Shown one piece after another: positions 1-64,000 of a DNA stretch of 64,000 nt. Position 1 is the stretch's first letter, and every line of letters starts with the position of its first letter. The notes beneath the pieces were generated by a model, which did not search any database, was not told the origin of the DNA, and was given only the letters and a program-made list of their open reading frames with translations. The translations under genes and the position numbers were made by a program. This DNA is from an uncultured Lachnospiraceae bacterium (GTDB lineage Bacteria > Bacillota > Clostridia > Lachnospirales > Lachnospiraceae), in contig CANOEC010000018.1 of assembly GCA_947564735.1 (NCBI GenBank), positions 1 to 64,000 on the forward strand, written 5' to 3'.

Positions 1-86
1 GGGGCTGGTTTTCAGCATGATTTGTGCGAATTATTTTTTCCTTTCAAAGCTGACCTGCAAACCTCCGATATCCATTGTCATGGTGA

Positions 87-1340
87 TTACTTTATCACGT
101 ACTTAGTGCCCCTTCCTCTGCCTTCAATTTTCACAACACCTTTTTTACCCATCTCTTTTAATAACTGTGTTGTCTTTGATTTTCCAAACTCGGCATAAGG
201 AGCAATCTCGCTAATTGATTTCAACATTGTCCTGCTCAAAATCTTATATATTTTTCTTTCGTCTTCCGTTAAATTCAGATTTTCCTCAAAAACCGGGAGT
301 ACAATCTTAATTGTATTTTCCGACACTTCAAAGTCCGGTTGTTTCAAGCCTCCTTCATAGAGTTGTTTTATCCGTGTAATTCCCGTACCGAATATTTCGA
401 CAAACCCCAGCCTATAAAATACATTTGCAAGATTTCTATTTCTTAAAACTGAAAGTTTCCCCGATAAATACTCATCTTCTGTTATTCCAGAAGGCAGTCC
501 TCCCGGAGAAATAATTTCTATTCTGTCGTCAAACATCGAAACTTTTATCTGTGACTCTACATCCCACACTCTATGAATCAACGCGTTTGCGATTGCTTCT
601 CTAAACGCGGTCTCCGGCATTTTTTCTACTTTTTTCCTATCGGCACCTTGTATTTCTTCGTATTGATAATAATCTTTGAATACCTCTAATGCTTTATCGT
701 ATGCTTCCAAAACAGAGATATTGTCAAATATTGCTCTTTTATGAATCACACTGATGTTTTCGCCGAACTTCACCATATCGATTCCCGGAAAATGATTTTT
801 ATCCGCCAAAATACCAGCCGCATTATTATATCCAATGGCGCTGTTATATAAATTCAGTGTTTTCAGAGTGTCCTGATTAAAAGTTTCAATCTGAATGCAT
901 TCTTTTAATTTTTGACATAGTGTATCAAATGTCAGCTCTTGCTCTTTACACGGTAATTCTTCAAATCTGATATTTTTCCCTTCCAAAATCAGTCTTGATA
1001 ACTCCAATGTGTCAACCTCTATTGTTGCAGTATCATTTCTCTTGTATGCTTTCGATTTATATAAATATGGCTTTTGAAACCCGCTTTTCACAGTCAGTTT
1101 TATCGTTCTATCATTATTTTGCAATTCCAGTGTATAATCAGGCTGTGGAGCAATGCTATCATTAATTTTGTTTTCAATATCTAAACACGCTTGTTTTACA
1201 TCCGACAGTCCCTTGATATTGCCATTGTCATCAATACCAAAAAATATTTCCCCACCATCGTAATTAGAAAAAGCGCTTACTGTTTTTAAAAATGTATTTG
1301 TAATCTTTTCTTTGAATTCCATTATTCTTGTTTCACGCAT
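87..1340 (-). CDS. AlbA_2 (Schlafen-type) ATP-binding transcriptional regulator
   Basis: A 417-residue protein of the widespread family annotated as AlbA_2-domain or ATP-dependent DNA helicase-related regulators. The N-terminal EFKE motif and the FSNYDGGEIFFGIDD stretch are the AlbA_2 nucleic-acid/nucleotide-binding signature (about residues 7-110). The middle carries the AFREAIANALIHR helix typical of the GHKL-like part, then GTGITRI, and the last 60 residues look like a winged helix. The start is set by AAGGAG eight bases upstream. It is monocistronic with its own promoter. Members of this family occur in accessory regions, and some have been tied to phage or stress responses; the exact role here is unknown. 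Degraded relatives lie at 12.4-13.0 kb. Confidence 0.8.
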   Translation of the reverse strand: MRETRIMEFKEKITNTFLKTVSAFSNYDGGEIFFGIDDNGNIKGLSDVKQACLDIENKINDSIAPQPDYTLELQNNDRTIKLTVKSGFQKPYLYKSKAYKRNDTATIEVDTLELSRLILEGKNIRFEELPCKEQELTFDTLCQKLKECIQIETFNQDTLKTLNLYNSAIGYNNAAGILADKNHFPGIDMVKFGENISVIHKRAIFDNISVLEAYDKALEVFKDYYQYEEIQGADRKKVEKMPETAFREAIANALIHRVWDVESQIKVSMFDDRIEIISPGGLPSGITEDEYLSGKLSVLRNRNLANVFYRLGFVEIFGTGITRIKQLYEGGLKQPDFEVSENTIKIVLPVFEENLNLTEDERKIYKILSRTMLKSISEIAPYAEFGKSKTTQLLKEMGKKGVVKIEGRGRGTKYVIK

Positions 1341-1373
1341 ACACTGTGCTCCTTTTCTAATTTTATTGCTTAC

Positions 1374-1402
1374 AGTATACCCGGAAACACGCGAAAAAAC
1401 AA
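1374..1402 (-). promoter_or_regulatory. Promoter of the AlbA_2 gene with an overlapping palindrome
   Basis: On the minus strand TTGTTT (1402-1397) and TATACT (1379-1374) are 17 bp apart, about 35 bp upstream of the AlbA_2 start codon. The inverted repeat CAATCG/CGATTG (1400-1405 and 1416-1421) overlaps and precedes the -35 box and could be an operator for autoregulation. That role is inference; the boxes are seen directly. Confidence 0.55.
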
Positions 1403-1443
1403 TCGTATTTTTTTGCGATTGATTTTTGCACGCCGCGCCATCA

Positions 1444-1486
1444 TAAAACGAGCTCCCAGTGGTGGAAGCACCGGGAGCCCGTTTTA
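1444..1486. terminator. Bidirectional terminator after the ammonium transporter
   Basis: A near-perfect 18-bp inverted repeat (1444-1461 with 1469-1486) has a 7-base loop, a GC-rich core (GCTCCC/GGGAGC) and A/T flanks on both sides. This is a classic bidirectional intrinsic terminator placed between the 3' end of the transporter gene and the promoter of the AlbA_2 gene. Confidence 0.85.
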
Positions 1487-1539
1487 TATATATACAAACT
1501 AAGGGATATAGGTATACGCTTATTTCATTATCTATCGGA

Positions 1540-3309
1540 TTATTCTACATCCTGCAATGCCGCAAAGTCTTCTTCGCCTGTACGGACCTTGACCACTCTA
1601 TCGACATTGTATACGAAAATCTTGCCGTCTCCGATATGACCTGTGTACAGCGCTTTCTTCGCCGCCTCTACAACATCCTCCACCGGAATCTTGCTGACTA
1701 CGACCTCTACCTTCACCTTCGGAAGCAGCGTCGCATCCATCTCAACGCCACGATACATCTCGCCGGCGCCTCTCTGGATACCGCAGCCCATGACCTGCGT
1801 CACCGTCATGCCCGTTACGCCCAGATCGTTCATTGCCTTCCGCAACTGGTCGTACCTTGAAAGCTTGGCAATAATCGCCACCTTATACATACCCGTCGCA
1901 GATGCCACCGGTACTTGCGCAACCTTGACCGCCGCTTCTTTCTGTACATCCGAAGCCGCCGCATAGTCATCTGTTCCAAGACTTGTATTTTCATTGATAT
2001 CCATCGCCATCGTGTTAGACACATCCATAATGCTGAAACCGGAATATGCGGACGCAAGACCATGCTCCATAATATCCAGTCCCACAATCTCCTCTTCTTC
2101 CGAGGCACGAAGACCAACAACCGCCTTGATGATTACAAAAGCAATCGTAATCGTTACCGCCGTCCAAGCCGCAACAGCGACAAACCCAATCAACTGTAAG
2201 CCAAGCAGCTTGAAACCGCCGCCGTAAAACAGACCTAAGATTTCATTACCGGACGCATCTGCAATGGCATATCCCGGCGCTGTGTTCGTGGCAAATAAGC
2301 CGACTGCAAGCGTTCCCCAGATACCGTTCAGGCAATGTACCGCAACCGCACCAACCGGGTCGTCAATACGCAGTTTATAATCCAAGAACCATACGCCAAA
2401 CACCACCAGCAGACCTGCAACAGCACCAATCACGATTGCGCCCAAGGCATCCGTCACATCGCAGGATGCCGTGATGGCAACAAGACCTGCCAAAGATGCA
2501 TTCAGACACATGGACACATCCGGTTTGCCATATTTTATCCATGTAAAAATCATGCATACTACCGTGGCAATCGCCGGGGCAATCGTCGTTGTCACAAAAA
2601 TAGAACCCAACTGCTCCAGACTCGTAGCTGCCGCACCGTTAAACCCGTACCAGCCCAGCCAAAGGATAAAAACGCCCAGCGCACCGATTGGAATATTATG
2701 TCCGGGAAAAGCGTTTACTTTCGTAATCTTTCCGTCCTTGTCTTTTGTAAATTTACCGATTCTTGGTCCAAGAATCTTCGCGCCAATCAACGCTGAAATA
2801 CCGCCCACCATATGTATAGCGCAGGAACCTGCAAAGTCGTGGAAGCCCATCTGGGACAACCAGCCGCCACCCCAGATCCAGTGTGCCTCAATGGGATAAA
2901 TCAACGCGGAAATCACTGCCGAATAGATACAGTAACTTAAGAATTTTGTTCTCTCCGCCATCGCACCGGATACAATCGTCGCCGTGGTCGCACAGAATAC
3001 CAGATTGAACACGAAATTTGACCAGTCAAAATCCGCATAACTCGTAAAGATATCAAATCCCGGCTTGCCAATCAGACCAACCATATCCTCACCGAACAAT
3101 AGTCCAAAACCAATCAGGATAAATACCACCGTACCGATACAGAAATCCATCAGGTTTTTCATAATGATGTTGCCCGCGTTCTTTGCTCTGGTAAACCCTG
3201 TCTCAACCATTGCGAATCCCGCCTGCATCCAGAAGACCAGCGCAGCGCCAATCAAAAACCAGACGCCGAAAATCTGTCCGTTTAAAACCTCCATAATCTC
3301 CTCTGTCAT
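1540..3309 (-). CDS. amt: Ammonium transporter with C-terminal P-II domain (Amt-GlnB fusion)
   Basis: Ammonium channel of the Amt/Mep/Rh family, 589 residues against about 400-450 for a stand-alone Amt. Residues 1 to about 410 form the membrane part (WFLIGAALVFWMQAGFAMVETG, then GGGWL, HMVGG and the conserved VHCLNGIWGTL). A hydrophilic linker follows. From about residue 474 there is a complete P-II signal protein (MYKVAIIAKL to VYNVDRVVKVRTGE), including the T-loop with the usually uridylylated tyrosine near residue 519 (EMYRG). The start follows GAGGAGGAGA. P-II proteins normally plug Amt channels from the cytoplasm according to 2-oxoglutarate and ATP; here plug and channel are one chain. 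The gene is monocistronic. Confidence 0.93.
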   Translation of the reverse strand: MTEEIMEVLNGQIFGVWFLIGAALVFWMQAGFAMVETGFTRAKNAGNIIMKNLMDFCIGTVVFILIGFGLLFGEDMVGLIGKPGFDIFTSYADFDWSNFVFNLVFCATTATIVSGAMAERTKFLSYCIYSAVISALIYPIEAHWIWGGGWLSQMGFHDFAGSCAIHMVGGISALIGAKILGPRIGKFTKDKDGKITKVNAFPGHNIPIGALGVFILWLGWYGFNGAAATSLEQLGSIFVTTTIAPAIATVVCMIFTWIKYGKPDVSMCLNASLAGLVAITASCDVTDALGAIVIGAVAGLLVVFGVWFLDYKLRIDDPVGAVAVHCLNGIWGTLAVGLFATNTAPGYAIADASGNEILGLFYGGGFKLLGLQLIGFVAVAAWTAVTITIAFVIIKAVVGLRASEEEEIVGLDIMEHGLASAYSGFSIMDVSNTMAMDINENTSLGTDDYAAASDVQKEAAVKVAQVPVASATGMYKVAIIAKLSRYDQLRKAMNDLGVTGMTVTQVMGCGIQRGAGEMYRGVEMDATLLPKVKVEVVVSKIPVEDVVEAAKKALYTGHIGDGKIFVYNVDRVVKVRTGEEDFAALQDVE

Positions 3310-3523
3310 AGATAAATCTCCTCCTCACCTTTTGACATACCACAAGAAAATCGCTTCGCGATTATCTTGATCTCCTAATTACATAAAAAAACGGATACAA
3401 TGGTCTTCTCTTCCACAAGCTCCATTGCTCCGCATTCTCTGAAATCAAGTCGTATGTCCATTTATTTTATAAAAAGCGCAGGCAGCCGTTTCCACAAGCC
3501 CGTCTTTTTATGCAAAAGAAAAA
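3310..3523. other. Intergenic leader upstream of the ammonium transporter
   Basis: No credible gene is seen in this stretch. It holds the transporter's ribosome site and a small perfect hairpin, AATCGC-TTC-GCGATT (3349-3363), in the transcribed leader on the minus strand. I see no convincing sigma-70 promoter. Confidence 0.4.
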
Positions 3524-3549
3524 GACGCTTCGTATCTTCCCGAAGCGCC
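3524..3549 (-). terminator. Terminator after the lipoprotein gene
   Basis: GACGCTTCG (3524-3532) pairs with CGAAGCGCC (3541-3549) around an 8-base loop, and on the minus strand the stem is followed by a CTTTTTC tract. It lies about 115 bp past the lipoprotein stop codon. Confidence 0.75.
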
Positions 3550-3665
3550 TTTGCTTTTACGAACTGAATTGTAGCACCATATTGATTAGGTGTCAATAAG
3601 TATTTTGAAAATTTTGTCAAAAAATTGTCAAGCCTCCAAACCGTTTCTGCACGGCATGTCTTGTC

Positions 3666-4289
3666 CTAATACGGCTCAAATGCCCCCATCAGCGTATCCA
3701 CATCCTCCTCATGTCCCGGCGTATAAGATACGATAAAATAAATTACCCGGTTGTCCTTTTTTGCAATATAATAGCTCTGGTTCATTTTCGCTACGCCGTA
3801 ATCCATCGTCGCAGTGTACTTGTCGCAATCCAGACTTCCTACCTTTGCGCTTTCCGCATCTGTCCATGTAATAGGCACACCCGAAAACAGCGTTTCCATC
3901 TGCGACTGTACCGCTTCCATATATTTATCCGTTGAAAGTGTGGTTTTCTCCGCTGCCAGACTGAGGTTCGGGTCCCCTGCACCATTATCATCCGGAAGGT
4001 AAGTCATGAGTTCATAGACCGTCGTCAGTTCCGTATAGTCAATCACTTTCTTGCCATTCTCTTCGTAAGCCGCCTCAACATAATCCTGCCCTGCTGAAAT
4101 AAAGCTGTCCAATTCTTCCTGTGTCGCAACAACATATCCCTCTGGCGCATTGAAACGGATTCCCATCCATTCGCTCTCAAAACCAGTGTCCGTCAGTGTT
4201 CCTTTGCTGTACTTTGCGCTGCCTCCACATGCCGTTACCGACAACAGTGTAAGTATCGCCAAGACAACCACTCCAATTCTTTTGTTCAT
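3666..4289 (-). CDS. Secreted lipoprotein of unknown function
   Basis: About 207 residues. The N-terminus MNKRIGVVVLAILTLLSVTACGG is a lipoprotein signal peptide with lipobox SVTAC, so the mature protein should be lipid-anchored outside the membrane. The start at 4289 is preferred over longer in-frame extensions because a GGGGAAG ribosome site lies about 6 bases upstream and the signal peptide begins there. The mature part has no motif I recognise; the C-terminal half (MNQSYYIAKKDNRVIYFIVSYTP) resembles small alpha/beta domains of secreted Firmicutes proteins with no known function. It ends in front of a good terminator. Confidence 0.75.
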   Translation of the reverse strand: MNKRIGVVVLAILTLLSVTACGGSAKYSKGTLTDTGFESEWMGIRFNAPEGYVVATQEELDSFISAGQDYVEAAYEENGKKVIDYTELTTVYELMTYLPDDNGAGDPNLSLAAEKTTLSTDKYMEAVQSQMETLFSGVPITWTDAESAKVGSLDCDKYTATMDYGVAKMNQSYYIAKKDNRVIYFIVSYTPGHEEDVDTLMGAFEPY

Positions 4290-4414
4290 CACTTTCTTCC
4301 CCTTTCTCATTACACATGACCATTCATGTAACCGCTTATGCACAGTTCGTAAGCTAATGGCTATTATACAGGGTATTATAGCGTCGGTCAATCGGGGAAT
4401 GGCTGCAATCACCG

Positions 4415-5059
4415 TCACAGCATCAAGTTCCATCCACCAAACAAAAACTTTAACAGGTTTATCTTAACCAGAATCAAGAAAAGTATCAGTGATAATATGC
4501 ATACAGATAGATATCGCTTCTTTCTGATAACCACTAAAATGATGATCCAGCACAAATAGACGGCTTGTAACAATAAATCTGATTCGCAGGAAACATACGC
4601 TTCCGAAGCGATGACTGCAATTGGTATTGCTGCACAAAAATCAGCAAACAGCCCTTCACCATGCGCAAACCACACAACAAAACCACATAGCGGAGTGAGC
4701 AGGGCGCATAAGCTCCAGAAAATAATCTGCCGCTTCGGGAAAAAATGCAGGAAATAAATCGTATAAATGTAATATGTAAAAAGCATTGAACCAAAAAAGG
4801 CAAACACGCGGGTTGCCGCCAAACCGGGCGTTCTGGCATAGACTGCCAGAAGCGTAGCAACAAACACCCAGATACCGAGTCTCCCGCCAATACCATCAAA
4901 AATTTGATTTACCCTAGGATTATCTACCAGTTTTGCCAGTATGCCTAATATCATACCAATGATAATCGCCAGAAGCACTGAAAAAAACTTTTGCTTTAAA
5001 CTTGTTTTCTCTGCATTTCTTATAGGTTTTCGCTTTTTTAACTCATGTGGTGCTCTCAT
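4415..5059 (-). CDS. Polytopic membrane protein, DUF6518-like
   Basis: A small integral membrane protein of about 214 residues. After a basic N-terminus of about 20 residues there are six or seven hydrophobic segments, among them FFSVLLAIIIGMILGILAKL, IWVFVATLLAVYA and the very hydrophobic C-terminal YLSVCILSLILFLILV. Start 5059 is preferred because GGAAGG lies just upstream. The layout recalls the DUF6518 family of unknown function, but that match is from memory and weak. It lies 34 bp downstream of the next gene on the same strand and is probably cotranscribed with it. Confidence 0.6.
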   Translation of the reverse strand: MRAPHELKKRKPIRNAEKTSLKQKFFSVLLAIIIGMILGILAKLVDNPRVNQIFDGIGGRLGIWVFVATLLAVYARTPGLAATRVFAFFGSMLFTYYIYTIYFLHFFPKRQIIFWSLCALLTPLCGFVVWFAHGEGLFADFCAAIPIAVIASEAYVSCESDLLLQAVYLCWIIILVVIRKKRYLSVCILSLILFLILVKINLLKFLFGGWNLML

Positions 5060-5093
5060 GGTTTTCCTTCCGGTGTTTTTCATTTCGGGGCAT

Positions 5094-5708
5094 CTACCTT
5101 CTTTTATCTCCCCTGCTTATGGTATCTTGAAGAAACTTGTTATAGAGTTCATCCTCACTAAGTGTATTATCCTCTTCAATCAGTGTCGTTAAATCAACTT
5201 TCCCTTCCAGATACCTATCCCAAAACTCCTCATGCTTCAGATATGCCCTGTAACGAAAGACAAAATGACCTGCTGCTTTATCTTCATAATTATCAAACAG
5301 CTTATCACATCTCTCCATCTCCTCAGCCGAGAGGGTTTTACTCCATAAAGCATGCCTGCCGGGACGGTTGTCGTTCACATCGACGCAGCTAACCTCTCCC
5401 GTATCCATATGAAAATAAAACGAAACGCCATTGGAAAGAGACGCCACTTCAATCTCCGTTACCTTTGTCTCTCCGTCCAAAGAAGCTGACTGCCCTACTC
5501 CAAGAAGCGCCTTACTCGAACCGCCAAGCCTCTCATATGCTTCCTGCGTCGAAATCCCGGAATCCTTAGCGCTTACACTCTGGACATCCTCATAAAGCTG
5601 TTCTGCCGCATTTCTCTGATAATTCGTTTTGTTCCGAACATGGTTCTGCTTATCTGTCTGCTGTATACTCTTGTAAGTGCGCAAACCATTACCGATAATT
5701 GTACTCAT
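5094..5708 (-). CDS. Unknown soluble protein of about 204 residues
   Basis: Not a family I can name. It is hydrophilic with no signal peptide. The N-terminal third is rich in Q, N and K (YKSIQQTDKQNHVRNKTNYQRN). A central part with SNGVSFYFHMDTGEVSCVDVND looks like a compact beta domain, and the C-terminus is acidic and helical. Start 5708 is chosen because AGGAGGG lies 9-10 bases upstream; an in-frame start 30 bases earlier lacks a ribosome site. It is the first long gene downstream of the duplicated leader at about 5.9-6.0 kb, from which it is probably transcribed. Confidence 0.55.
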   Translation of the reverse strand: MSTIIGNGLRTYKSIQQTDKQNHVRNKTNYQRNAAEQLYEDVQSVSAKDSGISTQEAYERLGGSSKALLGVGQSASLDGETKVTEIEVASLSNGVSFYFHMDTGEVSCVDVNDNRPGRHALWSKTLSAEEMERCDKLFDNYEDKAAGHFVFRYRAYLKHEEFWDRYLEGKVDLTTLIEEDNTLSEDELYNKFLQDTISRGDKRR

Positions 5709-5886
5709 AAATACATAGCCCTCCTTTTCATATTGCATGTTGTACTATTGCAAAGGATAAAGGCTCCATATGATTCCTCCGTCAATCAGAATCATCATGC
5801 TCTCCTATCGGTCCAAGCATTATCATTTAAATACAATATTCATACCACCTATTATCCTTTTGCAGATATCCCTTCGTATTCCTTCA

Positions 5887-5976
5887 TTATCCCTCCTCCC
5901 TGATTGAACAAAATGTTAAAATAAAAAAGTTGTAACTAATCGGCGTTCTCATCTCCTTCCTAATGCATTTGCCCAT
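5887..5976 (-). CDS. 29-codon small ORF in duplicated leader (copy B)
   Basis: Encodes a 29-residue peptide with a basic N-terminus and hydrophobic tail. Both this ORF and the 29-codon ORF at 10225-10314 have the pattern M-x-K-x-x-R-x-x-M-R-T, and the nucleotide similarity extends upstream. Its last codons contain GGGAGGAGGG, a strong Shine-Dalgarno for the ATG that overlaps its stop (TAATG). In this copy that downstream frame is only 11 codons long, whereas in copy A it is a secreted protein. Whether the peptide is a product or only a translational coupling device is not decidable from sequence. Confidence 0.4.
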   Translation of the reverse strand: MGKCIRKEMRTPISYNFFILTFCSIREEG

Positions 5977-6006
5977 ATGCTTAATGCCAACTTTCCATAT
6001 ACATAC

Positions 6007-6019
6007 TATGTACTACATA
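6007..6019. promoter_or_regulatory. Palindrome TATGTA-C-TACATA in leader B
   Basis: A perfect 6+1+6 inverted repeat lies about 29 bp downstream of the -10 box of the leader-B promoter. It contains TACTACA, the half-site known from staphylococcal BlaI/MecI operators, but differs from the two operators of the local BlaI-like gene. A repressor site is an inference. Confidence 0.35.
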
Positions 6020-6047
6020 TTTTTCTTGTTTATTTTTTGCCTCTTTT

Positions 6048-6076
6048 ATTATATCATCTATATTCTGCTTTCACAA
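6048..6076 (-). promoter_or_regulatory. Promoter of leader B
   Basis: Minus strand TTGTGA (6076-6071) and TATAAT (6053-6048) with 17 bp between them. Transcription would start near 6041, run through the conserved leader and the 29-codon ORF, and continue to the genes at 5708 and 5059. A further 12-bp hairpin (6082-6093 with 6099-6110) lies just upstream. Confidence 0.6.
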
Positions 6077-6130
6077 ATCACGCTAGCATTTTAACTAATA
6101 AAATGCCAGCATCTTTTCTTTAAATAAATA

Positions 6131-6182
6131 GCAAAAATCGAGGATAAAATTCGATTCTGCTTGTTTTTTCCTCGATTTTTGC
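6131..6182 (-). terminator. Terminator of the ABC transporter operon
   Basis: A 13-bp perfect inverted repeat, GCAAAAATCGAGG with CCTCGATTTTTGC (6131-6143 and 6170-6182), has a 26-base loop and U-rich sequence on both strands. It closes the minus-strand operon that starts near 10.4 kb, 40 bp past the last stop codon. Confidence 0.65.
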
Positions 6183-6221
6183 ATGAAATTAGTATTGGCA
6201 TCTGTCAGCTATACGCCTGCT

Positions 6222-6749
6222 TTACCCGGCAAGATAAGAATACAGCTTTTCATCCACTATCACTTGTGGATATGGATCGGATATATCTGGAATATTCTTA
6301 AGAATAACAGTTACAACACCTGCGTCATTCGTCTCACAAACTTCTGTCGTAAAACATTTGCCCGGCGCCTCGTCCTGCTGTGTGTTCGGATAACTCGTCC
6401 ACATTCTAATAGCATCTAAATCGTGGTCATATATCAGAATTTTAGCACATAGCTTCCCATCTATTATATTCACAATCCGCAAAACTCCCCTTTCCCTGTT
6501 ATGTGCCTTGTTCAAAAAAGATACTATTTTATCATCTGGTGAATCCATAATCTGTGATACATCAATATAACCTTTTTCTTTTAAGTCATCCATTGAAGTA
6601 CTGACATCTAATTTCAATAACTCATTCCTTGCATCTTCTCCTGTATATCCATTTCCTGCTACAATAATTACAATAAGCACAGCTATTGCACAGATACCCA
6701 AAATACAGAGCCATCGATTAAAACTTAACTTTTTCATTTTTTTAATCAT
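6222..6749 (-). CDS. Membrane-anchored protein of unknown function
   Basis: 175 residues. One N-terminal membrane segment (WLCILGICAIAVLIVIIVAG, about residues 13-32) after a basic stretch predicts an anchored, mostly extracytoplasmic protein. The outer part is acidic, contains two cysteines and has no motif I recognise. It is the last gene of the minus-strand operon with the ABC transporter and ends just before a terminator. AAGGGAG lies close to the first ATG; the second ATG four codons later is a possible alternative. By position it may be an accessory or immunity-type protein of the system; that is inference. Confidence 0.6.
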   Translation of the reverse strand: MIKKMKKLSFNRWLCILGICAIAVLIVIIVAGNGYTGEDARNELLKLDVSTSMDDLKEKGYIDVSQIMDSPDDKIVSFLNKAHNRERGVLRIVNIIDGKLCAKILIYDHDLDAIRMWTSYPNTQQDEAPGKCFTTEVCETNDAGVVTVILKNIPDISDPYPQVIVDEKLYSYLAG

Positions 6750-6815
6750 GCTCCCTTCTCAGCCTGCGATGTTTGGGACTGATGCCAACGACGTCTGCAC
6801 AAACTCCTCGTGCTC

Positions 6816-6959
6816 CTACGCTTGTGTCTTATAGTTCTTTACCCTGTCTTTAAATAATGTTTCATCCATATCATAGTTCCCTAAGATTCCTGTTATCCTA
6901 AAGATACCACAATCTGTAAACAGAAGCGATTGCAAGGGCGCTGGTAAAGCATCAATCAT
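6816..6959 (-). CDS. 47-codon small ORF coupled to the ABC ATPase
   Basis: A small frame begins 10 bp after the ATPase stop codon. The ATPase stop lies inside its ribosome site (TAAAGGATATGGAATG), which favours translational coupling. The peptide begins MIDALPAPLQ and ends KNYKTQA, has one cysteine (residue 17), a moderately hydrophobic first half and a charged C-terminal helix. No family is recognised. The good Shine-Dalgarno and tight spacing argue for expression, but chance cannot be excluded for 47 codons. Confidence 0.4.
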   Translation of the reverse strand: MIDALPAPLQSLLFTDCGIFRITGILGNYDMDETLFKDRVKNYKTQA

Positions 6960-6969
6960 TCCATATCCT

Positions 6970-7611
6970 TTATACTTTTAACCGCAATGCATGTTCGTCA
7001 ATCTCATAGACTTCCGTACACAAATCTTCAATATCCTCATGATTATGCGAAGTCATAAGAATTGTAACTCCCTCTTTTTCATTCAATTTCTTTAACAATG
7101 CTCTCATTTCAACAACCGTTTCAGCATCTATTGCGTTCATCGGTTCATCCAAAATCAGCAAATCCGGCTTTTCCATAATTGCCTGTGCAAGTGCAAGCCG
7201 TTGCTTCATACCCAAGGAATACTTCCCAACCTTCACCTTTAATGCCGGATCCAGCCCCACCCTTCTCATAACATTTTCCAGTTCATCTCTGCCCACCACG
7301 TTCCTGACTTTTGCAATGATACTTAAATTCTCAATACCCGAACATTGCGGAAGGAATCCGGCGCAATCTAAAATTACCCCAATATTCTGTGGAAACTTAC
7401 CATCTTCAACGTCATTGCCATCAACTTTTATGACGCCTTCATCCGGCAGGACTAACCCACAAATCATTTTAAGCAGGACGCTCTTACCCGTTCCGTTTTT
7501 ACCAACTATACCACAGACAGCGCCCTTATTCACATCGAAATCTGCACACTCAAACAACATATTTTTCCTGTATGCTTTTGATAATCCTCTAATCTCAACC
7601 ATCTTTCCCAT
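6970..7611 (-). CDS. ABC transporter ATP-binding protein
   Basis: 213 residues, a complete single nucleotide-binding domain: Walker A GKNGTGKS (about residues 38-45), signature YSLGMKQRL, Walker B LLILDEP, and the switch histidine in MTSHNHED. Of the family seen with ABC-2 type permeases for export of, or resistance to, peptides and other substrates. Its start overlaps the stop of the upstream permease gene (TAAATG), so it is translationally coupled to the three membrane proteins encoded just before it. Likely energises a transporter built from those proteins. Confidence 0.9.
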   Translation of the reverse strand: MGKMVEIRGLSKAYRKNMLFECADFDVNKGAVCGIVGKNGTGKSVLLKMICGLVLPDEGVIKVDGNDVEDGKFPQNIGVILDCAGFLPQCSGIENLSIIAKVRNVVGRDELENVMRRVGLDPALKVKVGKYSLGMKQRLALAQAIMEKPDLLILDEPMNAIDAETVVEMRALLKKLNEKEGVTILMTSHNHEDIEDLCTEVYEIDEHALRLKV

Positions 7612-8277
7612 TTATGCTTCTCCTTGTACTCTATCATAAAAATTTGCACCTGCTTGATTCATCACTATGATAAACAGTACCCCATTTAATGCTAAACCGG
7701 ACATCAGACTTATCTGTAAATTTTTTGTGATACCTCCCACTGTAAATCCCAATAACAGACGCATTCCCAAGACAACCAGAAAACTAATTTCCGCCTTTTG
7801 GAACATACAATATAACAGATATATGAGCAGACATAAATTAAGCGCTCCTACGGTTTCGTTCAAAAAAATTTCCCACAATTCCTTCTGTCCAAAGCACCAA
7901 AGCACATCGCTAAATCTTGCGCCATTTTGACAAAACATCACTGCAAAACTCAAAAATTGTACCCCGAAATAAACTGCGGTGCCCATTATGCATTTACCGT
8001 ACTGCCTTATAAACATTTTTTTATAATTGCGTTCCCTAATAAAAAGATACAGCATGAAACTCTGTTCGAGCCAAAGCATTTTCCATAAGATATAAAGCCA
8101 TATAACGATTCGCATAGCAATCCAGTGAATACATACCGTATCAAATTTATCAAAATCCACTGTCCATGCGGATAATAATTCAACAAAATTATTTTTCTGA
8201 CCCAGTATCGTTTCTGAATACAGCCATAACGACACATTGAGAACGACAAAGCAGCATATACATTTAATTATCCTCAT
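7612..8277 (-). CDS. ABC-2-like membrane protein 3
   Basis: About 222 residues with six hydrophobic segments (for example IIKCICCFVVLNVSLWLY and IVIWLYILWKMLWL). Start 8277 has AAGGA about eight bases upstream and overlaps the previous gene by 14 bp; an in-frame upstream ATG has no ribosome site. No sequence motif beyond the membrane topology. Position between two more membrane proteins and the ATPase indicates a permease subunit of the same exporter. Confidence 0.65.
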   Translation of the reverse strand: MRIIKCICCFVVLNVSLWLYSETILGQKNNFVELLSAWTVDFDKFDTVCIHWIAMRIVIWLYILWKMLWLEQSFMLYLFIRERNYKKMFIRQYGKCIMGTAVYFGVQFLSFAVMFCQNGARFSDVLWCFGQKELWEIFLNETVGALNLCLLIYLLYCMFQKAEISFLVVLGMRLLLGFTVGGITKNLQISLMSGLALNGVLFIIVMNQAGANFYDRVQGEA

Positions 8278-9007
8278 ATACGATATCCTTATTTCCAAAT
8301 ATCCGGTCTCCAACATACCAAAATACGCAAATCAAAATTATCCAATATTCCCAATTAATCCGATACCTGCTGGCTTCCCACCCGTATAACTGGAATGCAA
8401 TCCTCTGCCATGGAAACCATTTTGCCAGCCAATAAACTCCCGTCTTCACAAGCATAAGATTTACCAGCGGCATTCCCACCGTAACCAAAACGTGCAACAC
8501 TCTGTTTTTTAAAACAATGCCGAACAGATTGTATACCATAATAATCAGAACGGCATAGAAAGCAATATTCACGCATTGCATTACAATAATTTTCGCAGAT
8601 ACCTGCTGAAAAAACACTGTCTCCTGTCCTGACAAACCGCATCCTTTTCCATATAAAAATACAAGCAACGGAAGTATCATGATGCATCCGGTTGTATATA
8701 CTACCTTAGCGCATATATTCGCCAGATAATATTCCGTTCTGCTGTTATGCCTAAGCAGTATAACATATCTGTTCTGTATCCCATGTTTATCATTGATGAC
8801 TTCAAGCACCAGAAATGTGGCAAGCATCAAAACATTATACATATTTGTCAAAAAATACATTATAAATTCACACAAGTTAGTGCCGCCATAATCCCTGACA
8901 TAGACATGAAGATTGACATCCGTACATAATATTGTGCCAACCAGAAAAATCATCATTTTTTGCATTGAAAAAAGCTGTGCTAATTCGTTCCTAACTTTTG
9001 TGAGCAT
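8264..9007 (-). CDS. ABC-2-like membrane protein 2
   Basis: About 248 residues with six predicted membrane segments, starting MLTKVRNELAQLF, a short cytoplasmic amphipathic stretch typical of ABC-2 permeases. The start overlaps the end of the upstream gene and has AGGTGA just before it. Three different membrane proteins of about 220-255 residues with one ATPase is an unusual subunit number for an ABC-2 exporter. Confidence 0.65.
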   Translation of the reverse strand: MLTKVRNELAQLFSMQKMMIFLVGTILCTDVNLHVYVRDYGGTNLCEFIMYFLTNMYNVLMLATFLVLEVINDKHGIQNRYVILLRHNSRTEYYLANICAKVVYTTGCIMILPLLVFLYGKGCGLSGQETVFFQQVSAKIIVMQCVNIAFYAVLIIMVYNLFGIVLKNRVLHVLVTVGMPLVNLMLVKTGVYWLAKWFPWQRIAFQLYGWEASRYRINWEYWIILICVFWYVGDRIFGNKDIVYEDN

Positions 9008-9758
9008 AAAAATCACCTATCAAATATAAGTTGATGCCAATCAGAATCAATATTCCATCATAAAGCGGTATCCCCCAATATCCCAAAGCGCCTCCAAAAT
9101 ATTGTCCGATTGCAAAAAGCGTAATCGCATTAAACGCTTGATTATACAATTCCAATACCGATGCCGAAAAAATACAATATGCAAAGGGAATCAAAACCGC
9201 AACATACCGGTTCTTTACGACAGCGCTGACTCCCAAACCCACAACTGCAAATACGCCACTCTGCAATCCTGCATTAAAAGTGTAAATCATCCCATATAAA
9301 AAGGGATTGCTCTTGTACAAGTCTTCCGCAAAAAACAATCCATAAATAATAGGGTATTGTGCGTCTCCGGTTCCTATCACAAATATTATAAACATATACC
9401 ACGTAAAGCACGCGGCGAAAACTGCCAGAAACCCCGACAGAAATACAGAAATAATTTTGGCAATCTGATATCGTCTATGCCCTGTCTTTAATATATAAAG
9501 ATAATAAAAACCGCTGTCTGTCTCGTCTCTGTAAGATAATGCATACGGAATACATGCGATAATCGGGAAAAATATTGCCATCAATGACGCAGTACCATAT
9601 ACAAGAGACATCAGATACTTCTCAAGATAAGTCCCACCATGTGAAAATCCCGATACATAATCCCAGCCGCCTATGATAAGTGATATCAGACTAATCATAT
9701 ATGCCGCCAACATTCTTCCGGATATAACTGCCCTTTTTAACTCTTTTGTTATCATCAT
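8991..9758 (-). CDS. ABC-2-like membrane protein 1
   Basis: 255 residues, six hydrophobic segments. The N-terminus (ITKELKRAVISGRMLAAYMISLISLIIGG) is the usual cytoplasmic helix plus first membrane segment of an ABC-2 permease, and the loop SYRDETDSGFYYLYILKTGHRRYQIAKII matches the cytoplasmic coupling region of that fold. GGGGAA precedes the start. It follows the small secreted protein gene by 56 bp in the same operon. Confidence 0.7.
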   Translation of the reverse strand: MMITKELKRAVISGRMLAAYMISLISLIIGGWDYVSGFSHGGTYLEKYLMSLVYGTASLMAIFFPIIACIPYALSYRDETDSGFYYLYILKTGHRRYQIAKIISVFLSGFLAVFAACFTWYMFIIFVIGTGDAQYPIIYGLFFAEDLYKSNPFLYGMIYTFNAGLQSGVFAVVGLGVSAVVKNRYVAVLIPFAYCIFSASVLELYNQAFNAITLFAIGQYFGGALGYWGIPLYDGILILIGINLYLIGDFYAHKS

Positions 9759-9814
9759 ATTTCCCCATAAAGTTGTGCCGGGAAATCCGGCACAACCTGT
9801 TTTCGATTTATTGT

Positions 9815-10228
9815 TTACGTATTCGTAATATAATCAGGATTCCAGTTCCCCCACGTCCTCGTATTCGTAAAGTTCGTAAGTGCGGTCGATATTCTTAATC
9901 TGACTACTCTGCCCTTCATCGCAACGGGGTCATGATATGGCATGTAAATTGCCCTTGCCGAATTATATGTTACTTTATCCGTCACTCTGTTGCCGTTAGA
10001 GTCCTCTATCCAGCAAGTTAAAGAACGTCCATCCTGTACTTCAGCTACCAAGTTACTTGCCGCCTCTGTCCCTTCCTTCACAATCCCGGCTGAAATATAA
10101 TCCCCGGTCTTCGTAATATACACCGGTCCATAAGAACCCGTATTACTTGCATTTGCAACAAGAATATTTCCAAACGCGAGCGCAAGTACACTTACTAATA
10201 AAATGCTTTTTCTGACTTTCATTTTCAT
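9815..10228 (-). CDS. Small secreted protein (possible peptide substrate of the exporter)
   Basis: 137 residues. A Sec signal peptide (MKMKVRKSILLVSVLALAFGNILVANAS) precedes a mature part of about 109 residues that is rich in T, N, Y, W and R, lacks cysteine apart from one, and ends in a Trp-rich tail (TRTWGNWNPDYITNT). It recalls small secreted DUF2712 or lactococcin-972-like proteins found beside ABC transporters in Firmicutes, but I cannot confirm a family. Start 10228 has AGGAGG upstream, and its ATG overlaps the stop of a 29-codon ORF (ATGA). It is the first full-size gene of a BlaI-operator-controlled operon. Confidence 0.7.
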   Translation of the reverse strand: MKMKVRKSILLVSVLALAFGNILVANASNTGSYGPVYITKTGDYISAGIVKEGTEAASNLVAEVQDGRSLTCWIEDSNGNRVTDKVTYNSARAIYMPYHDPVAMKGRVVRLRISTALTNFTNTRTWGNWNPDYITNT

Positions 10229-10314
10229 ATTATCATTCCTCCTATCATACACAAATTGGTTACATATAAACTAATATAGTCCGTTCTCATCCCCCTTCTT
10301 CTTAATTTACTCAT
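10225..10314 (-). CDS. 29-codon small ORF in leader (copy A), coupled to the secreted protein
   Basis: The peptide starts MSKLRRRGMRT and ends in a hydrophobic IGGMII. Its last codons contain the AGGAGG ribosome site of the next gene and its TGA overlaps that gene's ATG, a classic coupling arrangement. The sister ORF at 5887-5976 has the same length and the same M-x-K-x-x-R-x-x-M-R-T pattern. There is no strong ribosome site of its own, so the frame may be a control element more than a product. Confidence 0.45.
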   Translation of the reverse strand: MSKLRRRGMRTDYISLYVTNLCMIGGMII

Positions 10315-10385
10315 ATGCTTGGCACCAACTTCCCATATGCATAAATTTCATACGTTCTATCAGCGCCTGCCGGCAAAGCATATTA

Positions 10386-10403
10386 GTAAAATATTTATTT
10401 TAC
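10386..10403. promoter_or_regulatory. BlaI-type operator at the secreted-protein operon promoter
   Basis: A perfect inverted repeat, GTAAAATA-TT-TATTTTAC, lies immediately downstream of the -10 box of the minus-strand promoter and so covers its start site. The half-site matches the operator on the other promoter of this divergent region, consistent with one repressor controlling both. Confidence 0.7.
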
Positions 10404-10406
10404 AAA

Positions 10407-10435
10407 ATAATACATCCCTCCCCAAAATTTGTCAA
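10407..10435 (-). promoter_or_regulatory. Promoter of the secreted protein/ABC operon
   Basis: Consensus TTGACA (10435-10430) and TATTAT (10412-10407) on the minus strand with exactly 17 bp spacing. Start near 10400 gives a leader of about 170 nt before the secreted protein, containing the 29-codon ORF and the conserved leader element. Confidence 0.8.
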
Positions 10436-10453
10436 CATTTTTCTACATTTTTA

Positions 10454-10482
10454 TTGACATAGTAAATAGAGTATTTTACTAT
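10454..10482 (+). promoter_or_regulatory. Promoter and operator of the BlaI/BlaR1-like genes
   Basis: TTGACA (10454-10459) and TACTAT (10477-10482), 17 bp apart. An inverted repeat of ATAGTAAATA with TATTTTACTAT (10459-10482) fills the spacer and the -10 box. Binding of the BlaI-like product here would repress its own genes. The half-site TAGTAAA is shared with the operator at 10386-10403. Confidence 0.8.
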
Positions 10483-10528
10483 ATATTATAGACAAAATGT
10501 GTAATCATAAAGAAATCAAGGTGCCTAG

Positions 10529-10912
10529 ATGAATTACGACCTAAAACCAAAAGAATATGAAATCATGAAATTTATATGGGCGAGCGCCCCCGAAGGCGTG
10601 ACCTTTGGTGAAGTCCACGACTATGTAAACAGTCTGGGAAAAAAAGAGTCCCGCCAGCGGGTAAACTGCTTTATACAATCACTGCTTGGCAAGGGAGTCC
10701 TTTCCGCAGCAGGAGAAGACCGCCACAAATTATATACTCCTGCCATTTCCAAGAAAGACTACGACCAACTGCTTGCTGGCAGACTTCTGAATCAGTTATT
10801 TGATGGTTCTCTGACAACATTTGTATCGGCATTGTCCGGCGGGAACGGTCTGTCCGATGAAGATGCAAAAGAGCTTCGCAAACTGTTACGAGAAAGGAAT
10901 AAGAAGAAATGA
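10529..10912 (+). CDS. BlaI/MecI/CopY-family repressor
   Basis: 127 residues. The N-terminal winged helix (LKPKEYEIMKFIWASAPEGVTFGEVHDYVN) and the RQRVNCFIQSLLGKGVL recognition segment are typical of BlaI/MecI/CopY penicillinase-type repressors, which bind palindromic operators as dimers and are inactivated by proteolysis. The C-terminal half is the dimerisation region (ISKKDYDQLLAGRLLNQLFDGS). AAGGTG precedes the ATG. The gene overlaps the following protease gene by four bases. Palindromic operators on its own and the divergent promoter define its probable regulon. Confidence 0.9.
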   Translation: MNYDLKPKEYEIMKFIWASAPEGVTFGEVHDYVNSLGKKESRQRVNCFIQSLLGKGVLSAAGEDRHKLYTPAISKKDYDQLLAGRLLNQLFDGSLTTFVSALSGGNGLSDEDAKELRKLLRERNKKK

Positions 10913-12258
10913 ACATCTTTTTTGTTATGTCCATAAGCGGCAGTATTGTTTTTTTCTTATATTTATTGATGAAACCATTCTCCAACCGTTTTCTTTCTGC
11001 CAGTTGGCAATACAATTTTTTAAAAATATGCCTTTTATTTTATCTTGTACCTTATCAATTTCTTCAAAAGAAATACTTTACCCTATATAACGCCCTGCTC
11101 GGGAGCGAAGACGCCGCAAGTTCTTTACATAGCGGAATATTAAGCTTCAAGGACTATAATACCATTTATGTATCCTCCGACGGCAGAATACATTATAAGT
11201 ACGGACTACCGCTTTTTGTTTTCTTATCTGTATGGCTTGGCGCCATTGCCTTTATGTTGTACCGGCAACTTAAAAAGTACCGTTCATGCCGCAGCAATCT
11301 GTTGCTGCTCTCCGAGACTGCAGATACCAGCCCGGAATCTCTGACTGCAACAACACAATATTCCGGCATTACTCCGCCCAACGCAAAAAGTGTGAAACAA
11401 ATTGTCATTTGCCCGTTTATTAAATCGCCGATTACCATCGGCTTGTTTCATCCGCGCATTATCCTGCCCAAAGAAGACAGCCCCAAGAACTTAACCCTCT
11501 ATCTATCCCATGAGCTGTCACATATCAAAAGTCACGATGCAATGTGGAAATTTACTGCTTTTTTGGCAATCCTGCTCCATTGGTATAACCCTTTAGTGTA
11601 TGTTCTTTTTTATGAACTAGACACTGTATGCGAAAAGCATTGCGATGAAATAGTAACCAAGCCATTAAGTGATTCTCAAAAGCTGTATTATGAGAACCTG
11701 ATTATAAACGCCGCTCAAAACCAGACCGCCGTCAGTTCCTTATTTGCCAACACTTTTTCAACCAATAAAAAACAAACAAAGGAGAGAATACTATTTATGA
11801 CAAGAAAAATTTCCAAATTCACTCACCACAAATTAATCACTGCTTTACTGATGGGACTCGTCATCCTGTCCATGCCGATCTCGGTACTTGCCTATGAACC
11901 TGTGAATGTATATCATGACCGACAACCGTATAAGCCAAATGAAACTATGATGGAAATCATTCTTAACGACACACAAAGTTCCCTCATTTCAGATTCCACA
12001 TCAACGCAACTTGATTTTACATTATCAGACGAAATCTTTGTTGATGAATCCGGAAACCAGTACGTGATTGACGCCGGAAACGAATATTCCCCGCGTTCAT
12101 GCACGCATGATTACAAGAATGGTTCCCGATACACTCACGAAACAAGCGGCAGCGGTTGTTCCGTTTATGTTTATGAAGGCTCATATTGTAAAAAATGCGG
12201 ATTCTGCTTACAGGAAACCTTTATAAGTAAGACTACATACGCAAAGTGCCCGCACTAA
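10909..12258 (+). CDS. M56-family membrane metalloprotease, BlaR1-like sensor
   Basis: 449 residues. Four membrane segments surround a zinc protease site HELSHIKSHD (about residues 201-210), preceded by the family motif ITIGLFHPRIILP; a probable third ligand is in the CDE of EKHCDEI. In BlaR1 and MecR1 such a protease is activated by an outer sensor domain and destroys the repressor. Here the outer part after the last membrane segment (about 110 residues) is not a penicillin-binding domain. It ends in a Cys/His-rich module with several CxxC-like pairs (residues about 390-449, YCKKCGFC) that may bind metal. Its ligand is unknown. Confidence 0.85.
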   Translation: MNIFFVMSISGSIVFFLYLLMKPFSNRFLSASWQYNFLKICLLFYLVPYQFLQKKYFTLYNALLGSEDAASSLHSGILSFKDYNTIYVSSDGRIHYKYGLPLFVFLSVWLGAIAFMLYRQLKKYRSCRSNLLLLSETADTSPESLTATTQYSGITPPNAKSVKQIVICPFIKSPITIGLFHPRIILPKEDSPKNLTLYLSHELSHIKSHDAMWKFTAFLAILLHWYNPLVYVLFYELDTVCEKHCDEIVTKPLSDSQKLYYENLIINAAQNQTAVSSLFANTFSTNKKQTKERILFMTRKISKFTHHKLITALLMGLVILSMPISVLAYEPVNVYHDRQPYKPNETMMEIILNDTQSSLISDSTSTQLDFTLSDEIFVDESGNQYVIDAGNEYSPRSCTHDYKNGSRYTHETSGSGCSVYVYEGSYCKKCGFCLQETFISKTTYAKCPH

Positions 12259-12282
12259 TTACTTTTTGTTTTCATTGTATAA

Positions 12283-12322
12283 GGCGCCGCCCAATCACCT
12301 AAAATGCTGATTGGACGGCGCC
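12283..12322 (+). terminator. Terminator after the BlaR1-like gene
   Basis: GGCGCCG (12283-12289) pairs with CGGCGCC (12316-12322) and the stem continues inward as CCAATCA/TGATTGG. It is a strong GC-rich hairpin 24 bp after the stop codon, followed by a modest pyrimidine tract. Confidence 0.65.
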
Positions 12323-12386
12323 GTTCCTCTATCATTGTTTTAATATAAACATAAACACAATCTCCGAATCCATTTTTAACCTTTTG

Positions 12387-12957
12387 CTATTGTATAATTT
12401 CCCAATATCCGTTTTTCGGTGAACCATGGCGAATCAATATTCCTCGTTCTTTGAGCTTCTTAATATTGGATGCAACGTTTCTGTCCGCCACACCAATCCG
12501 CTCCGCCAGCTTCGCTGCATCAGCCTGCACTTCTGACATTGAACCACGATAAAGATTTACTCGAAACATATCATCAAAAACCTTCATCTTTCTATTGCAA
12601 GTCTTTCCCCGGTAACATATATCTAACCCTTTTCGCTTTTCCCTGCTGTACAAGCTCATTTTGCTCTATCATTCTTTTTATCAGACGGGAAGCGCTAGAA
12701 GCGTTGATTCCCAATTTCTCCTCCACATCAGCCCGAACAACAAAGCCGTTTTGTTTTACGAGTTCAATCACCCTCTCTTCATTGCCCGCCCGTATCTGTC
12801 TTTTCGCCGCCAAATGACTCACATTGATATTCGGCAGTGCAATTTTAAAGGCATTCGTCGTATTTTCAATCAACGGCTTTATGTCCTCCTCACCGTATGC
12901 CCCCATAATCTTGCGTATACCGGTTCCATAGGCTTCTATCAAACGTCGCACGGACAT
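12387..12957 (-). pseudogene. Remnants of AlbA_2-type regulator C-termini
   Basis: Two overlapping frames each look like only the C-terminal part of an AlbA_2 ATP-binding protein. The first (12592-12957) opens with RRLIEAYGTGIRKIM, the usual motif just before the winged helix, and ends with a winged helix. The second (about 12387-12590) restarts inside the family at KVFDDMFRVNLYR and ends with another winged helix. Neither has the AlbA_2 domain or the middle part, so these are leftovers of one or two decayed genes related to the intact gene at 87-1340. Confidence 0.65.
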
Positions 12958-13145
12958 GATTATGCAAGTCTATATATTCATAAACAGCATTTATCTGCTG
13001 CATTTCAAACACAAGTTCACGAAGACCAAACTCTTTTTTGTAGATTCAAATGTCAGATTCTGCTCCAAGGAACGCATTTCCTCAAAGCTGTCACCCAATC
13101 TCGTCAATCCATCCTCATATTTTGACGAGATTGACAAGATTCTCA
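12958..13145 (-). other. Degraded stretch between LysR and AlbA_2 remnants
   Basis: No intact gene. On the minus strand one frame reads SFEEMRSLEQNLTFEST, which resembles FEELPCKEQELTFDT in the middle of the intact AlbA_2 protein at 87-1340. This suggests the stretch is a further broken piece of the same kind of gene. The resemblance is short, so this is tentative. Confidence 0.3.
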
Positions 13146-13961
13146 CTAACTCCTTGACACCTTATAGCAGTTAATCTTCGGCGCCTCGAAATCAAGCAGC
13201 TCTATCCGCCTCAGTTTCTTTTGCTCAACATACGGCACCGCAAGACTCTCCGGCACAAAACTTATCCCATGAAATGTAATCAGATAAGGAATCAGTTTCG
13301 TGCTGTTGTCAATCTCAAACCCGAACTGATAATGCGGTGGAAAAAGTTCTCTGATAAAGACTCCCACCTCCTGCAAAGCAAAATTGCAATATAGATAATT
13401 CGACTGAATCAATTCCTCTTTCGTAATACCATGTTCATATGCCATGTTATCATACCCTGTGACAAGAACCAGCTCGTCCGTGGCAAACACATCACATCTA
13501 AATCCCGCATGGTAAAAGGGCAGGTACGAATATGCCACATCCAGCAGATTATCCTGTAATGCCTGCAGCAAATCACCGGAATGTCCAATCGTAAGCTTCA
13601 CCGCGTTTTCCGGATGCGTCTCCATATACTCGCGAATCACCGGAAACAGATAACATTCGTAGATTGTATTGGTCGTGCCGAGCCGGAACGTGTCCGCATA
13701 TTTTTTCAGAGAATTTACCTCCTGAATACCGATGCTCTGCAATTCCAAGATTCGTCTGGCATAAAAAAGAAACGCCTCCCCTTCCCTGCTCAACGTCACC
13801 TTTCTCTTGTTCCTGTCAAAAAGCTGCTTTCCAACTTCCCTCTCCAGTTCCGCAATCCGGTTTGTCACCGTTGACTGTGCAACAAACAGCGCGTCCGCCG
13901 TCTTTGTAAAGTTCCGGTATTCCGCCAACGCGGCAAATGTCTGTAACTGCTGTGTATCCAT
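13146..13961 (-). CDS. LysR-family transcriptional regulator
   Basis: 271 residues from the ATG at 13961, preceded by AGGAAAGGGG; a longer frame upstream has no ribosome site. The N-terminal winged helix is typical (MDTQQLQTFAALAEYRNFTKTADALFVAQSTVTNRIAELE) and is followed by the two-lobed effector-binding domain. Family members are usually 290-300 residues; this one stops at KINCYKVSRS, so about 20-25 C-terminal residues may be missing, next to a stretch of gene debris. It is divergent from the GNAT gene, and a TTGATATCAA palindrome lies between the two, a plausible binding region. Confidence 0.8.
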   Translation of the reverse strand: MDTQQLQTFAALAEYRNFTKTADALFVAQSTVTNRIAELEREVGKQLFDRNKRKVTLSREGEAFLFYARRILELQSIGIQEVNSLKKYADTFRLGTTNTIYECYLFPVIREYMETHPENAVKLTIGHSGDLLQALQDNLLDVAYSYLPFYHAGFRCDVFATDELVLVTGYDNMAYEHGITKEELIQSNYLYCNFALQEVGVFIRELFPPHYQFGFEIDNSTKLIPYLITFHGISFVPESLAVPYVEQKKLRRIELLDFEAPKINCYKVSRS

Positions 13962-14156
13962 GCTGTACCCCTTTCCTATATTACCCTGCCTAGAAAATAT
14001 ACCTGCACCCGTATCGCCCATCCTGTGATTTGTCTGGCAATCTATTATTATAAAATCAAATCATTGATATCAAATTAATTCTATTTACAAATAATATAAC
14101 GCCACGCTATGATATTGGCAAGCAGCAAAATTATTTATTTTAAAACGGAGGCAGCC

Positions 14157-14654
14157 ATGAATATAACTTCCATCACAATACAACAAGTACCCCATAATCA
14201 TCCGGATTTTCTTCAATTATGCAAGGAACTGGACATATTTCTCAACAAGGCAATCGGCGGTGAAGACAAACGGGAAAAGTATAAGAAATACAACCACTCA
14301 GACACCATGGACTATGTAGTGATTGCCTATGCCGGACAGCAGGCTGCCGGATGCGCGGCTCTCAGGGAATATTCCGAAACAGAAATAGAAGTGAAACGGG
14401 TTTTTGTGCGGGAAGCCTGCCGTTGCCAGAACATCGGCGGACGGCTATTGGAAAATTTAATCGAATATGCACAGAATGCGGGCTATCAATACATGCTTCT
14501 GGAGACCGGCGCATTTCTTTCCGCCTCTGTACGCTTGTATAAACGTTACAGTTTTACCCAAATTGAAAATTACGGCGATTATAAGAATATGCCGGAATCG
14601 CTCTGTATGGGACGAAGGTTAAAACAAATCACTATGACTTCCTGTCCTAATTAA
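14157..14654 (+). CDS. GNAT-family N-acetyltransferase with altered 3' end
   Basis: About 165 residues. The acetyl-CoA-binding motif is seen in VKRVFVREACRCQNIGGRLLENLIEYA, and the YMLLETGAFLSASVRLYKRYSF stretch is the usual last part of the fold. Start 14157 has GGAGG six bases upstream. The last part of the coding sequence (14566-14624) is repeated almost exactly at 15242-15300, where it would end LKGIHTR instead of LKQITMTSCPN. The present end was therefore probably created when the toxin-antitoxin segment entered at the gene's 3' end. Substrate unknown. Confidence 0.8.
   Translation: MNITSITIQQVPHNHPDFLQLCKELDIFLNKAIGGEDKREKYKKYNHSDTMDYVVIAYAGQQAAGCAALREYSETEIEVKRVFVREACRCQNIGGRLLENLIEYAQNAGYQYMLLETGAFLSASVRLYKRYSFTQIENYGDYKNMPESLCMGRRLKQITMTSCPN
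14566..14624 (+). repeat. 59-bp direct repeat, left copy (3' end of GNAT gene)
   Basis: Identical at 57 of 59 positions to 15242-15300 (two G/A differences). The two copies bracket the toxin-antitoxin module. This copy is in frame within the GNAT gene and also supplies the stop codon of the convergent toxin gene. Confidence 0.9.
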
Positions 14655-14897
14655 TTTTAATATCAGTATTTCCTTTTCAACTTTGTAAACAAGCAGCCAA
14701 TCCGGTTCAATATGACATTCACGCATATTCTTATAGTTGCGAGAATTAACTAATGCATGATCCTCATACTTTTCCGGCAGCGACTGCTCATTTACAAGCA
14801 GTCTGATAACCTCCTGCAGCTTATCGGGGTTACAGCCCCGCTTCATTGCCAGTTTATAATCTTTCTTAAATTGTCCGGTAAACTCTGGCTTAAGCAT
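14619..14897 (-). CDS. YafQ/RelE-family mRNA interferase toxin
   Basis: 92 residues. The sequence LKPEFTGQFKKDYKLAMKRG, the RECHIEPDWLLVYK core and the C-terminal IRTGSHSDLF with its catalytic-type histidine are characteristic of YafQ-like RelE-superfamily ribosome-dependent endoribonucleases. The gene overlaps the upstream antitoxin by eight bases and runs convergently into the end of the GNAT gene (36-bp overlap), its stop codon lying inside the repeat. Confidence 0.88.
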   Translation of the reverse strand: MLKPEFTGQFKKDYKLAMKRGCNPDKLQEVIRLLVNEQSLPEKYEDHALVNSRNYKNMRECHIEPDWLLVYKVEKEILILKLIRTGSHSDLF

Positions 14898-15156
14898 TCA
14901 GTTCCTCCATTAAAGCCTCTACACTGTCAAACGGTCCATATATATCTTCATCATTCTCTGCCGCCTGCATTGCCGCCTGTGTGACTGCATTCGGAACGTT
15001 CCTGCTAATAGAAAACGGTATCTGCTGTTCCCGCACAGACTGTCTTAAAAAAATAGTAAACGCCGTCGAAAGACTCATACCCAAATCTGCAAATAAAGAA
15101 TCTGCCTGTACTTTTAAATCTTCATCCACCCGAAAGGTAACATTTACGCTTTTCAT
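14890..15156 (-). CDS. RelB/DinJ-family antitoxin
   Basis: About 88 residues. The N-terminal ribbon-helix-helix (KSVNVTFRVDEDLKVQADSLFADLGMSLSTAFTIFL, given here in outline) is typical of RelB/DinJ; the acidic C-terminal part (DEDIYGPFDSVEALMEEL) is the toxin-neutralising arm. Of several clustered ATGs, 15156 sits nine bases after AGGAGG and is preferred; the two upstream ATGs are too close to it. It should bind the YafQ-like toxin and repress the shared promoter. Confidence 0.88.
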   Translation of the reverse strand: MKSVNVTFRVDEDLKVQADSLFADLGMSLSTAFTIFLRQSVREQQIPFSISRNVPNAVTQAAMQAAENDEDIYGPFDSVEALMEELNA

Positions 15157-15177
15157 AATCATCATCCTCCTATAAGC

Positions 15178-15206
15178 AGTATATTTTACACTATAATAAA
15201 TGTCAA
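15178..15206 (-). promoter_or_regulatory. Promoter of the toxin-antitoxin module
   Basis: Consensus TTGACA (15206-15201) and TATACT (15183-15178) on the minus strand, 17 bp apart, 20-odd bases upstream of the antitoxin start. It lies within the inserted segment, so the module brought its own promoter. Confidence 0.75.
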
Positions 15207-15241
15207 CATATCATGTGTATTTGATGTGCATTTTATGTGCA

Positions 15242-15300
15242 AAAATTACGGCAATTATAAGAATATGCCAGAATCGCTCTGTATGGGACGAAGGTTAAAA
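15242..15300 (+). repeat. 59-bp direct repeat, right copy (orphan GNAT 3' end)
   Basis: The second copy of the GNAT gene end, with no gene attached. Read in the GNAT frame it continues after LK as GIHTR and a stop, probably the ancestral terminus of the acetyltransferase. The segment between the copies is 617 bp and holds only the toxin-antitoxin genes and promoter. From 15301 to 15469 I see nothing but the leader of the next gene. Confidence 0.85.
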
Positions 15301-15469
15301 GGTATCCACACGCGATAGCCAAACCCATCTCCCTATGCTAAAATAGCTTAAAAGAAGAAAAGACAGCAAAAAAGTTCCCAACCAGCAGTTGAGTCTCCCC
15401 AATTCAACCATTGGTTCGTGTAAAAAATATATCTGTAACCATATCATTTAGGGAAAAGGAGAAGATGCG

Positions 15470-16306
15470 ATGAACCAGACAGAAATCGGAAAGTTTATTG
15501 CCAGATGCCGCAAGGAGAAAAAACTGACGCAGGCACAGTTGGCAGAAAAACTTGGTATTACGGACAGAGCCGTATCGAAATGGGAAACCGGAAAAAGTAT
15601 GCCGGACTCGTCTATCATGTTAGAGCTTTGTGAGATACTGGGAATCACGGTAAACGAATTGTTGAGCGGGGAGGAAATCGACATGGAGATGGGAACTTAC
15701 GAAAAAAAGGCCGATGAAAATTTAATTGCCTTAAAAAGAAAAGATGAAAATAACATGACAAAAAACATGCTTCTTTCCATCATTTTTTCGGTAACGCTTT
15801 TAATCGGAATTATGGTATGCCTTATCTGCAACCTTGCAATATCCGGCAGCTTAACATGGTCGCTGATTCCGGTCAGCTCCATTGTGTTTGCTTGGGTCAT
15901 ATCTTTTCCAAGCATTATCATGGGAAAAAGGGGAATCACTGTCAGTCTGATATCATTAAGCATTTTTGTGATTCCCTATTTATTTTTGCTGAGCAGATTC
16001 ACCAACACACCTGCAGTATTTTCAATTGGCTCTGCCGTCTCGGTGGCTTCCATCATTTTTCTGTGGGTTGTAACTGCTGTATTCTACCGTATTGGAAAAA
16101 CAAGAAAGCCCGCCGCGTTAGGAATCATTTTCCTAGCAGCCATTCCCTTTCTGTTTATCCTCAATGCCATCCTGTCAAAAATGATAGCAGAACCAATTCT
16201 CGATATATGGGATATGCTGACTGTTTTTATCTTGTTGATATCGGCATTTGTTTCCTTTCTTTGCGACTACGCAAGGCAAAAGATAAAAGAAAGAAAAGCG
16301 CAATGA
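15470..16306 (+). CDS. XRE-family HTH regulator with C-terminal membrane domain
   Basis: 278 residues. A canonical Cro/CI helix-turn-helix occupies residues 4-62 (RKEKKLTQAQLAEKLGITDRAVSKWETGKSMPD in outline). After a charged linker there are six hydrophobic segments (from about residue 100). Such membrane-tethered XRE proteins are common in Lachnospiraceae and probably sense an envelope signal; the target is unknown. AAAGGAGAAG precedes the ATG. Its last 80 bp overlap, on the opposite strand, the end of the exosortase-like gene. Confidence 0.85.
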   Translation: MNQTEIGKFIARCRKEKKLTQAQLAEKLGITDRAVSKWETGKSMPDSSIMLELCEILGITVNELLSGEEIDMEMGTYEKKADENLIALKRKDENNMTKNMLLSIIFSVTLLIGIMVCLICNLAISGSLTWSLIPVSSIVFAWVISFPSIIMGKRGITVSLISLSIFVIPYLFLLSRFTNTPAVFSIGSAVSVASIIFLWVVTAVFYRIGKTRKPAALGIIFLAAIPFLFILNAILSKMIAEPILDIWDMLTVFILLISAFVSFLCDYARQKIKERKAQ

Positions 16307-17036
16307 CGCTGCCGCATACGCACATAACAACCGCCGCGTACTGTCCGAATCCGTCCCATTCATTATGATATATTCTTTTGACAAAAGGCAGCACCAGCAC
16401 AACGAGAAGATACCAGAATGCCGGAACGAGCACCCTGCAATGTCCCCGCCCTCTTACGATGTGCCCACGCATCTGCACTGCCGACAGGTAAATCACACAT
16501 AAAAAAACAAAATACGTTACCGTTCCGATAAGTGTGTGAAGTCTGTCTCCATTCAGCCAGCCGTCCATCAGATGCATGTTATCCAAAGCAGGCGGCAGGA
16601 AAATAGACGCTGTAATTCTAATTCCGTTCACAAAAATTGTGGATACATATGCAAAAACCATACTAAAGCCAATCCACATACCTTTTCTTCCCTTCTCCGC
16701 CGGAGCATCCGGAGATAAAAAGGAAAATATCAGCGTCAAAAACACAATCAGCATAAATCTGCTGCCCGAACACGAGGGGGCAATCAGAAACTGATGATAA
16801 TGATTCACGTACCCTTGATGTGGAAGATACTCAAACGAAATGCCGCCAAGGACACTGACCCACCGAGCGGTGGGCGCCAGTATCCATTTAAGGGCGTCAC
16901 TGTCATTTGTCCTGCAAAAATGATTCATCACAAGAGCTGCTATGGCTGCCGCCGCAAAAGGCAGCCGATTGGCGCAAATGATTCTTTTTATCTGTTCTAT
17001 CCGGTTGCAATTTTCTAAAAGCTGCTCCTGCTTCAT
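16227..17036 (-). CDS. Exosortase-family membrane transpeptidase (XrtK-like)
   Basis: 269 residues with about eight membrane segments. The exosortase/archaeosortase triad is recognisable: Cys89 in APSCSGSRF, Arg140 in NGIRI and His167 in GDRLHTLIG. Exosortases cut C-terminal PEP-CTERM-like signals and transfer the protein to an envelope acceptor, the Gram-negative counterpart of sortase. From memory, the XrtK subfamily acts on a single neighbouring VIT-domain protein with an MSEP-type signal. The gene just upstream here is a VIT/VWA protein with SEP before its C-terminal membrane helix. AAGGAG precedes the start; the 35-bp gap indicates an operon. Confidence 0.75.
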   Translation of the reverse strand: MKQEQLLENCNRIEQIKRIICANRLPFAAAAIAALVMNHFCRTNDSDALKWILAPTARWVSVLGGISFEYLPHQGYVNHYHQFLIAPSCSGSRFMLIVFLTLIFSFLSPDAPAEKGRKGMWIGFSMVFAYVSTIFVNGIRITASIFLPPALDNMHLMDGWLNGDRLHTLIGTVTYFVFLCVIYLSAVQMRGHIVRGRGHCRVLVPAFWYLLVVLVLPFVKRIYHNEWDGFGQYAAVVMCVCGSVIALFFLLSFALRSRKERKQMPISTR

Positions 17037-17071
17037 CCCGTTCTCTCCTTATTGATTTTATTTCCATTTTT

Positions 17072-19093
17072 CTACATCTTTTCTTCCGCGTTCTTTTCCA
17101 AATAACGCTTTTTTACTACCGCCGTCAAAACCGCTATTGCCGCCATCATACAAAGCAGCATTACTTCTCCCGGTTCCGAACCGACCCTGTAGCCGACCGC
17201 CAGATTAGACACTTCCAATGGCAGCGGAAGCGGCTGGTCCACATCTGCGGCTTCACCGTCTGGATTGCGGACGACATCTAACACCGCTATGAAGGACGTA
17301 TAGGGCGTTATCATATGATAATCCAGTCCAATCTGCGTTACTTCCTTTTGTACTTCCGGATTATCCCCGCTTGCACCGTAGTCAGTCAGACGCTCCACAC
17401 GTTTGCGCGCCCACAGATACCCTACGGCGTCATTCTGACCGGAAATCGCATCCTCTACCCGAATACTCTCGGAATATGCACCCTGTCCGGTCATTCCGTC
17501 AATCCGGATAGTTCCTTTCGCATCTCCTTTCCACTTTCCAAGCAGTACAATGGGCTTCTGCGCATAAAGCGTAGGGAGCACTGTAGGTTCCACATCATAA
17601 GTGTCAAATCCTTCAAAGGATACCTTGATATCCGTCAATACCGGCGACTGTATGTAGGTGCGGAAGCGCTCCGCCATCTCGCCAGCCTCTTCCTCATCCG
17701 TCACGACGAAGGGTTCCCCCTGTCCGATTGCGGCGATACCATTAATCAGATGACGGTTGACGGCAGACCCGATTCCAAATGAAAAATAATCCGCTTTATC
17801 CAGATTCTGATTCATCAGGTCAAAAACCTCCGATTCGCCATATACATAGCCGTCGCTTATAATAACAATATTGCGGGATGTATTTTCATCCTCGGGAATG
17901 CGCAGCGCATCTTCCACCGCCATGGCAAGCTCGGTTCCCCCGCCGCCTTCCTCTTTTTCAATAATACGTATTGCCTTGTTGATATTTTCTTCCGTAGCCG
18001 GAAGGGAACGCCTTGACATCTGGAAGGAATCCCCCGAAAAAAGTATCAGATTAAAAGTATCTGTCTCACGCAATCCGGAAACCAGATTTTTAATCAGTTC
18101 CTTGGCGGTATCTAACGGAAAACCGTACATGGAACCGGACACATCCAGCACAAATATATATTCTCTCGGCGGCGTATCCTCTATCTCATAGCGTTCCGGC
18201 GGCTGTATCATCAGCATGAATGTATTCTCTTTATCAGTCTGACTCGTAATCAGCCCCGTGTTAATCTGCTCGCCTGTCAATTTATAATCCAGAATAAAAT
18301 CGCGATTGCCGGCATAATCCGACGGATTCGACAGACTGACCTGCGCCTTCGTATTCTCATCCCAATCAACGCTGATTTCATGGGAGCTGCTCGAAAGCGA
18401 TGTAATCGGCACACCGGAAGAAACCGTCACGTTGATATGATACTGGTCGGAAGGTTTTGCGCCCTCCTGCAGATACGGCGTTCCCGCCCATTCTTCACGG
18501 TTTCCGGTATCGTCCAGCACAGGACCGACATACCGGGGACCGACAACAGTCGGAAATACATACTGATATATTCCCTCAACCGGCGTAATCAGCTCCGTAT
18601 AATGCAGCTCGATACGCACCTCGTCTCCGGGCATGATATTGGCGACATCCATCGTAAACACATTCGCTCTCTGCTCAGACAGCATGGAAGCGCTCTTGCC
18701 CTCGCTTTTCGCCGTCTCAAACTCTTCCTTAGCTTCTTCTTTCTCCTTGATGGTCGCCGTCACAGTCTGGTTCCCAATCCGCATCTGCATTCCATGTATC
18801 GTCACCTTCGTCGATGCCGGGAATACATAGCTGGCGTTAATCGGTTTTGTCCCCTCGTTCGCATAGGTCTGCACCACGTAGGTGTCTGCGATAATGCCAT
18901 CAATGTTGGTCGTCACGTCCGTACCCTTCAGCGGAAAACTGTCCACGCCAACCTCTTCACTTTCCACATGAAAATAGGGCGAACGGGTCTTGTCCTCGTT
19001 TTCTTCCTCTTCCTGCGCACATACTGTCGGGCTGTAGCTTGTAAATAACAGCGCCATCGCTAATAAACATACTAATAATCTGTGTCTTTTCAT
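17072..19093 (-). CDS. VIT and VWA domain secreted protein, probable exosortase substrate
   Basis: About 673 residues from the ATG at 19093 (GGAAAGGA upstream). Order: signal peptide (residues 1-26), acidic linker, VIT domain (about 45-170), a beta-rich region, VWA domain from about 311 with an intact MIDAS (DVSGS at 317-321), and a C-terminal tail. The tail has SEP at about 639-641, a membrane helix (about 643-661) and a KKR positive cluster. This is a tripartite sorting signal. VIT/VWA proteins are inter-alpha-trypsin-inhibitor-like adhesion or scaffold proteins. The next gene encodes the putative sorting enzyme. Two hairpins (19116-19137 and 19141-19160) lie in the leader. Confidence 0.85.
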   Translation of the reverse strand: MKRHRLLVCLLAMALLFTSYSPTVCAQEEEENEDKTRSPYFHVESEEVGVDSFPLKGTDVTTNIDGIIADTYVVQTYANEGTKPINASYVFPASTKVTIHGMQMRIGNQTVTATIKEKEEAKEEFETAKSEGKSASMLSEQRANVFTMDVANIMPGDEVRIELHYTELITPVEGIYQYVFPTVVGPRYVGPVLDDTGNREEWAGTPYLQEGAKPSDQYHINVTVSSGVPITSLSSSSHEISVDWDENTKAQVSLSNPSDYAGNRDFILDYKLTGEQINTGLITSQTDKENTFMLMIQPPERYEIEDTPPREYIFVLDVSGSMYGFPLDTAKELIKNLVSGLRETDTFNLILFSGDSFQMSRRSLPATEENINKAIRIIEKEEGGGGTELAMAVEDALRIPEDENTSRNIVIISDGYVYGESEVFDLMNQNLDKADYFSFGIGSAVNRHLINGIAAIGQGEPFVVTDEEEAGEMAERFRTYIQSPVLTDIKVSFEGFDTYDVEPTVLPTLYAQKPIVLLGKWKGDAKGTIRIDGMTGQGAYSESIRVEDAISGQNDAVGYLWARKRVERLTDYGASGDNPEVQKEVTQIGLDYHMITPYTSFIAVLDVVRNPDGEAADVDQPLPLPLEVSNLAVGYRVGSEPGEVMLLCMMAAIAVLTAVVKKRYLEKNAEEKM

Positions 19094-19191
19094 GCTGCAC
19101 ATCCTTTCCTTCATCTCTTAGCGGATTCTTCCTAAGACCCTGCCGGATTCTTTTCCGGCATGTCCTTTACGATAGATGTTACAGCACAAAA

Positions 19192-19279
19192 GCATCATTT
19201 CTGCATCAGAATTGTATCTAAAAAGCATAATCTTTGCATCAAAAAGGCATCAATTTTGCATCAAAGTTGCATCATAAAA
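19192..19279 (-). repeat. Eight 11-bp-phased GCATCA repeats upstream of the VIT/VWA gene
   Basis: Units begin at 19192, 19203, 19214, 19225, 19236, 19247, 19258 and 19269, an exact 11-bp period. Six are GCATCA and two are degenerate (GTATCT, GCATAA); the five-base gaps are AT-rich and not conserved. Read toward the VIT/VWA gene the unit is TGATGC. A weak -10 (TATCGT, minus strand 19174-19169) lies 17 bp from the nearest unit, which would occupy the -35 position. Direct repeats on one helix face suggest cooperative binding of an activator; SARP-type regulators use 11-bp-spaced repeats, but no such gene is visible here. Confidence 0.75.
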
Positions 19280-19281
19280 AG

Positions 19282-20181
19282 TCACAATTTTATCCTGTAT
19301 ACCCTGTAACGCTCTCCTTCCAGCATCACCATCCCGTCCTCTTTAAATCCAAGCTTACGGCACAAGGCGCAGGACTTCTCATTCTGCTCCCTGACAAGCG
19401 CCTGCATCTGCCGGAATCCTATCTCGTCGCGCGCATAATTTAAAATTTCCCGGCATACTTCATAGGCAAAACCCTGCCGTTGCCACGGCACCCCTATCAT
19501 AAAACCAAGCTCCGGTATGTCAAACCCTTCCCGCCAGCTGATTCCGGCACGACCAATTATCTGTCCGTCCGACTTTGCCAGTATCGTCCAGACGCCATAT
19601 CCGTAAAAAGCGTACATCTTTCTACGGTAATCCTGTATATACGCTGCTTCCTCGTCCCGGTCATGACACAGCCCTTCCATATACTTGGTGATTGCCGGCT
19701 CCGCATAGATAGCGTACAGCCCATCGACATCCTCCTCTACCGTCTCGCGCACGATACAGCGTTTCGTCCTAAAGATTTCCCACGGAAGCCCGGTCATGCG
19801 CCGGTAAACCATATCAATCACTTCATAGTCTATTTCCTCTATCTGCTCAATTACATATTCCGCCCCGGCAAAGGCTTCCTCTCTGTTCGCCTCATGTCTG
19901 TACGGGAGCACAAGACTGCCCTGCTGCCGTAAACGGCTGTATTCCTCCGCCAAATCGGTCAGATACAGAACCTCTGTCTGAATCTGATACCCCTCATGCC
20001 GTTCATCTTCGGCTTGACATTCCTCTGCCTCTTGCACTTCGCTATAACACATTCCTTCACGCCACACATAATAAGACACCTCTGTGCCATGCCGCTCAAT
20101 GTCCTGCGTAAACCTTTGCAGCGAATCGTGCAATCTTTTCATTGTATCTTCATCAAAAATAAAAACCACTTTTTTCAACAT
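19282..20181 (-). CDS. GNAT-family acetyltransferase with N-terminal extension
   Basis: About 299 residues. The C-terminal 165 residues are a RimJ/RimL-type GNAT domain (RCIVRETVEEDVDGLYAIYAEPAI, then GFMIGVPWQRQGFAYEVCREIL with the acetyl-CoA loop, and the final ALCRKLGFKEDG). The first 130 residues (TDLAEEYSRLRQQGSLVLPYRHEANREEAFAGAEYVIE in outline) resemble a HAD-like fragment seen fused to GNAT domains in related bacteria, but lack catalytic motifs I can identify. The start is uncertain: ATG 20181 has AGGA about 13 bases upstream and a TTG lies 12 bases before it. Confidence 0.75.
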   Translation of the reverse strand: MLKKVVFIFDEDTMKRLHDSLQRFTQDIERHGTEVSYYVWREGMCYSEVQEAEECQAEDERHEGYQIQTEVLYLTDLAEEYSRLRQQGSLVLPYRHEANREEAFAGAEYVIEQIEEIDYEVIDMVYRRMTGLPWEIFRTKRCIVRETVEEDVDGLYAIYAEPAITKYMEGLCHDRDEEAAYIQDYRRKMYAFYGYGVWTILAKSDGQIIGRAGISWREGFDIPELGFMIGVPWQRQGFAYEVCREILNYARDEIGFRQMQALVREQNEKSCALCRKLGFKEDGMVMLEGERYRVYRIKL

Positions 20182-20320
20182 ATCCAAAACCAATCCTGAT
20201 ATTTCCTAAAATAGACTTTGTTTTTTACATATAACATAATATAATAGAAAAGAAAAATACACAAACTCTTTGGACATGCAAAGAATAACCGCGCTGAACG
20301 TGCGCAGAAACGAGGTTTAT

Positions 20321-20842
20321 ATGACACAGAATCCTATCGTTACATTTACAATGGAAAACGGGGACATTATCAAGGCGGAACTTTACCCCGAAATCGCCCC
20401 GGTTTCCGTCAACAACTTTATCAGCTTAATCAATCAGAATTTCTATGACGGACTCATTTTCCACAGAGTCATCAAAGGCTTCATGATTCAAGGCGGCGAC
20501 CCGGAAGGCACGGGTATGGGTGGTCCGGGCTACTCCATCCGCGGTGAATTCGCGCAGAACGGATTTACAAATGACCTGAAACACACCGAAGGCGTTCTCT
20601 CCATGGCAAGAAGCATGGATCCCAACTCTGCCGGCAGCCAGTTTTTCATCATGCACAAGACAAGCCCCCACTTGGACGGCGCCTATGCGGCGTTTGGGAA
20701 AGTGATTGAAGGTATGGAGCATGTGAACAAGATTGCGGAGACAGCAACGGATTATGCCGACCGTCCTTTGGAAGACCAGCGGCTGAAGACTGTTACGGTG
20801 GAAACGTTCGGAGTGGAATATCCGGAACCGGAGAAAGTTTAA
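20321..20842 (+). CDS. Cyclophilin-type peptidyl-prolyl cis-trans isomerase
   Basis: 173 residues from the ATG at 20321 (GAGG five bases upstream; an upstream in-frame start lacks a site). A full cyclophilin domain: IFHRVIKGFMIQGGDPEGTGMGGPG, then MARSMDPNSAGSQFFIM and AFGKVIEGM, with the catalytic arginine in FHRV. No signal peptide, so cytoplasmic. It accelerates proline isomerisation during folding. Monocistronic with a strong terminator. Confidence 0.95.
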   Translation: MTQNPIVTFTMENGDIIKAELYPEIAPVSVNNFISLINQNFYDGLIFHRVIKGFMIQGGDPEGTGMGGPGYSIRGEFAQNGFTNDLKHTEGVLSMARSMDPNSAGSQFFIMHKTSPHLDGAYAAFGKVIEGMEHVNKIAETATDYADRPLEDQRLKTVTVETFGVEYPEPEKV

Positions 20843-20865
20843 GCGAGGCAAAGCCTCGCTTTTTG
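20842..20865 (+). terminator. Terminator after the cyclophilin gene
   Basis: AGCGAGGC (20842-20849) and GCCTCGCT (20853-20860) form a perfect 8-bp stem with a three-base loop followed by TTTTTG. It starts at the stop codon itself. Confidence 0.9.
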
Positions 20866-20941
20866 CTTAGAAGCGGCTTCCATTGAAGACGCTTCTATCA
20901 CTCAAAAAAAGTATGATCGGATACTATTTAGCAAGGTTTTT

Positions 20942-21049
20942 TTAAAAAATCTTAATGTTTTTGGACAGCTCATCTAATGCCTGCTTTTTCTTTTCCTCCG
21001 CAGCTTTGGCATAAACATCTATCGTTATGGAGATGTTTGTATGTCCCAT
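20942..21049 (-). pseudogene. C-terminal fragment of a tyrosine recombinase (integrase)
   Basis: The minus strand encodes, with a stop at 20942, a 35-residue tail reading MGHTNISITIDVYAKAAEEK and continuing to DELSKNIKIF. This is the very end of phage- or Tn916-type integrases, containing the GH(T) box and the catalytic-tyrosine region (here DVYAKA). Everything upstream of residue M is lost; 21050-21185 has no recognisable continuation. It marks a past integration of a mobile element at the left edge of the accessory block. Confidence 0.75.
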
Positions 21050-21185
21050 TAACGGCGGTTATTCAGCATTCAATTTACTGTCTGCTACAACTCTACAAAT
21101 TGGAAATTCTGACAAGACGCTTTTTACAGCATTTATTAACTGTTATTTCTTATCTTCAAAAAGCCCGCAAATCCTTAGCATTTCC

Positions 21186-22010
21186 TTACTTCTTTTGACA
21201 ATTCTTGCAATAATACACTGTCCCACCCAAGAAATTTACTTTATGGATTTCGTGTCCGCATTTGACACATGGCTCAAACAATGTATTTTTACTTAATTGG
21301 GTAATATATTTCCCCCTTTGTCCAAATAAATCCCTTTCTGTATCTCGACCGCCTTGTTCACACATTTCTTTTAAAATTTTTTTTACCGAAGTATATAACA
21401 CCATAAAATCTGTTTCGGAAGCTTCTCTCATGTCAAAGCGCGGATCAATTCCGGCATCCCACAAGATATCCTGTAATACCCCATTCCCAAGACCCGGTAT
21501 TCTTTGCTCTGTGGCAAGGAATGCCTTTGCGCTTAATCTTTTATGATTATCCGGATAAAGACTCCGAAAATATTCAAAAGTAAATTCCTCACATAGTGGA
21601 TTTATCTTACTGCTGGATGAAATATAGTAACCTTCCGTACATCTTCCCTTCGGAAATATAAAGATAAAGCCATACATTTGTATCGACACAAAAACCGCCG
21701 TCTCATCATCAAAGTAAATAGCCAATTGATGCTTTTTCGGAAATTTCTTTATATCTTCATAATATTTGGGATATGCACCATCGGCAAACACTACCATACA
21801 ATTCTCAGTATCCATTTCAATCATCCCACCATGATAGGTCGCATTCATAACAGTTTGTCCTTCCAATAAGTCTCCATAGCTCTTAATATCACCATGAAAG
21901 AACGCAAAACTGTGAGGTGTATGCAATACTTCAATATAGCTTATTATTTTTCCTGTCAAACTCTTCTCTATCTGGCTAGATATCGTATAGCTTTCTGGTA
22001 GCTCTAACAT
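21186..22010 (-). CDS. Fpg/Nei-like (endonuclease VIII family) protein lacking the catalytic proline
   Basis: About 274 residues from the ATG at 22010 (GGGAGGG upstream). The helix-two-turn-helix and FPG zinc finger are intact (RIPGLGNGVLQDILWDAGIDP; CVKCGHEIHKVNFLGGTVYYCKNC in outline). Fpg and Nei use Pro2 as nucleophile and Glu3; here the N-terminus is MLELPES, so Leu replaces Pro2 while Glu3 is kept. It may bind damaged DNA without the usual Schiff-base chemistry, or use another residue. This variant is found repeatedly in Firmicutes as an endonuclease VIII paralogue. Confidence 0.8.
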   Translation of the reverse strand: MLELPESYTISSQIEKSLTGKIISYIEVLHTPHSFAFFHGDIKSYGDLLEGQTVMNATYHGGMIEMDTENCMVVFADGAYPKYYEDIKKFPKKHQLAIYFDDETAVFVSIQMYGFIFIFPKGRCTEGYYISSSSKINPLCEEFTFEYFRSLYPDNHKRLSAKAFLATEQRIPGLGNGVLQDILWDAGIDPRFDMREASETDFMVLYTSVKKILKEMCEQGGRDTERDLFGQRGKYITQLSKNTLFEPCVKCGHEIHKVNFLGGTVYYCKNCQKK

Positions 22011-22190
22011 ATATTCCCTCCCGACCAAAGATACAAAAGTTCCCCTGTAATCCCGCTCGCCATATACATCCTTGCAACTTGCCCATGAGGGCAAAACAAG
22101 GGAAAAGGATACATATTTTGAGGTTTCGCATACGGCAAAGCCTTAAAAATAAGGAAAAGTAAAATCAGTTAGTAGATAAATTGGAAAAAA

Positions 22191-22757
22191 TTATTTTGCC
22201 ATAGCATTATTTTCCTGCACTGGAACATACAAGTAACAATACTCATGCGTACCATCTTCTGGTTTGAAAAAACCATAATATTCAACGATTGGCAGTGTGT
22301 CATCGCCATAAGTGTACCCGAGTTCAGGGGCTATCTGCTCTCCAATCCAATGATATGGCGGAATGCCGCCCGTCCACGGTTCATGTCCGAGCGCGCTTGC
22401 GGTTTCATCACACATTCTTATTCGCAAAAATTTTGCGGCGGGAATTTTGCAAATATCATAGGAATCAGGCTGAACATCAGTTGCGACAAGAAATCCAAAC
22501 ATCACGCCGTTTGGCCGTTCACATGAAAGATAATTCAGACTCATGCAGATATCCCAATTATCTTCACGGCTGTTTGGCAAGGCAGAGACAGACATAAAAT
22601 CTTCCATAATTTTTTCAACATTTGGTTCATCGGCATTATTGTCTGCATATCCAACTTTTCCACACCAGATAGTGTCGCTCCATTCGATTAAATCAACAAC
22701 AATCCCGTTGAAGTCATAGGTTTTAATAATATTTTCCTGCGGATGCTGTATATTCAT
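22191..22757 (-). CDS. GyrI-like effector-binding protein (A)
   Basis: 188 residues without a DNA-binding domain. The fold of the AraC-type effector-binding (GyrI-like) family is indicated by LSYLSCERPNGVMFGFLVATDV-type strands, FLRIRM, the WIGEQIAPELGYTYGDDTLPIVEYYG segment and the final HEYCYLYVPVQ. Such stand-alone domains bind hydrophobic or cationic small molecules; some sequester toxins. One of two such genes in this cluster (see 23704-24138). Confidence 0.7.
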   Translation of the reverse strand: MNIQHPQENIIKTYDFNGIVVDLIEWSDTIWCGKVGYADNNADEPNVEKIMEDFMSVSALPNSREDNWDICMSLNYLSCERPNGVMFGFLVATDVQPDSYDICKIPAAKFLRIRMCDETASALGHEPWTGGIPPYHWIGEQIAPELGYTYGDDTLPIVEYYGFFKPEDGTHEYCYLYVPVQENNAMAK

Positions 22758-22833
22758 TGTATCTTTCCTCCTGTTTCGATTCTAATAAAACGAAAATTAT
22801 TGCATTTTTACATAAGGAAAAATGCTTTGTCTG

Positions 22834-23220
22834 TTAGATAGCAATCCACCAACATACACCATATTTATCAATGACAGTGGCACAGCATGTACTCCATGGC
22901 AACTCATGGATTGCTTCAATGACAACTCCGCCATCACGCAAAACATCAAATGCTCGCTGGACACTATCTTCGGTTCCCATCTCGAATACATTAAAGGTCA
23001 TTGTTTCCCACTTCATTTTGTGAACAAAATCTACATCACATGGATTTTTTGCTTCGCCTATTGCTAAAAATCCCTCGCCATTAACTGATAGTTCACAATG
23101 TTCATAGGCGGTTCCGTTGTCATTTTTCATTTCAAGTGTTATTTCCGCTCCAAATGCCTTACAATATGTTTTTGCTGCCTCCATACTGTTTTTTACATAA
23201 ACCTGGGTATAGTTTTTCAT
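22834..23220 (-). CDS. VOC-superfamily (glyoxalase/bleomycin-resistance-like) protein
   Basis: 128 residues, a complete PhnB-like VOC fold: QVYVKNSMEAAKTYCKAFGAEI at the start, HCELSVNGEGFLAIG in the middle and SVQRAFDVLRDGGVVIEAIHELPW followed by DKYGVCWWI at the end. VOC proteins are small metal enzymes or drug-binding proteins; the substrate cannot be deduced. It sits with two GyrI-like proteins and a DUF3788 protein, a set often found together in Firmicutes accessory regions. Confidence 0.8.
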   Translation of the reverse strand: MKNYTQVYVKNSMEAAKTYCKAFGAEITLEMKNDNGTAYEHCELSVNGEGFLAIGEAKNPCDVDFVHKMKWETMTFNVFEMGTEDSVQRAFDVLRDGGVVIEAIHELPWSTCCATVIDKYGVCWWIAI

Positions 23221-23265
23221 ATATAAGCTTTCTCCTTTATTGTTTTACTGAAAAGCGGGAGGTTG

Positions 23266-23679
23266 TCAATGTGATAGCTTTCTGCCAAGAAGTAATGTTG
23301 CATCTGACAAATCATCATCATTTAAGATTCTAAAATGTATCCACCCGCCATCTGAACATGGGTATTTATTGTCTACACACTCCTTGGCAGACGGATGGAG
23401 TTCTTCATATACTAAATCAAACTCCTTATTAGAAAGACGCATCATCAGATTAAAAGCACCGTCTTCAGCAAAAAGGTCACATATCAGTTTCTTCTTAATT
23501 CTGTGTGTGATACACCAGCCGTAGTGATTGCCATATGGAAATCTTATACTTTCTTCTGTTCCCATTTTTTCAGTTAAGAAACTGTTCAGCTTGATAAAAC
23601 GTTCTTTATTAAGTCCACAATATTCTATTAGTTCTTCTCTCGTTGGAATAACAGACTTATCCAATAATCTTTCAAACAT
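23266..23679 (-). CDS. DUF3788 family protein
   Basis: 137 residues. Matches the pattern of DUF3788 proteins: FIKLNSFLTEKMGTEESIRFPYGNHYGWCITHRIKKKLICDLFAEDGAF in outline and a C-terminal DGGWIHFRI strand. The fold resembles YdhG/DUF1801 hydrophobic-ligand-binding proteins. No enzymatic residues are evident. It lies between the VOC and second GyrI-like genes on the same strand. Confidence 0.65.
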   Translation of the reverse strand: MFERLLDKSVIPTREELIEYCGLNKERFIKLNSFLTEKMGTEESIRFPYGNHYGWCITHRIKKKLICDLFAEDGAFNLMMRLSNKEFDLVYEELHPSAKECVDNKYPCSDGGWIHFRILNDDDLSDATLLLGRKLSH

Positions 23680-23703
23680 TTTTATCTTTCTCCCAAATCC
23701 TTT

Positions 23704-24138
23704 TTATTTTGCTTTGATCGGGATATAATAGTCCATTTGTTCATATCCCATTATATCTTTCGCAAGTGGTGACGTAATGATATTTCCTAATTCTGAACGT
23801 GATGTATCACGCTCAAATCCGTTTTCACTTAGAAACTTATCTATCTCTGCGTCCATAAGCTCCTTATCTGTTTTCTGGTCTATGTCGGTTGCCACGGCAT
23901 AAAGACCGCCTTGGAAGTTTATGATTTCAAATTCGCCCGGAACATTCATTCCATCTTCATACATATACAGCCAGACAAAACCCTCTCCTGCCCAAAATAG
24001 GAAATCTTTTGGAAACAATCCTCTTTTTTGTGAGGATACCCATTCTTCAAATAGATTGAAATTTCCCTCTCCGAACATTCCTGTTCCGGACGAAACCATT
24101 TTGCACGCCGGCATTTCATAAATTCTTACACTTTGCAT
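23704..24138 (-). CDS. GyrI-like effector-binding protein (B)
   Basis: 144 residues. YEMPACKMVSSGTGMFGEGNF opens as in the effector-binding domain of AraC/MerR regulators; GGLYAVATDIDQ and MDYYIPIKAK are the conserved later strands. There is no DNA-binding domain. It is the first gene after the WYL regulator, 91 bp downstream, behind a palindrome that repeats the half-site seen at the regulator's own promoter, so it is probably controlled by that regulator. Confidence 0.7.
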   Translation of the reverse strand: MQSVRIYEMPACKMVSSGTGMFGEGNFNLFEEWVSSQKRGLFPKDFLFWAGEGFVWLYMYEDGMNVPGEFEIINFQGGLYAVATDIDQKTDKELMDAEIDKFLSENGFERDTSRSELGNIITSPLAKDIMGYEQMDYYIPIKAK

Positions 24139-24217
24139 TTTTATTCCTCCCGATTAATTTTGTTTAACGCTTATATATGACTGTGTTACTATACTATTTA
24201 ATATAACACACATATCC

Positions 24218-24232
24218 TGACATCTTGTGTCA
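24218..24232. promoter_or_regulatory. Palindrome TGACA-N5-TGTCA upstream of GyrI-like gene B
   Basis: A perfect 5+5+5 inverted repeat between the WYL regulator and the GyrI-like gene. On the minus strand it includes TTGACA, a possible -35, with TATATT further downstream at a longer than normal spacing. The TGTCA half-site recurs four times in the promoter region of the regulator gene (25162-25198), suggesting a common binding protein. Confidence 0.45.
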
Positions 24233-25126
24233 AGGTTTATTTTTCTTATAAATTTCTTGCGCCTGTGCAGCTAAAACAGCTTTTAAATATGTTGGTTCAA
24301 TGATTTCAACATATGCTCCGAATGAAAGTAAATAACCAATAAGCCATGTATCAACAGGCATTTCAGCACAAGCAATTAAATCTCCATTTTTTTGATATTC
24401 AATTTGTGATTCGTCAAATTCATCATAAACACGATACGCAACTTCTTTTGAAAACAAAAGGACAATCCGGGAGCATAGCTTTTCTAAATTGTTTTTCTGC
24501 TCTGGGTATGGTCTTGGTATAAATGTATTCTCTAATAATTCCAACTCCAATATGCGATTTAATTTGAACATACGAAAATCCTGCTTTTCCGTGCAAAACG
24601 CTTTCACATACCATTCTTTTGACTTATAGAATAATTTTAATGGCTGGATGATTCGTTTGCTTCTTTCGCTCTTAGTATTTTCATAAACTATCTTTATTTC
24701 TCTGCATTGAATTACTGCTGTTTTTAAAACATCAAATTTTGAGTTATCATAAGCGCTTTTTCCCCAACGTGAAAAATCCACTTCAAGCCAATTTCCTGTA
24801 TTTACGTTGAAAAGCGCTGATAACTTTGTCAGGATTTCTTTTCCGTCAATATAACCGGTTGCCAATATACTTTGTATCGCTGTCAAAACTTCCTGTTTTT
24901 CTTTTTCGGATAATATTGCCCTATCCAGAATGAAATCCTGCAATAAGTAGATCCCGCCATTTCTTCCGGTTTCGGCATAGATTGGAATACCTGCGCTGCT
25001 TAATGCCTCCACATCACGGTAAATTGTCCTTGGAGAAACTTCAAATTCGGCTGCCAGTTCAGGAGCCGTAGCGTGTCCCTTGTCCAAAAGATAATATAAA
25101 ATTTTGAATAAACGGCTATCTGACAT
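24230..25126 (-). CDS. WYL-domain (YafY-type) transcriptional regulator
   Basis: 298 residues. N-terminal HTH_11 winged helix (RLFKILYYLLDKGHATAPELAAEFEVSPRTIYRDVEALSSAGIPI in outline), central WYL ligand-binding domain with KEWYVKAFC, and a C-terminal WCX-like part. WYL domains bind small molecules or nucleic-acid signals and often control stress or defence genes. Start 25126 follows GGGAGG. It is the likely regulator of the downstream GyrI/DUF3788/VOC/GyrI cluster. Confidence 0.85.
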   Translation of the reverse strand: MSDSRLFKILYYLLDKGHATAPELAAEFEVSPRTIYRDVEALSSAGIPIYAETGRNGGIYLLQDFILDRAILSEKEKQEVLTAIQSILATGYIDGKEILTKLSALFNVNTGNWLEVDFSRWGKSAYDNSKFDVLKTAVIQCREIKIVYENTKSERSKRIIQPLKLFYKSKEWYVKAFCTEKQDFRMFKLNRILELELLENTFIPRPYPEQKNNLEKLCSRIVLLFSKEVAYRVYDEFDESQIEYQKNGDLIACAEMPVDTWLIGYLLSFGAYVEIIEPTYLKAVLAAQAQEIYKKNKP

Positions 25127-25149
25127 TATTTTACCTCCCATTTAAGAAT

Positions 25150-25198
25150 ATCATAAAAATCTTGACATAGTTTGACAAGTTTTGACATTCCTGTGACA
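25150..25198 (-). promoter_or_regulatory. WYL regulator promoter with repeated TGTCA half-sites
   Basis: Minus strand TTGTCA (25178-25173) and TATGAT (25155-25150), 17 bp apart, 24 bp before the regulator start. On the plus strand TTGACA occurs at 25162, 25172 and 25182 and GTGACA at 25193, i.e. four direct half-sites spaced 10-11 bp overlapping the promoter. Likely an autoregulatory operator. Confidence 0.55.
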
Positions 25199-25399
25199 GA
25201 TATATGTTGGATAAAATGTACCTCGACTAAATAGGTTGTCTTATCAATTTACTTTTGCAGGCAGGGCGTTAATCTCCCTGTTATTGTCACTTGAATGTTA
25301 TCACTCCTATTCCTTTTAGACACAAAAAGGCGCATGATTTACATTTTACTGTTTCCATACGCCTTTACGCCGTTTTTTAATATTAAGTTATCTTGTTGA

Positions 25400-25612
25400 T
25401 TATGCCAACTGCATAATTTCAGTTTCAATTTCTTTTAACTCGTCAAGTGATAATGTTGGGATATAGTCTGCAATTTCCTCCAACGTCATTTCTCCCTTTT
25501 TTATCATTCTTTCGGCTATTTCTCTGTCTTTCTTACGAGCAATGTCCTCTCTATCGCTCTCATAAATAACCTTTGCCTTTACTTCTTGCGTCTGTTTTGT
25601 ATCATCTGACAC
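25400..25612 (-). pseudogene. C-terminal tail of an Rpn/PD-(D/E)XK transposase-like protein
   Basis: A 70-residue frame, possibly starting at GTG. The helical, charged sequence (REIAERMIKKGEMTLEEIADYIPTLSLDEL in outline) is the typical C-terminal tail of Rpn family recombination-promoting nucleases of Clostridia. The nuclease core is absent, so this is probably a remnant, although short stand-alone versions exist. The surrounding 25199-25399 and 25613-25750 stretches show no genes. Confidence 0.5.
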
Positions 25613-25750
25613 CTTACCGCCTCGGTTTCTAAAAATCCATGCTGATTGAACTGCTAATGTTCAATCTGATGTGACAAAAGATACGATATATCCTACTCAT
25701 GCTACGTTTCAATTATACAAAAAACGCCTGTCTTTACAATAAAATTCACA

Positions 25751-25996
25751 TTAAATTTCTTCCTCTCTCCGTTTAATACTGCCCTGCTGTCTGTTATGCT
25801 GTCGGCTCTCGTTCTGAAGCTCCCTCTCAAGGTTCTTTTTGTTATAACTGATTACCTCGGCATAAGCTAATTCTGTGGCGGTCTTTGAATTCTCTTTGCT
25901 GATACTGTCATACTCGGCTTGCAACGACTGTATCTCTGCTTTCCACTGTTTCGGTATTACTTTCTCACCATTCTGTGTAAAAGGTTCTGCATACAC
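25751..25996 (-). pseudogene. C-terminal fragment of a relaxase/mobilisation protein
   Basis: An 81-residue frame rich in charged helix: WKAEIQSLQAEYDSISKENS, then ELAYAEVISYNKKNLERELQNE. This matches the tail of relaxases of mobilisable and conjugative elements in Lachnospiraceae. The catalytic relaxase domain is missing. With the integrase tail at 20942-21049 it indicates that the block from about 20.9 to 29 kb is a decayed integrative element. Confidence 0.6.
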
Positions 25997-26060
25997 TCCT
26001 TTAATTCGTAGTATTTCAATAAGCTGTGTTTGTCATACTATCTCTGGTTACGCCTACTTA

Positions 26061-28907
26061 TCATTTCCGTTTCTTCTCATGGGATGGCTCCGCCATTACA
26101 AATAATTTATTAAACCTCAGAGTATCCATGTCAGGAATCCAGCTCTTAAAATCAAGCTCAGCCTTTTGTGCAGCAATCTTGATTCCCTCTTGCAAACACT
26201 CATTATAGTTTAAATCCTCTGACAAAACTTGAGGGTCAAATTTGGGAAGTGTATTTCTTATAAAACTTTTAATTTTAATGTCCTTCTTGTCAATTTTCTC
26301 GCCAAGTCTGATTGCTGACAAAGCCGCACGTTGATAGTCAGCCTCTCCATTCTGTAAATACAGTTCATGAAATGTACAGGCAATTGCATGTAAGTTTATG
26401 CAGGCATTTCGTTGGTCAAGCTTTTCTGTTGAAATGCCATCCGCCACAGCCAATGCCGAAAGGCATATACTGATAAATCTATTACCCACATTTGCTTCCA
26501 CTAAAGCCCATTCACAGAAGAACGGTCGATGATTTACAGTTTCCTCTTCATCTCTAAATAACGCCAGTGCTCTCTTATACTCTCCTATTTCCCTATATTT
26601 CTCGGATAGATGTACCGTCATCTGTGGATCTTTTGGACTCTTATCCAGCACACTCTGATACAAGTCAAATGCCAGCAAACGATTTTTATTCATGAAATAA
26701 TCGCCCAGATATTTCCAATCTCTATATTCTGGTTTAAATCCTACTTCATTAATAACATCCATGGCAGCCTTACTAAGTTCTATAAAGATTTCATCAAAAT
26801 CATAGTCAAACTCATCTTCCATGATTTTCCGTGCTGTTTGCGCAATAAGAATATGCCTTGTGTAGATTACTTCTCCATTCACTGCCGTCGCAGCCTCATC
26901 CCCTAATGGCGCTAATATATGTTTCTTTACATCACTCACTCTGAATCCATATACCTGTGCCATGACTTCTTTATATAATAAATTCAAACCTTCCGAATGC
27001 ATAGCTGCAATATAAGCGTAAGCATCCAGAAGTGTACTCTCTTTTAACGTTGTCCTCTGTATATGCATTCCTTTTAAACGCAACAACATATTTCGGACAT
27101 GCTCACTTAATTCTTCCCCATATCTGACCGTCAGCATAGCGCCCAATAAGGCTCCCTCCTCCGAACCCCCTTTAGCTACCACGTCTTTAGCCGATAAACA
27201 CAATTTCTTCGTTGCTTCAGGTATGCTGCATCCACTTAATTTACCTAATCCCTTTCCCCCTAAATTTGCCCATGCGGTTACGATTTCTTTCGCATCTTCT
27301 TCGTCAATTCCCCTTAAGTTATAAGGCCTAAAGTCCGAATATTCTTGCCACGGCAACTGATTCCCATTAACATTCTTCCAATCAAGCTTACGGGTACATA
27401 ACAGCAAATGGACATGCCGTCTGCCCTGCTTAGATAACGCCTCCAGCAGTTTAAATAGTTGCCTTGCAACTGAAAAACAATTGTCCACACAAATAATCCA
27501 GTTACCCTTCCTTGTCACTTTTATGATTTGATCAATTTGTACCACAGTGTTCTTGTCCGAATATTTTAACACCAGCGCATGCCAGCAGTACTTTTCCGTC
27601 AATTCTCTGACAGTTTGCAGTAAAACCGTAGTTTTCCCCTCACCACCTGCACCAATAATAAGACCGCACTTTGTCCCGCCTTCTTCATTACATCTGATAA
27701 AATCAGTTGTAATAGTCGTCACAACTTTCCTCGTAGGTATGCCGATGGAACAAATATTCTTATAATCCGGTTCTTTACCATCAAAATATTTCAATATCTC
27801 ATCACTGGATGGCGGATTGATATCTCCGTCAAGCTGCCGCATAATATGCCGCCAGCCTGTAAGCGACCTTATCAGCCTCTCTTCCCCCTCTGCTTGCTCC
27901 TCCTGACCATATGGCGCATAAGGAAGCAGCCAGTAATCCTGTCCGTCTTTGTGTCGTCCAATTAATAGTCTGTCGGGTGAGTCCATAATGAAGCTCTGTG
28001 CCTCCTTGGACCATCTTTTCGGTCTAATTTTGACTTCATTACTTTGAAAATCAAGCTCACCCCACTGTAATGAATTATAGTTGTTGTCATTTTCTCTCGC
28101 CTGAAAAGCTGCGCCGCTTTGTAATATCAAAGAACCAGTATTATATGCCAGCAGAAAATCACCGCTATTTTTATGCAGATGTCCATGAAGGTACATCGCT
28201 CTGTTCCTAATTAGCAGCGCCGTAATCTGGCGTCTTTGCTCCCAATGCAGCCAGTCTAACGGATGATGCCCCAGCACAACTTTATACTCACATTCCTTAA
28301 CCGCATTCAATGCTTCCTCAAGAATATATTTCCCCGGTGTTAACTGCTCTTTATCCTTATCAGAATTAGATAACCACGCTGTATTCAAACCAATAATACC
28401 TATCCGTTTGTCCCCTATGGATAAAATATCAGTAAACGCTCCCTTCTCACCGAACATACTCTTTACTGGGAAACATTCAGCTTCTCCGAGTCCACTTACA
28501 AAATTTTGGAAATTTTCAAACCTTGGAATAATTTCTTGGCGTGATTTAAACCCAGCATCATCCGTATCAAAAAAACAGCTATCTGCTTTTTCTAAAATAC
28601 TATATAAAGATCCTGCGGCAATTTCACTTTGCTTCCTGTCAATATCATGATTTCCCGGAATAATATAAAGCCGGGGTAATGTTTCATAGATTTCCATTAA
28701 CGGTTTTATAAATTCTTCATAAAACAAATCATATTCTTTAGCTAAACCTTTATTGGCAATATCTCCCGTAACAAAAATAGCATCCGGAACAAATTCCCTA
28801 TTCTGCTTCATATGCTTATGTAAATAATGAAACAGCTTAATCTGTCCATAATTATCCTTACCCGTATGAAAATCCGATAAATGAAGCCATTTGAAACTAT
28901 TAGCCAT
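26061..28907 (-). CDS. Metallophosphoesterase-STAND-like NTPase-TPR protein (candidate defence protein)
   Basis: 948 residues from the ATG at 28907 (AAAGGGG upstream). N-terminal calcineurin-like phosphoesterase (1-270) with all motifs: DFH (12-14), GD (48-49), GNHD (85-88), GHH (213-215) and GHLH (242-245). A P-loop NTPase follows: Walker A GAGGEGKTT (419-427), Walker B-like WIICVDNC (470-477) and LLLCTRK (501-507). The C-terminal 400 residues are helical with TPR-like repeats (about 730-830). Effector plus STAND-type NTPase plus repeat sensor is the layout of many antiviral ATPases (Avs, NACHT types). It lies alone among mobile-element debris. Function is inferred from architecture only. 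Confidence 0.8.
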   Translation of the reverse strand: MANSFKWLHLSDFHTGKDNYGQIKLFHYLHKHMKQNREFVPDAIFVTGDIANKGLAKEYDLFYEEFIKPLMEIYETLPRLYIIPGNHDIDRKQSEIAAGSLYSILEKADSCFFDTDDAGFKSRQEIIPRFENFQNFVSGLGEAECFPVKSMFGEKGAFTDILSIGDKRIGIIGLNTAWLSNSDKDKEQLTPGKYILEEALNAVKECEYKVVLGHHPLDWLHWEQRRQITALLIRNRAMYLHGHLHKNSGDFLLAYNTGSLILQSGAAFQARENDNNYNSLQWGELDFQSNEVKIRPKRWSKEAQSFIMDSPDRLLIGRHKDGQDYWLLPYAPYGQEEQAEGEERLIRSLTGWRHIMRQLDGDINPPSSDEILKYFDGKEPDYKNICSIGIPTRKVVTTITTDFIRCNEEGGTKCGLIIGAGGEGKTTVLLQTVRELTEKYCWHALVLKYSDKNTVVQIDQIIKVTRKGNWIICVDNCFSVARQLFKLLEALSKQGRRHVHLLLCTRKLDWKNVNGNQLPWQEYSDFRPYNLRGIDEEDAKEIVTAWANLGGKGLGKLSGCSIPEATKKLCLSAKDVVAKGGSEEGALLGAMLTVRYGEELSEHVRNMLLRLKGMHIQRTTLKESTLLDAYAYIAAMHSEGLNLLYKEVMAQVYGFRVSDVKKHILAPLGDEAATAVNGEVIYTRHILIAQTARKIMEDEFDYDFDEIFIELSKAAMDVINEVGFKPEYRDWKYLGDYFMNKNRLLAFDLYQSVLDKSPKDPQMTVHLSEKYREIGEYKRALALFRDEEETVNHRPFFCEWALVEANVGNRFISICLSALAVADGISTEKLDQRNACINLHAIACTFHELYLQNGEADYQRAALSAIRLGEKIDKKDIKIKSFIRNTLPKFDPQVLSEDLNYNECLQEGIKIAAQKAELDFKSWIPDMDTLRFNKLFVMAEPSHEKKRK

Positions 28908-29130
28908 GCCGCTTTCCCCTTTGTACTCTAAATATCTCATTTGTAAATATATCCTGTTCGATTATGCAAATGCTATACTTTATTTAATATACTCATTGTT
29001 ATATTATACTATAAACACCATCTTTCTTAAAGCATTTAGAATAAAAAACTATTATTTTCACAAGTGGAATAATTCTGCCATGACATATTTCAACAGGATA
29101 CACCGCCAGGCAATCAGATGTTTTTCTGCA

Positions 29131-29640
29131 CTATTTCCCCGTCGGCTCTTCAAACAAAATACCTTCCGGCGGATAATAAGAAAAGCGCATAAAGCAGACA
29201 ACCAGAATGCACACCAAAACGCACAGCAGTACCGTATATGGCTCCAGTCTGCATGACAGTGTCAAATGATAGGTCAGCCAGAATGCAATCACAATACTCA
29301 AGAGAAAAATAGAAATGTCCAAGAAAAAAAGATCCTTACCAACAACAGCCGTATAGGCATAGTAAAAAAGCGGAATTAACACACTACCCGTCACCATCCC
29401 AAAACATAGCGCCGAGATAATACACGGATATTTTTTCCTGAACTTGAGAATCAGTACAAGCGAATACAAAAGCATCGGAAAAAACAACAGCTTGATATGT
29501 TCCCATATGGATTCATTGACCGGCGTAAAAAGACCGATGATAGGATGATTGCCGGACCACTGATATGCAAAATGTGCAAGCGTCCCTGTGATAAGCACGA
29601 AAATAATCCCGATGACGGTGCAGCGTTTCAAATATTTCAT
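29131..29640 (-). CDS. DUF6512-like integral membrane protein
   Basis: About 170 residues with five or six membrane helices. The conserved first part (FAYQWSGNHPIIGLFTPVNESIWEHIKLLFFP in outline) with its NESxWEHxKL motif is the hallmark of the DUF6512 family of unknown function. Start 29640 has AGAGGT eight bases upstream; the ATG two codons earlier is too close. Single gene. Confidence 0.75.
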   Translation of the reverse strand: MKYLKRCTVIGIIFVLITGTLAHFAYQWSGNHPIIGLFTPVNESIWEHIKLLFFPMLLYSLVLILKFRKKYPCIISALCFGMVTGSVLIPLFYYAYTAVVGKDLFFLDISIFLLSIVIAFWLTYHLTLSCRLEPYTVLLCVLVCILVVCFMRFSYYPPEGILFEEPTGK

Positions 29641-29746
29641 AGACATTACCTCTGAAACAGTATATGCAGTATGCCATGAATTATTTATCACAACGCTGCA
29701 AGCGCCGTTCTTTATTATGTGATACCTTAACGGGATAGGTCTCCCT

Positions 29747-30952
29747 TTACCACTGTGTACTGTGGCTTTTTTTATATTCCTCCTGTTCGCTTATATTGTA
29801 AGTTCCTGCCACATCAGCGATAACCGAAGCCGAATGTTCCTTACGTCGGGAGGTTTTTACCCGCTTTTGAAGCTCATCGAAGAACAAATCCTCGTCAATC
29901 GGCAGAGTAACCGGTTTCCCCAGCCAGTCGGAAAGGTGCATGGCGTTTGAAAGCGTCAGTCCGTTAATTCCCTCGCTGCCGTCTGCGACAAGCGGTTCCT
30001 GCCTCAAAATTGCCGCCGCGAATTTATTGAGCACCTCCGGATGCTGTCCTGATTTGCCGTCCGTTTCCACCTCCACAGCCTCTCCTTTTGGACAGCCGAA
30101 GGGTGCGGTATTTATCCGGGAAAATTCCGGCTCGCCCATTTCGAGCACATAGAGCGACAATTTGTTATGCTCCGCAACAAGCTTTGCCTTATCCATAACA
30201 ATCTCAAAACGGTTTGTGCCGCAGGCGTCACCAGTGGAAGTAATGAAAACGCCTGTCGCACCGTTTGCGTATTTCACATAAGCGGTCACATCGTCCTCAA
30301 CCTCAATGTCGTGCCATTGACCATAGGAAAGCCGCGCAGATATTTCAACGGGCATACCGCATATCCATTGCCATAAATCAAGCTGATGCGGGCATTGGTT
30401 CAGCAGTACGCCGCCGCCCTCTCCCGCCCAAGTGGCGCGCCACATTCCCGAATCGTAGTACGCCTGCGGACGATACCAGTTTGTTATCAGCCAGTTTGTA
30501 CGCCGAATCTGTCCGTATTCGCCGCTCGAAACGATTTCTTTCATTTTACGATAAATATGGTCGGTACGCTGGTTGAACATCATACCGAAAACAGCGCTCG
30601 ATTTCTTCGCAGCCTCGTTCATTTCCCTCACCTGTTTTGTGTAGACTCCTGCCGGCTTTTCCACCATAACATGAATATTCCGCTTAAAACATTCCATCGC
30701 GCATTTCGGATGGTCGTAATGGGGGACGGACACAAGCGCCGCATCGACCAGTCCGCTGTCAAGCATCTCCTCAGCAGAAGCAAATTTCTTTACCGCTTCG
30801 GGGATGTTCTCTTCTGCCCATGCGATTCTTTCGGGATTTGTGTCCGCTAGGGCTGTAACCTCAATTTCGGGGCACTCTCCCTTCTCGATATTTCTGTAAT
30901 GCCCCGTACCCATGTTGCCAAAGCCGATAATACCAAGACGTATTTTATCCAT
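29747..30952 (-). CDS. Gfo/Idh/MocA-family NAD(P)-dependent oxidoreductase
   Basis: 401 residues from the ATG at 30952 (AAAGGG nine bases upstream). Rossmann fold GFGNMGTGHYRNIEKG at the N-terminus, the family lysine in MVEKPAG (the EKP motif), and the C-terminal sheet domain with GGGVLLNQCPHQLDL, where the histidine is a usual catalytic residue. These enzymes oxidise or reduce sugar hydroxyls. It closes a three-gene operon with two TIM-barrel isomerase-like proteins, so the trio probably handles one sugar derivative, possibly through a 3-keto intermediate. Confidence 0.88.
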   Translation of the reverse strand: MDKIRLGIIGFGNMGTGHYRNIEKGECPEIEVTALADTNPERIAWAEENIPEAVKKFASAEEMLDSGLVDAALVSVPHYDHPKCAMECFKRNIHVMVEKPAGVYTKQVREMNEAAKKSSAVFGMMFNQRTDHIYRKMKEIVSSGEYGQIRRTNWLITNWYRPQAYYDSGMWRATWAGEGGGVLLNQCPHQLDLWQWICGMPVEISARLSYGQWHDIEVEDDVTAYVKYANGATGVFITSTGDACGTNRFEIVMDKAKLVAEHNKLSLYVLEMGEPEFSRINTAPFGCPKGEAVEVETDGKSGQHPEVLNKFAAAILRQEPLVADGSEGINGLTLSNAMHLSDWLGKPVTLPIDEDLFFDELQKRVKTSRRKEHSASVIADVAGTYNISEQEEYKKSHSTQW

Positions 30953-30991
30953 ACTAACCAACCCTTTCTCTCTAATCCAACCCTTTCCAAA

Positions 30992-31729
30992 TCAGAACCC
31001 TCTCGATTTCAAAAAATCATAGCTTATTTTAAGGCATTCAAAGGGGCTTCTGCCATAGCAGTCATCCTGCTCCACCAGCATATATTCCGTACCCGCACTG
31101 TCGCAGGCGTCAATAATCCTGTCCATATTCATATTCCCCTCGCCCAGCGCCGCCATCTTCCTGCCGTATTCCATGTCCTTTAAATGGACGCAGGGAACAC
31201 GGTTTTTAAGGAACATAATCCACTCTGCAGGATCCGCGCCGCCCATCTGCATCCAATAGGTATCGGGCGTAAAGGAAAGGACATCTGCACTGAACTTTTC
31301 AGCGAGCCATTCTAAAACTGTTTTGCCGTCAATTTTTATGAACTCTTGGTCGTGGTTGTGATAGCAAAGCCGCTTTCCGTTCCCAGTCAGCTCTCTGCCC
31401 GCCGCAGCAAATCTGTCATAAAAAGCCTGCACACCTTCTTTGTGGATTTCGTACCAGCCTATTCCAATGTTTTGACATCCAAAAACATTATGCTCCGCAA
31501 TCACCGCATCTGTCTCCCCCGCGATACGTTCCGGCGGGATATGGGTCAGCACGCATTCAAGTCCGTTTTTATCAAGCTCATTTTTCATCCACTCCGGGGT
31601 ATATTCGCATACGCCCGAAACCTGCACATATTTGTATCCTATCTGCGCAATTTTTTTAAGCGTCTTGGACAAATCCTCCGGCGTCTTGCAAAAATCCCGT
31701 ACCGTATAAAGCTGCGCGCCTATTTGCAT
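30992..31729 (-). CDS. Sugar phosphate isomerase/epimerase-like TIM barrel (A)
   Basis: 245 residues of the AP-endonuclease-2/xylose-isomerase-like TIM barrel family: IGAQLYTVRDFCK at the start, LCYHNHDQEF and HLKDMEYG with metal-binding His/Glu/Asp residues, ending MLVEQDDCYG. GGAAGGGAG precedes the start, which overlaps the upstream gene's end by ten bases. Members isomerise or epimerise sugars, or cleave 3-keto-glycosides when paired with Gfo/Idh enzymes; which applies here is not known. Confidence 0.82.
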   Translation of the reverse strand: MQIGAQLYTVRDFCKTPEDLSKTLKKIAQIGYKYVQVSGVCEYTPEWMKNELDKNGLECVLTHIPPERIAGETDAVIAEHNVFGCQNIGIGWYEIHKEGVQAFYDRFAAAGRELTGNGKRLCYHNHDQEFIKIDGKTVLEWLAEKFSADVLSFTPDTYWMQMGGADPAEWIMFLKNRVPCVHLKDMEYGRKMAALGEGNMNMDRIIDACDSAGTEYMLVEQDDCYGRSPFECLKISYDFLKSRGF

Positions 31730-32598
31730 AATTTTCTCCCTTCCGATGCCTTATAAATTTCCGTTAGCAATTGCTTAAATTCATTGCAGGCAGCGTCAAA
31801 AGACGCCCTGTCGCTTTCATAAACGCACTGACCGACCTTGCTCTCTCCCCCGCCGCGCTCCAATTTGGATAAGCCGTCGAATGCCGTCAGATGTGGTTCT
31901 ATGGTAAATGCACTGCCGCCGCGAAGTATATAATCCCTCGCTATAAACCCGACATGCCCTATGCCCTTTCCTGCCGGGACGACGCTGCCGTCCGCAAGAG
32001 CGTCCTTTATATGAAGATACTTCACATGAGGCTTCAGTATTTCCCATGCTTCAAGGGTATCCTGCCCGCATTGGATAAAATTTGCCGGATCGAAGACCGC
32101 CTTCACCTGCGGCAGCGCCTTGAGGATTTCCAGACAGCGTAGCGCTGTATCTCCGTAAATTCCCTTTTCATTTTCGTGACAAAGTGTGACCTTATATCCT
32201 GCTGCCGCTTCGACAAACATCCCCAAACGTTCCATCACCTCGTTTCTATGACGCTCATAATTCTGACCAACATAGAATGAGAACAGCCTGTAGCATTCCG
32301 CGCCGAGAATTTCTGCAATATCAAGAGTCCTTTTGAATTTATCAAAATGGGAGGCAAAGTCGTCCGTCTCAATATCAATTTTGCCTATAGGAGAACCGAT
32401 TGACCATATCTGTAAGCCCTCATCGTCAAGGCGTTTTCTGATTTCCTTCGCTTTCTCTATCGTTATATCATCTACGCTTATATTGTCAACGCTTCTGATT
32501 TCGAGCCCGTCAAGGTGATTTTCCTTCATTGCTGCAATCTGTGTATCAAACTCCTGCCCCGCCTCATCGGCAAAGGCATATATTTTTACGACTTCCAT
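31720..32598 (-). CDS. Sugar phosphate isomerase/epimerase-like TIM barrel (B)
   Basis: 292 residues, same superfamily as the next gene. Motifs: IYAFADEAGQEFDTQI, LCHENEKGIYGD, AVFDPANFIQCG and YLHIKDAL with metal-type Glu, Asp and His residues, and AFTIEPHL. AAGGAG precedes the start. First gene of the operon 32598-29747, divergent from an AraC regulator. The paralogous pair A/B suggests either sequential steps or two subunits. Confidence 0.82.
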   Translation of the reverse strand: MEVVKIYAFADEAGQEFDTQIAAMKENHLDGLEIRSVDNISVDDITIEKAKEIRKRLDDEGLQIWSIGSPIGKIDIETDDFASHFDKFKRTLDIAEILGAECYRLFSFYVGQNYERHRNEVMERLGMFVEAAAGYKVTLCHENEKGIYGDTALRCLEILKALPQVKAVFDPANFIQCGQDTLEAWEILKPHVKYLHIKDALADGSVVPAGKGIGHVGFIARDYILRGGSAFTIEPHLTAFDGLSKLERGGGESKVGQCVYESDRASFDAACNEFKQLLTEIYKASEGRKLCK

Positions 32599-32627
32599 AG
32601 TATCGCTCCTTTCAGCGTTCTTCGCAG

Positions 32628-32648
32628 ACTCAAGATGAAATCTTGAGT
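32628..32648 (-). promoter_or_regulatory. Hairpin at the start of the isomerase operon transcript
   Basis: A perfect 9-bp inverted repeat, ACTCAAGAT-GAA-ATCTTGAGT, lies just downstream of a TATAAT-like -10 on the minus strand. It would form the 5' end of the messenger, or serve as an operator. Confidence 0.45.
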
Positions 32649-32823
32649 TTATTATACATCAGCACTGTCAAAAGCCAAATTGTTATAATGCTTATTCTAT
32701 ATTGCAAATATTCTCATATCTTTCTATAATGGTTTCAGAAAGCCGCCCGATGGATGCGCTTACGAAAACCAGCAAAACCAACGTCTTGAATAGAAGCTTC
32801 ATATAGAAAGAGAAAACGATACG

Positions 32824-33654
32824 ATGCAAAAGCTGACCAGTTATAACGACGACGCGCTATATTTCCACCACGCTCTGGACGACAAACCAAACCCGGAGAA
32901 TTTTATGATGCACAATCATCTTTTTTATGAAATCTATTTTTTCATTTCGGGAAAAGGCGCATTTTATGTAGAGGGCAGCGAATACCCTCTGCATAGCGGT
33001 GATTTGCTTATTATGAACAGCAATGAGGCGCATTACATCGCAATAGACCCCTCCGCGCCCTACGAACGGTTTGCCCTTCACTTTAAAAAAGAGCTTATTT
33101 ATAAAATCGACCCATCGGGAACTCTTGTCAGACCTTTTGAAAAACGAATTGCCGGTAAGAATAATCTTTTTGTCAAGAACGATTTTAAAGATGACATGTA
33201 CTCGGCTCTGTTACATAATATTATCAATGCGGAGCCCGCATACAGACGTATACAGGCAATGACCAATCTGTTTGCCTTGCTCAATGAAATCAGTATTGCC
33301 TACAATACTACCGAAAAAAGCGAACCGTCCGGCAATGAAACGGTGATTTACAGCATTATAAGGTATCTAAACAACCATATCAGACAGCCGCTTTCCCTCG
33401 ATGAGATTTGCAGCAGGTTTTACATAAGCAAGGCACAGCTTTGCAGAGTTTTTAAGAAGACCACCGGCGCGACAGTCTGGGACTACATCACGCTCAAGCG
33501 TTTATCGGCGGCGCAGGACATGATTTTGTCAGGGCAGCCTGCCACGCTCGCCTCTACGTCATGCGGGTTCGGCGACTATTCGGCGTTTTACCGCGCCTAC
33601 AAACGGCATTTTGGCTGCGCTCCGACAAAAACATCAAAACAGCATCTACCTTAA
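32824..33654 (+). CDS. AraC-family regulator of the isomerase/oxidoreductase operon
   Basis: 276 residues. N-terminal cupin (HNHLFYEIYFFISGKGAFYVEG in outline, then LHSGDLLIMNSNEAHYI) and C-terminal double HTH (ISKAQLCRVFKKTTG; GFGDYSAFYRAYKRHFGCAPT). It is divergent from the isomerase operon and converges, with a four-base overlap, on the glucuronidase gene. Likely a sugar-responsive activator of the divergent operon. Ribosome site weak. Confidence 0.85.
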   Translation: MQKLTSYNDDALYFHHALDDKPNPENFMMHNHLFYEIYFFISGKGAFYVEGSEYPLHSGDLLIMNSNEAHYIAIDPSAPYERFALHFKKELIYKIDPSGTLVRPFEKRIAGKNNLFVKNDFKDDMYSALLHNIINAEPAYRRIQAMTNLFALLNEISIAYNTTEKSEPSGNETVIYSIIRYLNNHIRQPLSLDEICSRFYISKAQLCRVFKKTTGATVWDYITLKRLSAAQDMILSGQPATLASTSCGFGDYSAFYRAYKRHFGCAPTKTSKQHLP

Positions 33655-35636
33655 TAGATTTCCCTTCCTCTTTCATCCGGTATGCCGGATTTTCTATAAA
33701 AATACGTATTTATCTGGTCCCGCCATTCTCTTGCATGTTCCTTCTGGTGCTGGAAGCGTTCCAACATGCGCAGGTACTGTTTCTGTGGCAGCTTCCCTTC
33801 CAGTTTCCTAAACCGCTCCACCATTTCATCCACCATATCGACACCGTCAAAATGAGCATCGTAAATATGCTGGATGACCGTCTTACCCGACTTTAGCTTC
33901 CATGTATACGGAATATGATGGAAGAACAGAAGGAGTTCGTCGGGACACTTCCTTTTATCGTCATAAACAGAGGCGTTCGGCTCTTTGTACAAGAGCGCAT
34001 AGCCCGTCCCTTGACGGCTCCGGTCTACACCAAGTCCCAGATGGTCCGCCCGGTGATAGGTGCCCCATCTGCTGTACTCATATCCGTCTACGTTTGGACC
34101 ATAATGATAATCGGGATTGACCATCCAGCCGATGCCGAGCGGCGAAGTATACTGTTCGTATGCCTTCCATGAACTCATCAGCATAAACAGAAGCGTCTCT
34201 TCCACCTGTTTGTCCGCCCCGTAGGTCAGCCGTATCCATTCTTTTGCGATTTCTTCCGCAGACAGTTCCGGCTCAAAGGCAAGTCTGCCAAACCCATACC
34301 AGTTCGCCGCCGCCATATCATGTCCCGTCCAGTTCGCATCGTCCCCCGTATTTGCAACAGCCGCCATACCGCAATTGCACTGTCCGAAAGTTTTGCCGGA
34401 TACAATCTCTTCGACCGTGTCATTTTCTTCCTGTACATAGGTGCGGAATTTCAGCACTTCCTGAAACATCGGAATCAGATAACACAAATGTCTCTGCTGT
34501 CCCGTATACTCCTGCGCAATCTGCACTTCCAACATCTGGTTCGTCTGCGTCATCCCTCCGAAAAGCGGATGAACCGGTTCCCTCACTTGAAAGTCCATGG
34601 GACCGTTTTTAATCTGTAAAATAACATTGTCCAGAAACTGTCCGTCCAGTGCCTTGAAATTATCATATCCGGACCTTGCGCGGTCTGTCTTGTAATCTCT
34701 CCAGTCCTGCTGGCAGTTATATACAAAGCATCGCCAGATAATGATTCCGCCGTAGGGGGCGACAGCCTCCGCCAGCATATTGGCGCCGTCTGCATGTGTC
34801 CTGCCGTATGTAAAAGGTCCCGGTCGTCCTTCCGAATCCGCCTTAATGAGAAAACCTCCCAGATTCGGAACCCGCTCAAACACCATCTTCATCTGCTCTT
34901 TCCACCAGCTTCGTACCTCTTCCGCAAGCGGGTCTGCACTATCTAACGCTCCAAGTTCTGTTGGCGCCGCATAATTTAAGCTCATATACAGCTTGATGCC
35001 GTAGCCGCCAAAGATATCCGCAAGTTCTCCGACTTTATCCAGATAACGCTCCGTAATCAGCCATGTTGCCGCGTCTTTCACATTCACGTTATTGATAACT
35101 ACCCCATTGATTCCAACGCTTGCGGCAAGTCTTGCGTATGTGACCGTCCTTTCATCCACCAATATCTGATTCTGGCGGAAGAAGAAGGACGCTCCGGAAT
35201 ATCCCCGTTCAATGCTGCCATCCATATTATCCCAATGATTCAGCATACGCAGGGGCATCTTAGGCGCTTTGCGCAAATCCAGACCGTCCAGCGGGCTACC
35301 CGTCTGCACTTGGCGAAGGAATGCAAACACACCATACAGAATGCCCTTGGAATCCGATGCCGCTATCGTAACCTCTCCTTTGTCCTCGTAAATATGATAC
35401 GCTTCCGCCTGCATCCCTTCCGTGAGCATAAGGCAGACACTCTGTTCCGGTTTCCGGCACACAATAAGCTCCCTGCCGAACATTCCCGCAAAAGCACGCT
35501 GCAGTTCCAAGATACTGTTCTGTATCACTTTGTCCTGTTCTTTGCCCTGCATGCTTAAGCGGATATACTTTATTTCTTCCGTCTCTTTGCCGGAATCCCT
35601 TTTCGTATAGGTAAGCCACGCCTGTTCAAACTCCAT
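33651..35636 (-). CDS. aguA: Alpha-glucuronidase, glycoside hydrolase family 67
   Basis: 661 residues, the normal GH67 length, with the N-terminal domain, central TIM barrel (GASFFFRQNQILVDERTVTYARLAASVGINGVVINNVNV in outline; GGFLIKADSEGRPGPFTYGRTHADGAN in outline) and C-terminal helical domain. It removes (4-O-methyl)glucuronic acid from the end of xylo-oligosaccharides. No signal peptide, so it works in the cytoplasm on imported fragments. AAGGAG precedes the start. Last gene of the glucuronate operon, whose other enzymes consume the released acid. Confidence 0.95.
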   Translation of the reverse strand: MEFEQAWLTYTKRDSGKETEEIKYIRLSMQGKEQDKVIQNSILELQRAFAGMFGRELIVCRKPEQSVCLMLTEGMQAEAYHIYEDKGEVTIAASDSKGILYGVFAFLRQVQTGSPLDGLDLRKAPKMPLRMLNHWDNMDGSIERGYSGASFFFRQNQILVDERTVTYARLAASVGINGVVINNVNVKDAATWLITERYLDKVGELADIFGGYGIKLYMSLNYAAPTELGALDSADPLAEEVRSWWKEQMKMVFERVPNLGGFLIKADSEGRPGPFTYGRTHADGANMLAEAVAPYGGIIIWRCFVYNCQQDWRDYKTDRARSGYDNFKALDGQFLDNVILQIKNGPMDFQVREPVHPLFGGMTQTNQMLEVQIAQEYTGQQRHLCYLIPMFQEVLKFRTYVQEENDTVEEIVSGKTFGQCNCGMAAVANTGDDANWTGHDMAAANWYGFGRLAFEPELSAEEIAKEWIRLTYGADKQVEETLLFMLMSSWKAYEQYTSPLGIGWMVNPDYHYGPNVDGYEYSRWGTYHRADHLGLGVDRSRQGTGYALLYKEPNASVYDDKRKCPDELLLFFHHIPYTWKLKSGKTVIQHIYDAHFDGVDMVDEMVERFRKLEGKLPQKQYLRMLERFQHQKEHAREWRDQINTYFYRKSGIPDERGREIY

Positions 35637-35668
35637 AAGCCAAATCTCCTTCTCCCCTCACCAATTCA

Positions 35669-37069
35669 TCAGAAACCAAAGTATCGCACAGCATTGTGAT
35701 AGCAGATCCCTTCCACGATTCTGCCAAGCATCTCCTCATCATCTGGATACTCGCCATTTTCCACATACCCGCCAATCACATTGCATAAAATACGCCGGAA
35801 ATATTCATGTCTGACATAGGATAAAAAGCTGCGGGAATCCGTAAGCATCCCGACAAAGCTGCCAAGCAGACCGGCGGCGGCAAGATTTTTAATCTGCTCT
35901 TCCATACCGATTTTGTGGTCGTTAAACCACCACGCGCTCCCGTGTTGTACTTTTCCTGCACAGACACCCTCCTGAAAACAGCCGATGACACTGCCAATCG
36001 CCGCATTGTCAATAGGATTTAACGAATAGACAATCGTTTTCGGAAGCTGTTTTGTAATATCCAGCGCATTTAAGAAATCGGCGAGCTGTGCCGACGGTGT
36101 GTAATTGTCGATACAATCCACTCCTGCATCGGCGCCGACAGCGCCAAACAATCTCTTGTTATTATCCCGTTTTACACCGTAGTGAAGCTGCATCACCCAA
36201 TTCCGTCTATGGTATTCCCGTCCCAGCGCAATCATACAGGCAGTCATAAACTGCGCTTCCTCCTTAGGAGACGGCAGATTCCCTTTCAGTCTTTCTTTAA
36301 AAATCCTTTCAATCTCCTGCTCACAAGCCGGCGCGTACATGACATACGGCAGTCCGTGATCCGATACTCTGCATCCCATAGAAGCAAAATAATCCATGCG
36401 CCTGCAAAGCGCCGCAAGCAAGTCATGGAAACTGTTTATCTTCATCCCTGCGGCTTCCTCAAGCCTTGACAGATATTCCTTATAGTCCGCTTTGCTAGGC
36501 GTAATCGCCTTGTCCGGCCGCCACGCAGGCAGCACCTTCACCTCAAAGCTCTTATCTTCCGCCAGCTTCCGATGCCATTCCAGTGAATCCGCCGGGTCGT
36601 CCGTCGTACAAAGCAGTGTGACATTGGACTTTCTGATTAGATTTCTTACGCTGAATCCTTCCTGCTGCAATTTCTCATTGCACAGATTCCAAACCTCTTC
36701 TGCCGTCCGTTCATTCAAAACGCCATGATAGCCGAAATATCTTTGCAGTTCCAGATGACACCAATGATAGAGCGGATTACCGATCGCGCCTTCCAAGGCT
36801 TCTGTCCACTTTAGGAACTTCTCCTTATCGGAAGCGTCTCCCGTAATGTAGCGTTCCTCGATACCCGCCCAGCGCATCAGCCGCCATTTGTAGTGGTCCG
36901 CCTTCAGCCAGAGTCCGGTAATCGTATCGAAATGTCTATCCTCGTATATCTCCTGCGGATTTATATGGCAGTGATAATCCAATATGGGCATTTTCGCCGC
37001 ATGATCATGATACAGCTTCCGCGCTGTCTGTGTTTCCAGTAAAAAATTCTCATCCATAAATGTCTGCAT
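35669..37069 (-). CDS. uxaC: Glucuronate isomerase
   Basis: 466 residues, full length for UxaC: FLLETQTARKLYHDHAAKMPILDYHCHINPQEI in outline near the N-terminus with the metal-binding HCH, LLCTTDDPADS, GADAGVDCIDNY and MLTDSRSFLSYVRHEYFRR at the end. Converts D-glucuronate to D-fructuronate. GGGGGG precedes the start. Placed between kdgK and aguA. Confidence 0.96.
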   Translation of the reverse strand: MQTFMDENFLLETQTARKLYHDHAAKMPILDYHCHINPQEIYEDRHFDTITGLWLKADHYKWRLMRWAGIEERYITGDASDKEKFLKWTEALEGAIGNPLYHWCHLELQRYFGYHGVLNERTAEEVWNLCNEKLQQEGFSVRNLIRKSNVTLLCTTDDPADSLEWHRKLAEDKSFEVKVLPAWRPDKAITPSKADYKEYLSRLEEAAGMKINSFHDLLAALCRRMDYFASMGCRVSDHGLPYVMYAPACEQEIERIFKERLKGNLPSPKEEAQFMTACMIALGREYHRRNWVMQLHYGVKRDNNKRLFGAVGADAGVDCIDNYTPSAQLADFLNALDITKQLPKTIVYSLNPIDNAAIGSVIGCFQEGVCAGKVQHGSAWWFNDHKIGMEEQIKNLAAAGLLGSFVGMLTDSRSFLSYVRHEYFRRILCNVIGGYVENGEYPDDEEMLGRIVEGICYHNAVRYFGF

Positions 37070-37100
37070 GATAACCCCCCAATCCTCTATTCAATCCACA

Positions 37101-38126
37101 CTATCTCTGTACGCGTCCGGAGACATTTCCGCCTGCAAGGCTCAGTACCTCTTCCATGGACACCATATTAAAGTCGCCTTCGATTGAATGCTTCAGACAG
37201 GACGCCGCCACCGCAAATTCAATGGTCGCCTGCGGGTCGTAGCCGTTCAGTACAGCCGCAATCAGACCGCCGCCAAAGCTGTCGCCGCCGCCCACGCGGT
37301 CTACGATATGTATCTGGTATTTTCTGCTGAAGTAATAATCGCTGCCGTCATACAGCATCGCCGACCAGTTATTGTCATTGGCGGATAAAGATTCCCTAAG
37401 CGTGATGGCAACCTTTTGGAAGCCGAAACGCTCCGCCAGTTTGCGCGCCACCTCCTGATAGCCTTCTCTATTTACCTTGCCTGCCGTCACATCGGTATTC
37501 GATGCATGAATATCAAACACGTCTCCCGCATCTTCCTCATTGGCAATGCAGACGTCCACATATTCGCACAGCCTGCCCATGACCTCGCCCGCTTTTTCCT
37601 TGCTCCATAATTTCTTGCGGTAATTCAGATCGCAGGAGACGGTAACGCCCGCCTTGTGCGCCGCCTTACATGCCTCCAGACAGATATCTCCCATCGTGTC
37701 ATTAAGCGCCGGAGTGATGCCCGTAAAGTGGAACCACTGCGCCCCGTCGAAAATCTTTTCCCAGTCAAAATCCTCCTTTGACGCCGTACAGATAGCGGAA
37801 CCGGCGCGGTCATAGATAACCTTGGACGGACGCTGGGAAGCTCCTTTTTCCAGATAATAAATACCCACCCGGTCGCCGCCTCTGACGATATAAGAAGTGT
37901 CCACACCGAATCTTCTCAAATAATTGACTGCAGCCTGTCCGATTTCATGCTTCGGGAGTTTGGTGACAAATGCGGCGTCAAACCCGTAATTTGACAACGA
38001 TACCGCCGCGTTCGCCTCCCCGCCGCCATAGGTCGCTCCGAACTTCTCCGCCTGTACAAACCGGTAATATCCCTCCGGTGCAAGCCGGAGCATGATTTCA
38101 CCAAATGTAACTACCTTTTTCCCCAT
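37101..38126 (-). CDS. kdgK: 2-keto-3-deoxygluconate kinase (PfkB family)
   Basis: 341 residues from the ATG at 38126 (GGAAGGAG upstream). PfkB sugar kinase: GEIMLRLAPEGYYRFVQAEKFGATYGGGEANAA in outline at the N-terminus and the anion-hole motif DRVGGGDSFGGGLIAAVL with the catalytic aspartate. Within a complete uxu operon the substrate is almost certainly 2-keto-3-deoxygluconate, giving KDPG. Confidence 0.92.
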   Translation of the reverse strand: MGKKVVTFGEIMLRLAPEGYYRFVQAEKFGATYGGGEANAAVSLSNYGFDAAFVTKLPKHEIGQAAVNYLRRFGVDTSYIVRGGDRVGIYYLEKGASQRPSKVIYDRAGSAICTASKEDFDWEKIFDGAQWFHFTGITPALNDTMGDICLEACKAAHKAGVTVSCDLNYRKKLWSKEKAGEVMGRLCEYVDVCIANEEDAGDVFDIHASNTDVTAGKVNREGYQEVARKLAERFGFQKVAITLRESLSANDNNWSAMLYDGSDYYFSRKYQIHIVDRVGGGDSFGGGLIAAVLNGYDPQATIEFAVAASCLKHSIEGDFNMVSMEEVLSLAGGNVSGRVQR

Positions 38127-38227
38127 ATTGCCTTCTCCTTCCATTCTTTTCTGCTTTCACCGGACATCAGAGCCCACTCTTCCGCCCTGCCGGCTTCTTC
38201 GCCTTGTCAGCTATTCCATATCTTATC

Positions 38228-38869
38228 TTATTTGCTGCGGATTGCCGCAACAGCCTCCACCGTCTGCCGCGTCATCTGTCTGATTTTGTCAAATTCCCCG
38301 TTTTCTATCAGTTCGCTCTTCACCATCCAGCTTCCGCCGCAGGCAATCACTTTATCACAGCTTAAGTAACTTTCCAGATTTTCCTTATTTACCCCGCCGG
38401 TAGGCATGAATTTCAGCATCGTGTAGGGCGCCGCCAGCGCTTTCACCGTACTTACCCCGCCAAACTGCTGCGCCGGAAAGAACTTGACTACCTGCAAACC
38501 TCTCTTTACCGCCTGCGCCGCCTCGGAGGGCGTCACACAGCCGGGAAATACCGCGATATCCTTGGCAATACAGTAGTCCACAATCTCTGCGTCAAACCCC
38601 GGACTGACGATAAATTTCGCGCCCGCTTCGACCGCCTCATCCACCTGCCCGATTGTCAGTACCGTTCCGGCGCCCACAAGCATTTCGGGATGTGCCTTTG
38701 CCATGATGGCAATCGCCTCTTTTGCCGCCTCTGTGCGGAACGTCACTTCTGCGCAGGGAAGCCCTTCTTCACACAGAACGTCCGAAAGCATCCCTGCATC
38801 CTTCGCATCATTTATTACAACAACCGGAACGACTCCGCATTCTTTTATCTTATCCACTATTTCTTTCAT
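38228..38869 (-). CDS. eda: KDPG/KHG aldolase
   Basis: 213 residues. Class I aldolase: VVPVVVINDAKDA, the CAEVTFRTEAA strand with the catalytic glutamate, and the Schiff-base lysine in VVKFFPAQQFGG, followed by FMPTGGVN. Splits 2-keto-3-deoxy-6-phosphogluconate into pyruvate and glyceraldehyde 3-phosphate. Its ATG overlaps the uxuB stop (TGATG). Confidence 0.95.
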   Translation of the reverse strand: MKEIVDKIKECGVVPVVVINDAKDAGMLSDVLCEEGLPCAEVTFRTEAAKEAIAIMAKAHPEMLVGAGTVLTIGQVDEAVEAGAKFIVSPGFDAEIVDYCIAKDIAVFPGCVTPSEAAQAVKRGLQVVKFFPAQQFGGVSTVKALAAPYTMLKFMPTGGVNKENLESYLSCDKVIACGGSWMVKSELIENGEFDKIRQMTRQTVEAVAAIRSK

Positions 38870-40494
38870 CAGTACACCTCTTTCTTAAGCGTTGCGCGAA
38901 CCGCGCCCGCACCCGCAATCAGTTCTTTAAAATATTCACATACGCTTTCTGCCATCCGGGCTTCATACAAATCAACTCCAAAAATACTCTGGTTCTTCAG
39001 AACCGGCTGTAACAGCTCTTCCACTTCATCACCCATCCCGAAGGTCACCTTCTCTAAATACGGACAGACTATCTCAAGCATCGGATCCGGACTTAATGTA
39101 AACGGATTGCCCTCGTCATCTATCGCCATGAGATACCGCAGCCACCCTGCAAACACGAGCGGTATCAGCCTTAAATCAGACACGTTCCGTTCTTCGGAGG
39201 CAAGGTACGCTTTCACGGTCTCTCCAAAGCGGATGGACAATTTCTGGGAAGTGTCCGTGGCAATCCGCTGCGGCGTGTCCGGCATGAACGGGTTGGGAAT
39301 CCTGTCATTTAGTACCGTATCCAGAAATTCCTTCGGATTTAAGATGCCCGGATTGACCACCACCGGAAGTCCCTCCCGGTATCCGATAATTTCAACCATT
39401 TTCCTCAGTTCCGTATCCTTCATCTCCTCGGATATCTTGTCATAGCCAAGCAGACAGCCAAAAACGGCGAGCGCCGTGTGTAACGGATTTAAGCAGGTAC
39501 ACACTTTCATCTTCTCCACCTTGTCCACCGTCTCTTTGTCGGTAAAGAGGATGCCTCCTTTTGCAAGCTCAGGTCTTCCATTTGGAAAGCTGTCTTCTAT
39601 CACAAGGTATTCGCACTCTTCTGCATTGACAAAGGGTGCGATATAGGTATTTTTTGAGGTGACAACCGGCGTCTGTCCACATACTCCGTCCTTCGATAAC
39701 ATTTCTTCTACCGACCCATCGGGTCTGGGCGTAATCTTATCAATCATCGTCCACGGGAAAGAAACCTTGTTCCGGTCATTGATATACTCTACAAACCCTT
39801 CCTCAGCCAGTTTGTTTTTCACCCATCCTTCTGCAAATGCAGTTACCGCCGCGTACAGCTTATCTCCGTTATGCGAACAGTTGTCCATACTCACCATGGC
39901 AACCGGTTTTGCGCCGTGCAGATAACGCTGGTACAGCAGGGCGGTCACCTTACCCATGTAGCTTTCCGCACGCTCCGGACCCGCCGCAAAATCTTTTTCC
40001 ACCGCAGGAAAAATCCGCCCTTCGGCGTCCATAATCTGATATCCCTTTTCCGTAATGGTAAAAGAAACCATCTGTAAAGAATCCTTGGAAAAAATTTCCG
40101 CAAGTCGCTCATATCCGTCGGCGTCCTCTCTGTCCAGAATGTACGATTCCACAATACTTCCGACAACCGTTTTCTCGATACTGCCGTCAGCCTTTAGCGT
40201 CGCAAGAATATTTAAGTCGTCATGGGGACGGTAAACCTTTTCTATAATCTCGTAATCGTATCCCTCCACGACCACAAGACCTCTGTCAAGCACTCCCTCA
40301 TTCAGAAGCTTTTGTACCACATTCGCCTGAAAGGCACGAAAAATATTGCCCGCGCCAAAGTGTATCCAGAAAGGGTTCTCTCTGGTAAGCGCGCTCACCT
40401 GTTCCCGGTCGTATTCCGGAAGGCGATATCCTTTTTCCGCCCATTTGCGTCTGTTTTCCGCACCATTTATTCCTTGATTGTTTAATTGCATCAT
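38869..40494 (-). CDS. uxuB: D-mannonate oxidoreductase (fructuronate reductase)
   Basis: 541 residues of the mannitol dehydrogenase family: IHFGAGNIFRAFQANVV (NAD-binding G-G-x-x-R-A-F motif), VSMDNCSHNGDKL, FPWTMIDKITPRPD and the catalytic-region KMKVCTCLNPLHTALAVFGCLLGY in outline. Reduces fructuronate to mannonate. Overlaps uxuA by four bases (ATGA), so the two are translationally coupled. Confidence 0.95.
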   Translation of the reverse strand: MMQLNNQGINGAENRRKWAEKGYRLPEYDREQVSALTRENPFWIHFGAGNIFRAFQANVVQKLLNEGVLDRGLVVVEGYDYEIIEKVYRPHDDLNILATLKADGSIEKTVVGSIVESYILDREDADGYERLAEIFSKDSLQMVSFTITEKGYQIMDAEGRIFPAVEKDFAAGPERAESYMGKVTALLYQRYLHGAKPVAMVSMDNCSHNGDKLYAAVTAFAEGWVKNKLAEEGFVEYINDRNKVSFPWTMIDKITPRPDGSVEEMLSKDGVCGQTPVVTSKNTYIAPFVNAEECEYLVIEDSFPNGRPELAKGGILFTDKETVDKVEKMKVCTCLNPLHTALAVFGCLLGYDKISEEMKDTELRKMVEIIGYREGLPVVVNPGILNPKEFLDTVLNDRIPNPFMPDTPQRIATDTSQKLSIRFGETVKAYLASEERNVSDLRLIPLVFAGWLRYLMAIDDEGNPFTLSPDPMLEIVCPYLEKVTFGMGDEVEELLQPVLKNQSIFGVDLYEARMAESVCEYFKELIAGAGAVRATLKKEVY

Positions 40495-41561
40495 TTCCTG
40501 TCTCCCTTACTGATTGCTTCCCATAATCCGTTCAAATAAGCTGCTCCGAGCGCCCTATCGTAAAGTCCGTACCCCGGCATCGCCACTTCATCCCATATCA
40601 TGCGTCCATGGTCTGGGCGTATCGGTCCTTCAAAACCGATCTCATACAGCGCTTTCATAATCTCATACATATCAAAGCTGCCATCCGAAGACAAATGCGC
40701 CGCCTCCTCGAAATTCGTCGGCGTAATGAATTTTAAGTTGCGCACATGCGCAAAATGAATTCTTCCCTTCAGCGCATGAATCATTTCCACCAGATTATTC
40801 TCCCTGTTGGTTCCGTAAGAGCCGGAGCAGAATGTCACTCCGTTGTGCGGATTGTCAACCATCTTCATCATGCGCAGTATATTTTCCTGATTGATGATGA
40901 TACGCGGGAGCCCGAAAACGCTCCATGCCGGGTCATCCGGATGAATCGCCATGTTGATATCGTACTTGTCGCAGACAGGCATGATTTTTTCAAGAAAATA
41001 TTTTAAATTTTCAAACAGCTTCTCATCGTCTATTCCTTTATATAAATCAAAAAGCTCCTTAATATGCTCCATCCGTTCCGGTTCCCATCCCGGCATTACG
41101 CTGCCGTTTGCATCCCCTGCTATGGAGGCAAACATATTCTCCGGATTGAGCGCATCCACCGCTTCCTGCGTATAGGCAAGCACCGTCGAACCGTCCGGGC
41201 GTACTCTCGCCAGTTCCGTCCTCGTCCAGTCAAACACCGGCATGAAATTATAGCAGACAAGGTGAATATCCTCTTTGCCAAGATTCTCAAGCGTCTCTAT
41301 GTAAGCATCAATATAGCTGTCGCGCTCCGCCGTTGCCGCTTTGATCGCATCATGAACGTTGACGCTTTCAATGCCCGCAATGTGAAGTCCCGATGCCTCC
41401 ACTTCTTCCTTGAGCGCACGAATCCGCTCACGGCTCCATACCTCTCCCGGCGCCGTATCATATAATGTCGTAATGACCCCCGTCACCCCCGGAATCTGCC
41501 GGATTTGTTTCAAAGTAACCGTGTCAAACCCACTTCCATACCACCTAAACGTCATTTCCAT
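40491..41561 (-). CDS. uxuA: Mannonate dehydratase
   Basis: 356 residues, full length UxuA (xylose-isomerase-like TIM barrel): MTFRWYGSGFDTVTLKQIRQIPGVTGVITTLYD in outline, VCYNFMPVFDWTRT, MAIHPDDPAW, and C-terminal FEGPIRPDHGRMIWDE with metal ligands. Removes water from mannonate to give 2-keto-3-deoxygluconate. First gene of the six-gene operon; a TATAAT-type -10 (41604-41599) without a good -35 suggests activator dependence, fitting the divergent AraC regulator at 41767. Confidence 0.96.
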   Translation of the reverse strand: MEMTFRWYGSGFDTVTLKQIRQIPGVTGVITTLYDTAPGEVWSRERIRALKEEVEASGLHIAGIESVNVHDAIKAATAERDSYIDAYIETLENLGKEDIHLVCYNFMPVFDWTRTELARVRPDGSTVLAYTQEAVDALNPENMFASIAGDANGSVMPGWEPERMEHIKELFDLYKGIDDEKLFENLKYFLEKIMPVCDKYDINMAIHPDDPAWSVFGLPRIIINQENILRMMKMVDNPHNGVTFCSGSYGTNRENNLVEMIHALKGRIHFAHVRNLKFITPTNFEEAAHLSSDGSFDMYEIMKALYEIGFEGPIRPDHGRMIWDEVAMPGYGLYDRALGAAYLNGLWEAISKGDRK

Positions 41562-41766
41562 AATGAAATATCCGCCTCCTTCTTTTTTTCATAGCTTTAT
41601 TATACAAATCACTTCTCCAAACCACCATTGCCCGGATTGTTATCTACATTGCAAAAGTTGTTATTTTTTGCTATTCTTTAATTGGCAAGGCAGAAATTGA
41701 CCGAGGCATATTTTATATTTATCCCGTCTGCTTACCAGACGCAGACAAAACAGAAAGGCGGCTTCC

Positions 41767-42660
41767 ATGAAACAAAATCTGCAAAGCACATTCGACCCGA
41801 GACAATATATGCTCTCCCGCGACTTTGAAATCTATTATTATAATGATAAAAATCCATCCAGAGTGGATTTTCACACACACGACTACTACGAGTTCTACTT
41901 TTTTCTGGAAGGCGGCGTAAGCCTGCAGATCAAACAGGAAATCTACCCGCTTCACTTTGGCGATATTATGCTGATCCCGCCCGGAACCGCCCACCGTCTG
42001 GTTATCCATGACCGCAGCATCCGTTACCGCCGCTTCGTTTTCTGGATCAGCCTTGCATACTGCGAGAGCCTGCACGCCATTTCCGAAGATTATACTTACC
42101 TTATGCGCAAAGCCTCTGAAGAAAAGGTTTATGTTTTCCCCAATGACCGTATTTCTTTTAATACAATCCAGAACAAAATCCTACGGCTGTTAGAGGAAAT
42201 CCACGAAGAGCACTTTGGGCAGAAAGCACAGATTCCCCTGTGTGTCAACGACTTGATTTTACATCTAAACCGCACTGTCTACGAACAGGAATCTCCGGGA
42301 AACAGAATAAGCGATGGCTCTCTGTATGAAAAACTGACCGCATACATAGAAGAGCACATTGACGAGGAGTTATCCCTCGACGCCCTTGCCGACATTTTTT
42401 ATGTAAGTAAATATCATATTGCACATATTTTCAAAGATAATCTTGGCATCTCCATACACCAATATATTATGAAGAAACGGCTTTCGCTTTGCAAAGAAGC
42501 GCTGCTTGGCAGCGACAGCATCACTCAGGTATACTCTTCTTTTGGTTTCGGGGACTATTCAAGCTTCTATCGTGCATTCAAAAAAGAGTATGGAGTTTCT
42601 CCGAATGATTACAGGAAACTGCACTCCGGCATCTATATTTCTGCAAAAAACTCTGTCTAA
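41767..42660 (+). CDS. AraC-family regulator, probable activator of the glucuronate operon
   Basis: 297 residues. N-terminal cupin (HTHDYYEFYFFLEGGVSLQI in outline, LHFGDIMLIPPGTAHRL) and C-terminal AraC DNA-binding domain (FYVSKYHIAHIFKDNLGISIHQYI; FGFGDYSSFYRAFKKEYGVSPNDYRK in outline). AAAGGCGG precedes the start. It is divergent from uxuA with a 205-bp shared control region, the usual place for a dedicated regulator. Confidence 0.87.
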   Translation: MKQNLQSTFDPRQYMLSRDFEIYYYNDKNPSRVDFHTHDYYEFYFFLEGGVSLQIKQEIYPLHFGDIMLIPPGTAHRLVIHDRSIRYRRFVFWISLAYCESLHAISEDYTYLMRKASEEKVYVFPNDRISFNTIQNKILRLLEEIHEEHFGQKAQIPLCVNDLILHLNRTVYEQESPGNRISDGSLYEKLTAYIEEHIDEELSLDALADIFYVSKYHIAHIFKDNLGISIHQYIMKKRLSLCKEALLGSDSITQVYSSFGFGDYSSFYRAFKKEYGVSPNDYRKLHSGIYISAKNSV

Positions 42661-42830
42661 GAACTGCATTGTTACAACTCTATGCCGATACGGTGCGCGC
42701 TGCATAAATCCATGCAGGGCTTTAGAAGTTATTTAGAAAACTGCTATGCTAGAATAAAAAACAAGCAATTTCTTATCGCTTTAAAAGTGATTCGTGTGCA
42801 CAATACGAATGCCGAGAAATGGAGATTACC

Positions 42831-45066
42831 ATGAAATCATTTAAGCCTGCCGTCTTTTCACTTATATTAGGGTTATGCATCCTCTTGCAGATGGCGGTTA
42901 CTATCTGCACGGTAACGGCGTAGATTTTACACAAGTAAATGCTGCAGGAGAAATCAAAAAAAGTCCATGGGCATGGGAAGGCAACTACAATGTCCGCCTC
43001 AAAACAGTATTTGGCGTCTCCGATACCGGCGCCTGTATTTTTGCATTTCTCCCCCGGTTTTATACGGATGAGGAAGAAGCGCTTCTTGGAACGGACGAAG
43101 AAATCCGTTATCAATATTATTACGTGGATGAGCAGGGCGAACGTCGTCTGTTACAACTGCACGGAGATAATTATACCCCCAAAGAACACTTTGAACGTTT
43201 TGCTTTTTCACCGGACGGGCGTCTTTACGGTGCAACCGAGCGACATGTATGCCATATTGATTTGGATACCGAGGAGGTAGAACTGCTCTTTGAAACGCAG
43301 GACATGATTCTTGAATTTGCCTTTGTAGAGGATACCATGGTTGCAATCAGCCGGAGCCAGTCATACCTCTACAACACGACGAGTAATCTGCTGCTTGAAG
43401 CCAATACGGTACTAAACGAATTTCTTGCTTCCCACCAGTCAGGCTCTACCGTACTTGCAGTGGGAAATGGAACTGACACAGTCTTACAATTTGAAGGTCA
43501 GACCCTTGAAAGCACCGATACCGATAGCAAAGTATTATACATAGGCTGTCGTACCGGACTCTACCGCTATATCTGGAACGGTTCTATCATTGAACAGATT
43601 GCGGACGGACAAATGCTGACTCTGGGGAACAGTCAATACTCCCCTATTGCAATGCAGGTCCTTGGCAACGGAGAATTCCGGGTTCTTTTTAGCAGAAATC
43701 ACATGGTGGAAATGTATTACGACGAAACCATTCCCGCCAAACCTTCCAAAGAGCTGACGGTATATAGTCTGAAAGAAAATTCGCGTGTCCGCTATGCCGG
43801 ACAGTTATTCCAAAAGCAGAATCCCGATGTATTAGTCATTTATGAAACGGGTATGGACAGCGATAACGCTGTCAGCAAAGAAGAGGCCCTGCGGAATCTG
43901 AATACGCGTCTCCTTGCCGGTGAAGGACCGGATGTGCTTGTTTTAGACGACTTGGATATCGAACAATATGCCGAGAAGGGAATTTTAAAGCAGCTCGATG
44001 ATTTTTTTCTTCCTTATAAAGAAGAAGGCACCCTCTACCAAAACATTGTGGAAGGCATGAGAATGACGGATACCGGAAAAATATACGCCGCGCCGTTAAA
44101 TGTATTTGTGCCTGTGTATCTTTCCGAGACAAAATATCTGGACGGACAGACAATGCTTGCAGACCTTGTTGCCGGCGCAACCCTTGCCCGTGGGGAACAC
44201 CCCGATGGAGCAATCTTGTTCGCCCCCCCTATCCGGAAGATTTGCTAAGTGAACTGCTTCCCGTGTGCGAACCTACATGGACGGCAAAAGACGGCAGCCT
44301 GCAACTTGATAAAATCACGGAATTCTACCAGACAGCAGACACCCTCTGGCAAATAGACCGCTCCGGAATGGATGCAGATTTTGAAAGGCGCTGGCAGGAG
44401 GAAAGCGTCAACTCCGATTTAGACAGGATTAACCTTGCCTATTCCGATAACTGGACTAATTTTGGCACCGTGGGAGAAACGTGGATGCAGATTGGTTATA
44501 TCCAGCAGCCCTGCCGGGATATGCGCCGCATCCATCTGACCTATTATGCCTATCGCGAAACAGGCGGTTATCTGGAATTTAAACAGCTGGATGACGTATA
44601 CGCCATGGGCTACGGTAAATTCGGCGGACAGGCGCAGGATGTCTACTGGGTCAGAAACGTTGTCGGTCTGCGTGAAAATGCAAAAGAACCCGACCTTGCG
44701 GAAGATTTCCTTCATCTTCTGCTTTCCGATGAAATGATGCGCAAATGGTGGCTCGGAAGCGGCTACCCGATTCGCAAAGAATCTCTTTCTAAAATCCTTG
44801 ACATCAACAACCGTGAATGGGCGCAGGTCGAAGGGATAAGCGCGGATTCCATCAATATCTTCTATGCGGACTATGTATGGCCTACGGAAGAAGAAAAGAC
44901 ATGGCTGTATCAGATATTGGAAGAAGCCTCCTGCCCTTATCTGCCCGGCTCTGTATTGGAAGCAATGGTAAAAGAAATTGGCTTACAGGTACTAAACGGT
45001 GAACTGACTCCCGAAGAGGGCGCGGCGGAAGTCAGCAGAAGAATGGCGATTGAGATGGAGGAGTAG
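42831..45066 (+). pseudogene. Frameshifted extracellular solute-binding lipoprotein-like gene
   Basis: Three frames together encode one protein of about 740 residues. The ATG at 42831 (GGAG upstream) begins a signal peptide (MKSFKPAVFSLILGLCILLQ) that runs into a stop at residue 30. The main part resumes in another frame (GGYYLHGNGVDF), with a beta-propeller-like region and then a solute-binding domain (ELTVYSLKENSRVRYAGQLF). The frame breaks again at a run of seven C (44223-44229), and the next frame continues seamlessly with YPEDLLSELLP to the end at 45066. Likely a family 1 sugar-binding protein; either a pseudogene or phase-variable. Confidence 0.7.
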
Positions 45067-45071
45067 TCAGA

Positions 45072-45827
45072 CTACTCTATCTCAATCAGTTTCGCATGGA
45101 CCACTCTCCTTTTTCCTGTCCCGGCTGGACCAGAGCAGGTGGAGAGGGTCAGAATATGATCGTCTGTTGTAACGGTGACATCCAGTTCCCGAAAGCTCCG
45201 CGCCTGTATCACACTCAAAAATTTGTCATAGGCAGCCGTGTCCTCAAAGGCAGTCGTAATATAGTAGTCTTCTGCCTTAATGGTATAGTAACTGAAAATC
45301 TTATATTTTCGCATATGGCTGTCTATGTCGGTTACCCAGATAATATCACACTCTTCTTTCTCCCAAAACTCCTCCTGAAACACATCTTTTAAGGAACCAA
45401 ACATCGTATGATCCAACATATTATGACCATAAATAACCACATTGGGGTCATCAAAGGATTCATTCCGGCAGTCCATAAAAACAGAACCTGCAGCATTTTT
45501 ATTTCCCCGAAAAGAATGATTCAGATAATAAGAATTATCATCGGTCCGCACAATCGGATAGTTTATGCATTGACCGTTAAACGCAATCCAGCCTGTCGTG
45601 TCAACATTAAATTCCTTTAGCTTGCCAAAATCAATATGTAATTGCTCCATTTTTTCCCCATTCTCTTCTCCACCAGCTTTTGCAGATTCATAAATAACTT
45701 CTTCCATGACTTCATCCATTTCTTTCCTATTCACTCTTGTATCATTATGATGAGAAAATATACCTACAGCGCAGAAAATAAAACTCCCCGAGAGCAGCGC
45801 TGTCAAAACAGTACCTAAGATTTTCAT
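45072..45827 (-). CDS. srtB: Class B sortase
   Basis: 251 residues. N-terminal membrane anchor (ILGTVLTALLSGSFIFCAVGIF), catalytic His in VVIYGHNM, Cys231 in LTLSTCSG and Arg240/241 in GKRRVVHAKL, the class B arrangement. It attaches surface proteins carrying an LPxTG/NPxTx-type signal to peptidoglycan. The adjacent upstream gene is a decayed protein that still has an LPTGS signal in one frame, probably its former substrate. The start overlaps the end of that gene. Confidence 0.92.
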   Translation of the reverse strand: MKILGTVLTALLSGSFIFCAVGIFSHHNDTRVNRKEMDEVMEEVIYESAKAGGEENGEKMEQLHIDFGKLKEFNVDTTGWIAFNGQCINYPIVRTDDNSYYLNHSFRGNKNAAGSVFMDCRNESFDDPNVVIYGHNMLDHTMFGSLKDVFQEEFWEKEECDIIWVTDIDSHMRKYKIFSYYTIKAEDYYITTAFEDTAAYDKFLSVIQARSFRELDVTVTTDDHILTLSTCSGPAGTGKRRVVHAKLIEIE

Positions 45828-45831
45828 ATTA

Positions 45832-46240
45832 TCATTGTTTCTCCCGCTCTCTTTTTTTCGTTCTCATCTTCCCAAAAACGAGGAGCAGTATTCCAAGAGC
45901 CGACAAAGCATCCGCCCCATACAGCCAGAAAACATAACTGCCTGTCGGGAGTATCCTCTTGGTCAACAGGTGGCGTATTTTCCGGGGTATTTCCGGATGT
46001 ATCCTTGGGAGGTTCTTTGTCGTCGTTATCCTTCTTATCGTCTTCCGGCTGGTCGGGCGTCTGGGGCGGCTTGGAATCTTTCGGTTTGTCCTTTTCTCCC
46101 TCTACTGTCACAGTGCAGGACGCCGTTGCATGATAGGGCGACACTGTCGTTGCCGTAATGACTGCCTGTCCCTCGCCTACGGCTGTGACACCCCCATTTG
46201 CATCTACCGTCGCTACCCTTTCATCCGACGAAGACCATGT
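45832..46240 (-). pseudogene. Decayed Ig-like surface protein with LPxTG signal
   Basis: Only the C-terminal part survives. From about 46240 one frame encodes the end of a BIG_2 Ig-like domain (KVTWSSSDERVATVDANGGV, then AVGEGQAVITATTVSPYHATA), followed by a proline/acid-rich wall-spanning linker. The sorting signal (LPTGS, a hydrophobic helix and a KKREREK-type tail, stop at 45834-45832) lies in a different frame, so a frameshift occurred just before it (about 45950). A stop codon precedes the Ig fragment. Cannot make an anchored protein as it stands. Confidence 0.7.
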
Positions 46241-46517
46241 AACTTTTTATTTTATACTATTCACAATTGTATAATAAAAAACGAAAAAATTTGTCACATG
46301 GGAACCATTTGCACTTTTTGAGGTATACTTTGTCTTTTTTTGTGCCGTCACATCATTGATTTCATAAACAGCGTTCATGATTTGTTCATATTTATTTTAA
46401 AAAAACTTCATTCTGGAATCATTTTTTAGACATTTCTCTTGCGTATACTAAGACCATAAGATAACAGCAACGCCATACTTCAAAGTTAGCTGATTAATTA
46501 AAACTTTTTCATAATAA
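46241..46517. other. Intergenic stretch without genes
   Basis: AT-rich, no gene seen. It contains GTATAC-type -10-like sequences (for example TATACT at 46444-46449), but no good matching -35. A small RNA ending at the hairpin at 46518-46560 is possible but not supported by a clear promoter. Confidence 0.3.
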
Positions 46518-46560
46518 ATGCCAAGTAAAGATTTTCTTTACTTGGCATCCTCCCTTTTTA
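46518..46560 (+). terminator. Strong hairpin with U-tract upstream of the symporter
   Basis: ATGCCAAGTAAAG (46518-46530) and CTTTACTTGGCAT (46536-46548) form a perfect 13-bp stem with a five-base loop, then CCTCCCTTTTT. It has intrinsic terminator form on the plus strand, yet no plus-strand gene lies in the preceding 1.4 kb, so it may end a leader or a small RNA. Confidence 0.6.
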
Positions 46561-46637
46561 GGGGTTTTTTCATAATAATAGGAAATTCCGCCATAAAGTT
46601 TTTACTACATCCAAATATCCATGTATACAATTTTTTC

Positions 46638-46666
46638 TTGCTATCACTCATTTCCTATGGTATACT
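46638..46666 (+). promoter_or_regulatory. Promoter of the alanine/glycine-type symporter
   Basis: TTGCTA (46638-46643) and TATACT (46661-46666) with 17 bp between them. Start near 46673 gives a leader of about 115 nt that contains an attenuator-like terminator. Confidence 0.55.
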
Positions 46667-46719
46667 TTAGAAAGTGTAAACTTACATATCGCATATCATG
46701 AAGTGATTTCCGAAATGTC

Positions 46720-46753
46720 AGCGTAGACATACTTATCATGTCTACGCTTTTTT
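46720..46753 (+). promoter_or_regulatory. Attenuator-type terminator in the symporter leader
   Basis: AGCGTAGACAT (46720-46730) pairs with ATGTCTACGCT (46738-46748), followed by TTTTTT, all within the leader and ending about 36 bp before the start codon. A competing hairpin ATGTC-AGCGTA-GACAT (46715-46730) uses the terminator's left arm and could act as antiterminator. The part before the terminator is only about 45 nt, too short for a glycine riboswitch, so the controlling factor is unknown. Confidence 0.55.
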
Positions 46754-46789
46754 ACGGAAGGGCGCAAAGGAAAAGAAGGAGGAAACATT

Positions 46790-48289
46790 ATGAAAGAATT
46801 TTTTACCGGTCTCGTTGATACGATTACCACTGTCAACGGTGCGGTCAACAATTTTGTCTGGGGTATTCCTATGCTGATACTCCTTGTAGGTACGGGCATT
46901 CTGATGACTATACTTACTAAATTTTTCCAGTTATCCCACATTGGGCACTGGTTTAAGAACACGATTGGCGGTATTTTTAGCGATAAGCATATCACAAAGC
47001 ATACCGGCAAAGAGGACCAATCCATCTCCCAGTTCCAGTCCCTTTGTACAGCGCTTGCCGCTACAATCGGTACAGGTAACATTGTCGGTGTAGCGAGCGC
47101 ATTGATTGCCGGCGGTCCCGGTGCTATCTTCTGGATGTGGATTGTTGCTTTCTTTGGTATGATGACAAACTACTCAGAAAATGTGCTCGGCATCTACTAC
47201 CGCCGCAAAAATTCCAAGAACGAGTGGTGCGGCGGCGCTATGTACTATTTAAAAGATGGGCTTGGCTCCTATAAGGGCTGCAAACAGATTGGAGCAATCC
47301 TTGCCGTACTGTTTTCCATTTTCTGTCTTCTTGCATCCTTCGGTATCGGCAATATGAGTCAGGTCAATTCCATCTCAGACAACATGGCTGCGGCATTCCA
47401 TATTCCCAATGTTGTAACGGGTATTGCACTGATGATCATTGCCGCACTCGTTATCGTAGGCGGTTTAAAGAGAATTGCATCCGTTACCGAAAAGCTGGTT
47501 CCTTTTATGGCGATTGCCTATATCATCGGCGCACTTGTCATTTTCTTTGCAAATATAGGGCAGGTCGGCGCTGTCTTTTCCGCTATTTTTAAAGGTGCTT
47601 TCGGATTGAAAGCCGTTGGCGGCGGTATTGTGGGCTCCGGCGTTAAGATGGCTCTGACATGGGGTATGAAGCGTGGCGTATTCTCCAACGAAGCCGGTCT
47701 TGGCTCTTCCGTTATGGTGCATTCCAACTCCAACGTTAAGGAACCGGTACGTCAAGGGATGTGGGGAATCTTTGAAGTATTTGCAGACACCATGGTTGTC
47801 TGTACTCTGACGGCATTTGCCGTGCTCTCCTCCGGTCTTGTGGATTTGGAAACCGGCGCTGTTTTAAGTGAGGCTTCCGGTTCCGCACTGGTAGGTGAGG
47901 CATTTTCGACAATATTTGGTTCTTTAGGACCCATGTTTATCGCCCTTGCAATCCTGCTGTTTGCCTTTTCTACCGTACTCGGCTGGAGCCACTACGGTTC
48001 TAAAGCATGGGAATACTTATTCGGTACGAAATCGACCATCGCCTATAAGATTGTATTCATATTGATGATTTTCATCGGCGCAACCATGAATCTGAGTCTC
48101 GCTTGGGATCTCTCCGATACCTTTAACGGTCTGATGGCTATGCCGAACTTAATCGGTGTACTGTGTCTGTCACCGCTTGTTATGAAGATTACAAAGAACT
48201 ATGTTGACCGTGTCCTTCGTAAAAAAGACGTAAAGCCGATGCTTTCCGTATTCCCGGACATCAACGACGAGCACTCCCGTGCGTTATAA
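46790..48289 (+). CDS. Alanine/glycine:cation symporter (AGCS family)
   Basis: 499 residues with about eleven membrane helices. Family signatures: FQSLCTALAATIGTGNIVGVASAL (in outline), GGPGAIFWMWIVAFFGMMTNYSENVLG (in outline) and KRGVFSNEAGLGSS. It takes up alanine, glycine or glutamine with sodium or protons. AGAAGGAGG precedes the start. Preceded by an attenuator and followed by a convergent AraC gene that overlaps it by six bases. Confidence 0.94.
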   Translation: MKEFFTGLVDTITTVNGAVNNFVWGIPMLILLVGTGILMTILTKFFQLSHIGHWFKNTIGGIFSDKHITKHTGKEDQSISQFQSLCTALAATIGTGNIVGVASALIAGGPGAIFWMWIVAFFGMMTNYSENVLGIYYRRKNSKNEWCGGAMYYLKDGLGSYKGCKQIGAILAVLFSIFCLLASFGIGNMSQVNSISDNMAAAFHIPNVVTGIALMIIAALVIVGGLKRIASVTEKLVPFMAIAYIIGALVIFFANIGQVGAVFSAIFKGAFGLKAVGGGIVGSGVKMALTWGMKRGVFSNEAGLGSSVMVHSNSNVKEPVRQGMWGIFEVFADTMVVCTLTAFAVLSSGLVDLETGAVLSEASGSALVGEAFSTIFGSLGPMFIALAILLFAFSTVLGWSHYGSKAWEYLFGTKSTIAYKIVFILMIFIGATMNLSLAWDLSDTFNGLMAMPNLIGVLCLSPLVMKITKNYVDRVLRKKDVKPMLSVFPDINDEHSRAL

Positions 48290-49183
48290 TTTATTTCTTC
48301 TATATTCAGCAGGACTCATCTGGTAACGTTCTTTGAATTTACGGCAGAAATAACCTGCGCTTGTAAAACCTGTTTCTTCGGCAATCGTTGAAACAGGTTT
48401 TTCTGTGATACAGAGTAATTCTGCCGCGCGTGCCAAACGATACTGTATCAGATACGACACGGGCGAAACCCGGATACCGGATTGGAATGTCTGCAAAGCG
48501 CCGCTCTTACTGACAGACGCAGCAGCAGCAATTTCTTCCAATGTCAGTTCCTCCCGATAATGGTCATGGATATACTGCATCATAATCTGCAGTCTTGCCT
48601 GTTTGTGATTCAAGTGATGTGTCTTTGACTGCGCCGAAGACAAATCCAAGTGTTCATACAAATTATTCCATGCCTGCAGGAGCGTATGCACCGTACACAA
48701 TTCTTTCCTATTATTATCGGTATCCTGCAAGGCATACGTTTTCGCAAGAATCCGCAACAGTTCTTCCTGCCAGTCAATATGAGGGTCGAGGATTTGATTG
48801 GAAATGTCCGAACGGATGACCGGACGGACATATTTTTCGTATAGCAAACTCTCTTTACCCGCTAACAGTTCCGGCGCAAAAACGATATCATGTATATATG
48901 CCCTGCCCGCAGCTTCAAAGCGATGTAAGATGCTGCTGTTAATAAACAAACCATATCCCTTCGATAACTCTATCCTGTCTTCCCCCACAAGACAGCGTAC
49001 CTTGCCCTCCGTCACAGACAAAAATTCCAGTTCATGATGCCAATGCCAGTCTACACAGTGAAAATCAAACTGCCAGATATCTTCCGGATAATAAGCAAAC
49101 GGATAGCTGTCGTTTCCATGATGTACGGTTTCTCTGAGCGTATCGTCCGTACTGCCGTTTAAATAATTTATATAAGATTTCAT
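48284..49183 (-). CDS. AraC-family regulator
   Basis: 299 residues. N-terminal cupin (FDFHCVDWHWHHELEFLSVTEGKVRCLVGED in outline) and C-terminal AraC domain (SVSKSGALQTFQSGIRVSPVSYL; EETGFTSAGYFCRKFKERYQMSPAEYRR in outline). Divergent from the MFS transporter gene, which is its likely target. Ribosome site weak. Confidence 0.86.
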   Translation of the reverse strand: MKSYINYLNGSTDDTLRETVHHGNDSYPFAYYPEDIWQFDFHCVDWHWHHELEFLSVTEGKVRCLVGEDRIELSKGYGLFINSSILHRFEAAGRAYIHDIVFAPELLAGKESLLYEKYVRPVIRSDISNQILDPHIDWQEELLRILAKTYALQDTDNNRKELCTVHTLLQAWNNLYEHLDLSSAQSKTHHLNHKQARLQIMMQYIHDHYREELTLEEIAAAASVSKSGALQTFQSGIRVSPVSYLIQYRLARAAELLCITEKPVSTIAEETGFTSAGYFCRKFKERYQMSPAEYRRNKL

Positions 49184-49272
49184 TTGTCAGTTCCACCAAT
49201 TTATTTTTGTGATATTATATCATTTTTGTGTTATTCTGTACAATGCTTCTCATGGACGTATATGATACACTA

Positions 49273-49319
49273 GACGCAGACTGCTAAATCTGCGTCATAA
49301 GAATTACTTCGTAATTCTT
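49273..49319. repeat. Two tandem perfect hairpins between AraC and MFS genes
   Basis: GACGCAGA/TCTGCGTC (49273-49280 and 49289-49296) is followed two bases later by AAGAATTAC-TTC-GTAATTCTT (49299-49319). They lie in the leader of the MFS gene. No U-tract follows, so they are not plain terminators; operators or messenger-stabilising structures are possible. Confidence 0.5.
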
Positions 49320-49366
49320 GCTGAATAATGCAGGATTATATAACTCTACAAAAATCGAGGGCACTT

Positions 49367-50551
49367 ATGAAAAACCAATATAACAAAACAATCACCGCCT
49401 GTTTCATCGGCTACATCGTGCAGGCAATCGTCAACAATTTTGTACCACTGCTTTTTTTAACATTTCAGCGCACCTATCATATTCCATTGTCGCAGATTAC
49501 TCTGCTCGTAACCTTTAATTTCGGCATACAGCTTCTCGTTGACCTTCTGTCTGTCGGTTTTGTAGACAAAATAGGTTACCGTGCCTCCATGGTCATTGCA
49601 CATTTATTTGCTGCGGCAGGACTCGTACTGTTAACTTTTCTACCGGAATTATTACCGTCAGCTTTTGCCGGAATCTTGATTTCAGTCATGATATACGCCA
49701 TTGGCGGCGGGTTGTTGGAGGTACTCGTCAGTCCCGTCGTGGAATCCTGCCCTTCGGATAACAAGGAAAAAACCATGAGTATGCTCCACTCCTTCTACTG
49801 CTGGGGACATGTGGGCGTTGTACTCATCTCTACGCTGTTCTTTCAGGCATTCGGTATCGGTAATTGGAAAATCCTCGCTTTCGTCTGGGCTTTCATCCCT
49901 CTTGCCAATGCTTTTGTTTTTGCAAAGGTTCCCATTGCCACATTGATCGAAGAAGGAGAACGCGGATTGTCATTAAAAGATTTGCTCGGTATGAAGCTTT
50001 TCTGGATATTGCTGATTATGATGGTCTGTGCCGGTGCAAGCGAACAGGCAGTCAGCCAATGGGCGTCTACCTTTGCCGAGAAGGGGCTGGGCGTTTCCAA
50101 GGCAATCGGCGACCTTGCCGGTCCCATGGCTTTTGCCATTCTGATGGGCAGTTCAAGGGCTTTCTACGGGAAATACGGCGACCGGATTGATTTAGACAAA
50201 TTCATGATTTACAGCAGTCTCCTATGCATTCTCACCTACCTTGGCGTATCCCTGCTTCCAATGCCCCAGCTTAACCTGATTGCCTGCGCAATCTGTGGTC
50301 TGTCGGTCGGTATCATGTGGCCGGGAACATTCAGCAAGGCTGCCGCCGCTCTGCCAAAAGGCGGAACCGCCATGTTTGCCCTGCTCGCTTTAGGCGGTGA
50401 TGTTGGCTGTTCCGGAGGACCCACCTTGGTAGGAATGATATCGGGTATACTGGACGACAATCTGAAACTGGGAATTTTAGCCGGTGTCATCTTTCCCACA
50501 CTTTTACTGATAGGGATTCTCCTGTGCAAAAAAGAGAAAGGCAAAGTATAG
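49367..50551 (+). CDS. Major facilitator superfamily transporter
   Basis: 394 residues with twelve membrane helices, in the FucP/sugar-carrier-like branch of MFS (VDKIGYRASMVIAHLFAAAGLVLL in outline; SSRAFYGKYGDRIDL in the second half). Start 49367 has GAGGG five bases upstream, and an upstream in-frame ATG lacks a site. Regulated probably by the divergent AraC protein. Substrate unknown, perhaps a sugar. Confidence 0.85.
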   Translation: MKNQYNKTITACFIGYIVQAIVNNFVPLLFLTFQRTYHIPLSQITLLVTFNFGIQLLVDLLSVGFVDKIGYRASMVIAHLFAAAGLVLLTFLPELLPSAFAGILISVMIYAIGGGLLEVLVSPVVESCPSDNKEKTMSMLHSFYCWGHVGVVLISTLFFQAFGIGNWKILAFVWAFIPLANAFVFAKVPIATLIEEGERGLSLKDLLGMKLFWILLIMMVCAGASEQAVSQWASTFAEKGLGVSKAIGDLAGPMAFAILMGSSRAFYGKYGDRIDLDKFMIYSSLLCILTYLGVSLLPMPQLNLIACAICGLSVGIMWPGTFSKAAAALPKGGTAMFALLALGGDVGCSGGPTLVGMISGILDDNLKLGILAGVIFPTLLLIGILLCKKEKGKV

Positions 50552-50654
50552 AAAAGCCAGAATGTGGCAGAAAAAACAAGCGCAGTACGGTAGCACGAAA
50601 TACCGATTTATAGTACAATAAAGACATAACTTACTTTACAAAGGACCTGATACC

Positions 50655-51650
50655 TTGAAGAAAAAACGCAAAGTCTTTATGATTCTGTTTATCATCATAT
50701 TTCTGCTTGCCGTGCTGTATTTTATTCTGGTCAATTTCCTTGTAAGCGCCGCTCTCGTACCTTCATTTATGAGAAAACTGGAAGCCTTTGAACGGATTAC
50801 GGACGAAAGTTATGCTGCTCAGGTACAGACCTCCGACATTCAGGTAACGCGCCAGCTCGCGCTCAATCACACGGAAGAATGGCTTGCGACGGCAGATGCC
50901 TACAAAATTTCCGCCATCAGTGCAGACGGATATAAACTGATTTCTACCGTATTTTACCGGAAAGAGGATAATCCTTCACATCTCTGGGCGCTTGTCCTGC
51001 ATGGCTATACGGGATGGAAAGAAGAGATGTATCCTTTTGCATGCTGGTATTATGAGCAGGGATATCAGGTTGTCGTTCCGGACTTGCGCTGTCAGGGCGA
51101 AAGCGAGGGGGATTTTATCGGCATGGGCTGGACGGATCACTATGACTGCGGTCTCTGGATTGACTACATTCTGTCGCAGGATCCGGATGCACAGATTGTG
51201 ATACACGGACAGTCTATGGGTGCATCCACTGCGCTGATTATGACCGGTGATGAGTCCCTGTCAAAACATGTCGTGGCAGTCATATCCGATTGTGCCTACA
51301 CAGACGCTTATTCCATGTTCGGGGACAAGGTGACGGAGTGGTTCCATCTTCCCGCGTTTCCTTTAGTGGATTCCGCCCGCGTTGTTCTCAAGCTCCGCGG
51401 CGGCTATGATTTGGCGGATGCCTCTGCCCTCGATGCCGTTGTCATAAGCAGTACTCCCACGCTCTTTATTCATGGGGCATCCGATGCCATGATCTCTGTC
51501 CAGATGTCCAAAGAGCTGTACGATGCCGCCGCCTGCCCGAAGGAACTGCTAATTATAGACGGTGCGGGACACGCGCAGGCGCAGGACAAAGATCCGGATA
51601 CCTATTACGGGACAATCAGTCATTTTCTTGCGCAGTACACTACCGATTAG
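50655..51650 (+). CDS. Membrane-anchored alpha/beta hydrolase
   Basis: 331 residues, starting at TTG with AAGGACC upstream. N-terminal membrane helix (FMILFIIIFLLAVLYFILVNFLV in outline), then an alpha/beta hydrolase: oxyanion HGYTG, nucleophile elbow GQSMGAS, acidic residue in LFIHGASDAMI and catalytic His in DGAGHAQA. Similar to FrsA/YqkD-like peptidase-type hydrolases. Single gene with its own promoter region. Confidence 0.85.
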   Translation: MKKKRKVFMILFIIIFLLAVLYFILVNFLVSAALVPSFMRKLEAFERITDESYAAQVQTSDIQVTRQLALNHTEEWLATADAYKISAISADGYKLISTVFYRKEDNPSHLWALVLHGYTGWKEEMYPFACWYYEQGYQVVVPDLRCQGESEGDFIGMGWTDHYDCGLWIDYILSQDPDAQIVIHGQSMGASTALIMTGDESLSKHVVAVISDCAYTDAYSMFGDKVTEWFHLPAFPLVDSARVVLKLRGGYDLADASALDAVVISSTPTLFIHGASDAMISVQMSKELYDAAACPKELLIIDGAGHAQAQDKDPDTYYGTISHFLAQYTTD

Positions 51651-51696
51651 CATTGCCCGTGCGCTTTTTGACACCCGAATCCTATTATATAAAAAG

Positions 51697-51731
51697 CGCC
51701 ACAGCATAGCTATTACAGCTATGTCGTGGCA
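51697..51731. terminator. Bidirectional terminator between hydrolase and aldolase genes
   Basis: GCCACAGCATAGC (51698-51710) and GCTATGTCGTGGC (51718-51730) form a 13-bp stem with one mismatch. A U-tract follows on either strand (CTCTCTTTTC on plus; GCGCTTTTTATA on minus), serving two convergent genes. Confidence 0.85.
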
Positions 51732-51780
51732 CTCTCTTTTCACTTACATGTTATTACACTTTTTGATTCGATTTTATTTC

Positions 51781-52749
51781 TTAAGCTTTCCCGTCTGAAC
51801 CAAGAACGTTCACAATCTTGTGAGCAACCATATCTTTAACCGCCTGACGAGCAGGTTTCAGATACTGACGAGGGTCGAAATGATCCGGATGCTCTGCAAA
51901 ATACTTACGGATATTACCTGTCATTGCAAGACGGATATCGGAGTCGATATTAATCTTACATACTGCAAGCTCGGCTGCCTTACGAAGCTGCTCTTCCGGA
52001 ATACCAACTGCATCAGGCATATCGCCGCCAAACTCATTAACCATCTTAACGAACTCCTGCGGAACAGAAGAAGAACCGTGAAGAACAATCGGGAAACCGG
52101 GAAGACGCTTAATGCACTCTTCCAATACATCAAAACGAAGCGGCGGGGGAACAAGAATACCATCAGCATTTCTTGTACACTGAGCTGCCGTAAACTTATA
52201 TGCACCGTGGGAAGTACCGATTGCAATTGCAAGAGAGTCACATCCTGTTCTGGAAACGAACTCTTCTACTTCCTCTGGACGTGTATAAGACTCTTTACCG
52301 GATTCTACTACTACCTCATCCTCAACGCCTGCCAATGTTCCAAGCTCAGCTTCTACTACTACACCCTTGTCGTGAGCATACTCTACAACCTGCTTTGTCA
52401 ACGCGATGTTATCCTCAAATGACTTAGAGGAAGCGTCAATCATAACAGAAGTAAAACCGCCGTCGATACAGGATTTACACAGTTCAAACGTATCGCCGTG
52501 ATCCAAATGAAGCGCAATCGGAATCTCTGGATTCTCTGCTACTGCCGCCTCTACCAACTTAACCAGATAAGTATGGTTCGCATAAGCACGGGCTCCTTTG
52601 GAAACCTGAAGGATTACAGGACTCTTTAATTCACCTGCTGCTTCCGTGATACCCTGAACGATCTCCATGTTGTTAACATTGAATGCACCAACCGCATAAC
52701 CGCCATTGTATGCCTTCTCAAACATTTCCTTTGTTGTTACTAACGGCAT
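51781..52749 (-). CDS. fba: Class II fructose-bisphosphate aldolase
   Basis: 322 residues from the ATG at 52749 (AAAGGTGG upstream). Zinc-dependent aldolase: AVGAFNVNNMEIVQGI, HLDHGDTFELCKSCIDGGFTSVMIDAS in outline with the metal histidine and acid, GTSHGAYKF, VLHGSSSVP and KINIDSD for phosphate and substrate binding. A glycolytic enzyme. Codon use and promoter-proximal sequence suggest strong expression. Confidence 0.96.
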   Translation of the reverse strand: MPLVTTKEMFEKAYNGGYAVGAFNVNNMEIVQGITEAAGELKSPVILQVSKGARAYANHTYLVKLVEAAVAENPEIPIALHLDHGDTFELCKSCIDGGFTSVMIDASSKSFEDNIALTKQVVEYAHDKGVVVEAELGTLAGVEDEVVVESGKESYTRPEEVEEFVSRTGCDSLAIAIGTSHGAYKFTAAQCTRNADGILVPPPLRFDVLEECIKRLPGFPIVLHGSSSVPQEFVKMVNEFGGDMPDAVGIPEEQLRKAAELAVCKINIDSDIRLAMTGNIRKYFAEHPDHFDPRQYLKPARQAVKDMVAHKIVNVLGSDGKA

Positions 52750-52907
52750 TGTTATTACCACCTTTCTTAATAATATTGTTATTTTGACCGGCTTACCAGC
52801 CGGATATTAACTACAGTTTTTATTATAACCCAAAGCCTGACCTTACGCAAACATATTCTGGAAAATATGGTGAATCTCCGTAACCCCGTCGCACGCGCAT
52901 GATAATT

Positions 52908-53801
52908 CTATTCCTCCGGCACTCTGATATCAAGCACCTTCTGTCTGTTCTCAAGCACCGCTTTGCAGTGTTCCCCTCCAAATTCACCATCCAGCGTCCA
53001 TGAAAGCGGTTCCTCACTCTCTACAACCAGCCTCGACGTCTTAAAGGTATAAATGTGTTCCGATTTCACCCGCTTATCCACCAACGCCAAAATAATATTA
53101 TTCAAGTCAAGCGGATTAGAAGGCTTACGTATCAGCGTCACCTCGAAAAGTCCATCGTCTAGCAGAATATCCTGCCCCGTGATTCCGCGGAACCCTCCCA
53201 CAGAATAAGAATTGGTGACCATTCCGTATAGAAACTCTCCTTCAATCACCTGTTCACCATTCGTAATTTTTAGCGGATAGGAACGCACGGAAGGCAGCCT
53301 CTTCACACCCTCCAACAGATATGCCGCATGCCCCAGCACATTCTTAATATCCTGCTTTGTCTCATAAGACACATCCGTAAAAATTCCAAATGCCGCCACA
53401 TAAATGAAGCTGTCCTGATTAAAGGCTCCAATATCGCACGAAAAGTTTCTGCCCTGCACAACCACATCCGCCGCCTTAATCATGCTCTTAGGGATCTTCA
53501 GGCTGTTGGCAAAGTCATTGGTGCTGCCTGCCGGAATATAGCCGATGGGAAGTTTCTCCTCACATTGCATCATACCGCTCACAACTTCGTCAAGCGTACC
53601 GTCACCGCCGCTACATACAACAATATCATACCCTTCATGGCGCATTTTAACCGCTTTCACCGCATCTCCTGCCGCCTGTGTCGGATAGGCTGTCACTTCA
53701 TATCCAGCCTTCACAAATATGTCTATGATATCCAGCAGATTACTGCGAATCTGCGCCTTTCCTGCTCTCGGATTATAGATAAAGAGCATTTTCTGACCCA
53801 T
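52908..53801 (-). CDS. YegS/DagK-type diacylglycerol or lipid kinase
   Basis: 297 residues. NPRAGKAQ at the N-terminus, the nucleotide motif CSGGDGTLDEV, and PAGSTNDFANSL, all typical of the DAGK catalytic family; the C-terminal beta-sandwich carries DGLFEVTLI. Phosphorylates diacylglycerol or a related lipid at the inner membrane face. GGGAGGG precedes the start; a TTGACT-17-TAAAAT promoter is visible upstream (minus strand, 53870-53900 region). Confidence 0.9.
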   Translation of the reverse strand: MGQKMLFIYNPRAGKAQIRSNLLDIIDIFVKAGYEVTAYPTQAAGDAVKAVKMRHEGYDIVVCSGGDGTLDEVVSGMMQCEEKLPIGYIPAGSTNDFANSLKIPKSMIKAADVVVQGRNFSCDIGAFNQDSFIYVAAFGIFTDVSYETKQDIKNVLGHAAYLLEGVKRLPSVRSYPLKITNGEQVIEGEFLYGMVTNSYSVGGFRGITGQDILLDDGLFEVTLIRKPSNPLDLNNIILALVDKRVKSEHIYTFKTSRLVVESEEPLSWTLDGEFGGEHCKAVLENRQKVLDIRVPEE

Positions 53802-53943
53802 GTCTGCATCCCTCCCCGCAACGCTATACTACGTAGGCAATACAATAACCATTTTTCGTTTATTATATTCAGTATTTTAACATTCCGGCATGTGAGAGTC
53901 AACAACCCTGTCAGCAGATTCAACAGCTTGCAAATTCAACAGC

Positions 53944-55821
53944 TTACTCGTAGTACTGCGCCTGCGCCTCCCACATTCTGTGATAAATGCCTCCCTTATC
54001 TGCTACGAGTTCATCATGCGTTCCGTTTTGGACAATCCGCCCCTTATCAAACACCACAATCTCATCACAGAAGCGGCAGCTACTCATGCGATGGGATATA
54101 AACACTGCCGTCTTTTCCGCCACCATATCATTGAAGCGTTTATAAATATCCTGTTCGGCAATTGGGTCCAGTGCGCTTGTCGGCTCATCAAGTATTACAA
54201 GCGGGGCATCGCGGTACAATGCTCTGGCAAGGGCTATTTTCTGCTTTTCACCACCTGAGATTTCGATTCCTTCTTCTCCGTCCTCCTGCTGATCCTTTAA
54301 AAGCTTCGAATCAATCCCACTCTTCATGTTCTGTACCCTTTCGTAGATACCAGCGTCCTTAAGGCTTCTGATTACCCTTTCCCTGTCATATTCCGAGCCC
54401 GCCGCCACGTTTTCTGCTACTGAGAAGGAAAATATTCTGTAATCCTGAAACACAATGGAAAAGAGGCGGATATATTCATTATAATCGTATTTACGGATAT
54501 TAATTCCATTTAAAAGGATTTCTCCCTCCACAGGGTCATACAGCCTGCACAGAAGCTTGATAAAGGTTGTCTTACCGGCTCCGTTAGCGCCTACAATCGC
54601 CAGCTTCTGACCAAGCTTCAGCCGGAAAGACACATCCTTTAAAATCATCCTGTCATTGTTTGGATAATGGAAGCTGACATTGCGAAATTCCAGCTCATAC
54701 TCATTATCAAGTCGCTTTTCCACCGGAATTGTCCCTTCATACTTTTCATTCCTGACATCCATCAGTTCATTGTAGCTCTCCAGATAGATATTCTGACTAT
54801 TAATACTGACAATCAGCGAGAAAACCTTACCTATCTGGTTCTGTAGAAGTGTAATTGCACTGATATACTTTGCCACATCACCTATTGTTATCATGCCGTA
54901 AACTGCCTTGACTCCCACATAAGCATATACCGCGGCAACAAATATACTGTGCATAGTCTGTGCGTACACTCCCACTCTCATGCCGTCTCTGATTGCCTGT
55001 TTCTGCACTCTTTCGATATCGTCGCGGGCTTTCATGCCCTTTTTCAAAATCATATCGGACATTTTAAAAATACGGATATCCTTGCCCATGGAATAATCGG
55101 TAGTCAGGTTAAAGAAAAACCAGTAAATTCTTCCCTGTCTTACCTCCGTCTGGTTACAGTTATAGCGAATCTTTCCCTCCTTCGCATCACATTTACTTCC
55201 TATATAAATACTGACTGCCAGCAATCCAAGAAGCAGCGCATAGCTTAAGGGTGATGCAAAGAAGGCATACACTGCGCTTTCGCCATCATAAGGCACTGAA
55301 GTAAACAGCCCCGACATCGCAGAAACCGCCCCCACACAGGAAAGTACAGCCCCAGACAAATCCAGCGTTTTCATTAAGTATCCGCCCATCCCACCCATGT
55401 TCTCCGTATTGCCGTCCGCCTGCGCAATCATTTCCTGCGTGCTGTTTCTTTCCAGAATATCATAGTCCAGATTCATTGCCTTGTATTCAATTTCCCTGTT
55501 TTTACGCTGACTCACCAGCTGCCAGAAAACCGGCAGAAGATCTCCCATTGCACTGCGGATAAGTTCCAGCACCATTCCGCCTCCCACCATAACCGCCGCA
55601 ACTGTCAGAACCTCTTCTTTGTCCGCCCCGCCCACCAGCATGTCCACAATCTGCGCCCCTAAAATCATGTGCAGAAACGGCATCAGGCAATTTATAAGCG
55701 TATACAAAGCCGCACATGGAATATACCATGGACACAGATGATATATATTTCCCATATTCCTCTTATAACACTTAAAAAAAGGAAGTTTATTCGTCCGAGC
55801 CTCTTTATTCGTTCTCTTCAT
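53944..55821 (-). CDS. ABC exporter subunit, fused membrane and ATPase domains (2)
   Basis: 625 residues. Six membrane helices (residues about 30-330), then a full ATPase: Walker A GANGAGKTT, signature EISGGEKQKIALA, Walker B LVILDEPTSALDP, and the switch histidine in ISHRMSS. No peptidase C39 domain. Starts inside the end of the upstream ABC gene (17-bp overlap), so the two are very likely the halves of a heterodimeric exporter. Both sets of ATPase motifs are intact. Confidence 0.93.
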   Translation of the reverse strand: MKRTNKEARTNKLPFFKCYKRNMGNIYHLCPWYIPCAALYTLINCLMPFLHMILGAQIVDMLVGGADKEEVLTVAAVMVGGGMVLELIRSAMGDLLPVFWQLVSQRKNREIEYKAMNLDYDILERNSTQEMIAQADGNTENMGGMGGYLMKTLDLSGAVLSCVGAVSAMSGLFTSVPYDGESAVYAFFASPLSYALLLGLLAVSIYIGSKCDAKEGKIRYNCNQTEVRQGRIYWFFFNLTTDYSMGKDIRIFKMSDMILKKGMKARDDIERVQKQAIRDGMRVGVYAQTMHSIFVAAVYAYVGVKAVYGMITIGDVAKYISAITLLQNQIGKVFSLIVSINSQNIYLESYNELMDVRNEKYEGTIPVEKRLDNEYELEFRNVSFHYPNNDRMILKDVSFRLKLGQKLAIVGANGAGKTTFIKLLCRLYDPVEGEILLNGINIRKYDYNEYIRLFSIVFQDYRIFSFSVAENVAAGSEYDRERVIRSLKDAGIYERVQNMKSGIDSKLLKDQQEDGEEGIEISGGEKQKIALARALYRDAPLVILDEPTSALDPIAEQDIYKRFNDMVAEKTAVFISHRMSSCRFCDEIVVFDKGRIVQNGTHDELVADKGGIYHRMWEAQAQYYE

Positions 55822-57643
55822 CCCGCTTTATCTCCCCTTCCTTATAATATTGACTCTGCACCTCAAAAACTTCTGCATATTTTCCCTTCTTTGCAAGCAG
55901 TTCATCATGCGTTCCCATTTCTACAATACTGCCGTTTTCAAGAAAGAGTACCCTGTCGCAGAACTTTGTACTCGCAAGCCTGTGTGAGATAAACAGCGCC
56001 GATTTTCCCCGTGTTGCAGTTTTATAATCCTCATACATATTGCTTTCCGCAATCGGGTCCAGCGCTGCCGTAGGTTCGTCGAGTACAATCATGGGGGCAT
56101 CTTTATACAGACATCTGGCAAGCATCAGCTTCTGCATCATACCGCCCGACAACTGGATTCCGTCGGGGTCAAAGCTTTGTGTTAAACTCGTCAATTCCTT
56201 CCGTTCAAGGATGTCAACATCCTTCCACAGACCGGCACGAAGCAGGCATTCACGGACTTTCCCCATATCTGTTTCCTCCTCCATGCACCCCGATACATTG
56301 CTGCAGATGGAAACCGGCATTGTATTGATATCCTGAAAAATGACCGCCAGAAGTTCATGGTACTCGTCCAGATTCAGCGTCTCAATGGAATGACCGCCAA
56401 TCAGAATCTCTCCGCCGGTAGGATGATAGAATCCGCACAGCAGCTTTACAAGGGTGGACTTCCCCGCCCCGTTATTTCCGACAAGCGCTATCTTCTCTCC
56501 CGATTGAATGGAAAATGAAATGTTTTTCAGTATGTCTTCCCCCTCCTCTTCATACCGGAAAGACACATTTCTAAATACAATTTCGGGAAACTGTTTGCGC
56601 CACGCAGAAGGAATGCGCATGCCCTCCTCGCGCATAAATTGATTGGGGTAATCCATCATCCTGCGATATTCACATATCATCTGATTTCCTTCCAGCAGAT
56701 AACTGATGTGATAGCGTATATTTCCAAACCATGCAGAAAGTCCGCTGACAACTCCAAGTCCCAGCGTAAACTCCGCGATGCGCAAAGTTCCGTTCAATAC
56801 TCCTGTAACCATGATTCCATATGCCAGAATATCCCTTGCCGCAACAAAAAGGGCGTCGGAAACATGAACCGCATACTTGTACTTGCATTTTCCTACTGAT
56901 AATGCCTTGTTCCTATCGTCAAGTCTGTCAACTCCCGAACGGAGCCAGTCCGCCATATTGTATATCCTGATATCCTTGCCGTTATCCACCGATACCGACT
57001 GCTTCTTTAAGTAAAAAAATCGACCCCATATCCTATGCTGCTCGTCCATAGTCCGTTCCCTGTATTTGCGGTGGCGCGCTTCCAGCAGAGAACTTGCAAC
57101 AGACATAGCCACTATAATTACCATAATCCGCCAGTCAAAAAAAGAAATTGTCAATGAATAAAGCAGTATGCCTATCACCGTGGCAACAATCAATGGAAAA
57201 TTAATATACATTAGGCTTACTCCATTTCTGTACATGTTGACGGCATGTGTGGCGCGGCTCAAAAGCCGCTGTTGTGCTGGAGACTCCACATTATCATAAT
57301 CTGCATCCAGACTTTTTTTCACCAGTCTCGTAAGGAATTCCCTGTTCTGTGCGGTTTCATAATAAAAATCACTCCACGCATTAATATACTGGTTTCCGAT
57401 TCTACAGAGCAAAGACAAAACCAGCATGATGAACATAATCGTCAGATAATGACTCACTTTTCCCTTTTCAGTAATACTCGACACGGCTGCTGCAAGCGTA
57501 AGCGTGCCAATCACACGTTCCGCAACAGTAAAGAAAACCATACCATACACGCCAACTTTCATTGCGGGTTTTACTTCATACAAAATCTTGTATACATACC
57601 GCACATTACTGAATAATGTATACTCTTTCCCTTTCGTTTTCAT
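55805..57643 (-). CDS. ABC exporter subunit, fused membrane and ATPase domains (1)
   Basis: 612 residues, same layout: membrane domain to about residue 330, Walker A GNNGAGKST, signature QLSGGMMQKLMLA, Walker B MIVLDEPTAALDP. AGGAGATGACG precedes the start. A LytTR-type direct repeat 100-130 bp upstream suggests control by the neighbouring response regulator. Substrate unknown; such pairs downstream of LytTR systems often export peptides or provide resistance to them. Confidence 0.93.
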   Translation of the reverse strand: MKTKGKEYTLFSNVRYVYKILYEVKPAMKVGVYGMVFFTVAERVIGTLTLAAAVSSITEKGKVSHYLTIMFIMLVLSLLCRIGNQYINAWSDFYYETAQNREFLTRLVKKSLDADYDNVESPAQQRLLSRATHAVNMYRNGVSLMYINFPLIVATVIGILLYSLTISFFDWRIMVIIVAMSVASSLLEARHRKYRERTMDEQHRIWGRFFYLKKQSVSVDNGKDIRIYNMADWLRSGVDRLDDRNKALSVGKCKYKYAVHVSDALFVAARDILAYGIMVTGVLNGTLRIAEFTLGLGVVSGLSAWFGNIRYHISYLLEGNQMICEYRRMMDYPNQFMREEGMRIPSAWRKQFPEIVFRNVSFRYEEEGEDILKNISFSIQSGEKIALVGNNGAGKSTLVKLLCGFYHPTGGEILIGGHSIETLNLDEYHELLAVIFQDINTMPVSICSNVSGCMEEETDMGKVRECLLRAGLWKDVDILERKELTSLTQSFDPDGIQLSGGMMQKLMLARCLYKDAPMIVLDEPTAALDPIAESNMYEDYKTATRGKSALFISHRLASTKFCDRVLFLENGSIVEMGTHDELLAKKGKYAEVFEVQSQYYKEGEIKRDEENE

Positions 57644-57743
57644 ACGTCATCTCCTGTTTCACAAAATATACGCCGCACCCATTCCCCGGATAAACGACTG
57701 TCTATATCTCCATATTATCATGCTTTCTGAAGCGTAAAAAAAA

Positions 57744-57775
57744 CGTGCACGAATTGTAATTTTTCGTACACGAAT
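57744..57775 (-). promoter_or_regulatory. LytTR-type direct repeat upstream of the ABC exporter genes
   Basis: CGTGCACGAAT (57744-57754) and CGTACACGAAT (57765-57775) match at 10 of 11 positions and begin exactly 21 bp apart, i.e. two helical turns, the spacing bound by LytTR-domain dimers. Downstream on the minus strand a GATAAT -10 (57719-57714) has no good -35, as expected of an activated promoter. Confidence 0.65.
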
Positions 57776-57822
57776 GCAATACAGTTTCCGTTGGCTTTGA
57801 TTTCGCCATAGCTCCAATCTTA

Positions 57823-58473
57823 TCAAAGCGGCAGCATAATTTCAGTGGAAAATACCCCCGGCTCATTTGCCCTTCTGATATATCCATTATACTTTTCCAC
57901 AACAAGGTCTATCCGTTTAAGACCGTGACCATGGTCGCCGCGTTTGTTCGATATATACTCCTTATCAAGCTTTCTTACTATTTCACTGGTTGAATTGGTA
58001 ACGTTAATATACAACTGCCGTTTACGTATACACAAATAGATTCTCAAAAACCGTTCGGAATCTTTTGGCATTTTCCTGCAGGACTCGACTGCATTATCAA
58101 TCAGATTTCCAATAACGGCGCACAAATCTATATCCCCGATTGCCAGACTCTCGGCGATCTCCGCTTTACAGTGAATGCGTATCTTCTCCTTTTCAGCGAT
58201 GCACAGCTTGCTGTTTAAGATTGCATCAAGGCTGATATTGCCCGTCGTGTATTTCACCTTGATGCTGTCAAGACTTCCCTCAAGCTCATTCAGATACTTT
58301 TCCGCCTCCTCAATCTGTCCCATGGCAAGATGCGCCTTAAGCTTCTGAAGATGATTATGATAATCATGCCGCCAGCCACGCATGGTTCTATAGATCTCAT
58401 TCACTTCCTCAACCTGCCTCGCTACCGTCTCTGCCTGATAATCCAGATATTTTCTGTCACCAAAATGAAACAT
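57823..58473 (-). CDS. GHKL histidine kinase of the AgrC type, without sensor domain
   Basis: About 216 residues. H-box RHDYHNHLQKLKAHL, N-box LIDNAVESC and G-box GHGLKRI are present, so the catalytic core is complete. AgrC/VirS-like kinases normally have six membrane helices before it; here nothing precedes the dimerisation helix except about 30 residues. Start 58473 has GGGAGGC upstream; a TTG at 58491 behind GGAGGAGAAGGA is an alternative. It follows the response regulator gene closely. A cytoplasmic kinase or one that relies on another sensor is implied. Confidence 0.82.
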   Translation of the reverse strand: MFHFGDRKYLDYQAETVARQVEEVNEIYRTMRGWRHDYHNHLQKLKAHLAMGQIEEAEKYLNELEGSLDSIKVKYTTGNISLDAILNSKLCIAEKEKIRIHCKAEIAESLAIGDIDLCAVIGNLIDNAVESCRKMPKDSERFLRIYLCIRKRQLYINVTNSTSEIVRKLDKEYISNKRGDHGHGLKRIDLVVEKYNGYIRRANEPGVFSTEIMLPL

Positions 58474-58510
58474 ACACGCCTCCCGATTCAATCCTTCTCC
58501 TCCATAAGTA

Positions 58511-59224
58511 CTATTTAAAAAAGTATTTCATAAATGCCTCATTCAATGGACCATACGCACCCCGGCTAATGGGTATCGCATCTCCGTTCTCAAGGATACA
58601 TTCCTCGCGGGTAATTTTGTTGACATATTCAAGATTGACAACAGCCGACCTGTTCACCTTGACAAATCTTGCCGCATCCAATTTTGCCAGCATCTCCTTA
58701 AGTCCTATCTTCCACTCATAAACCTTGTCCGCCGTCCGCATCTGCATATAATGTCCTTCTACCTTCAGAAATATAATGTCGCTCCTTAAAAGTCTTAAAT
58801 TTTCGCCATCATATTTAATCGTAAGATAATCATCCCTGCTATTTTCCATTTTTTCCATACATGCATCCATGGTTTCCTCCAGCCTGCTCTCTTCAACAGG
58901 CTTTATCAGATACCTAACCGCGCCAATTTCATATCCTTCAAACACATACTCAGATTTTCCTGTAACAAACACAATCTGCACATTCCGGTCAGATTTTCTT
59001 ATCTCATGCGCCAGCTCCATGCCGTTCATATTTTTCATACAGATATCAAGAAAAATAATATCAAACAGATGCCGCCCGTCATACTGAAACAGATATTCCT
59101 CCGAGCTTTCGACAAACGTAATCACCAGCCGGACATTTCTGGCATTTCCCCAAGCTTCCATCATTATTTTATAATAATCATGCAGTTCTGCCTCATCCTC
59201 TACGATTGCCACTCTGACTAACAT
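58511..59224 (-). CDS. LytTR-family response regulator (AgrA-like)
   Basis: About 237 residues from the ATG at 59224 (CTGGGGG upstream). Receiver domain with the acidic pair in VEDEAELHDY, phosphorylated Asp in IIFLDICMKNMNGMELA and Lys in LIKPVEE; C-terminal LytTR domain (IIFLKVEGHYMQMRTADKVYEWK in outline; FVKVNRSAVVNLEYV). Binds paired direct repeats spaced two helical turns apart, as found upstream of the ABC genes. First gene of the two-component pair. Confidence 0.9.
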   Translation of the reverse strand: MLVRVAIVEDEAELHDYYKIMMEAWGNARNVRLVITFVESSEEYLFQYDGRHLFDIIFLDICMKNMNGMELAHEIRKSDRNVQIVFVTGKSEYVFEGYEIGAVRYLIKPVEESRLEETMDACMEKMENSRDDYLTIKYDGENLRLLRSDIIFLKVEGHYMQMRTADKVYEWKIGLKEMLAKLDAARFVKVNRSAVVNLEYVNKITREECILENGDAIPISRGAYGPLNEAFMKYFFK

Positions 59225-59375
59225 ACTTTTTCCCCCAGCCTGTACATTTTCCAAAAGGCGCACACAAGTCTCCATTCTTTTCCCGTTATCATACTACTGT
59301 GCGGTGCAAATGTCAAAAAACCGCCAAAAGAACTCTGCAAAAGAATCCTGCACAACGACTTACACATCAAAAGGG

Positions 59376-59410
59376 AAAAACAAAAAGAGACTCCCTGCTA
59401 CGGAAATCTC
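59376..59410 (-). terminator. Terminator after crh
   Basis: GAGACTCCC (59387-59395) pairs, with two G-U pairs, with GGAAATCTC (59402-59410). On the minus strand it is followed by TTTTTGTTTTT. It closes the long hprK-to-crh gene run. Confidence 0.75.
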
Positions 59411-59457
59411 CTTCCTATTCTGCCTTATCTAAATGTCATGTACGATGTCTGTTCTGC

Positions 59458-59712
59458 CTACTTCCCGCTTAAGAATTTCTCAATTTCCTCTACTGCGGAG
59501 TTTTCATCGCTGCCTTCTGCAACGACAGTGACCTGCTCGCCACTGGCAAGTCCCAGACTCATCATACCCATAATACTTTTTGCATTGACTTTTCTGTCAT
59601 CTGCATTGATGTACACAGTGCTCTCAAACTGACTCGCCACCTGTACAAGCATCGCAACCGGTCTTGCTTCCAAGCCGGTTTCCAGCTTAATCTGGATAGA
59701 TTTTTGTATCAT
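59458..59712 (-). CDS. crh: HPr-like catabolite regulator without His15 (Crh-type)
   Basis: 84 residues with the HPr fold. The usual GxHARP active site reads GLEARP, so residue 15 is Glu in place of the phosphoenolpyruvate-dependent His. Ser46 is kept in KSIMGMM, the site phosphorylated by HPr kinase. This is the pattern of Crh (Gln15 in Bacillus), a pure catabolite-repression cofactor that cannot carry sugar-transport phosphate. Its neighbours whiA and rapZ also flank crh in Bacillus, and hprK lies 4 kb upstream in the same run. Confidence 0.88.
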   Translation of the reverse strand: MIQKSIQIKLETGLEARPVAMLVQVASQFESTVYINADDRKVNAKSIMGMMSLGLASGEQVTVVAEGSDENSAVEEIEKFLSGK

Positions 59713-59788
59713 AATATTCTCCTCCTTATTAAATCCTCACCACAAAAACTATATTCTTTCATTACTTCATCAAGAATTCTGTAATCCC

Positions 59789-60694
59789 TTATGCTCTGAT
59801 TCCATCGGCAATCTCACTCAGTCTACGCAATCTGTGATTTACACCTGATTTACCTACCGGCGGCTCCAGATATCCGCCCAGTTCCTTCAGTGCGGCGTCC
59901 GGATATTCCAATCGAATCTCCGCCATCTGCCTTAAATTATCCGGCAGGTTCTCAAACCCATATTTATCTCTGATTAAAAGAATATCTTCAATTTGTTTCG
60001 ACGCAGCCGTAACTGTTTTGGAAATATTTGCCGTCTCACAGTTCACACGCCTGTTGATGGAATTACGCATTTCCTTGACAATTCTAAGGTTTTCCAGATT
60101 CATCAACGATACGTGCGCGCCCATGACATTCAGTAAATCCACAATGCCCGCGCCCTCTTTCAAATACACGACATTGTATTTCTTACGCTTAATCACCTTG
60201 GCTTCTATCTGAAATTCCTGAATCACATCCCTCAGTTGTTCCGCCTGCGCCTTCTCACTACAGACAAATTCCAGATGATAGCTTTTCTTTGGATCGCTCA
60301 TGGAGCCGATACATATAAATGCTCCCCGCAAATACGCTCTTGCACAGCAGGAATTTTTAATCAGCAGAGAATTTACCGGCGCTTTGATTGCTGCCGCTAA
60401 TTCCTCTTTTACTCCTAAGTGCAGAGCTTGTATCACTTTGCTCTCCGTCTCGTCGTCGGGCAACAAACTGCTCTTACCTTTTATTACAACATTATCTATA
60501 TTATATGTTTTTTTGAGTAATGTAAAGCATTTTCTGATAACTGCTTCATTTTCCGTCTCCAGACACAGATGTGTTCCATCTTCACATATATTTCCGCAAA
60601 AATGAATCAACGCCGCCAGTTCTGCCAACTGGCAGTGTCTGGCGGAGCTAATCTGCGCCGCAAGTTCTTCCTTCACTGTTCCGGAAAAAGACAT
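59789..60694 (-). CDS. whiA: WhiA DNA-binding protein
   Basis: 301 residues. N-terminal LAGLIDADG-like domain (SFSGTVKEELA, then RAYLRGAFICIGSMSDPKKSYHLEF in outline) and C-terminal helix-turn-helix (LPDNLRQMAEIRLEYPDAALKELGGYL in outline; KSGVNHRLRRL). Conserved Gram-positive protein linked to cell division and sporulation control. Sits between rapZ and crh as in many Firmicutes. Confidence 0.96.
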   Translation of the reverse strand: MSFSGTVKEELAAQISSARHCQLAELAALIHFCGNICEDGTHLCLETENEAVIRKCFTLLKKTYNIDNVVIKGKSSLLPDDETESKVIQALHLGVKEELAAAIKAPVNSLLIKNSCCARAYLRGAFICIGSMSDPKKSYHLEFVCSEKAQAEQLRDVIQEFQIEAKVIKRKKYNVVYLKEGAGIVDLLNVMGAHVSLMNLENLRIVKEMRNSINRRVNCETANISKTVTAASKQIEDILLIRDKYGFENLPDNLRQMAEIRLEYPDAALKELGGYLEPPVGKSGVNHRLRRLSEIADGIRA

Positions 60695-60709
60695 TCTTAC
60701 ACTCCCTGC

Positions 60710-61573
60710 TTAATATCCCTGCTTAATATCCCTGTGGTACAACTTCACACCATAATTCCCGTGTTCTTTCATCTTGTCATAAATCCCGTTTGCCAGCGTA
60801 ACGCTCCTGTGTTTACCGCCGGTACATCCAATCCCAATAACCAGTTGATGCTTACCCTCTTTAATGTAATTCGGAATCAGAAAATCGAACATGTCCATCA
60901 ACTTATCCAAAAATACAAGCGCCTCCGGGAAACTCATTACATAGTCCTGCACTTCTTTATCATTACCAGTTTTATGTTTCAATTCATCAATATAGAACGG
61001 ATTGGGAAGAAATCTGACGTCAAACACCAAATCAGCGTCCGCCGGAATACCATTCTTAAATCCAAACGACAAAATCGTAATCATCAGCGAATTATATTCC
61101 TCGTTGCGGACAAAGATGTGGTCAATCTCCTCCTTCAATTCTCTCGTCAAAAGATTGGACGTATCAATGACATAATCCGCTTTCTTCTTGATTTCCTGTA
61201 AGATTTCCCGTTCTTTACGCACTCCTTCTTCCACTCTTCCCTCAAGCGACAAAGGATGCATACGTCTCGTCTCTTTATATCTTTTCAGAAGAACGGCATC
61301 TCCGGCATCCATAAACAGAATCTCAAAAAGATAACCGTTCTCTTTCAGCTTGTCCAATATGCGCTGTGCATCTCCAAACGGCTGGTCTGCACGCACATCT
61401 AGCCCCAACGCGACTTTATTAATTTCACTGTTGGGGGTCGCAACCAGCTCTACAAACTTCTCAATCAGCGGCACCGGCAGATTATCCACACAATAAAATC
61501 CAACGTCCTCTAACATTTTCATGGCTGTTCTTTTACCGGAGCCACTCATACCGGTCACTACCACAAATCTCAT
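60710..61573 (-). CDS. rapZ: RapZ/YvcJ-family nucleotide-binding protein
   Basis: 287 residues. P-loop region GMSGSGKRT, GFYCVDNLPVPL, LDVRAD, the DTSNL stretch and the C-terminal GCTGGKHRSV. In Escherichia coli RapZ binds the small RNA GlmZ; in Bacillus YvcJ hydrolyses GTP. Odd: the Walker A Ser/Thr after GK is Arg (GKR), with Thr next, which may weaken nucleotide binding. GAGGAG precedes the start. Confidence 0.94.
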   Translation of the reverse strand: MRFVVVTGMSGSGKRTAMKMLEDVGFYCVDNLPVPLIEKFVELVATPNSEINKVALGLDVRADQPFGDAQRILDKLKENGYLFEILFMDAGDAVLLKRYKETRRMHPLSLEGRVEEGVRKEREILQEIKKKADYVIDTSNLLTRELKEEIDHIFVRNEEYNSLMITILSFGFKNGIPADADLVFDVRFLPNPFYIDELKHKTGNDKEVQDYVMSFPEALVFLDKLMDMFDFLIPNYIKEGKHQLVIGIGCTGGKHRSVTLANGIYDKMKEHGNYGVKLYHRDIKQGY

Positions 61574-61588
61574 AGAGTCATCTCCTCA

Positions 61589-62521
61589 TTAGAAATCTCC
61601 CAGAAAAACCACTTCCGGCTCCAAAGAAACGTGAAACCTTTCCTTCACCCGTTCCTGTACTTCCTCTATTACCTCTCTGATGTCCGCCGCCGTAGCCTTA
61701 CCGGTGTTGATAATAAATCCACAATGCTTCTCTGACACCTGCGCCCCGCCAATACGGTAGCCACGCATTCCGGCATCCATAATCAGTTTTCCCGCATAAT
61801 ATCCTTCCGGTCTTTTAAAAGTGCTGCCCGCACTTGGATATTCTAGCGGCTGTCTGCTTCTACGAAGCTGCGCCAGTTCTTCCATCCTGTCGGCTATCCG
61901 GCTCTTCTCGCCTTCCGCCAGCCGCAATACGACTTCCAACACTACTATCGGTCTGTATTTAATGGCGCTCGTGCGATACCCGAATTCCATCGTATCATTA
62001 TCCAGCGTGAGAATCTGTCCCTCTCTGTCCATCCCGCGGACAGCTTCCACAACCATCTTCATCTCACCGTCATACGCACCGGCATTCATCACAACACCGC
62101 CGCCAATACTACCCGGTATCCCCGCCGCAAACTCCAATCCGGTCAGACTGTTTTCTTTCGCTGCCATAGCGACCTGAGACAACAGCGCACCCGCTTTCGC
62201 CGTAATCCGTGTCCCTTCCGTCCAAATCCGTTCCATCTGCTCACCGAACTTCAGTACAATCCCCCGATACCCCTTGTCTCCTACCAGCAGATTACTGCCG
62301 TTACCCAGAATAAAATAGTCGTGCTCTATCTGATTCAGATAGGGAATCAGTTTCACCAGTTCTTCCTCATCCTCTATCGTAATAAGGCACTCCGCCTCCC
62401 CGCCTACGCGGAACGTGGTGTGCTTACTCATCGGTTCATGAAATAAGATACGTTCCTGTGGAATCACTGTTTTGATATAGTCATACATTGATGCACTCAA
62501 TATTTGTACCGTCCGTTTCAC
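61589..62521 (-). CDS. murB: UDP-N-acetylenolpyruvoylglucosamine reductase
   Basis: 310 residues, possibly starting at GTG; an ATG 33 bases later is an alternative. FAD-binding motifs HTTFRVGGEAECL, LGNGSNLLV and LEFAAGIPGSIGGGVVMNAGAY (in outline), and the catalytic serine in SAGSTFKRP; C-terminal EKHCGFIIN. Reduces enolpyruvyl-UDP-GlcNAc to UDP-MurNAc in peptidoglycan synthesis. Cytoplasmic. Confidence 0.95.
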   Translation of the reverse strand: MKRTVQILSASMYDYIKTVIPQERILFHEPMSKHTTFRVGGEAECLITIEDEEELVKLIPYLNQIEHDYFILGNGSNLLVGDKGYRGIVLKFGEQMERIWTEGTRITAKAGALLSQVAMAAKENSLTGLEFAAGIPGSIGGGVVMNAGAYDGEMKMVVEAVRGMDREGQILTLDNDTMEFGYRTSAIKYRPIVVLEVVLRLAEGEKSRIADRMEELAQLRRSRQPLEYPSAGSTFKRPEGYYAGKLIMDAGMRGYRIGGAQVSEKHCGFIINTGKATAADIREVIEEVQERVKERFHVSLEPEVVFLGDF

Positions 62522-62555
62522 AAATTTACTTCTTACTTATTATATTCTGATAACG

Positions 62556-63494
62556 CTAATCTAATACCATCTTAGCCGCCCCATAAATGCCTGCGTCATT
62601 TCCCAGCGTTGCAAGCGCAAACTGCGTATCCTTGCAGCCGTGGAATACTGTCTTATCAAAAGCCGGGCGGATATACTCGAACAGTACTTCCCCAGCCTTG
62701 GACACACCGCCTCCGATTACAAATATCTCCGGATTGATCACTCCCGCAATCACAGCAAGCCCTTTGCCGAGATAATCGCCAAACTGCTTCGCAATCTCAA
62801 TGGCAAGCTCGTCTCCCGCTTTCACTGCATCAAACACTGTCTTTGCCGATATTTCACCATGCCTCAGTACACTGTCTTTATCACTCGCCATAAGCTTTCT
62901 GTTAGCAAGCCTCGTGATGCCCGTCGCGGAAGCATACTCTTCAAGGCAGCCATAATTGCCGCATCCGCACGCCTCTGTTTCCTCATCTTCCACATGGATA
63001 TGCCCGATTTCACCACCCGAACCGGTAGCGCCCGTCATAATCTTCCCATTAATAATGATACCGCCGCCCACACCGGTCCCAAGCGTAACAGCCACCAGAT
63101 TCTCATGTCCCTGTCCGCCGCCTTTCCACATTTCACCAAGCGCCGCCACATTGGCATCATTACCGCCTTCCACTCTCATACCGTCCAGAAGCTCCGTGAG
63201 CTCTTTCTTCAGATTCATTTCATTCCAGCCCAGATTCACCGCCTTATGGATAATTCCGTTGCCGTCAACCGGTCCCGGTGCACCCACGCCGACTCCTGCC
63301 ACGTCTTCTCTGGCAATCGCCTTTTCAGACATCTTACTTTGAATGCTCACCGCAATATCGGGAAGAATATTTTCTCCGCCGTTCTCCGTTCTCGTAGGTA
63401 TCTCCCATTTGTCTAACACCGTACCGCCTTCATCAAATAAACCCAGCTTCACGGTCGTACCGCCTATATCTACTCCAAATACATATTTTCCCAT
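62556..63494 (-). CDS. glcK: ROK-family glucokinase
   Basis: 312 residues. Phosphate motif GVDIGGTTVKLGLF, substrate EGGNDANVAALGE, VTLGTGVGGGII, and the ROK zinc site CGCGNYGCLEEYAS with GHIHVE. Phosphorylates glucose. It lies one base past the hprK stop, so the two are probably cotranscribed. Confidence 0.93.
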   Translation of the reverse strand: MGKYVFGVDIGGTTVKLGLFDEGGTVLDKWEIPTRTENGGENILPDIAVSIQSKMSEKAIAREDVAGVGVGAPGPVDGNGIIHKAVNLGWNEMNLKKELTELLDGMRVEGGNDANVAALGEMWKGGGQGHENLVAVTLGTGVGGGIIINGKIMTGATGSGGEIGHIHVEDEETEACGCGNYGCLEEYASATGITRLANRKLMASDKDSVLRHGEISAKTVFDAVKAGDELAIEIAKQFGDYLGKGLAVIAGVINPEIFVIGGGVSKAGEVLFEYIRPAFDKTVFHGCKDTQFALATLGNDAGIYGAAKMVLD

Positions 63495-63495
63495 C

Positions 63496-64000
63496 TCAAT
63501 CGTCCTCTTCCCGTCTGCGTGTCAAAGACTCCTGTACACGCTTATATAATTCCTGTGCCGCATTGTAGCCCATCTTCTTCTGACGGTGGTTAACCGCCGC
63601 CGATTCACAGATAATCGCCAGATTACGTCCCGGTCTGATCGGTATGTTATGACATACTACTTTATTCCCCAGATACTCCGTATATTCTTCCTCTAAACCA
63701 AGGCGGTCATACTCTTTCTCCTTATCCCAGTCTTCCAGCCGGATGACAAGGTCAATATTCTGCGTATCCCTGACACTGGATGCGCCGAACAGCGCTTTCA
63801 CGTCCACGATACCGATACCGCGCAGCTCAATAAAATGCTTCGTAATATCCGGCGCGGAACCAACCAATGTATCTTCGCTGACTCTTCTGATTTCCACCAC
63901 ATCATCGGTGACAAGACGATGTCCTCTCTTAATCAGCTCCAATGCCGCCTCCGATTTACCGATGCCACTCTCACCTGTAATCAACACGCCTTCACCGTAT
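63496..64000 (-). CDS. hprK: HPr kinase/phosphorylase, C-terminal part (runs off the window)
   Basis: At least 167 residues; the N-terminal domain lies beyond the right edge. Walker [22 protein letters not shown], and the signature [16 protein letters not shown] identify HprK. It phosphorylates and dephosphorylates Ser46 of HPr and of Crh, whose gene is at the other end of this block, setting carbon catabolite repression. Confidence 0.96.

Follow-up and report, generated by a model that had tools for sequence, protein, structure and literature searches.

A predicted BlaI-M56 switch with an operator class of its own and an exchangeable export cargo in a Lachnospiraceae genome

To our knowledge, little is known about the signals that BlaI-M56 pairs sense, and the targets that they govern, outside beta-lactam resistance. 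The locus described here poses this question anew: what might a BlaI-family repressor and a BlaR1-type protease control when the operon transcribed away from them has no beta-lactamase? The window, i.e. the whole stretch of 64,000 nucleotides that we analysed, belongs to contig 18 of a 4.52-Mb genome assembled in 102 contigs; its features are collected in Table 1, and loci (L) and genomes (G) carry our own numbers. An earlier note on this DNA had proposed two promoters pointing apart (TTGACA-17-TATTAT and TTGACA-17-TACTAT), a palindrome on each and a BlaI/BlaR1-type pair next to them, and all of these are present: the palindromes are the 22-bp operators op1 and op2, and family profiles as well as an HEXXH motif identify the two proteins. 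Its remark that beta-lactamase is missing is likewise borne out, in that family profile searches found neither a beta-lactamase nor a penicillin-binding protein (PBP) domain among the operon proteins. Our preferred reading, to which we assign a probability of roughly 0.6, is that a BlaR1-type BlaI-M56 switch with its own operator class releases a secreted-protein and ABC export cargo of a bacteriocin-like or envelope-shielding kind.

Table 1. Positions of the features in the window (L028, orthologous locus in G264, a genome of the same genus; L085 and L093, loci in another family of the class and elsewhere in the phylum)
Feature	Position	Strand	Remarks
62-bp copy of operon 5' untranslated region	5944..6005		76% identical; with 10282-10343 brackets the operon
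175-aa protein, accessory	6222..6749	-	one probable membrane segment by eye; not found in L028
47-aa ORF, doubtful gene	6816..6959	-	not found in L028
ABC ATPase, LanF-like	6970..7611	-	PF00005 109.2 bits; TIGR03740 152.6 bits, under cut-off 309.75
Permease 3 (perm3)	7612..8277	-	start MRIIKC at 8277 likely (by eye, L028 alignment), open frame from 8316; 48-49% to L028
Permease 2 (perm2)	8264..9007	-	ATG at 9007 likelier than GTG at 9016 (by eye, L028 alignment); 49% to L028
Permease 1 (perm1), 255 aa	8991..9758	-	no family match; homologues adjoin sec in L028, L085, L093
Hairpin between sec and perm1	9772..9796	none	candidate attenuator setting more sec than transporter
sec, small secreted protein, 137 aa	9815..10228	-	signal peptide by eye; ends TWGNWNPDYITNT; homologues in L028, L085, L093
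5' untranslated region of operon	10282..10343		one copy of 62-bp repeat; holds start of 29-codon ORF
op1	10384..10405	none	TAGTAAAATATTTATTTTACAA; operon-side operator, 1 base downstream of minus-strand -10 box
sec/ABC operon promoter	10407..10435	-	TTGACA-17-TATTAT, 11/12 consensus; runs 10435 to 10407
blaI-M56 promoter	10454..10482	+	TTGACA-17-TACTAT, 10/12 consensus
op2	10460..10481	none	TAGTAAATAGAGTATTTTACTA; blaI-side operator; starts right after plus-strand -35, spans spacer and most of -10
BlaI-family repressor, 127 aa	10529..10912	+	PF03965 72 bits (cut-off 22.6); recognition-helix region SRQRVNCFIQSL
M56 BlaR1-like membrane protease, 449 aa	10909..12258	+	PF05569 114.9 bits (cut-off 31); HELSH at 201-205

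Promoters, twin operators and the local repressor

Both operators have the form TAGTAAA-N8-TTTAC[A/T]A and, judged by their positions, sit where bound repressor would block RNA polymerase. Among 26 promoter-like sites in 4900-12500 the operon promoter ranks best and the blaI promoter is tied second, yet shuffles of this stretch average 25.2 such sites, so that promoter matches alone are little proof. The operator is far rarer: exact matches across the whole 4.52-Mb genome occur at op1 and op2 only, and with one mismatch there are a few scattered sites whose count is not above the reversed control. At up to two mismatches the window holds five strand-wise matches against 1.23 expected, four of them being op1 and op2 on both strands, and five were likewise reached in 2 of 100 window shuffles; in the intergenic region, none of 1000 dinucleotide shuffles contained a site as good as the better operator.

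The untranslated region between op1 and sec gave little beyond its repeat. We rejected a structured leader or Rfam element (fold z -1.05, no Rfam match above the gathering score) and further good genomic copies (only two matches besides the query, E 0.17 and 0.32, in a listing that does not include the copy at 5944-6005). The 29-codon ORF proposed as a leader gene is probably not a gene: L027, a related locus in G253, has ACG in place of its ATG, and no clear Shine-Dalgarno sequence was seen by eye.

What ties the operators to this particular BlaI is comparison. GTAAA-N8-TTTAC lies upstream of blaI in the window and in all five subfamily members tested, and upstream of none of the 16 other BlaI-type genes of the genome. 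The recorded motif KACANNTGTM is absent from the 200 bases upstream of blaI in the window and in the five subfamily members and present upstream of 4 of the 16 others. Since only these four have it, KACANNTGTM does not define the family, and taken together the two counts suggest that varied operators are normal among BlaI proteins. The operator recorded for BlaI/MecI/CopY is TACANNTGTA (PMC7253601), and two Clostridium thermocellum BlaI proteins are described as reading GTCTAT- and GACTAT-type repeats (PMC8457756); as these sites differ from it, the TAGTAAA half-site appears to be its own. Hence the earlier statement that BlaI-family repressors bind such palindromes was too loose, while the assignment of the twin operators to the local repressor is strongly favoured. 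The predicted regulation of both transcripts by the local BlaI at op1 and op2 is well supported by comparison, and the repressor-operator link is the best-supported step of the mechanism that we propose.

The repressor's nearest solved structure is 1sd4, a penicillinase repressor (E 2.9e-4), and in alignment its residues differ from those at what we take to be the cleavage site of Staphylococcus aureus BlaI, a point against the cleavage step of our reading. Its M56 partner ends in a Cys/His-rich domain; Pfam and a family profile search found no penicillin-binding sensor domain, and the blaR1_generic profile reaches 91.6 bits against a cut-off of 400 over residues 9-325 only. HEL[SC]H is kept in all seven M56 proteins compared (the window's and six relatives), and beyond residue 390 the seven share five Cys and three His residues (C398, H400, H410, C417, C427, C430, C447, H449). 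Metal, thiol-redox state or a peptide are possible signals for this outer domain. With the 17 BlaI-type hits in the genome (one of them marginal), most of which adjoin an M56 gene, the other BlaI-type genes could engage in cross-talk.

The secreted protein, its transporter and their relatives

The operon's gene list as first drawn up stands, given corrected starts for sec (now placed at 10228), perm2 and perm3, except that the 29-codon ORF and the two distal small genes are not conserved; the latter (6816-6959, 6222-6749) have no tblastn match in the orthologous L028 at E 0.01. Sec belongs to no Pfam or NCBIfam family and resembles no known bacteriocin family. Identities to L028 are 72% for sec, 71% for perm1 and 75-76% for the ATPase, the differences being mostly silent (pN 0.16-0.18 against pS 0.73-0.86, the latter near saturation). 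A strong hairpin of partly different sequence stands at the same place in L028 (z -4.0 and -7.3 in the two loci). In bacteriocin operons such hairpins allow more product than exporter to be made, and by this analogy the hairpin suggests that the transporter has sec as its product or partner.

When the proteins of the operon locus were compared with a defence library, only the ATPase matched and the other seven did not; plasmid and viral collections yielded no relative. Elsewhere in the window, the N-terminal third of a 959-aa protein (26061-28940) resembles the DS8 antiphage family, though its 122.8 bits fall far short of the cut-off of 790, and at 16227-19114 an exosortase K (TIGR04287, 108.8 bits, over cut-off) stands beside a surface-type protein (TIGR03788, 414 bits, under cut-off).

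Beyond the genus, sec is scattered. Its search matched 1 of 200 family genomes, this being the window's own, and three genomes in each of the samples of 341 class and 398 phylum genomes, own included. Full-length relatives are found in L085 (24% identity) and L093, where sec is followed by homologous perm1 and LanF-like ATPase genes and by one and two further permeases, respectively, in a different order in L093; the perm1 matches (E 6e-13 and 4e-7) come from a comparison with nine sequences only. No BlaI is among the ORFs listed for either locus. G980 has two sec places, with ORFs listed for one of them (L093), and the single TGA there is the gene's own stop. Two weak matches, one per sample, were set aside, i.e. 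G649, where the match lies inside a 788-aa protein, and G1041, where it lies at a contig edge with the downstream genes out of view.

A second operon of related make-up was met in G267, a genome of the same genus, where L033 (4872-11078) has on one strand a lipoprotein-like gene, three permeases, an ATPase, BlaI and an M56-M23 protein. Its ATPase is 49.5% identical to the window's and its BlaI 19%; upstream, a KACANNTGTM site is present and the window motif absent. The M56 protein ends in an M23 peptidase domain of the peptidoglycan type (Pfam, 106 bits), which hints at cell-wall sensing. Of the 11 distant permease loci read (L029-L039), no other has BlaI, and the flanking sequence examined for each of the 16 other BlaI-type genes in the window's genome holds no ATPase of the two cargo kinds at E 1e-8. 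Hence, BlaI-M56 control of such transporters may have arisen, or been kept, at least twice.

The window's genome has yet another row of comparable genes on contig 67 (L031, 5117-9126): a small secreted protein, a 275-aa protein, two permeases and a LanF-like ATPase, without BlaI and, by eye, adjoining phage-like genes. Comparison gave no support for its 133-aa secreted protein as a sec relative (hhalign probability 0.1, no match in sequence comparison) despite the permeases and LanF-like ATPase that it precedes.

Spread of the switch, exchange of cargo and remnants

Members of the BlaI subfamily (71-83% identity, all 127 aa) occur in 6 of the 77 other genomes of the genus, not counting a 38% identical BlaI in G261, and in none of the 396 other genomes of the family sample at E 1e-22. 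The twin pattern GTAAA-N8-TTTAC-N40-70-GTAAA-N8-TTTAC is found in 5 of the 78 genomes of the genus and each time at this locus, against 0 of 78 for the reversed control; in the family sample it occurs in the window's genome and one other of 397, with the reversed control in two. G253, one of the five, is the source of L027 by position and sequence. Subfamily genomes without the exact pair are G264 and G210, whose op2 is one base off, and G238, cut by a contig end.

Layout was scored in seven loci (the window, L025, L027, L028, L068, L069 and L070), leaving out L071, where the contig ends, and L026, where a deletion removes most of the second operator; the L026 operators score 12 and 10 of 14, a pair of scores equalled in 1 of 1000 shuffles. 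In all seven, op2 begins immediately behind the -35 box, and op1 comes 0 or 1 base after the -10 box in six and 5 bases after it in L028. On either side the best promoter is spaced by 17 bases (where promoters tied, a spacer of 17 was preferred), with scores from 8/12 (L028, operon side) and 9/12 (L027, blaI side) up to 11/12. L068 and L069 being near-identical, these are fewer than seven independent cases. The operators stand 66-81 bases apart depending on the locus, which suggests that each acts on its own promoter. By comparison, repressor subfamily, M56 partner and two operators are one unit conserved across species. The complete arrangement, which the earlier note suggested seeking in other genomes, is not confined to the window, being present in 2 of 78 genus genomes (own and G264). 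More generally, these comparisons reveal a switch whose cargo is exchangeable.

In the window, L027, L068, L069 and L070, M56 adjoins a LysR-family gene (Pfam; 87-88% identical), which makes these five one chromosomal site, and here different cargos stand behind op1. In the window it is sec with three permeases and the ATPase; in L068 311-aa and 290-aa proteins, a DUF1430-like membrane protein, an ATPase and a 171-aa protein, the last three of which recur in L069, where the stretch beside op1 falls outside the ORF listing; in L070 a 703-aa secreted-looking protein and 311-, 290- and 286-aa proteins, with no ABC gene in the stretch read; and in L027 only s214. This last is a 214-aa protein of no known family that the window has at 5094-5738, and its place directly behind op1 in L027 suggests that the switch may once have governed it as cargo. 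L025, which shows no LysR gene in the stretch examined, has an S41 peptidase, a 169-aa protein and a DUF1430-like membrane protein with an ATPase; the membrane protein scores just under the DUF1430 cut-off (27.6 against 28.2 bits) and far under that for bacteriocin-associated membrane proteins (23 against 189 bits), and has 68% identical relatives in L068 and L069.

The window's own cargo recurs in L028 at another chromosomal place, with FeoA/FeoB-like neighbours by eye. There an IS110-family transposase gene stands between operator and sec and the operon promoter is weak (8/12), so control of the operon may be lost. The window's BlaI and M56 are 81-83% and 55-57% identical to those of species with other or unread cargo and 71% and 50% identical to those of L028. 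With the switch nearer to species of other cargo and the cargo shared with L028, either switch and cargo have different histories or the other species replaced an old cargo; our small BlaI and M56 trees are compatible with both.

Remnants tell of loss as well. In L027 (7840-8500) both operators have outlasted the loss of most of blaI and of the first part of M56: about 13 blaI codons remain, M56 resumes from residue ~208-228, and there is no operon. Likeness to the window resumes inside the 62-bp direct repeat (5944-6005 and 10282-10343) that lies around the window's operon, and this scar fits deletion or insertion by repeat recombination. L026 has kept the cargo side and M56 from residue 272, with no blaI match. 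Elsewhere in the window, a toxin-antitoxin pair of RelE/YafQ and RelB/DinJ type (14619-14897, 14890-15165; region 14566-15300) is flanked by two 59-bp copies (96.6% identical) of an acetyltransferase-like gene end, by eye, as if it had been inserted with a duplication.

What the switch may do and how it compares with known systems

In the mechanism we envisage, BlaI dimers at op1 and op2 would silence both transcripts until an extracellular signal met the Cys/His-rich outer domain of M56 and activated the protease; BlaI would then be cleaved and both promoters opened. The cargo so released would be sec and a dedicated ABC exporter, made up of three permeases and a LanF-like ATPase, with sec presumably made in excess of the transporter because of the intervening hairpin. 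Most likely, such a cargo would make and export a bacteriocin-like or envelope-shielding protein, the bacteriocin role being assigned by analogy, and related species would appear to re-use the same switch for other secreted-protein or ABC cargo.

Resistance is the classical target of BlaR1 switches, and one may ask if the locus is not a resistance module, whose ABC proteins would remove or dislodge an antimicrobial peptide or lipid-II-binding antibiotic, with sec as decoy or shield, M56 sensing the drug or its damage and nothing attacking others. That the ATPase's best family is lantibiotic protection (TIGR03740, under cut-off), that the relatives' cargo includes other ABC genes and that the G267 operon opens with a lipoprotein-like gene rather than a sec relative would agree with this. 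Against it, sec lies beside the transporter in four diverged loci, and both orthologues have a hairpin between the two; this suits an exported product better than a mere pump. We regard a resistance module as rather unlikely. A good deal less probable is a decaying switch, i.e. a mobile cassette being lost and without present function: remnants (L027, L026), the IS110-family gene in L028 and a repeat around the operon that would favour its deletion speak for decay, but in the window every gene has an open frame, pN is far lower than pS in the conserved ones, and operators and promoters are near consensus. Finally, the site is unlike the recorded TACANNTGTA, and a different repressor might bind it with the linked BlaI a mere neighbour. 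We consider this very improbable, as within the genus the exact twin pattern occurs at this BlaI locus only, none of the 16 other BlaI-type genes has the pattern and the site accompanies this BlaI at another chromosomal place in G264.

Tentatively, we also offer a broader reading, in which a portable BlaI-M56 switch would form a docking site at one chromosomal position, with sensor, repressor and twin operators staying and cargos swapping behind op1. The sec-ABC module, a scattered new family with G-x-W-x-P near the C-terminus, would be one such cargo, and the signal read by the Cys/His domain would be a metal, redox state or an antimicrobial instead of a beta-lactam. The locus offers a predicted operator, a predicted one-locus regulon, a sensor domain that differs from the penicillin-binding one and natural cargo variants, through which inducer and cargo-exchange logic become testable; the sec-ABC module, in turn, points to an unnamed secreted-protein family with a dedicated transporter.

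Among known systems, staphylococcal BlaI-BlaR1 and MecI-MecR1 are transcribed divergently with operators over both promoters, as in the window. With these systems of staphylococci and bacilli the locus shares a BlaI-family repressor beside an M56 protease with HEXXH; it differs in an operon free of beta-lactamase or PBP domains, in a sensor that has a Cys/His-rich domain where no penicillin-binding one was found, and in an operator reading TAGTAAA-N8-TTTACTA instead of TACANNTGTA. C. thermocellum BlaI_0696 and BlaI_1845 resemble it in BlaR1-type partners, a small regulon and paired inverted-repeat sites, whereas their repeats are GTCTAT and GACTAT rather than TAGTAAA; the targets named in that source are their own operon, sensory genes and hypothetical proteins, with no secreted-protein/ABC operon among them (PMC8457756). 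Our literature search, with most subscription papers beyond its reach, found no published BlaI-M56 switch with such an operon. LanFEG lantibiotic protection systems combine a short ATPase with small permeases; the window's ATPase resembles LanF but scores half of the family cut-off (152.6 against 309.75), its permeases match no family and a secreted protein precedes them. Lactococcin 972-type clusters join a small secreted protein to ABC genes, their DUF1430 membrane protein being paired with an ABC ATPase. In L025 the switch has as cargo a protein that narrowly misses the DUF1430 cut-off, whereas neither DUF1430/bact_immun_7tm nor an Lcn972-type peptide was matched in the window operon. Hence, while a BlaI-BlaR1-type switch is itself known, what appears to be new here is an operator class of its own, a sensor domain unlike the penicillin-binding one and an exchangeable export cargo.
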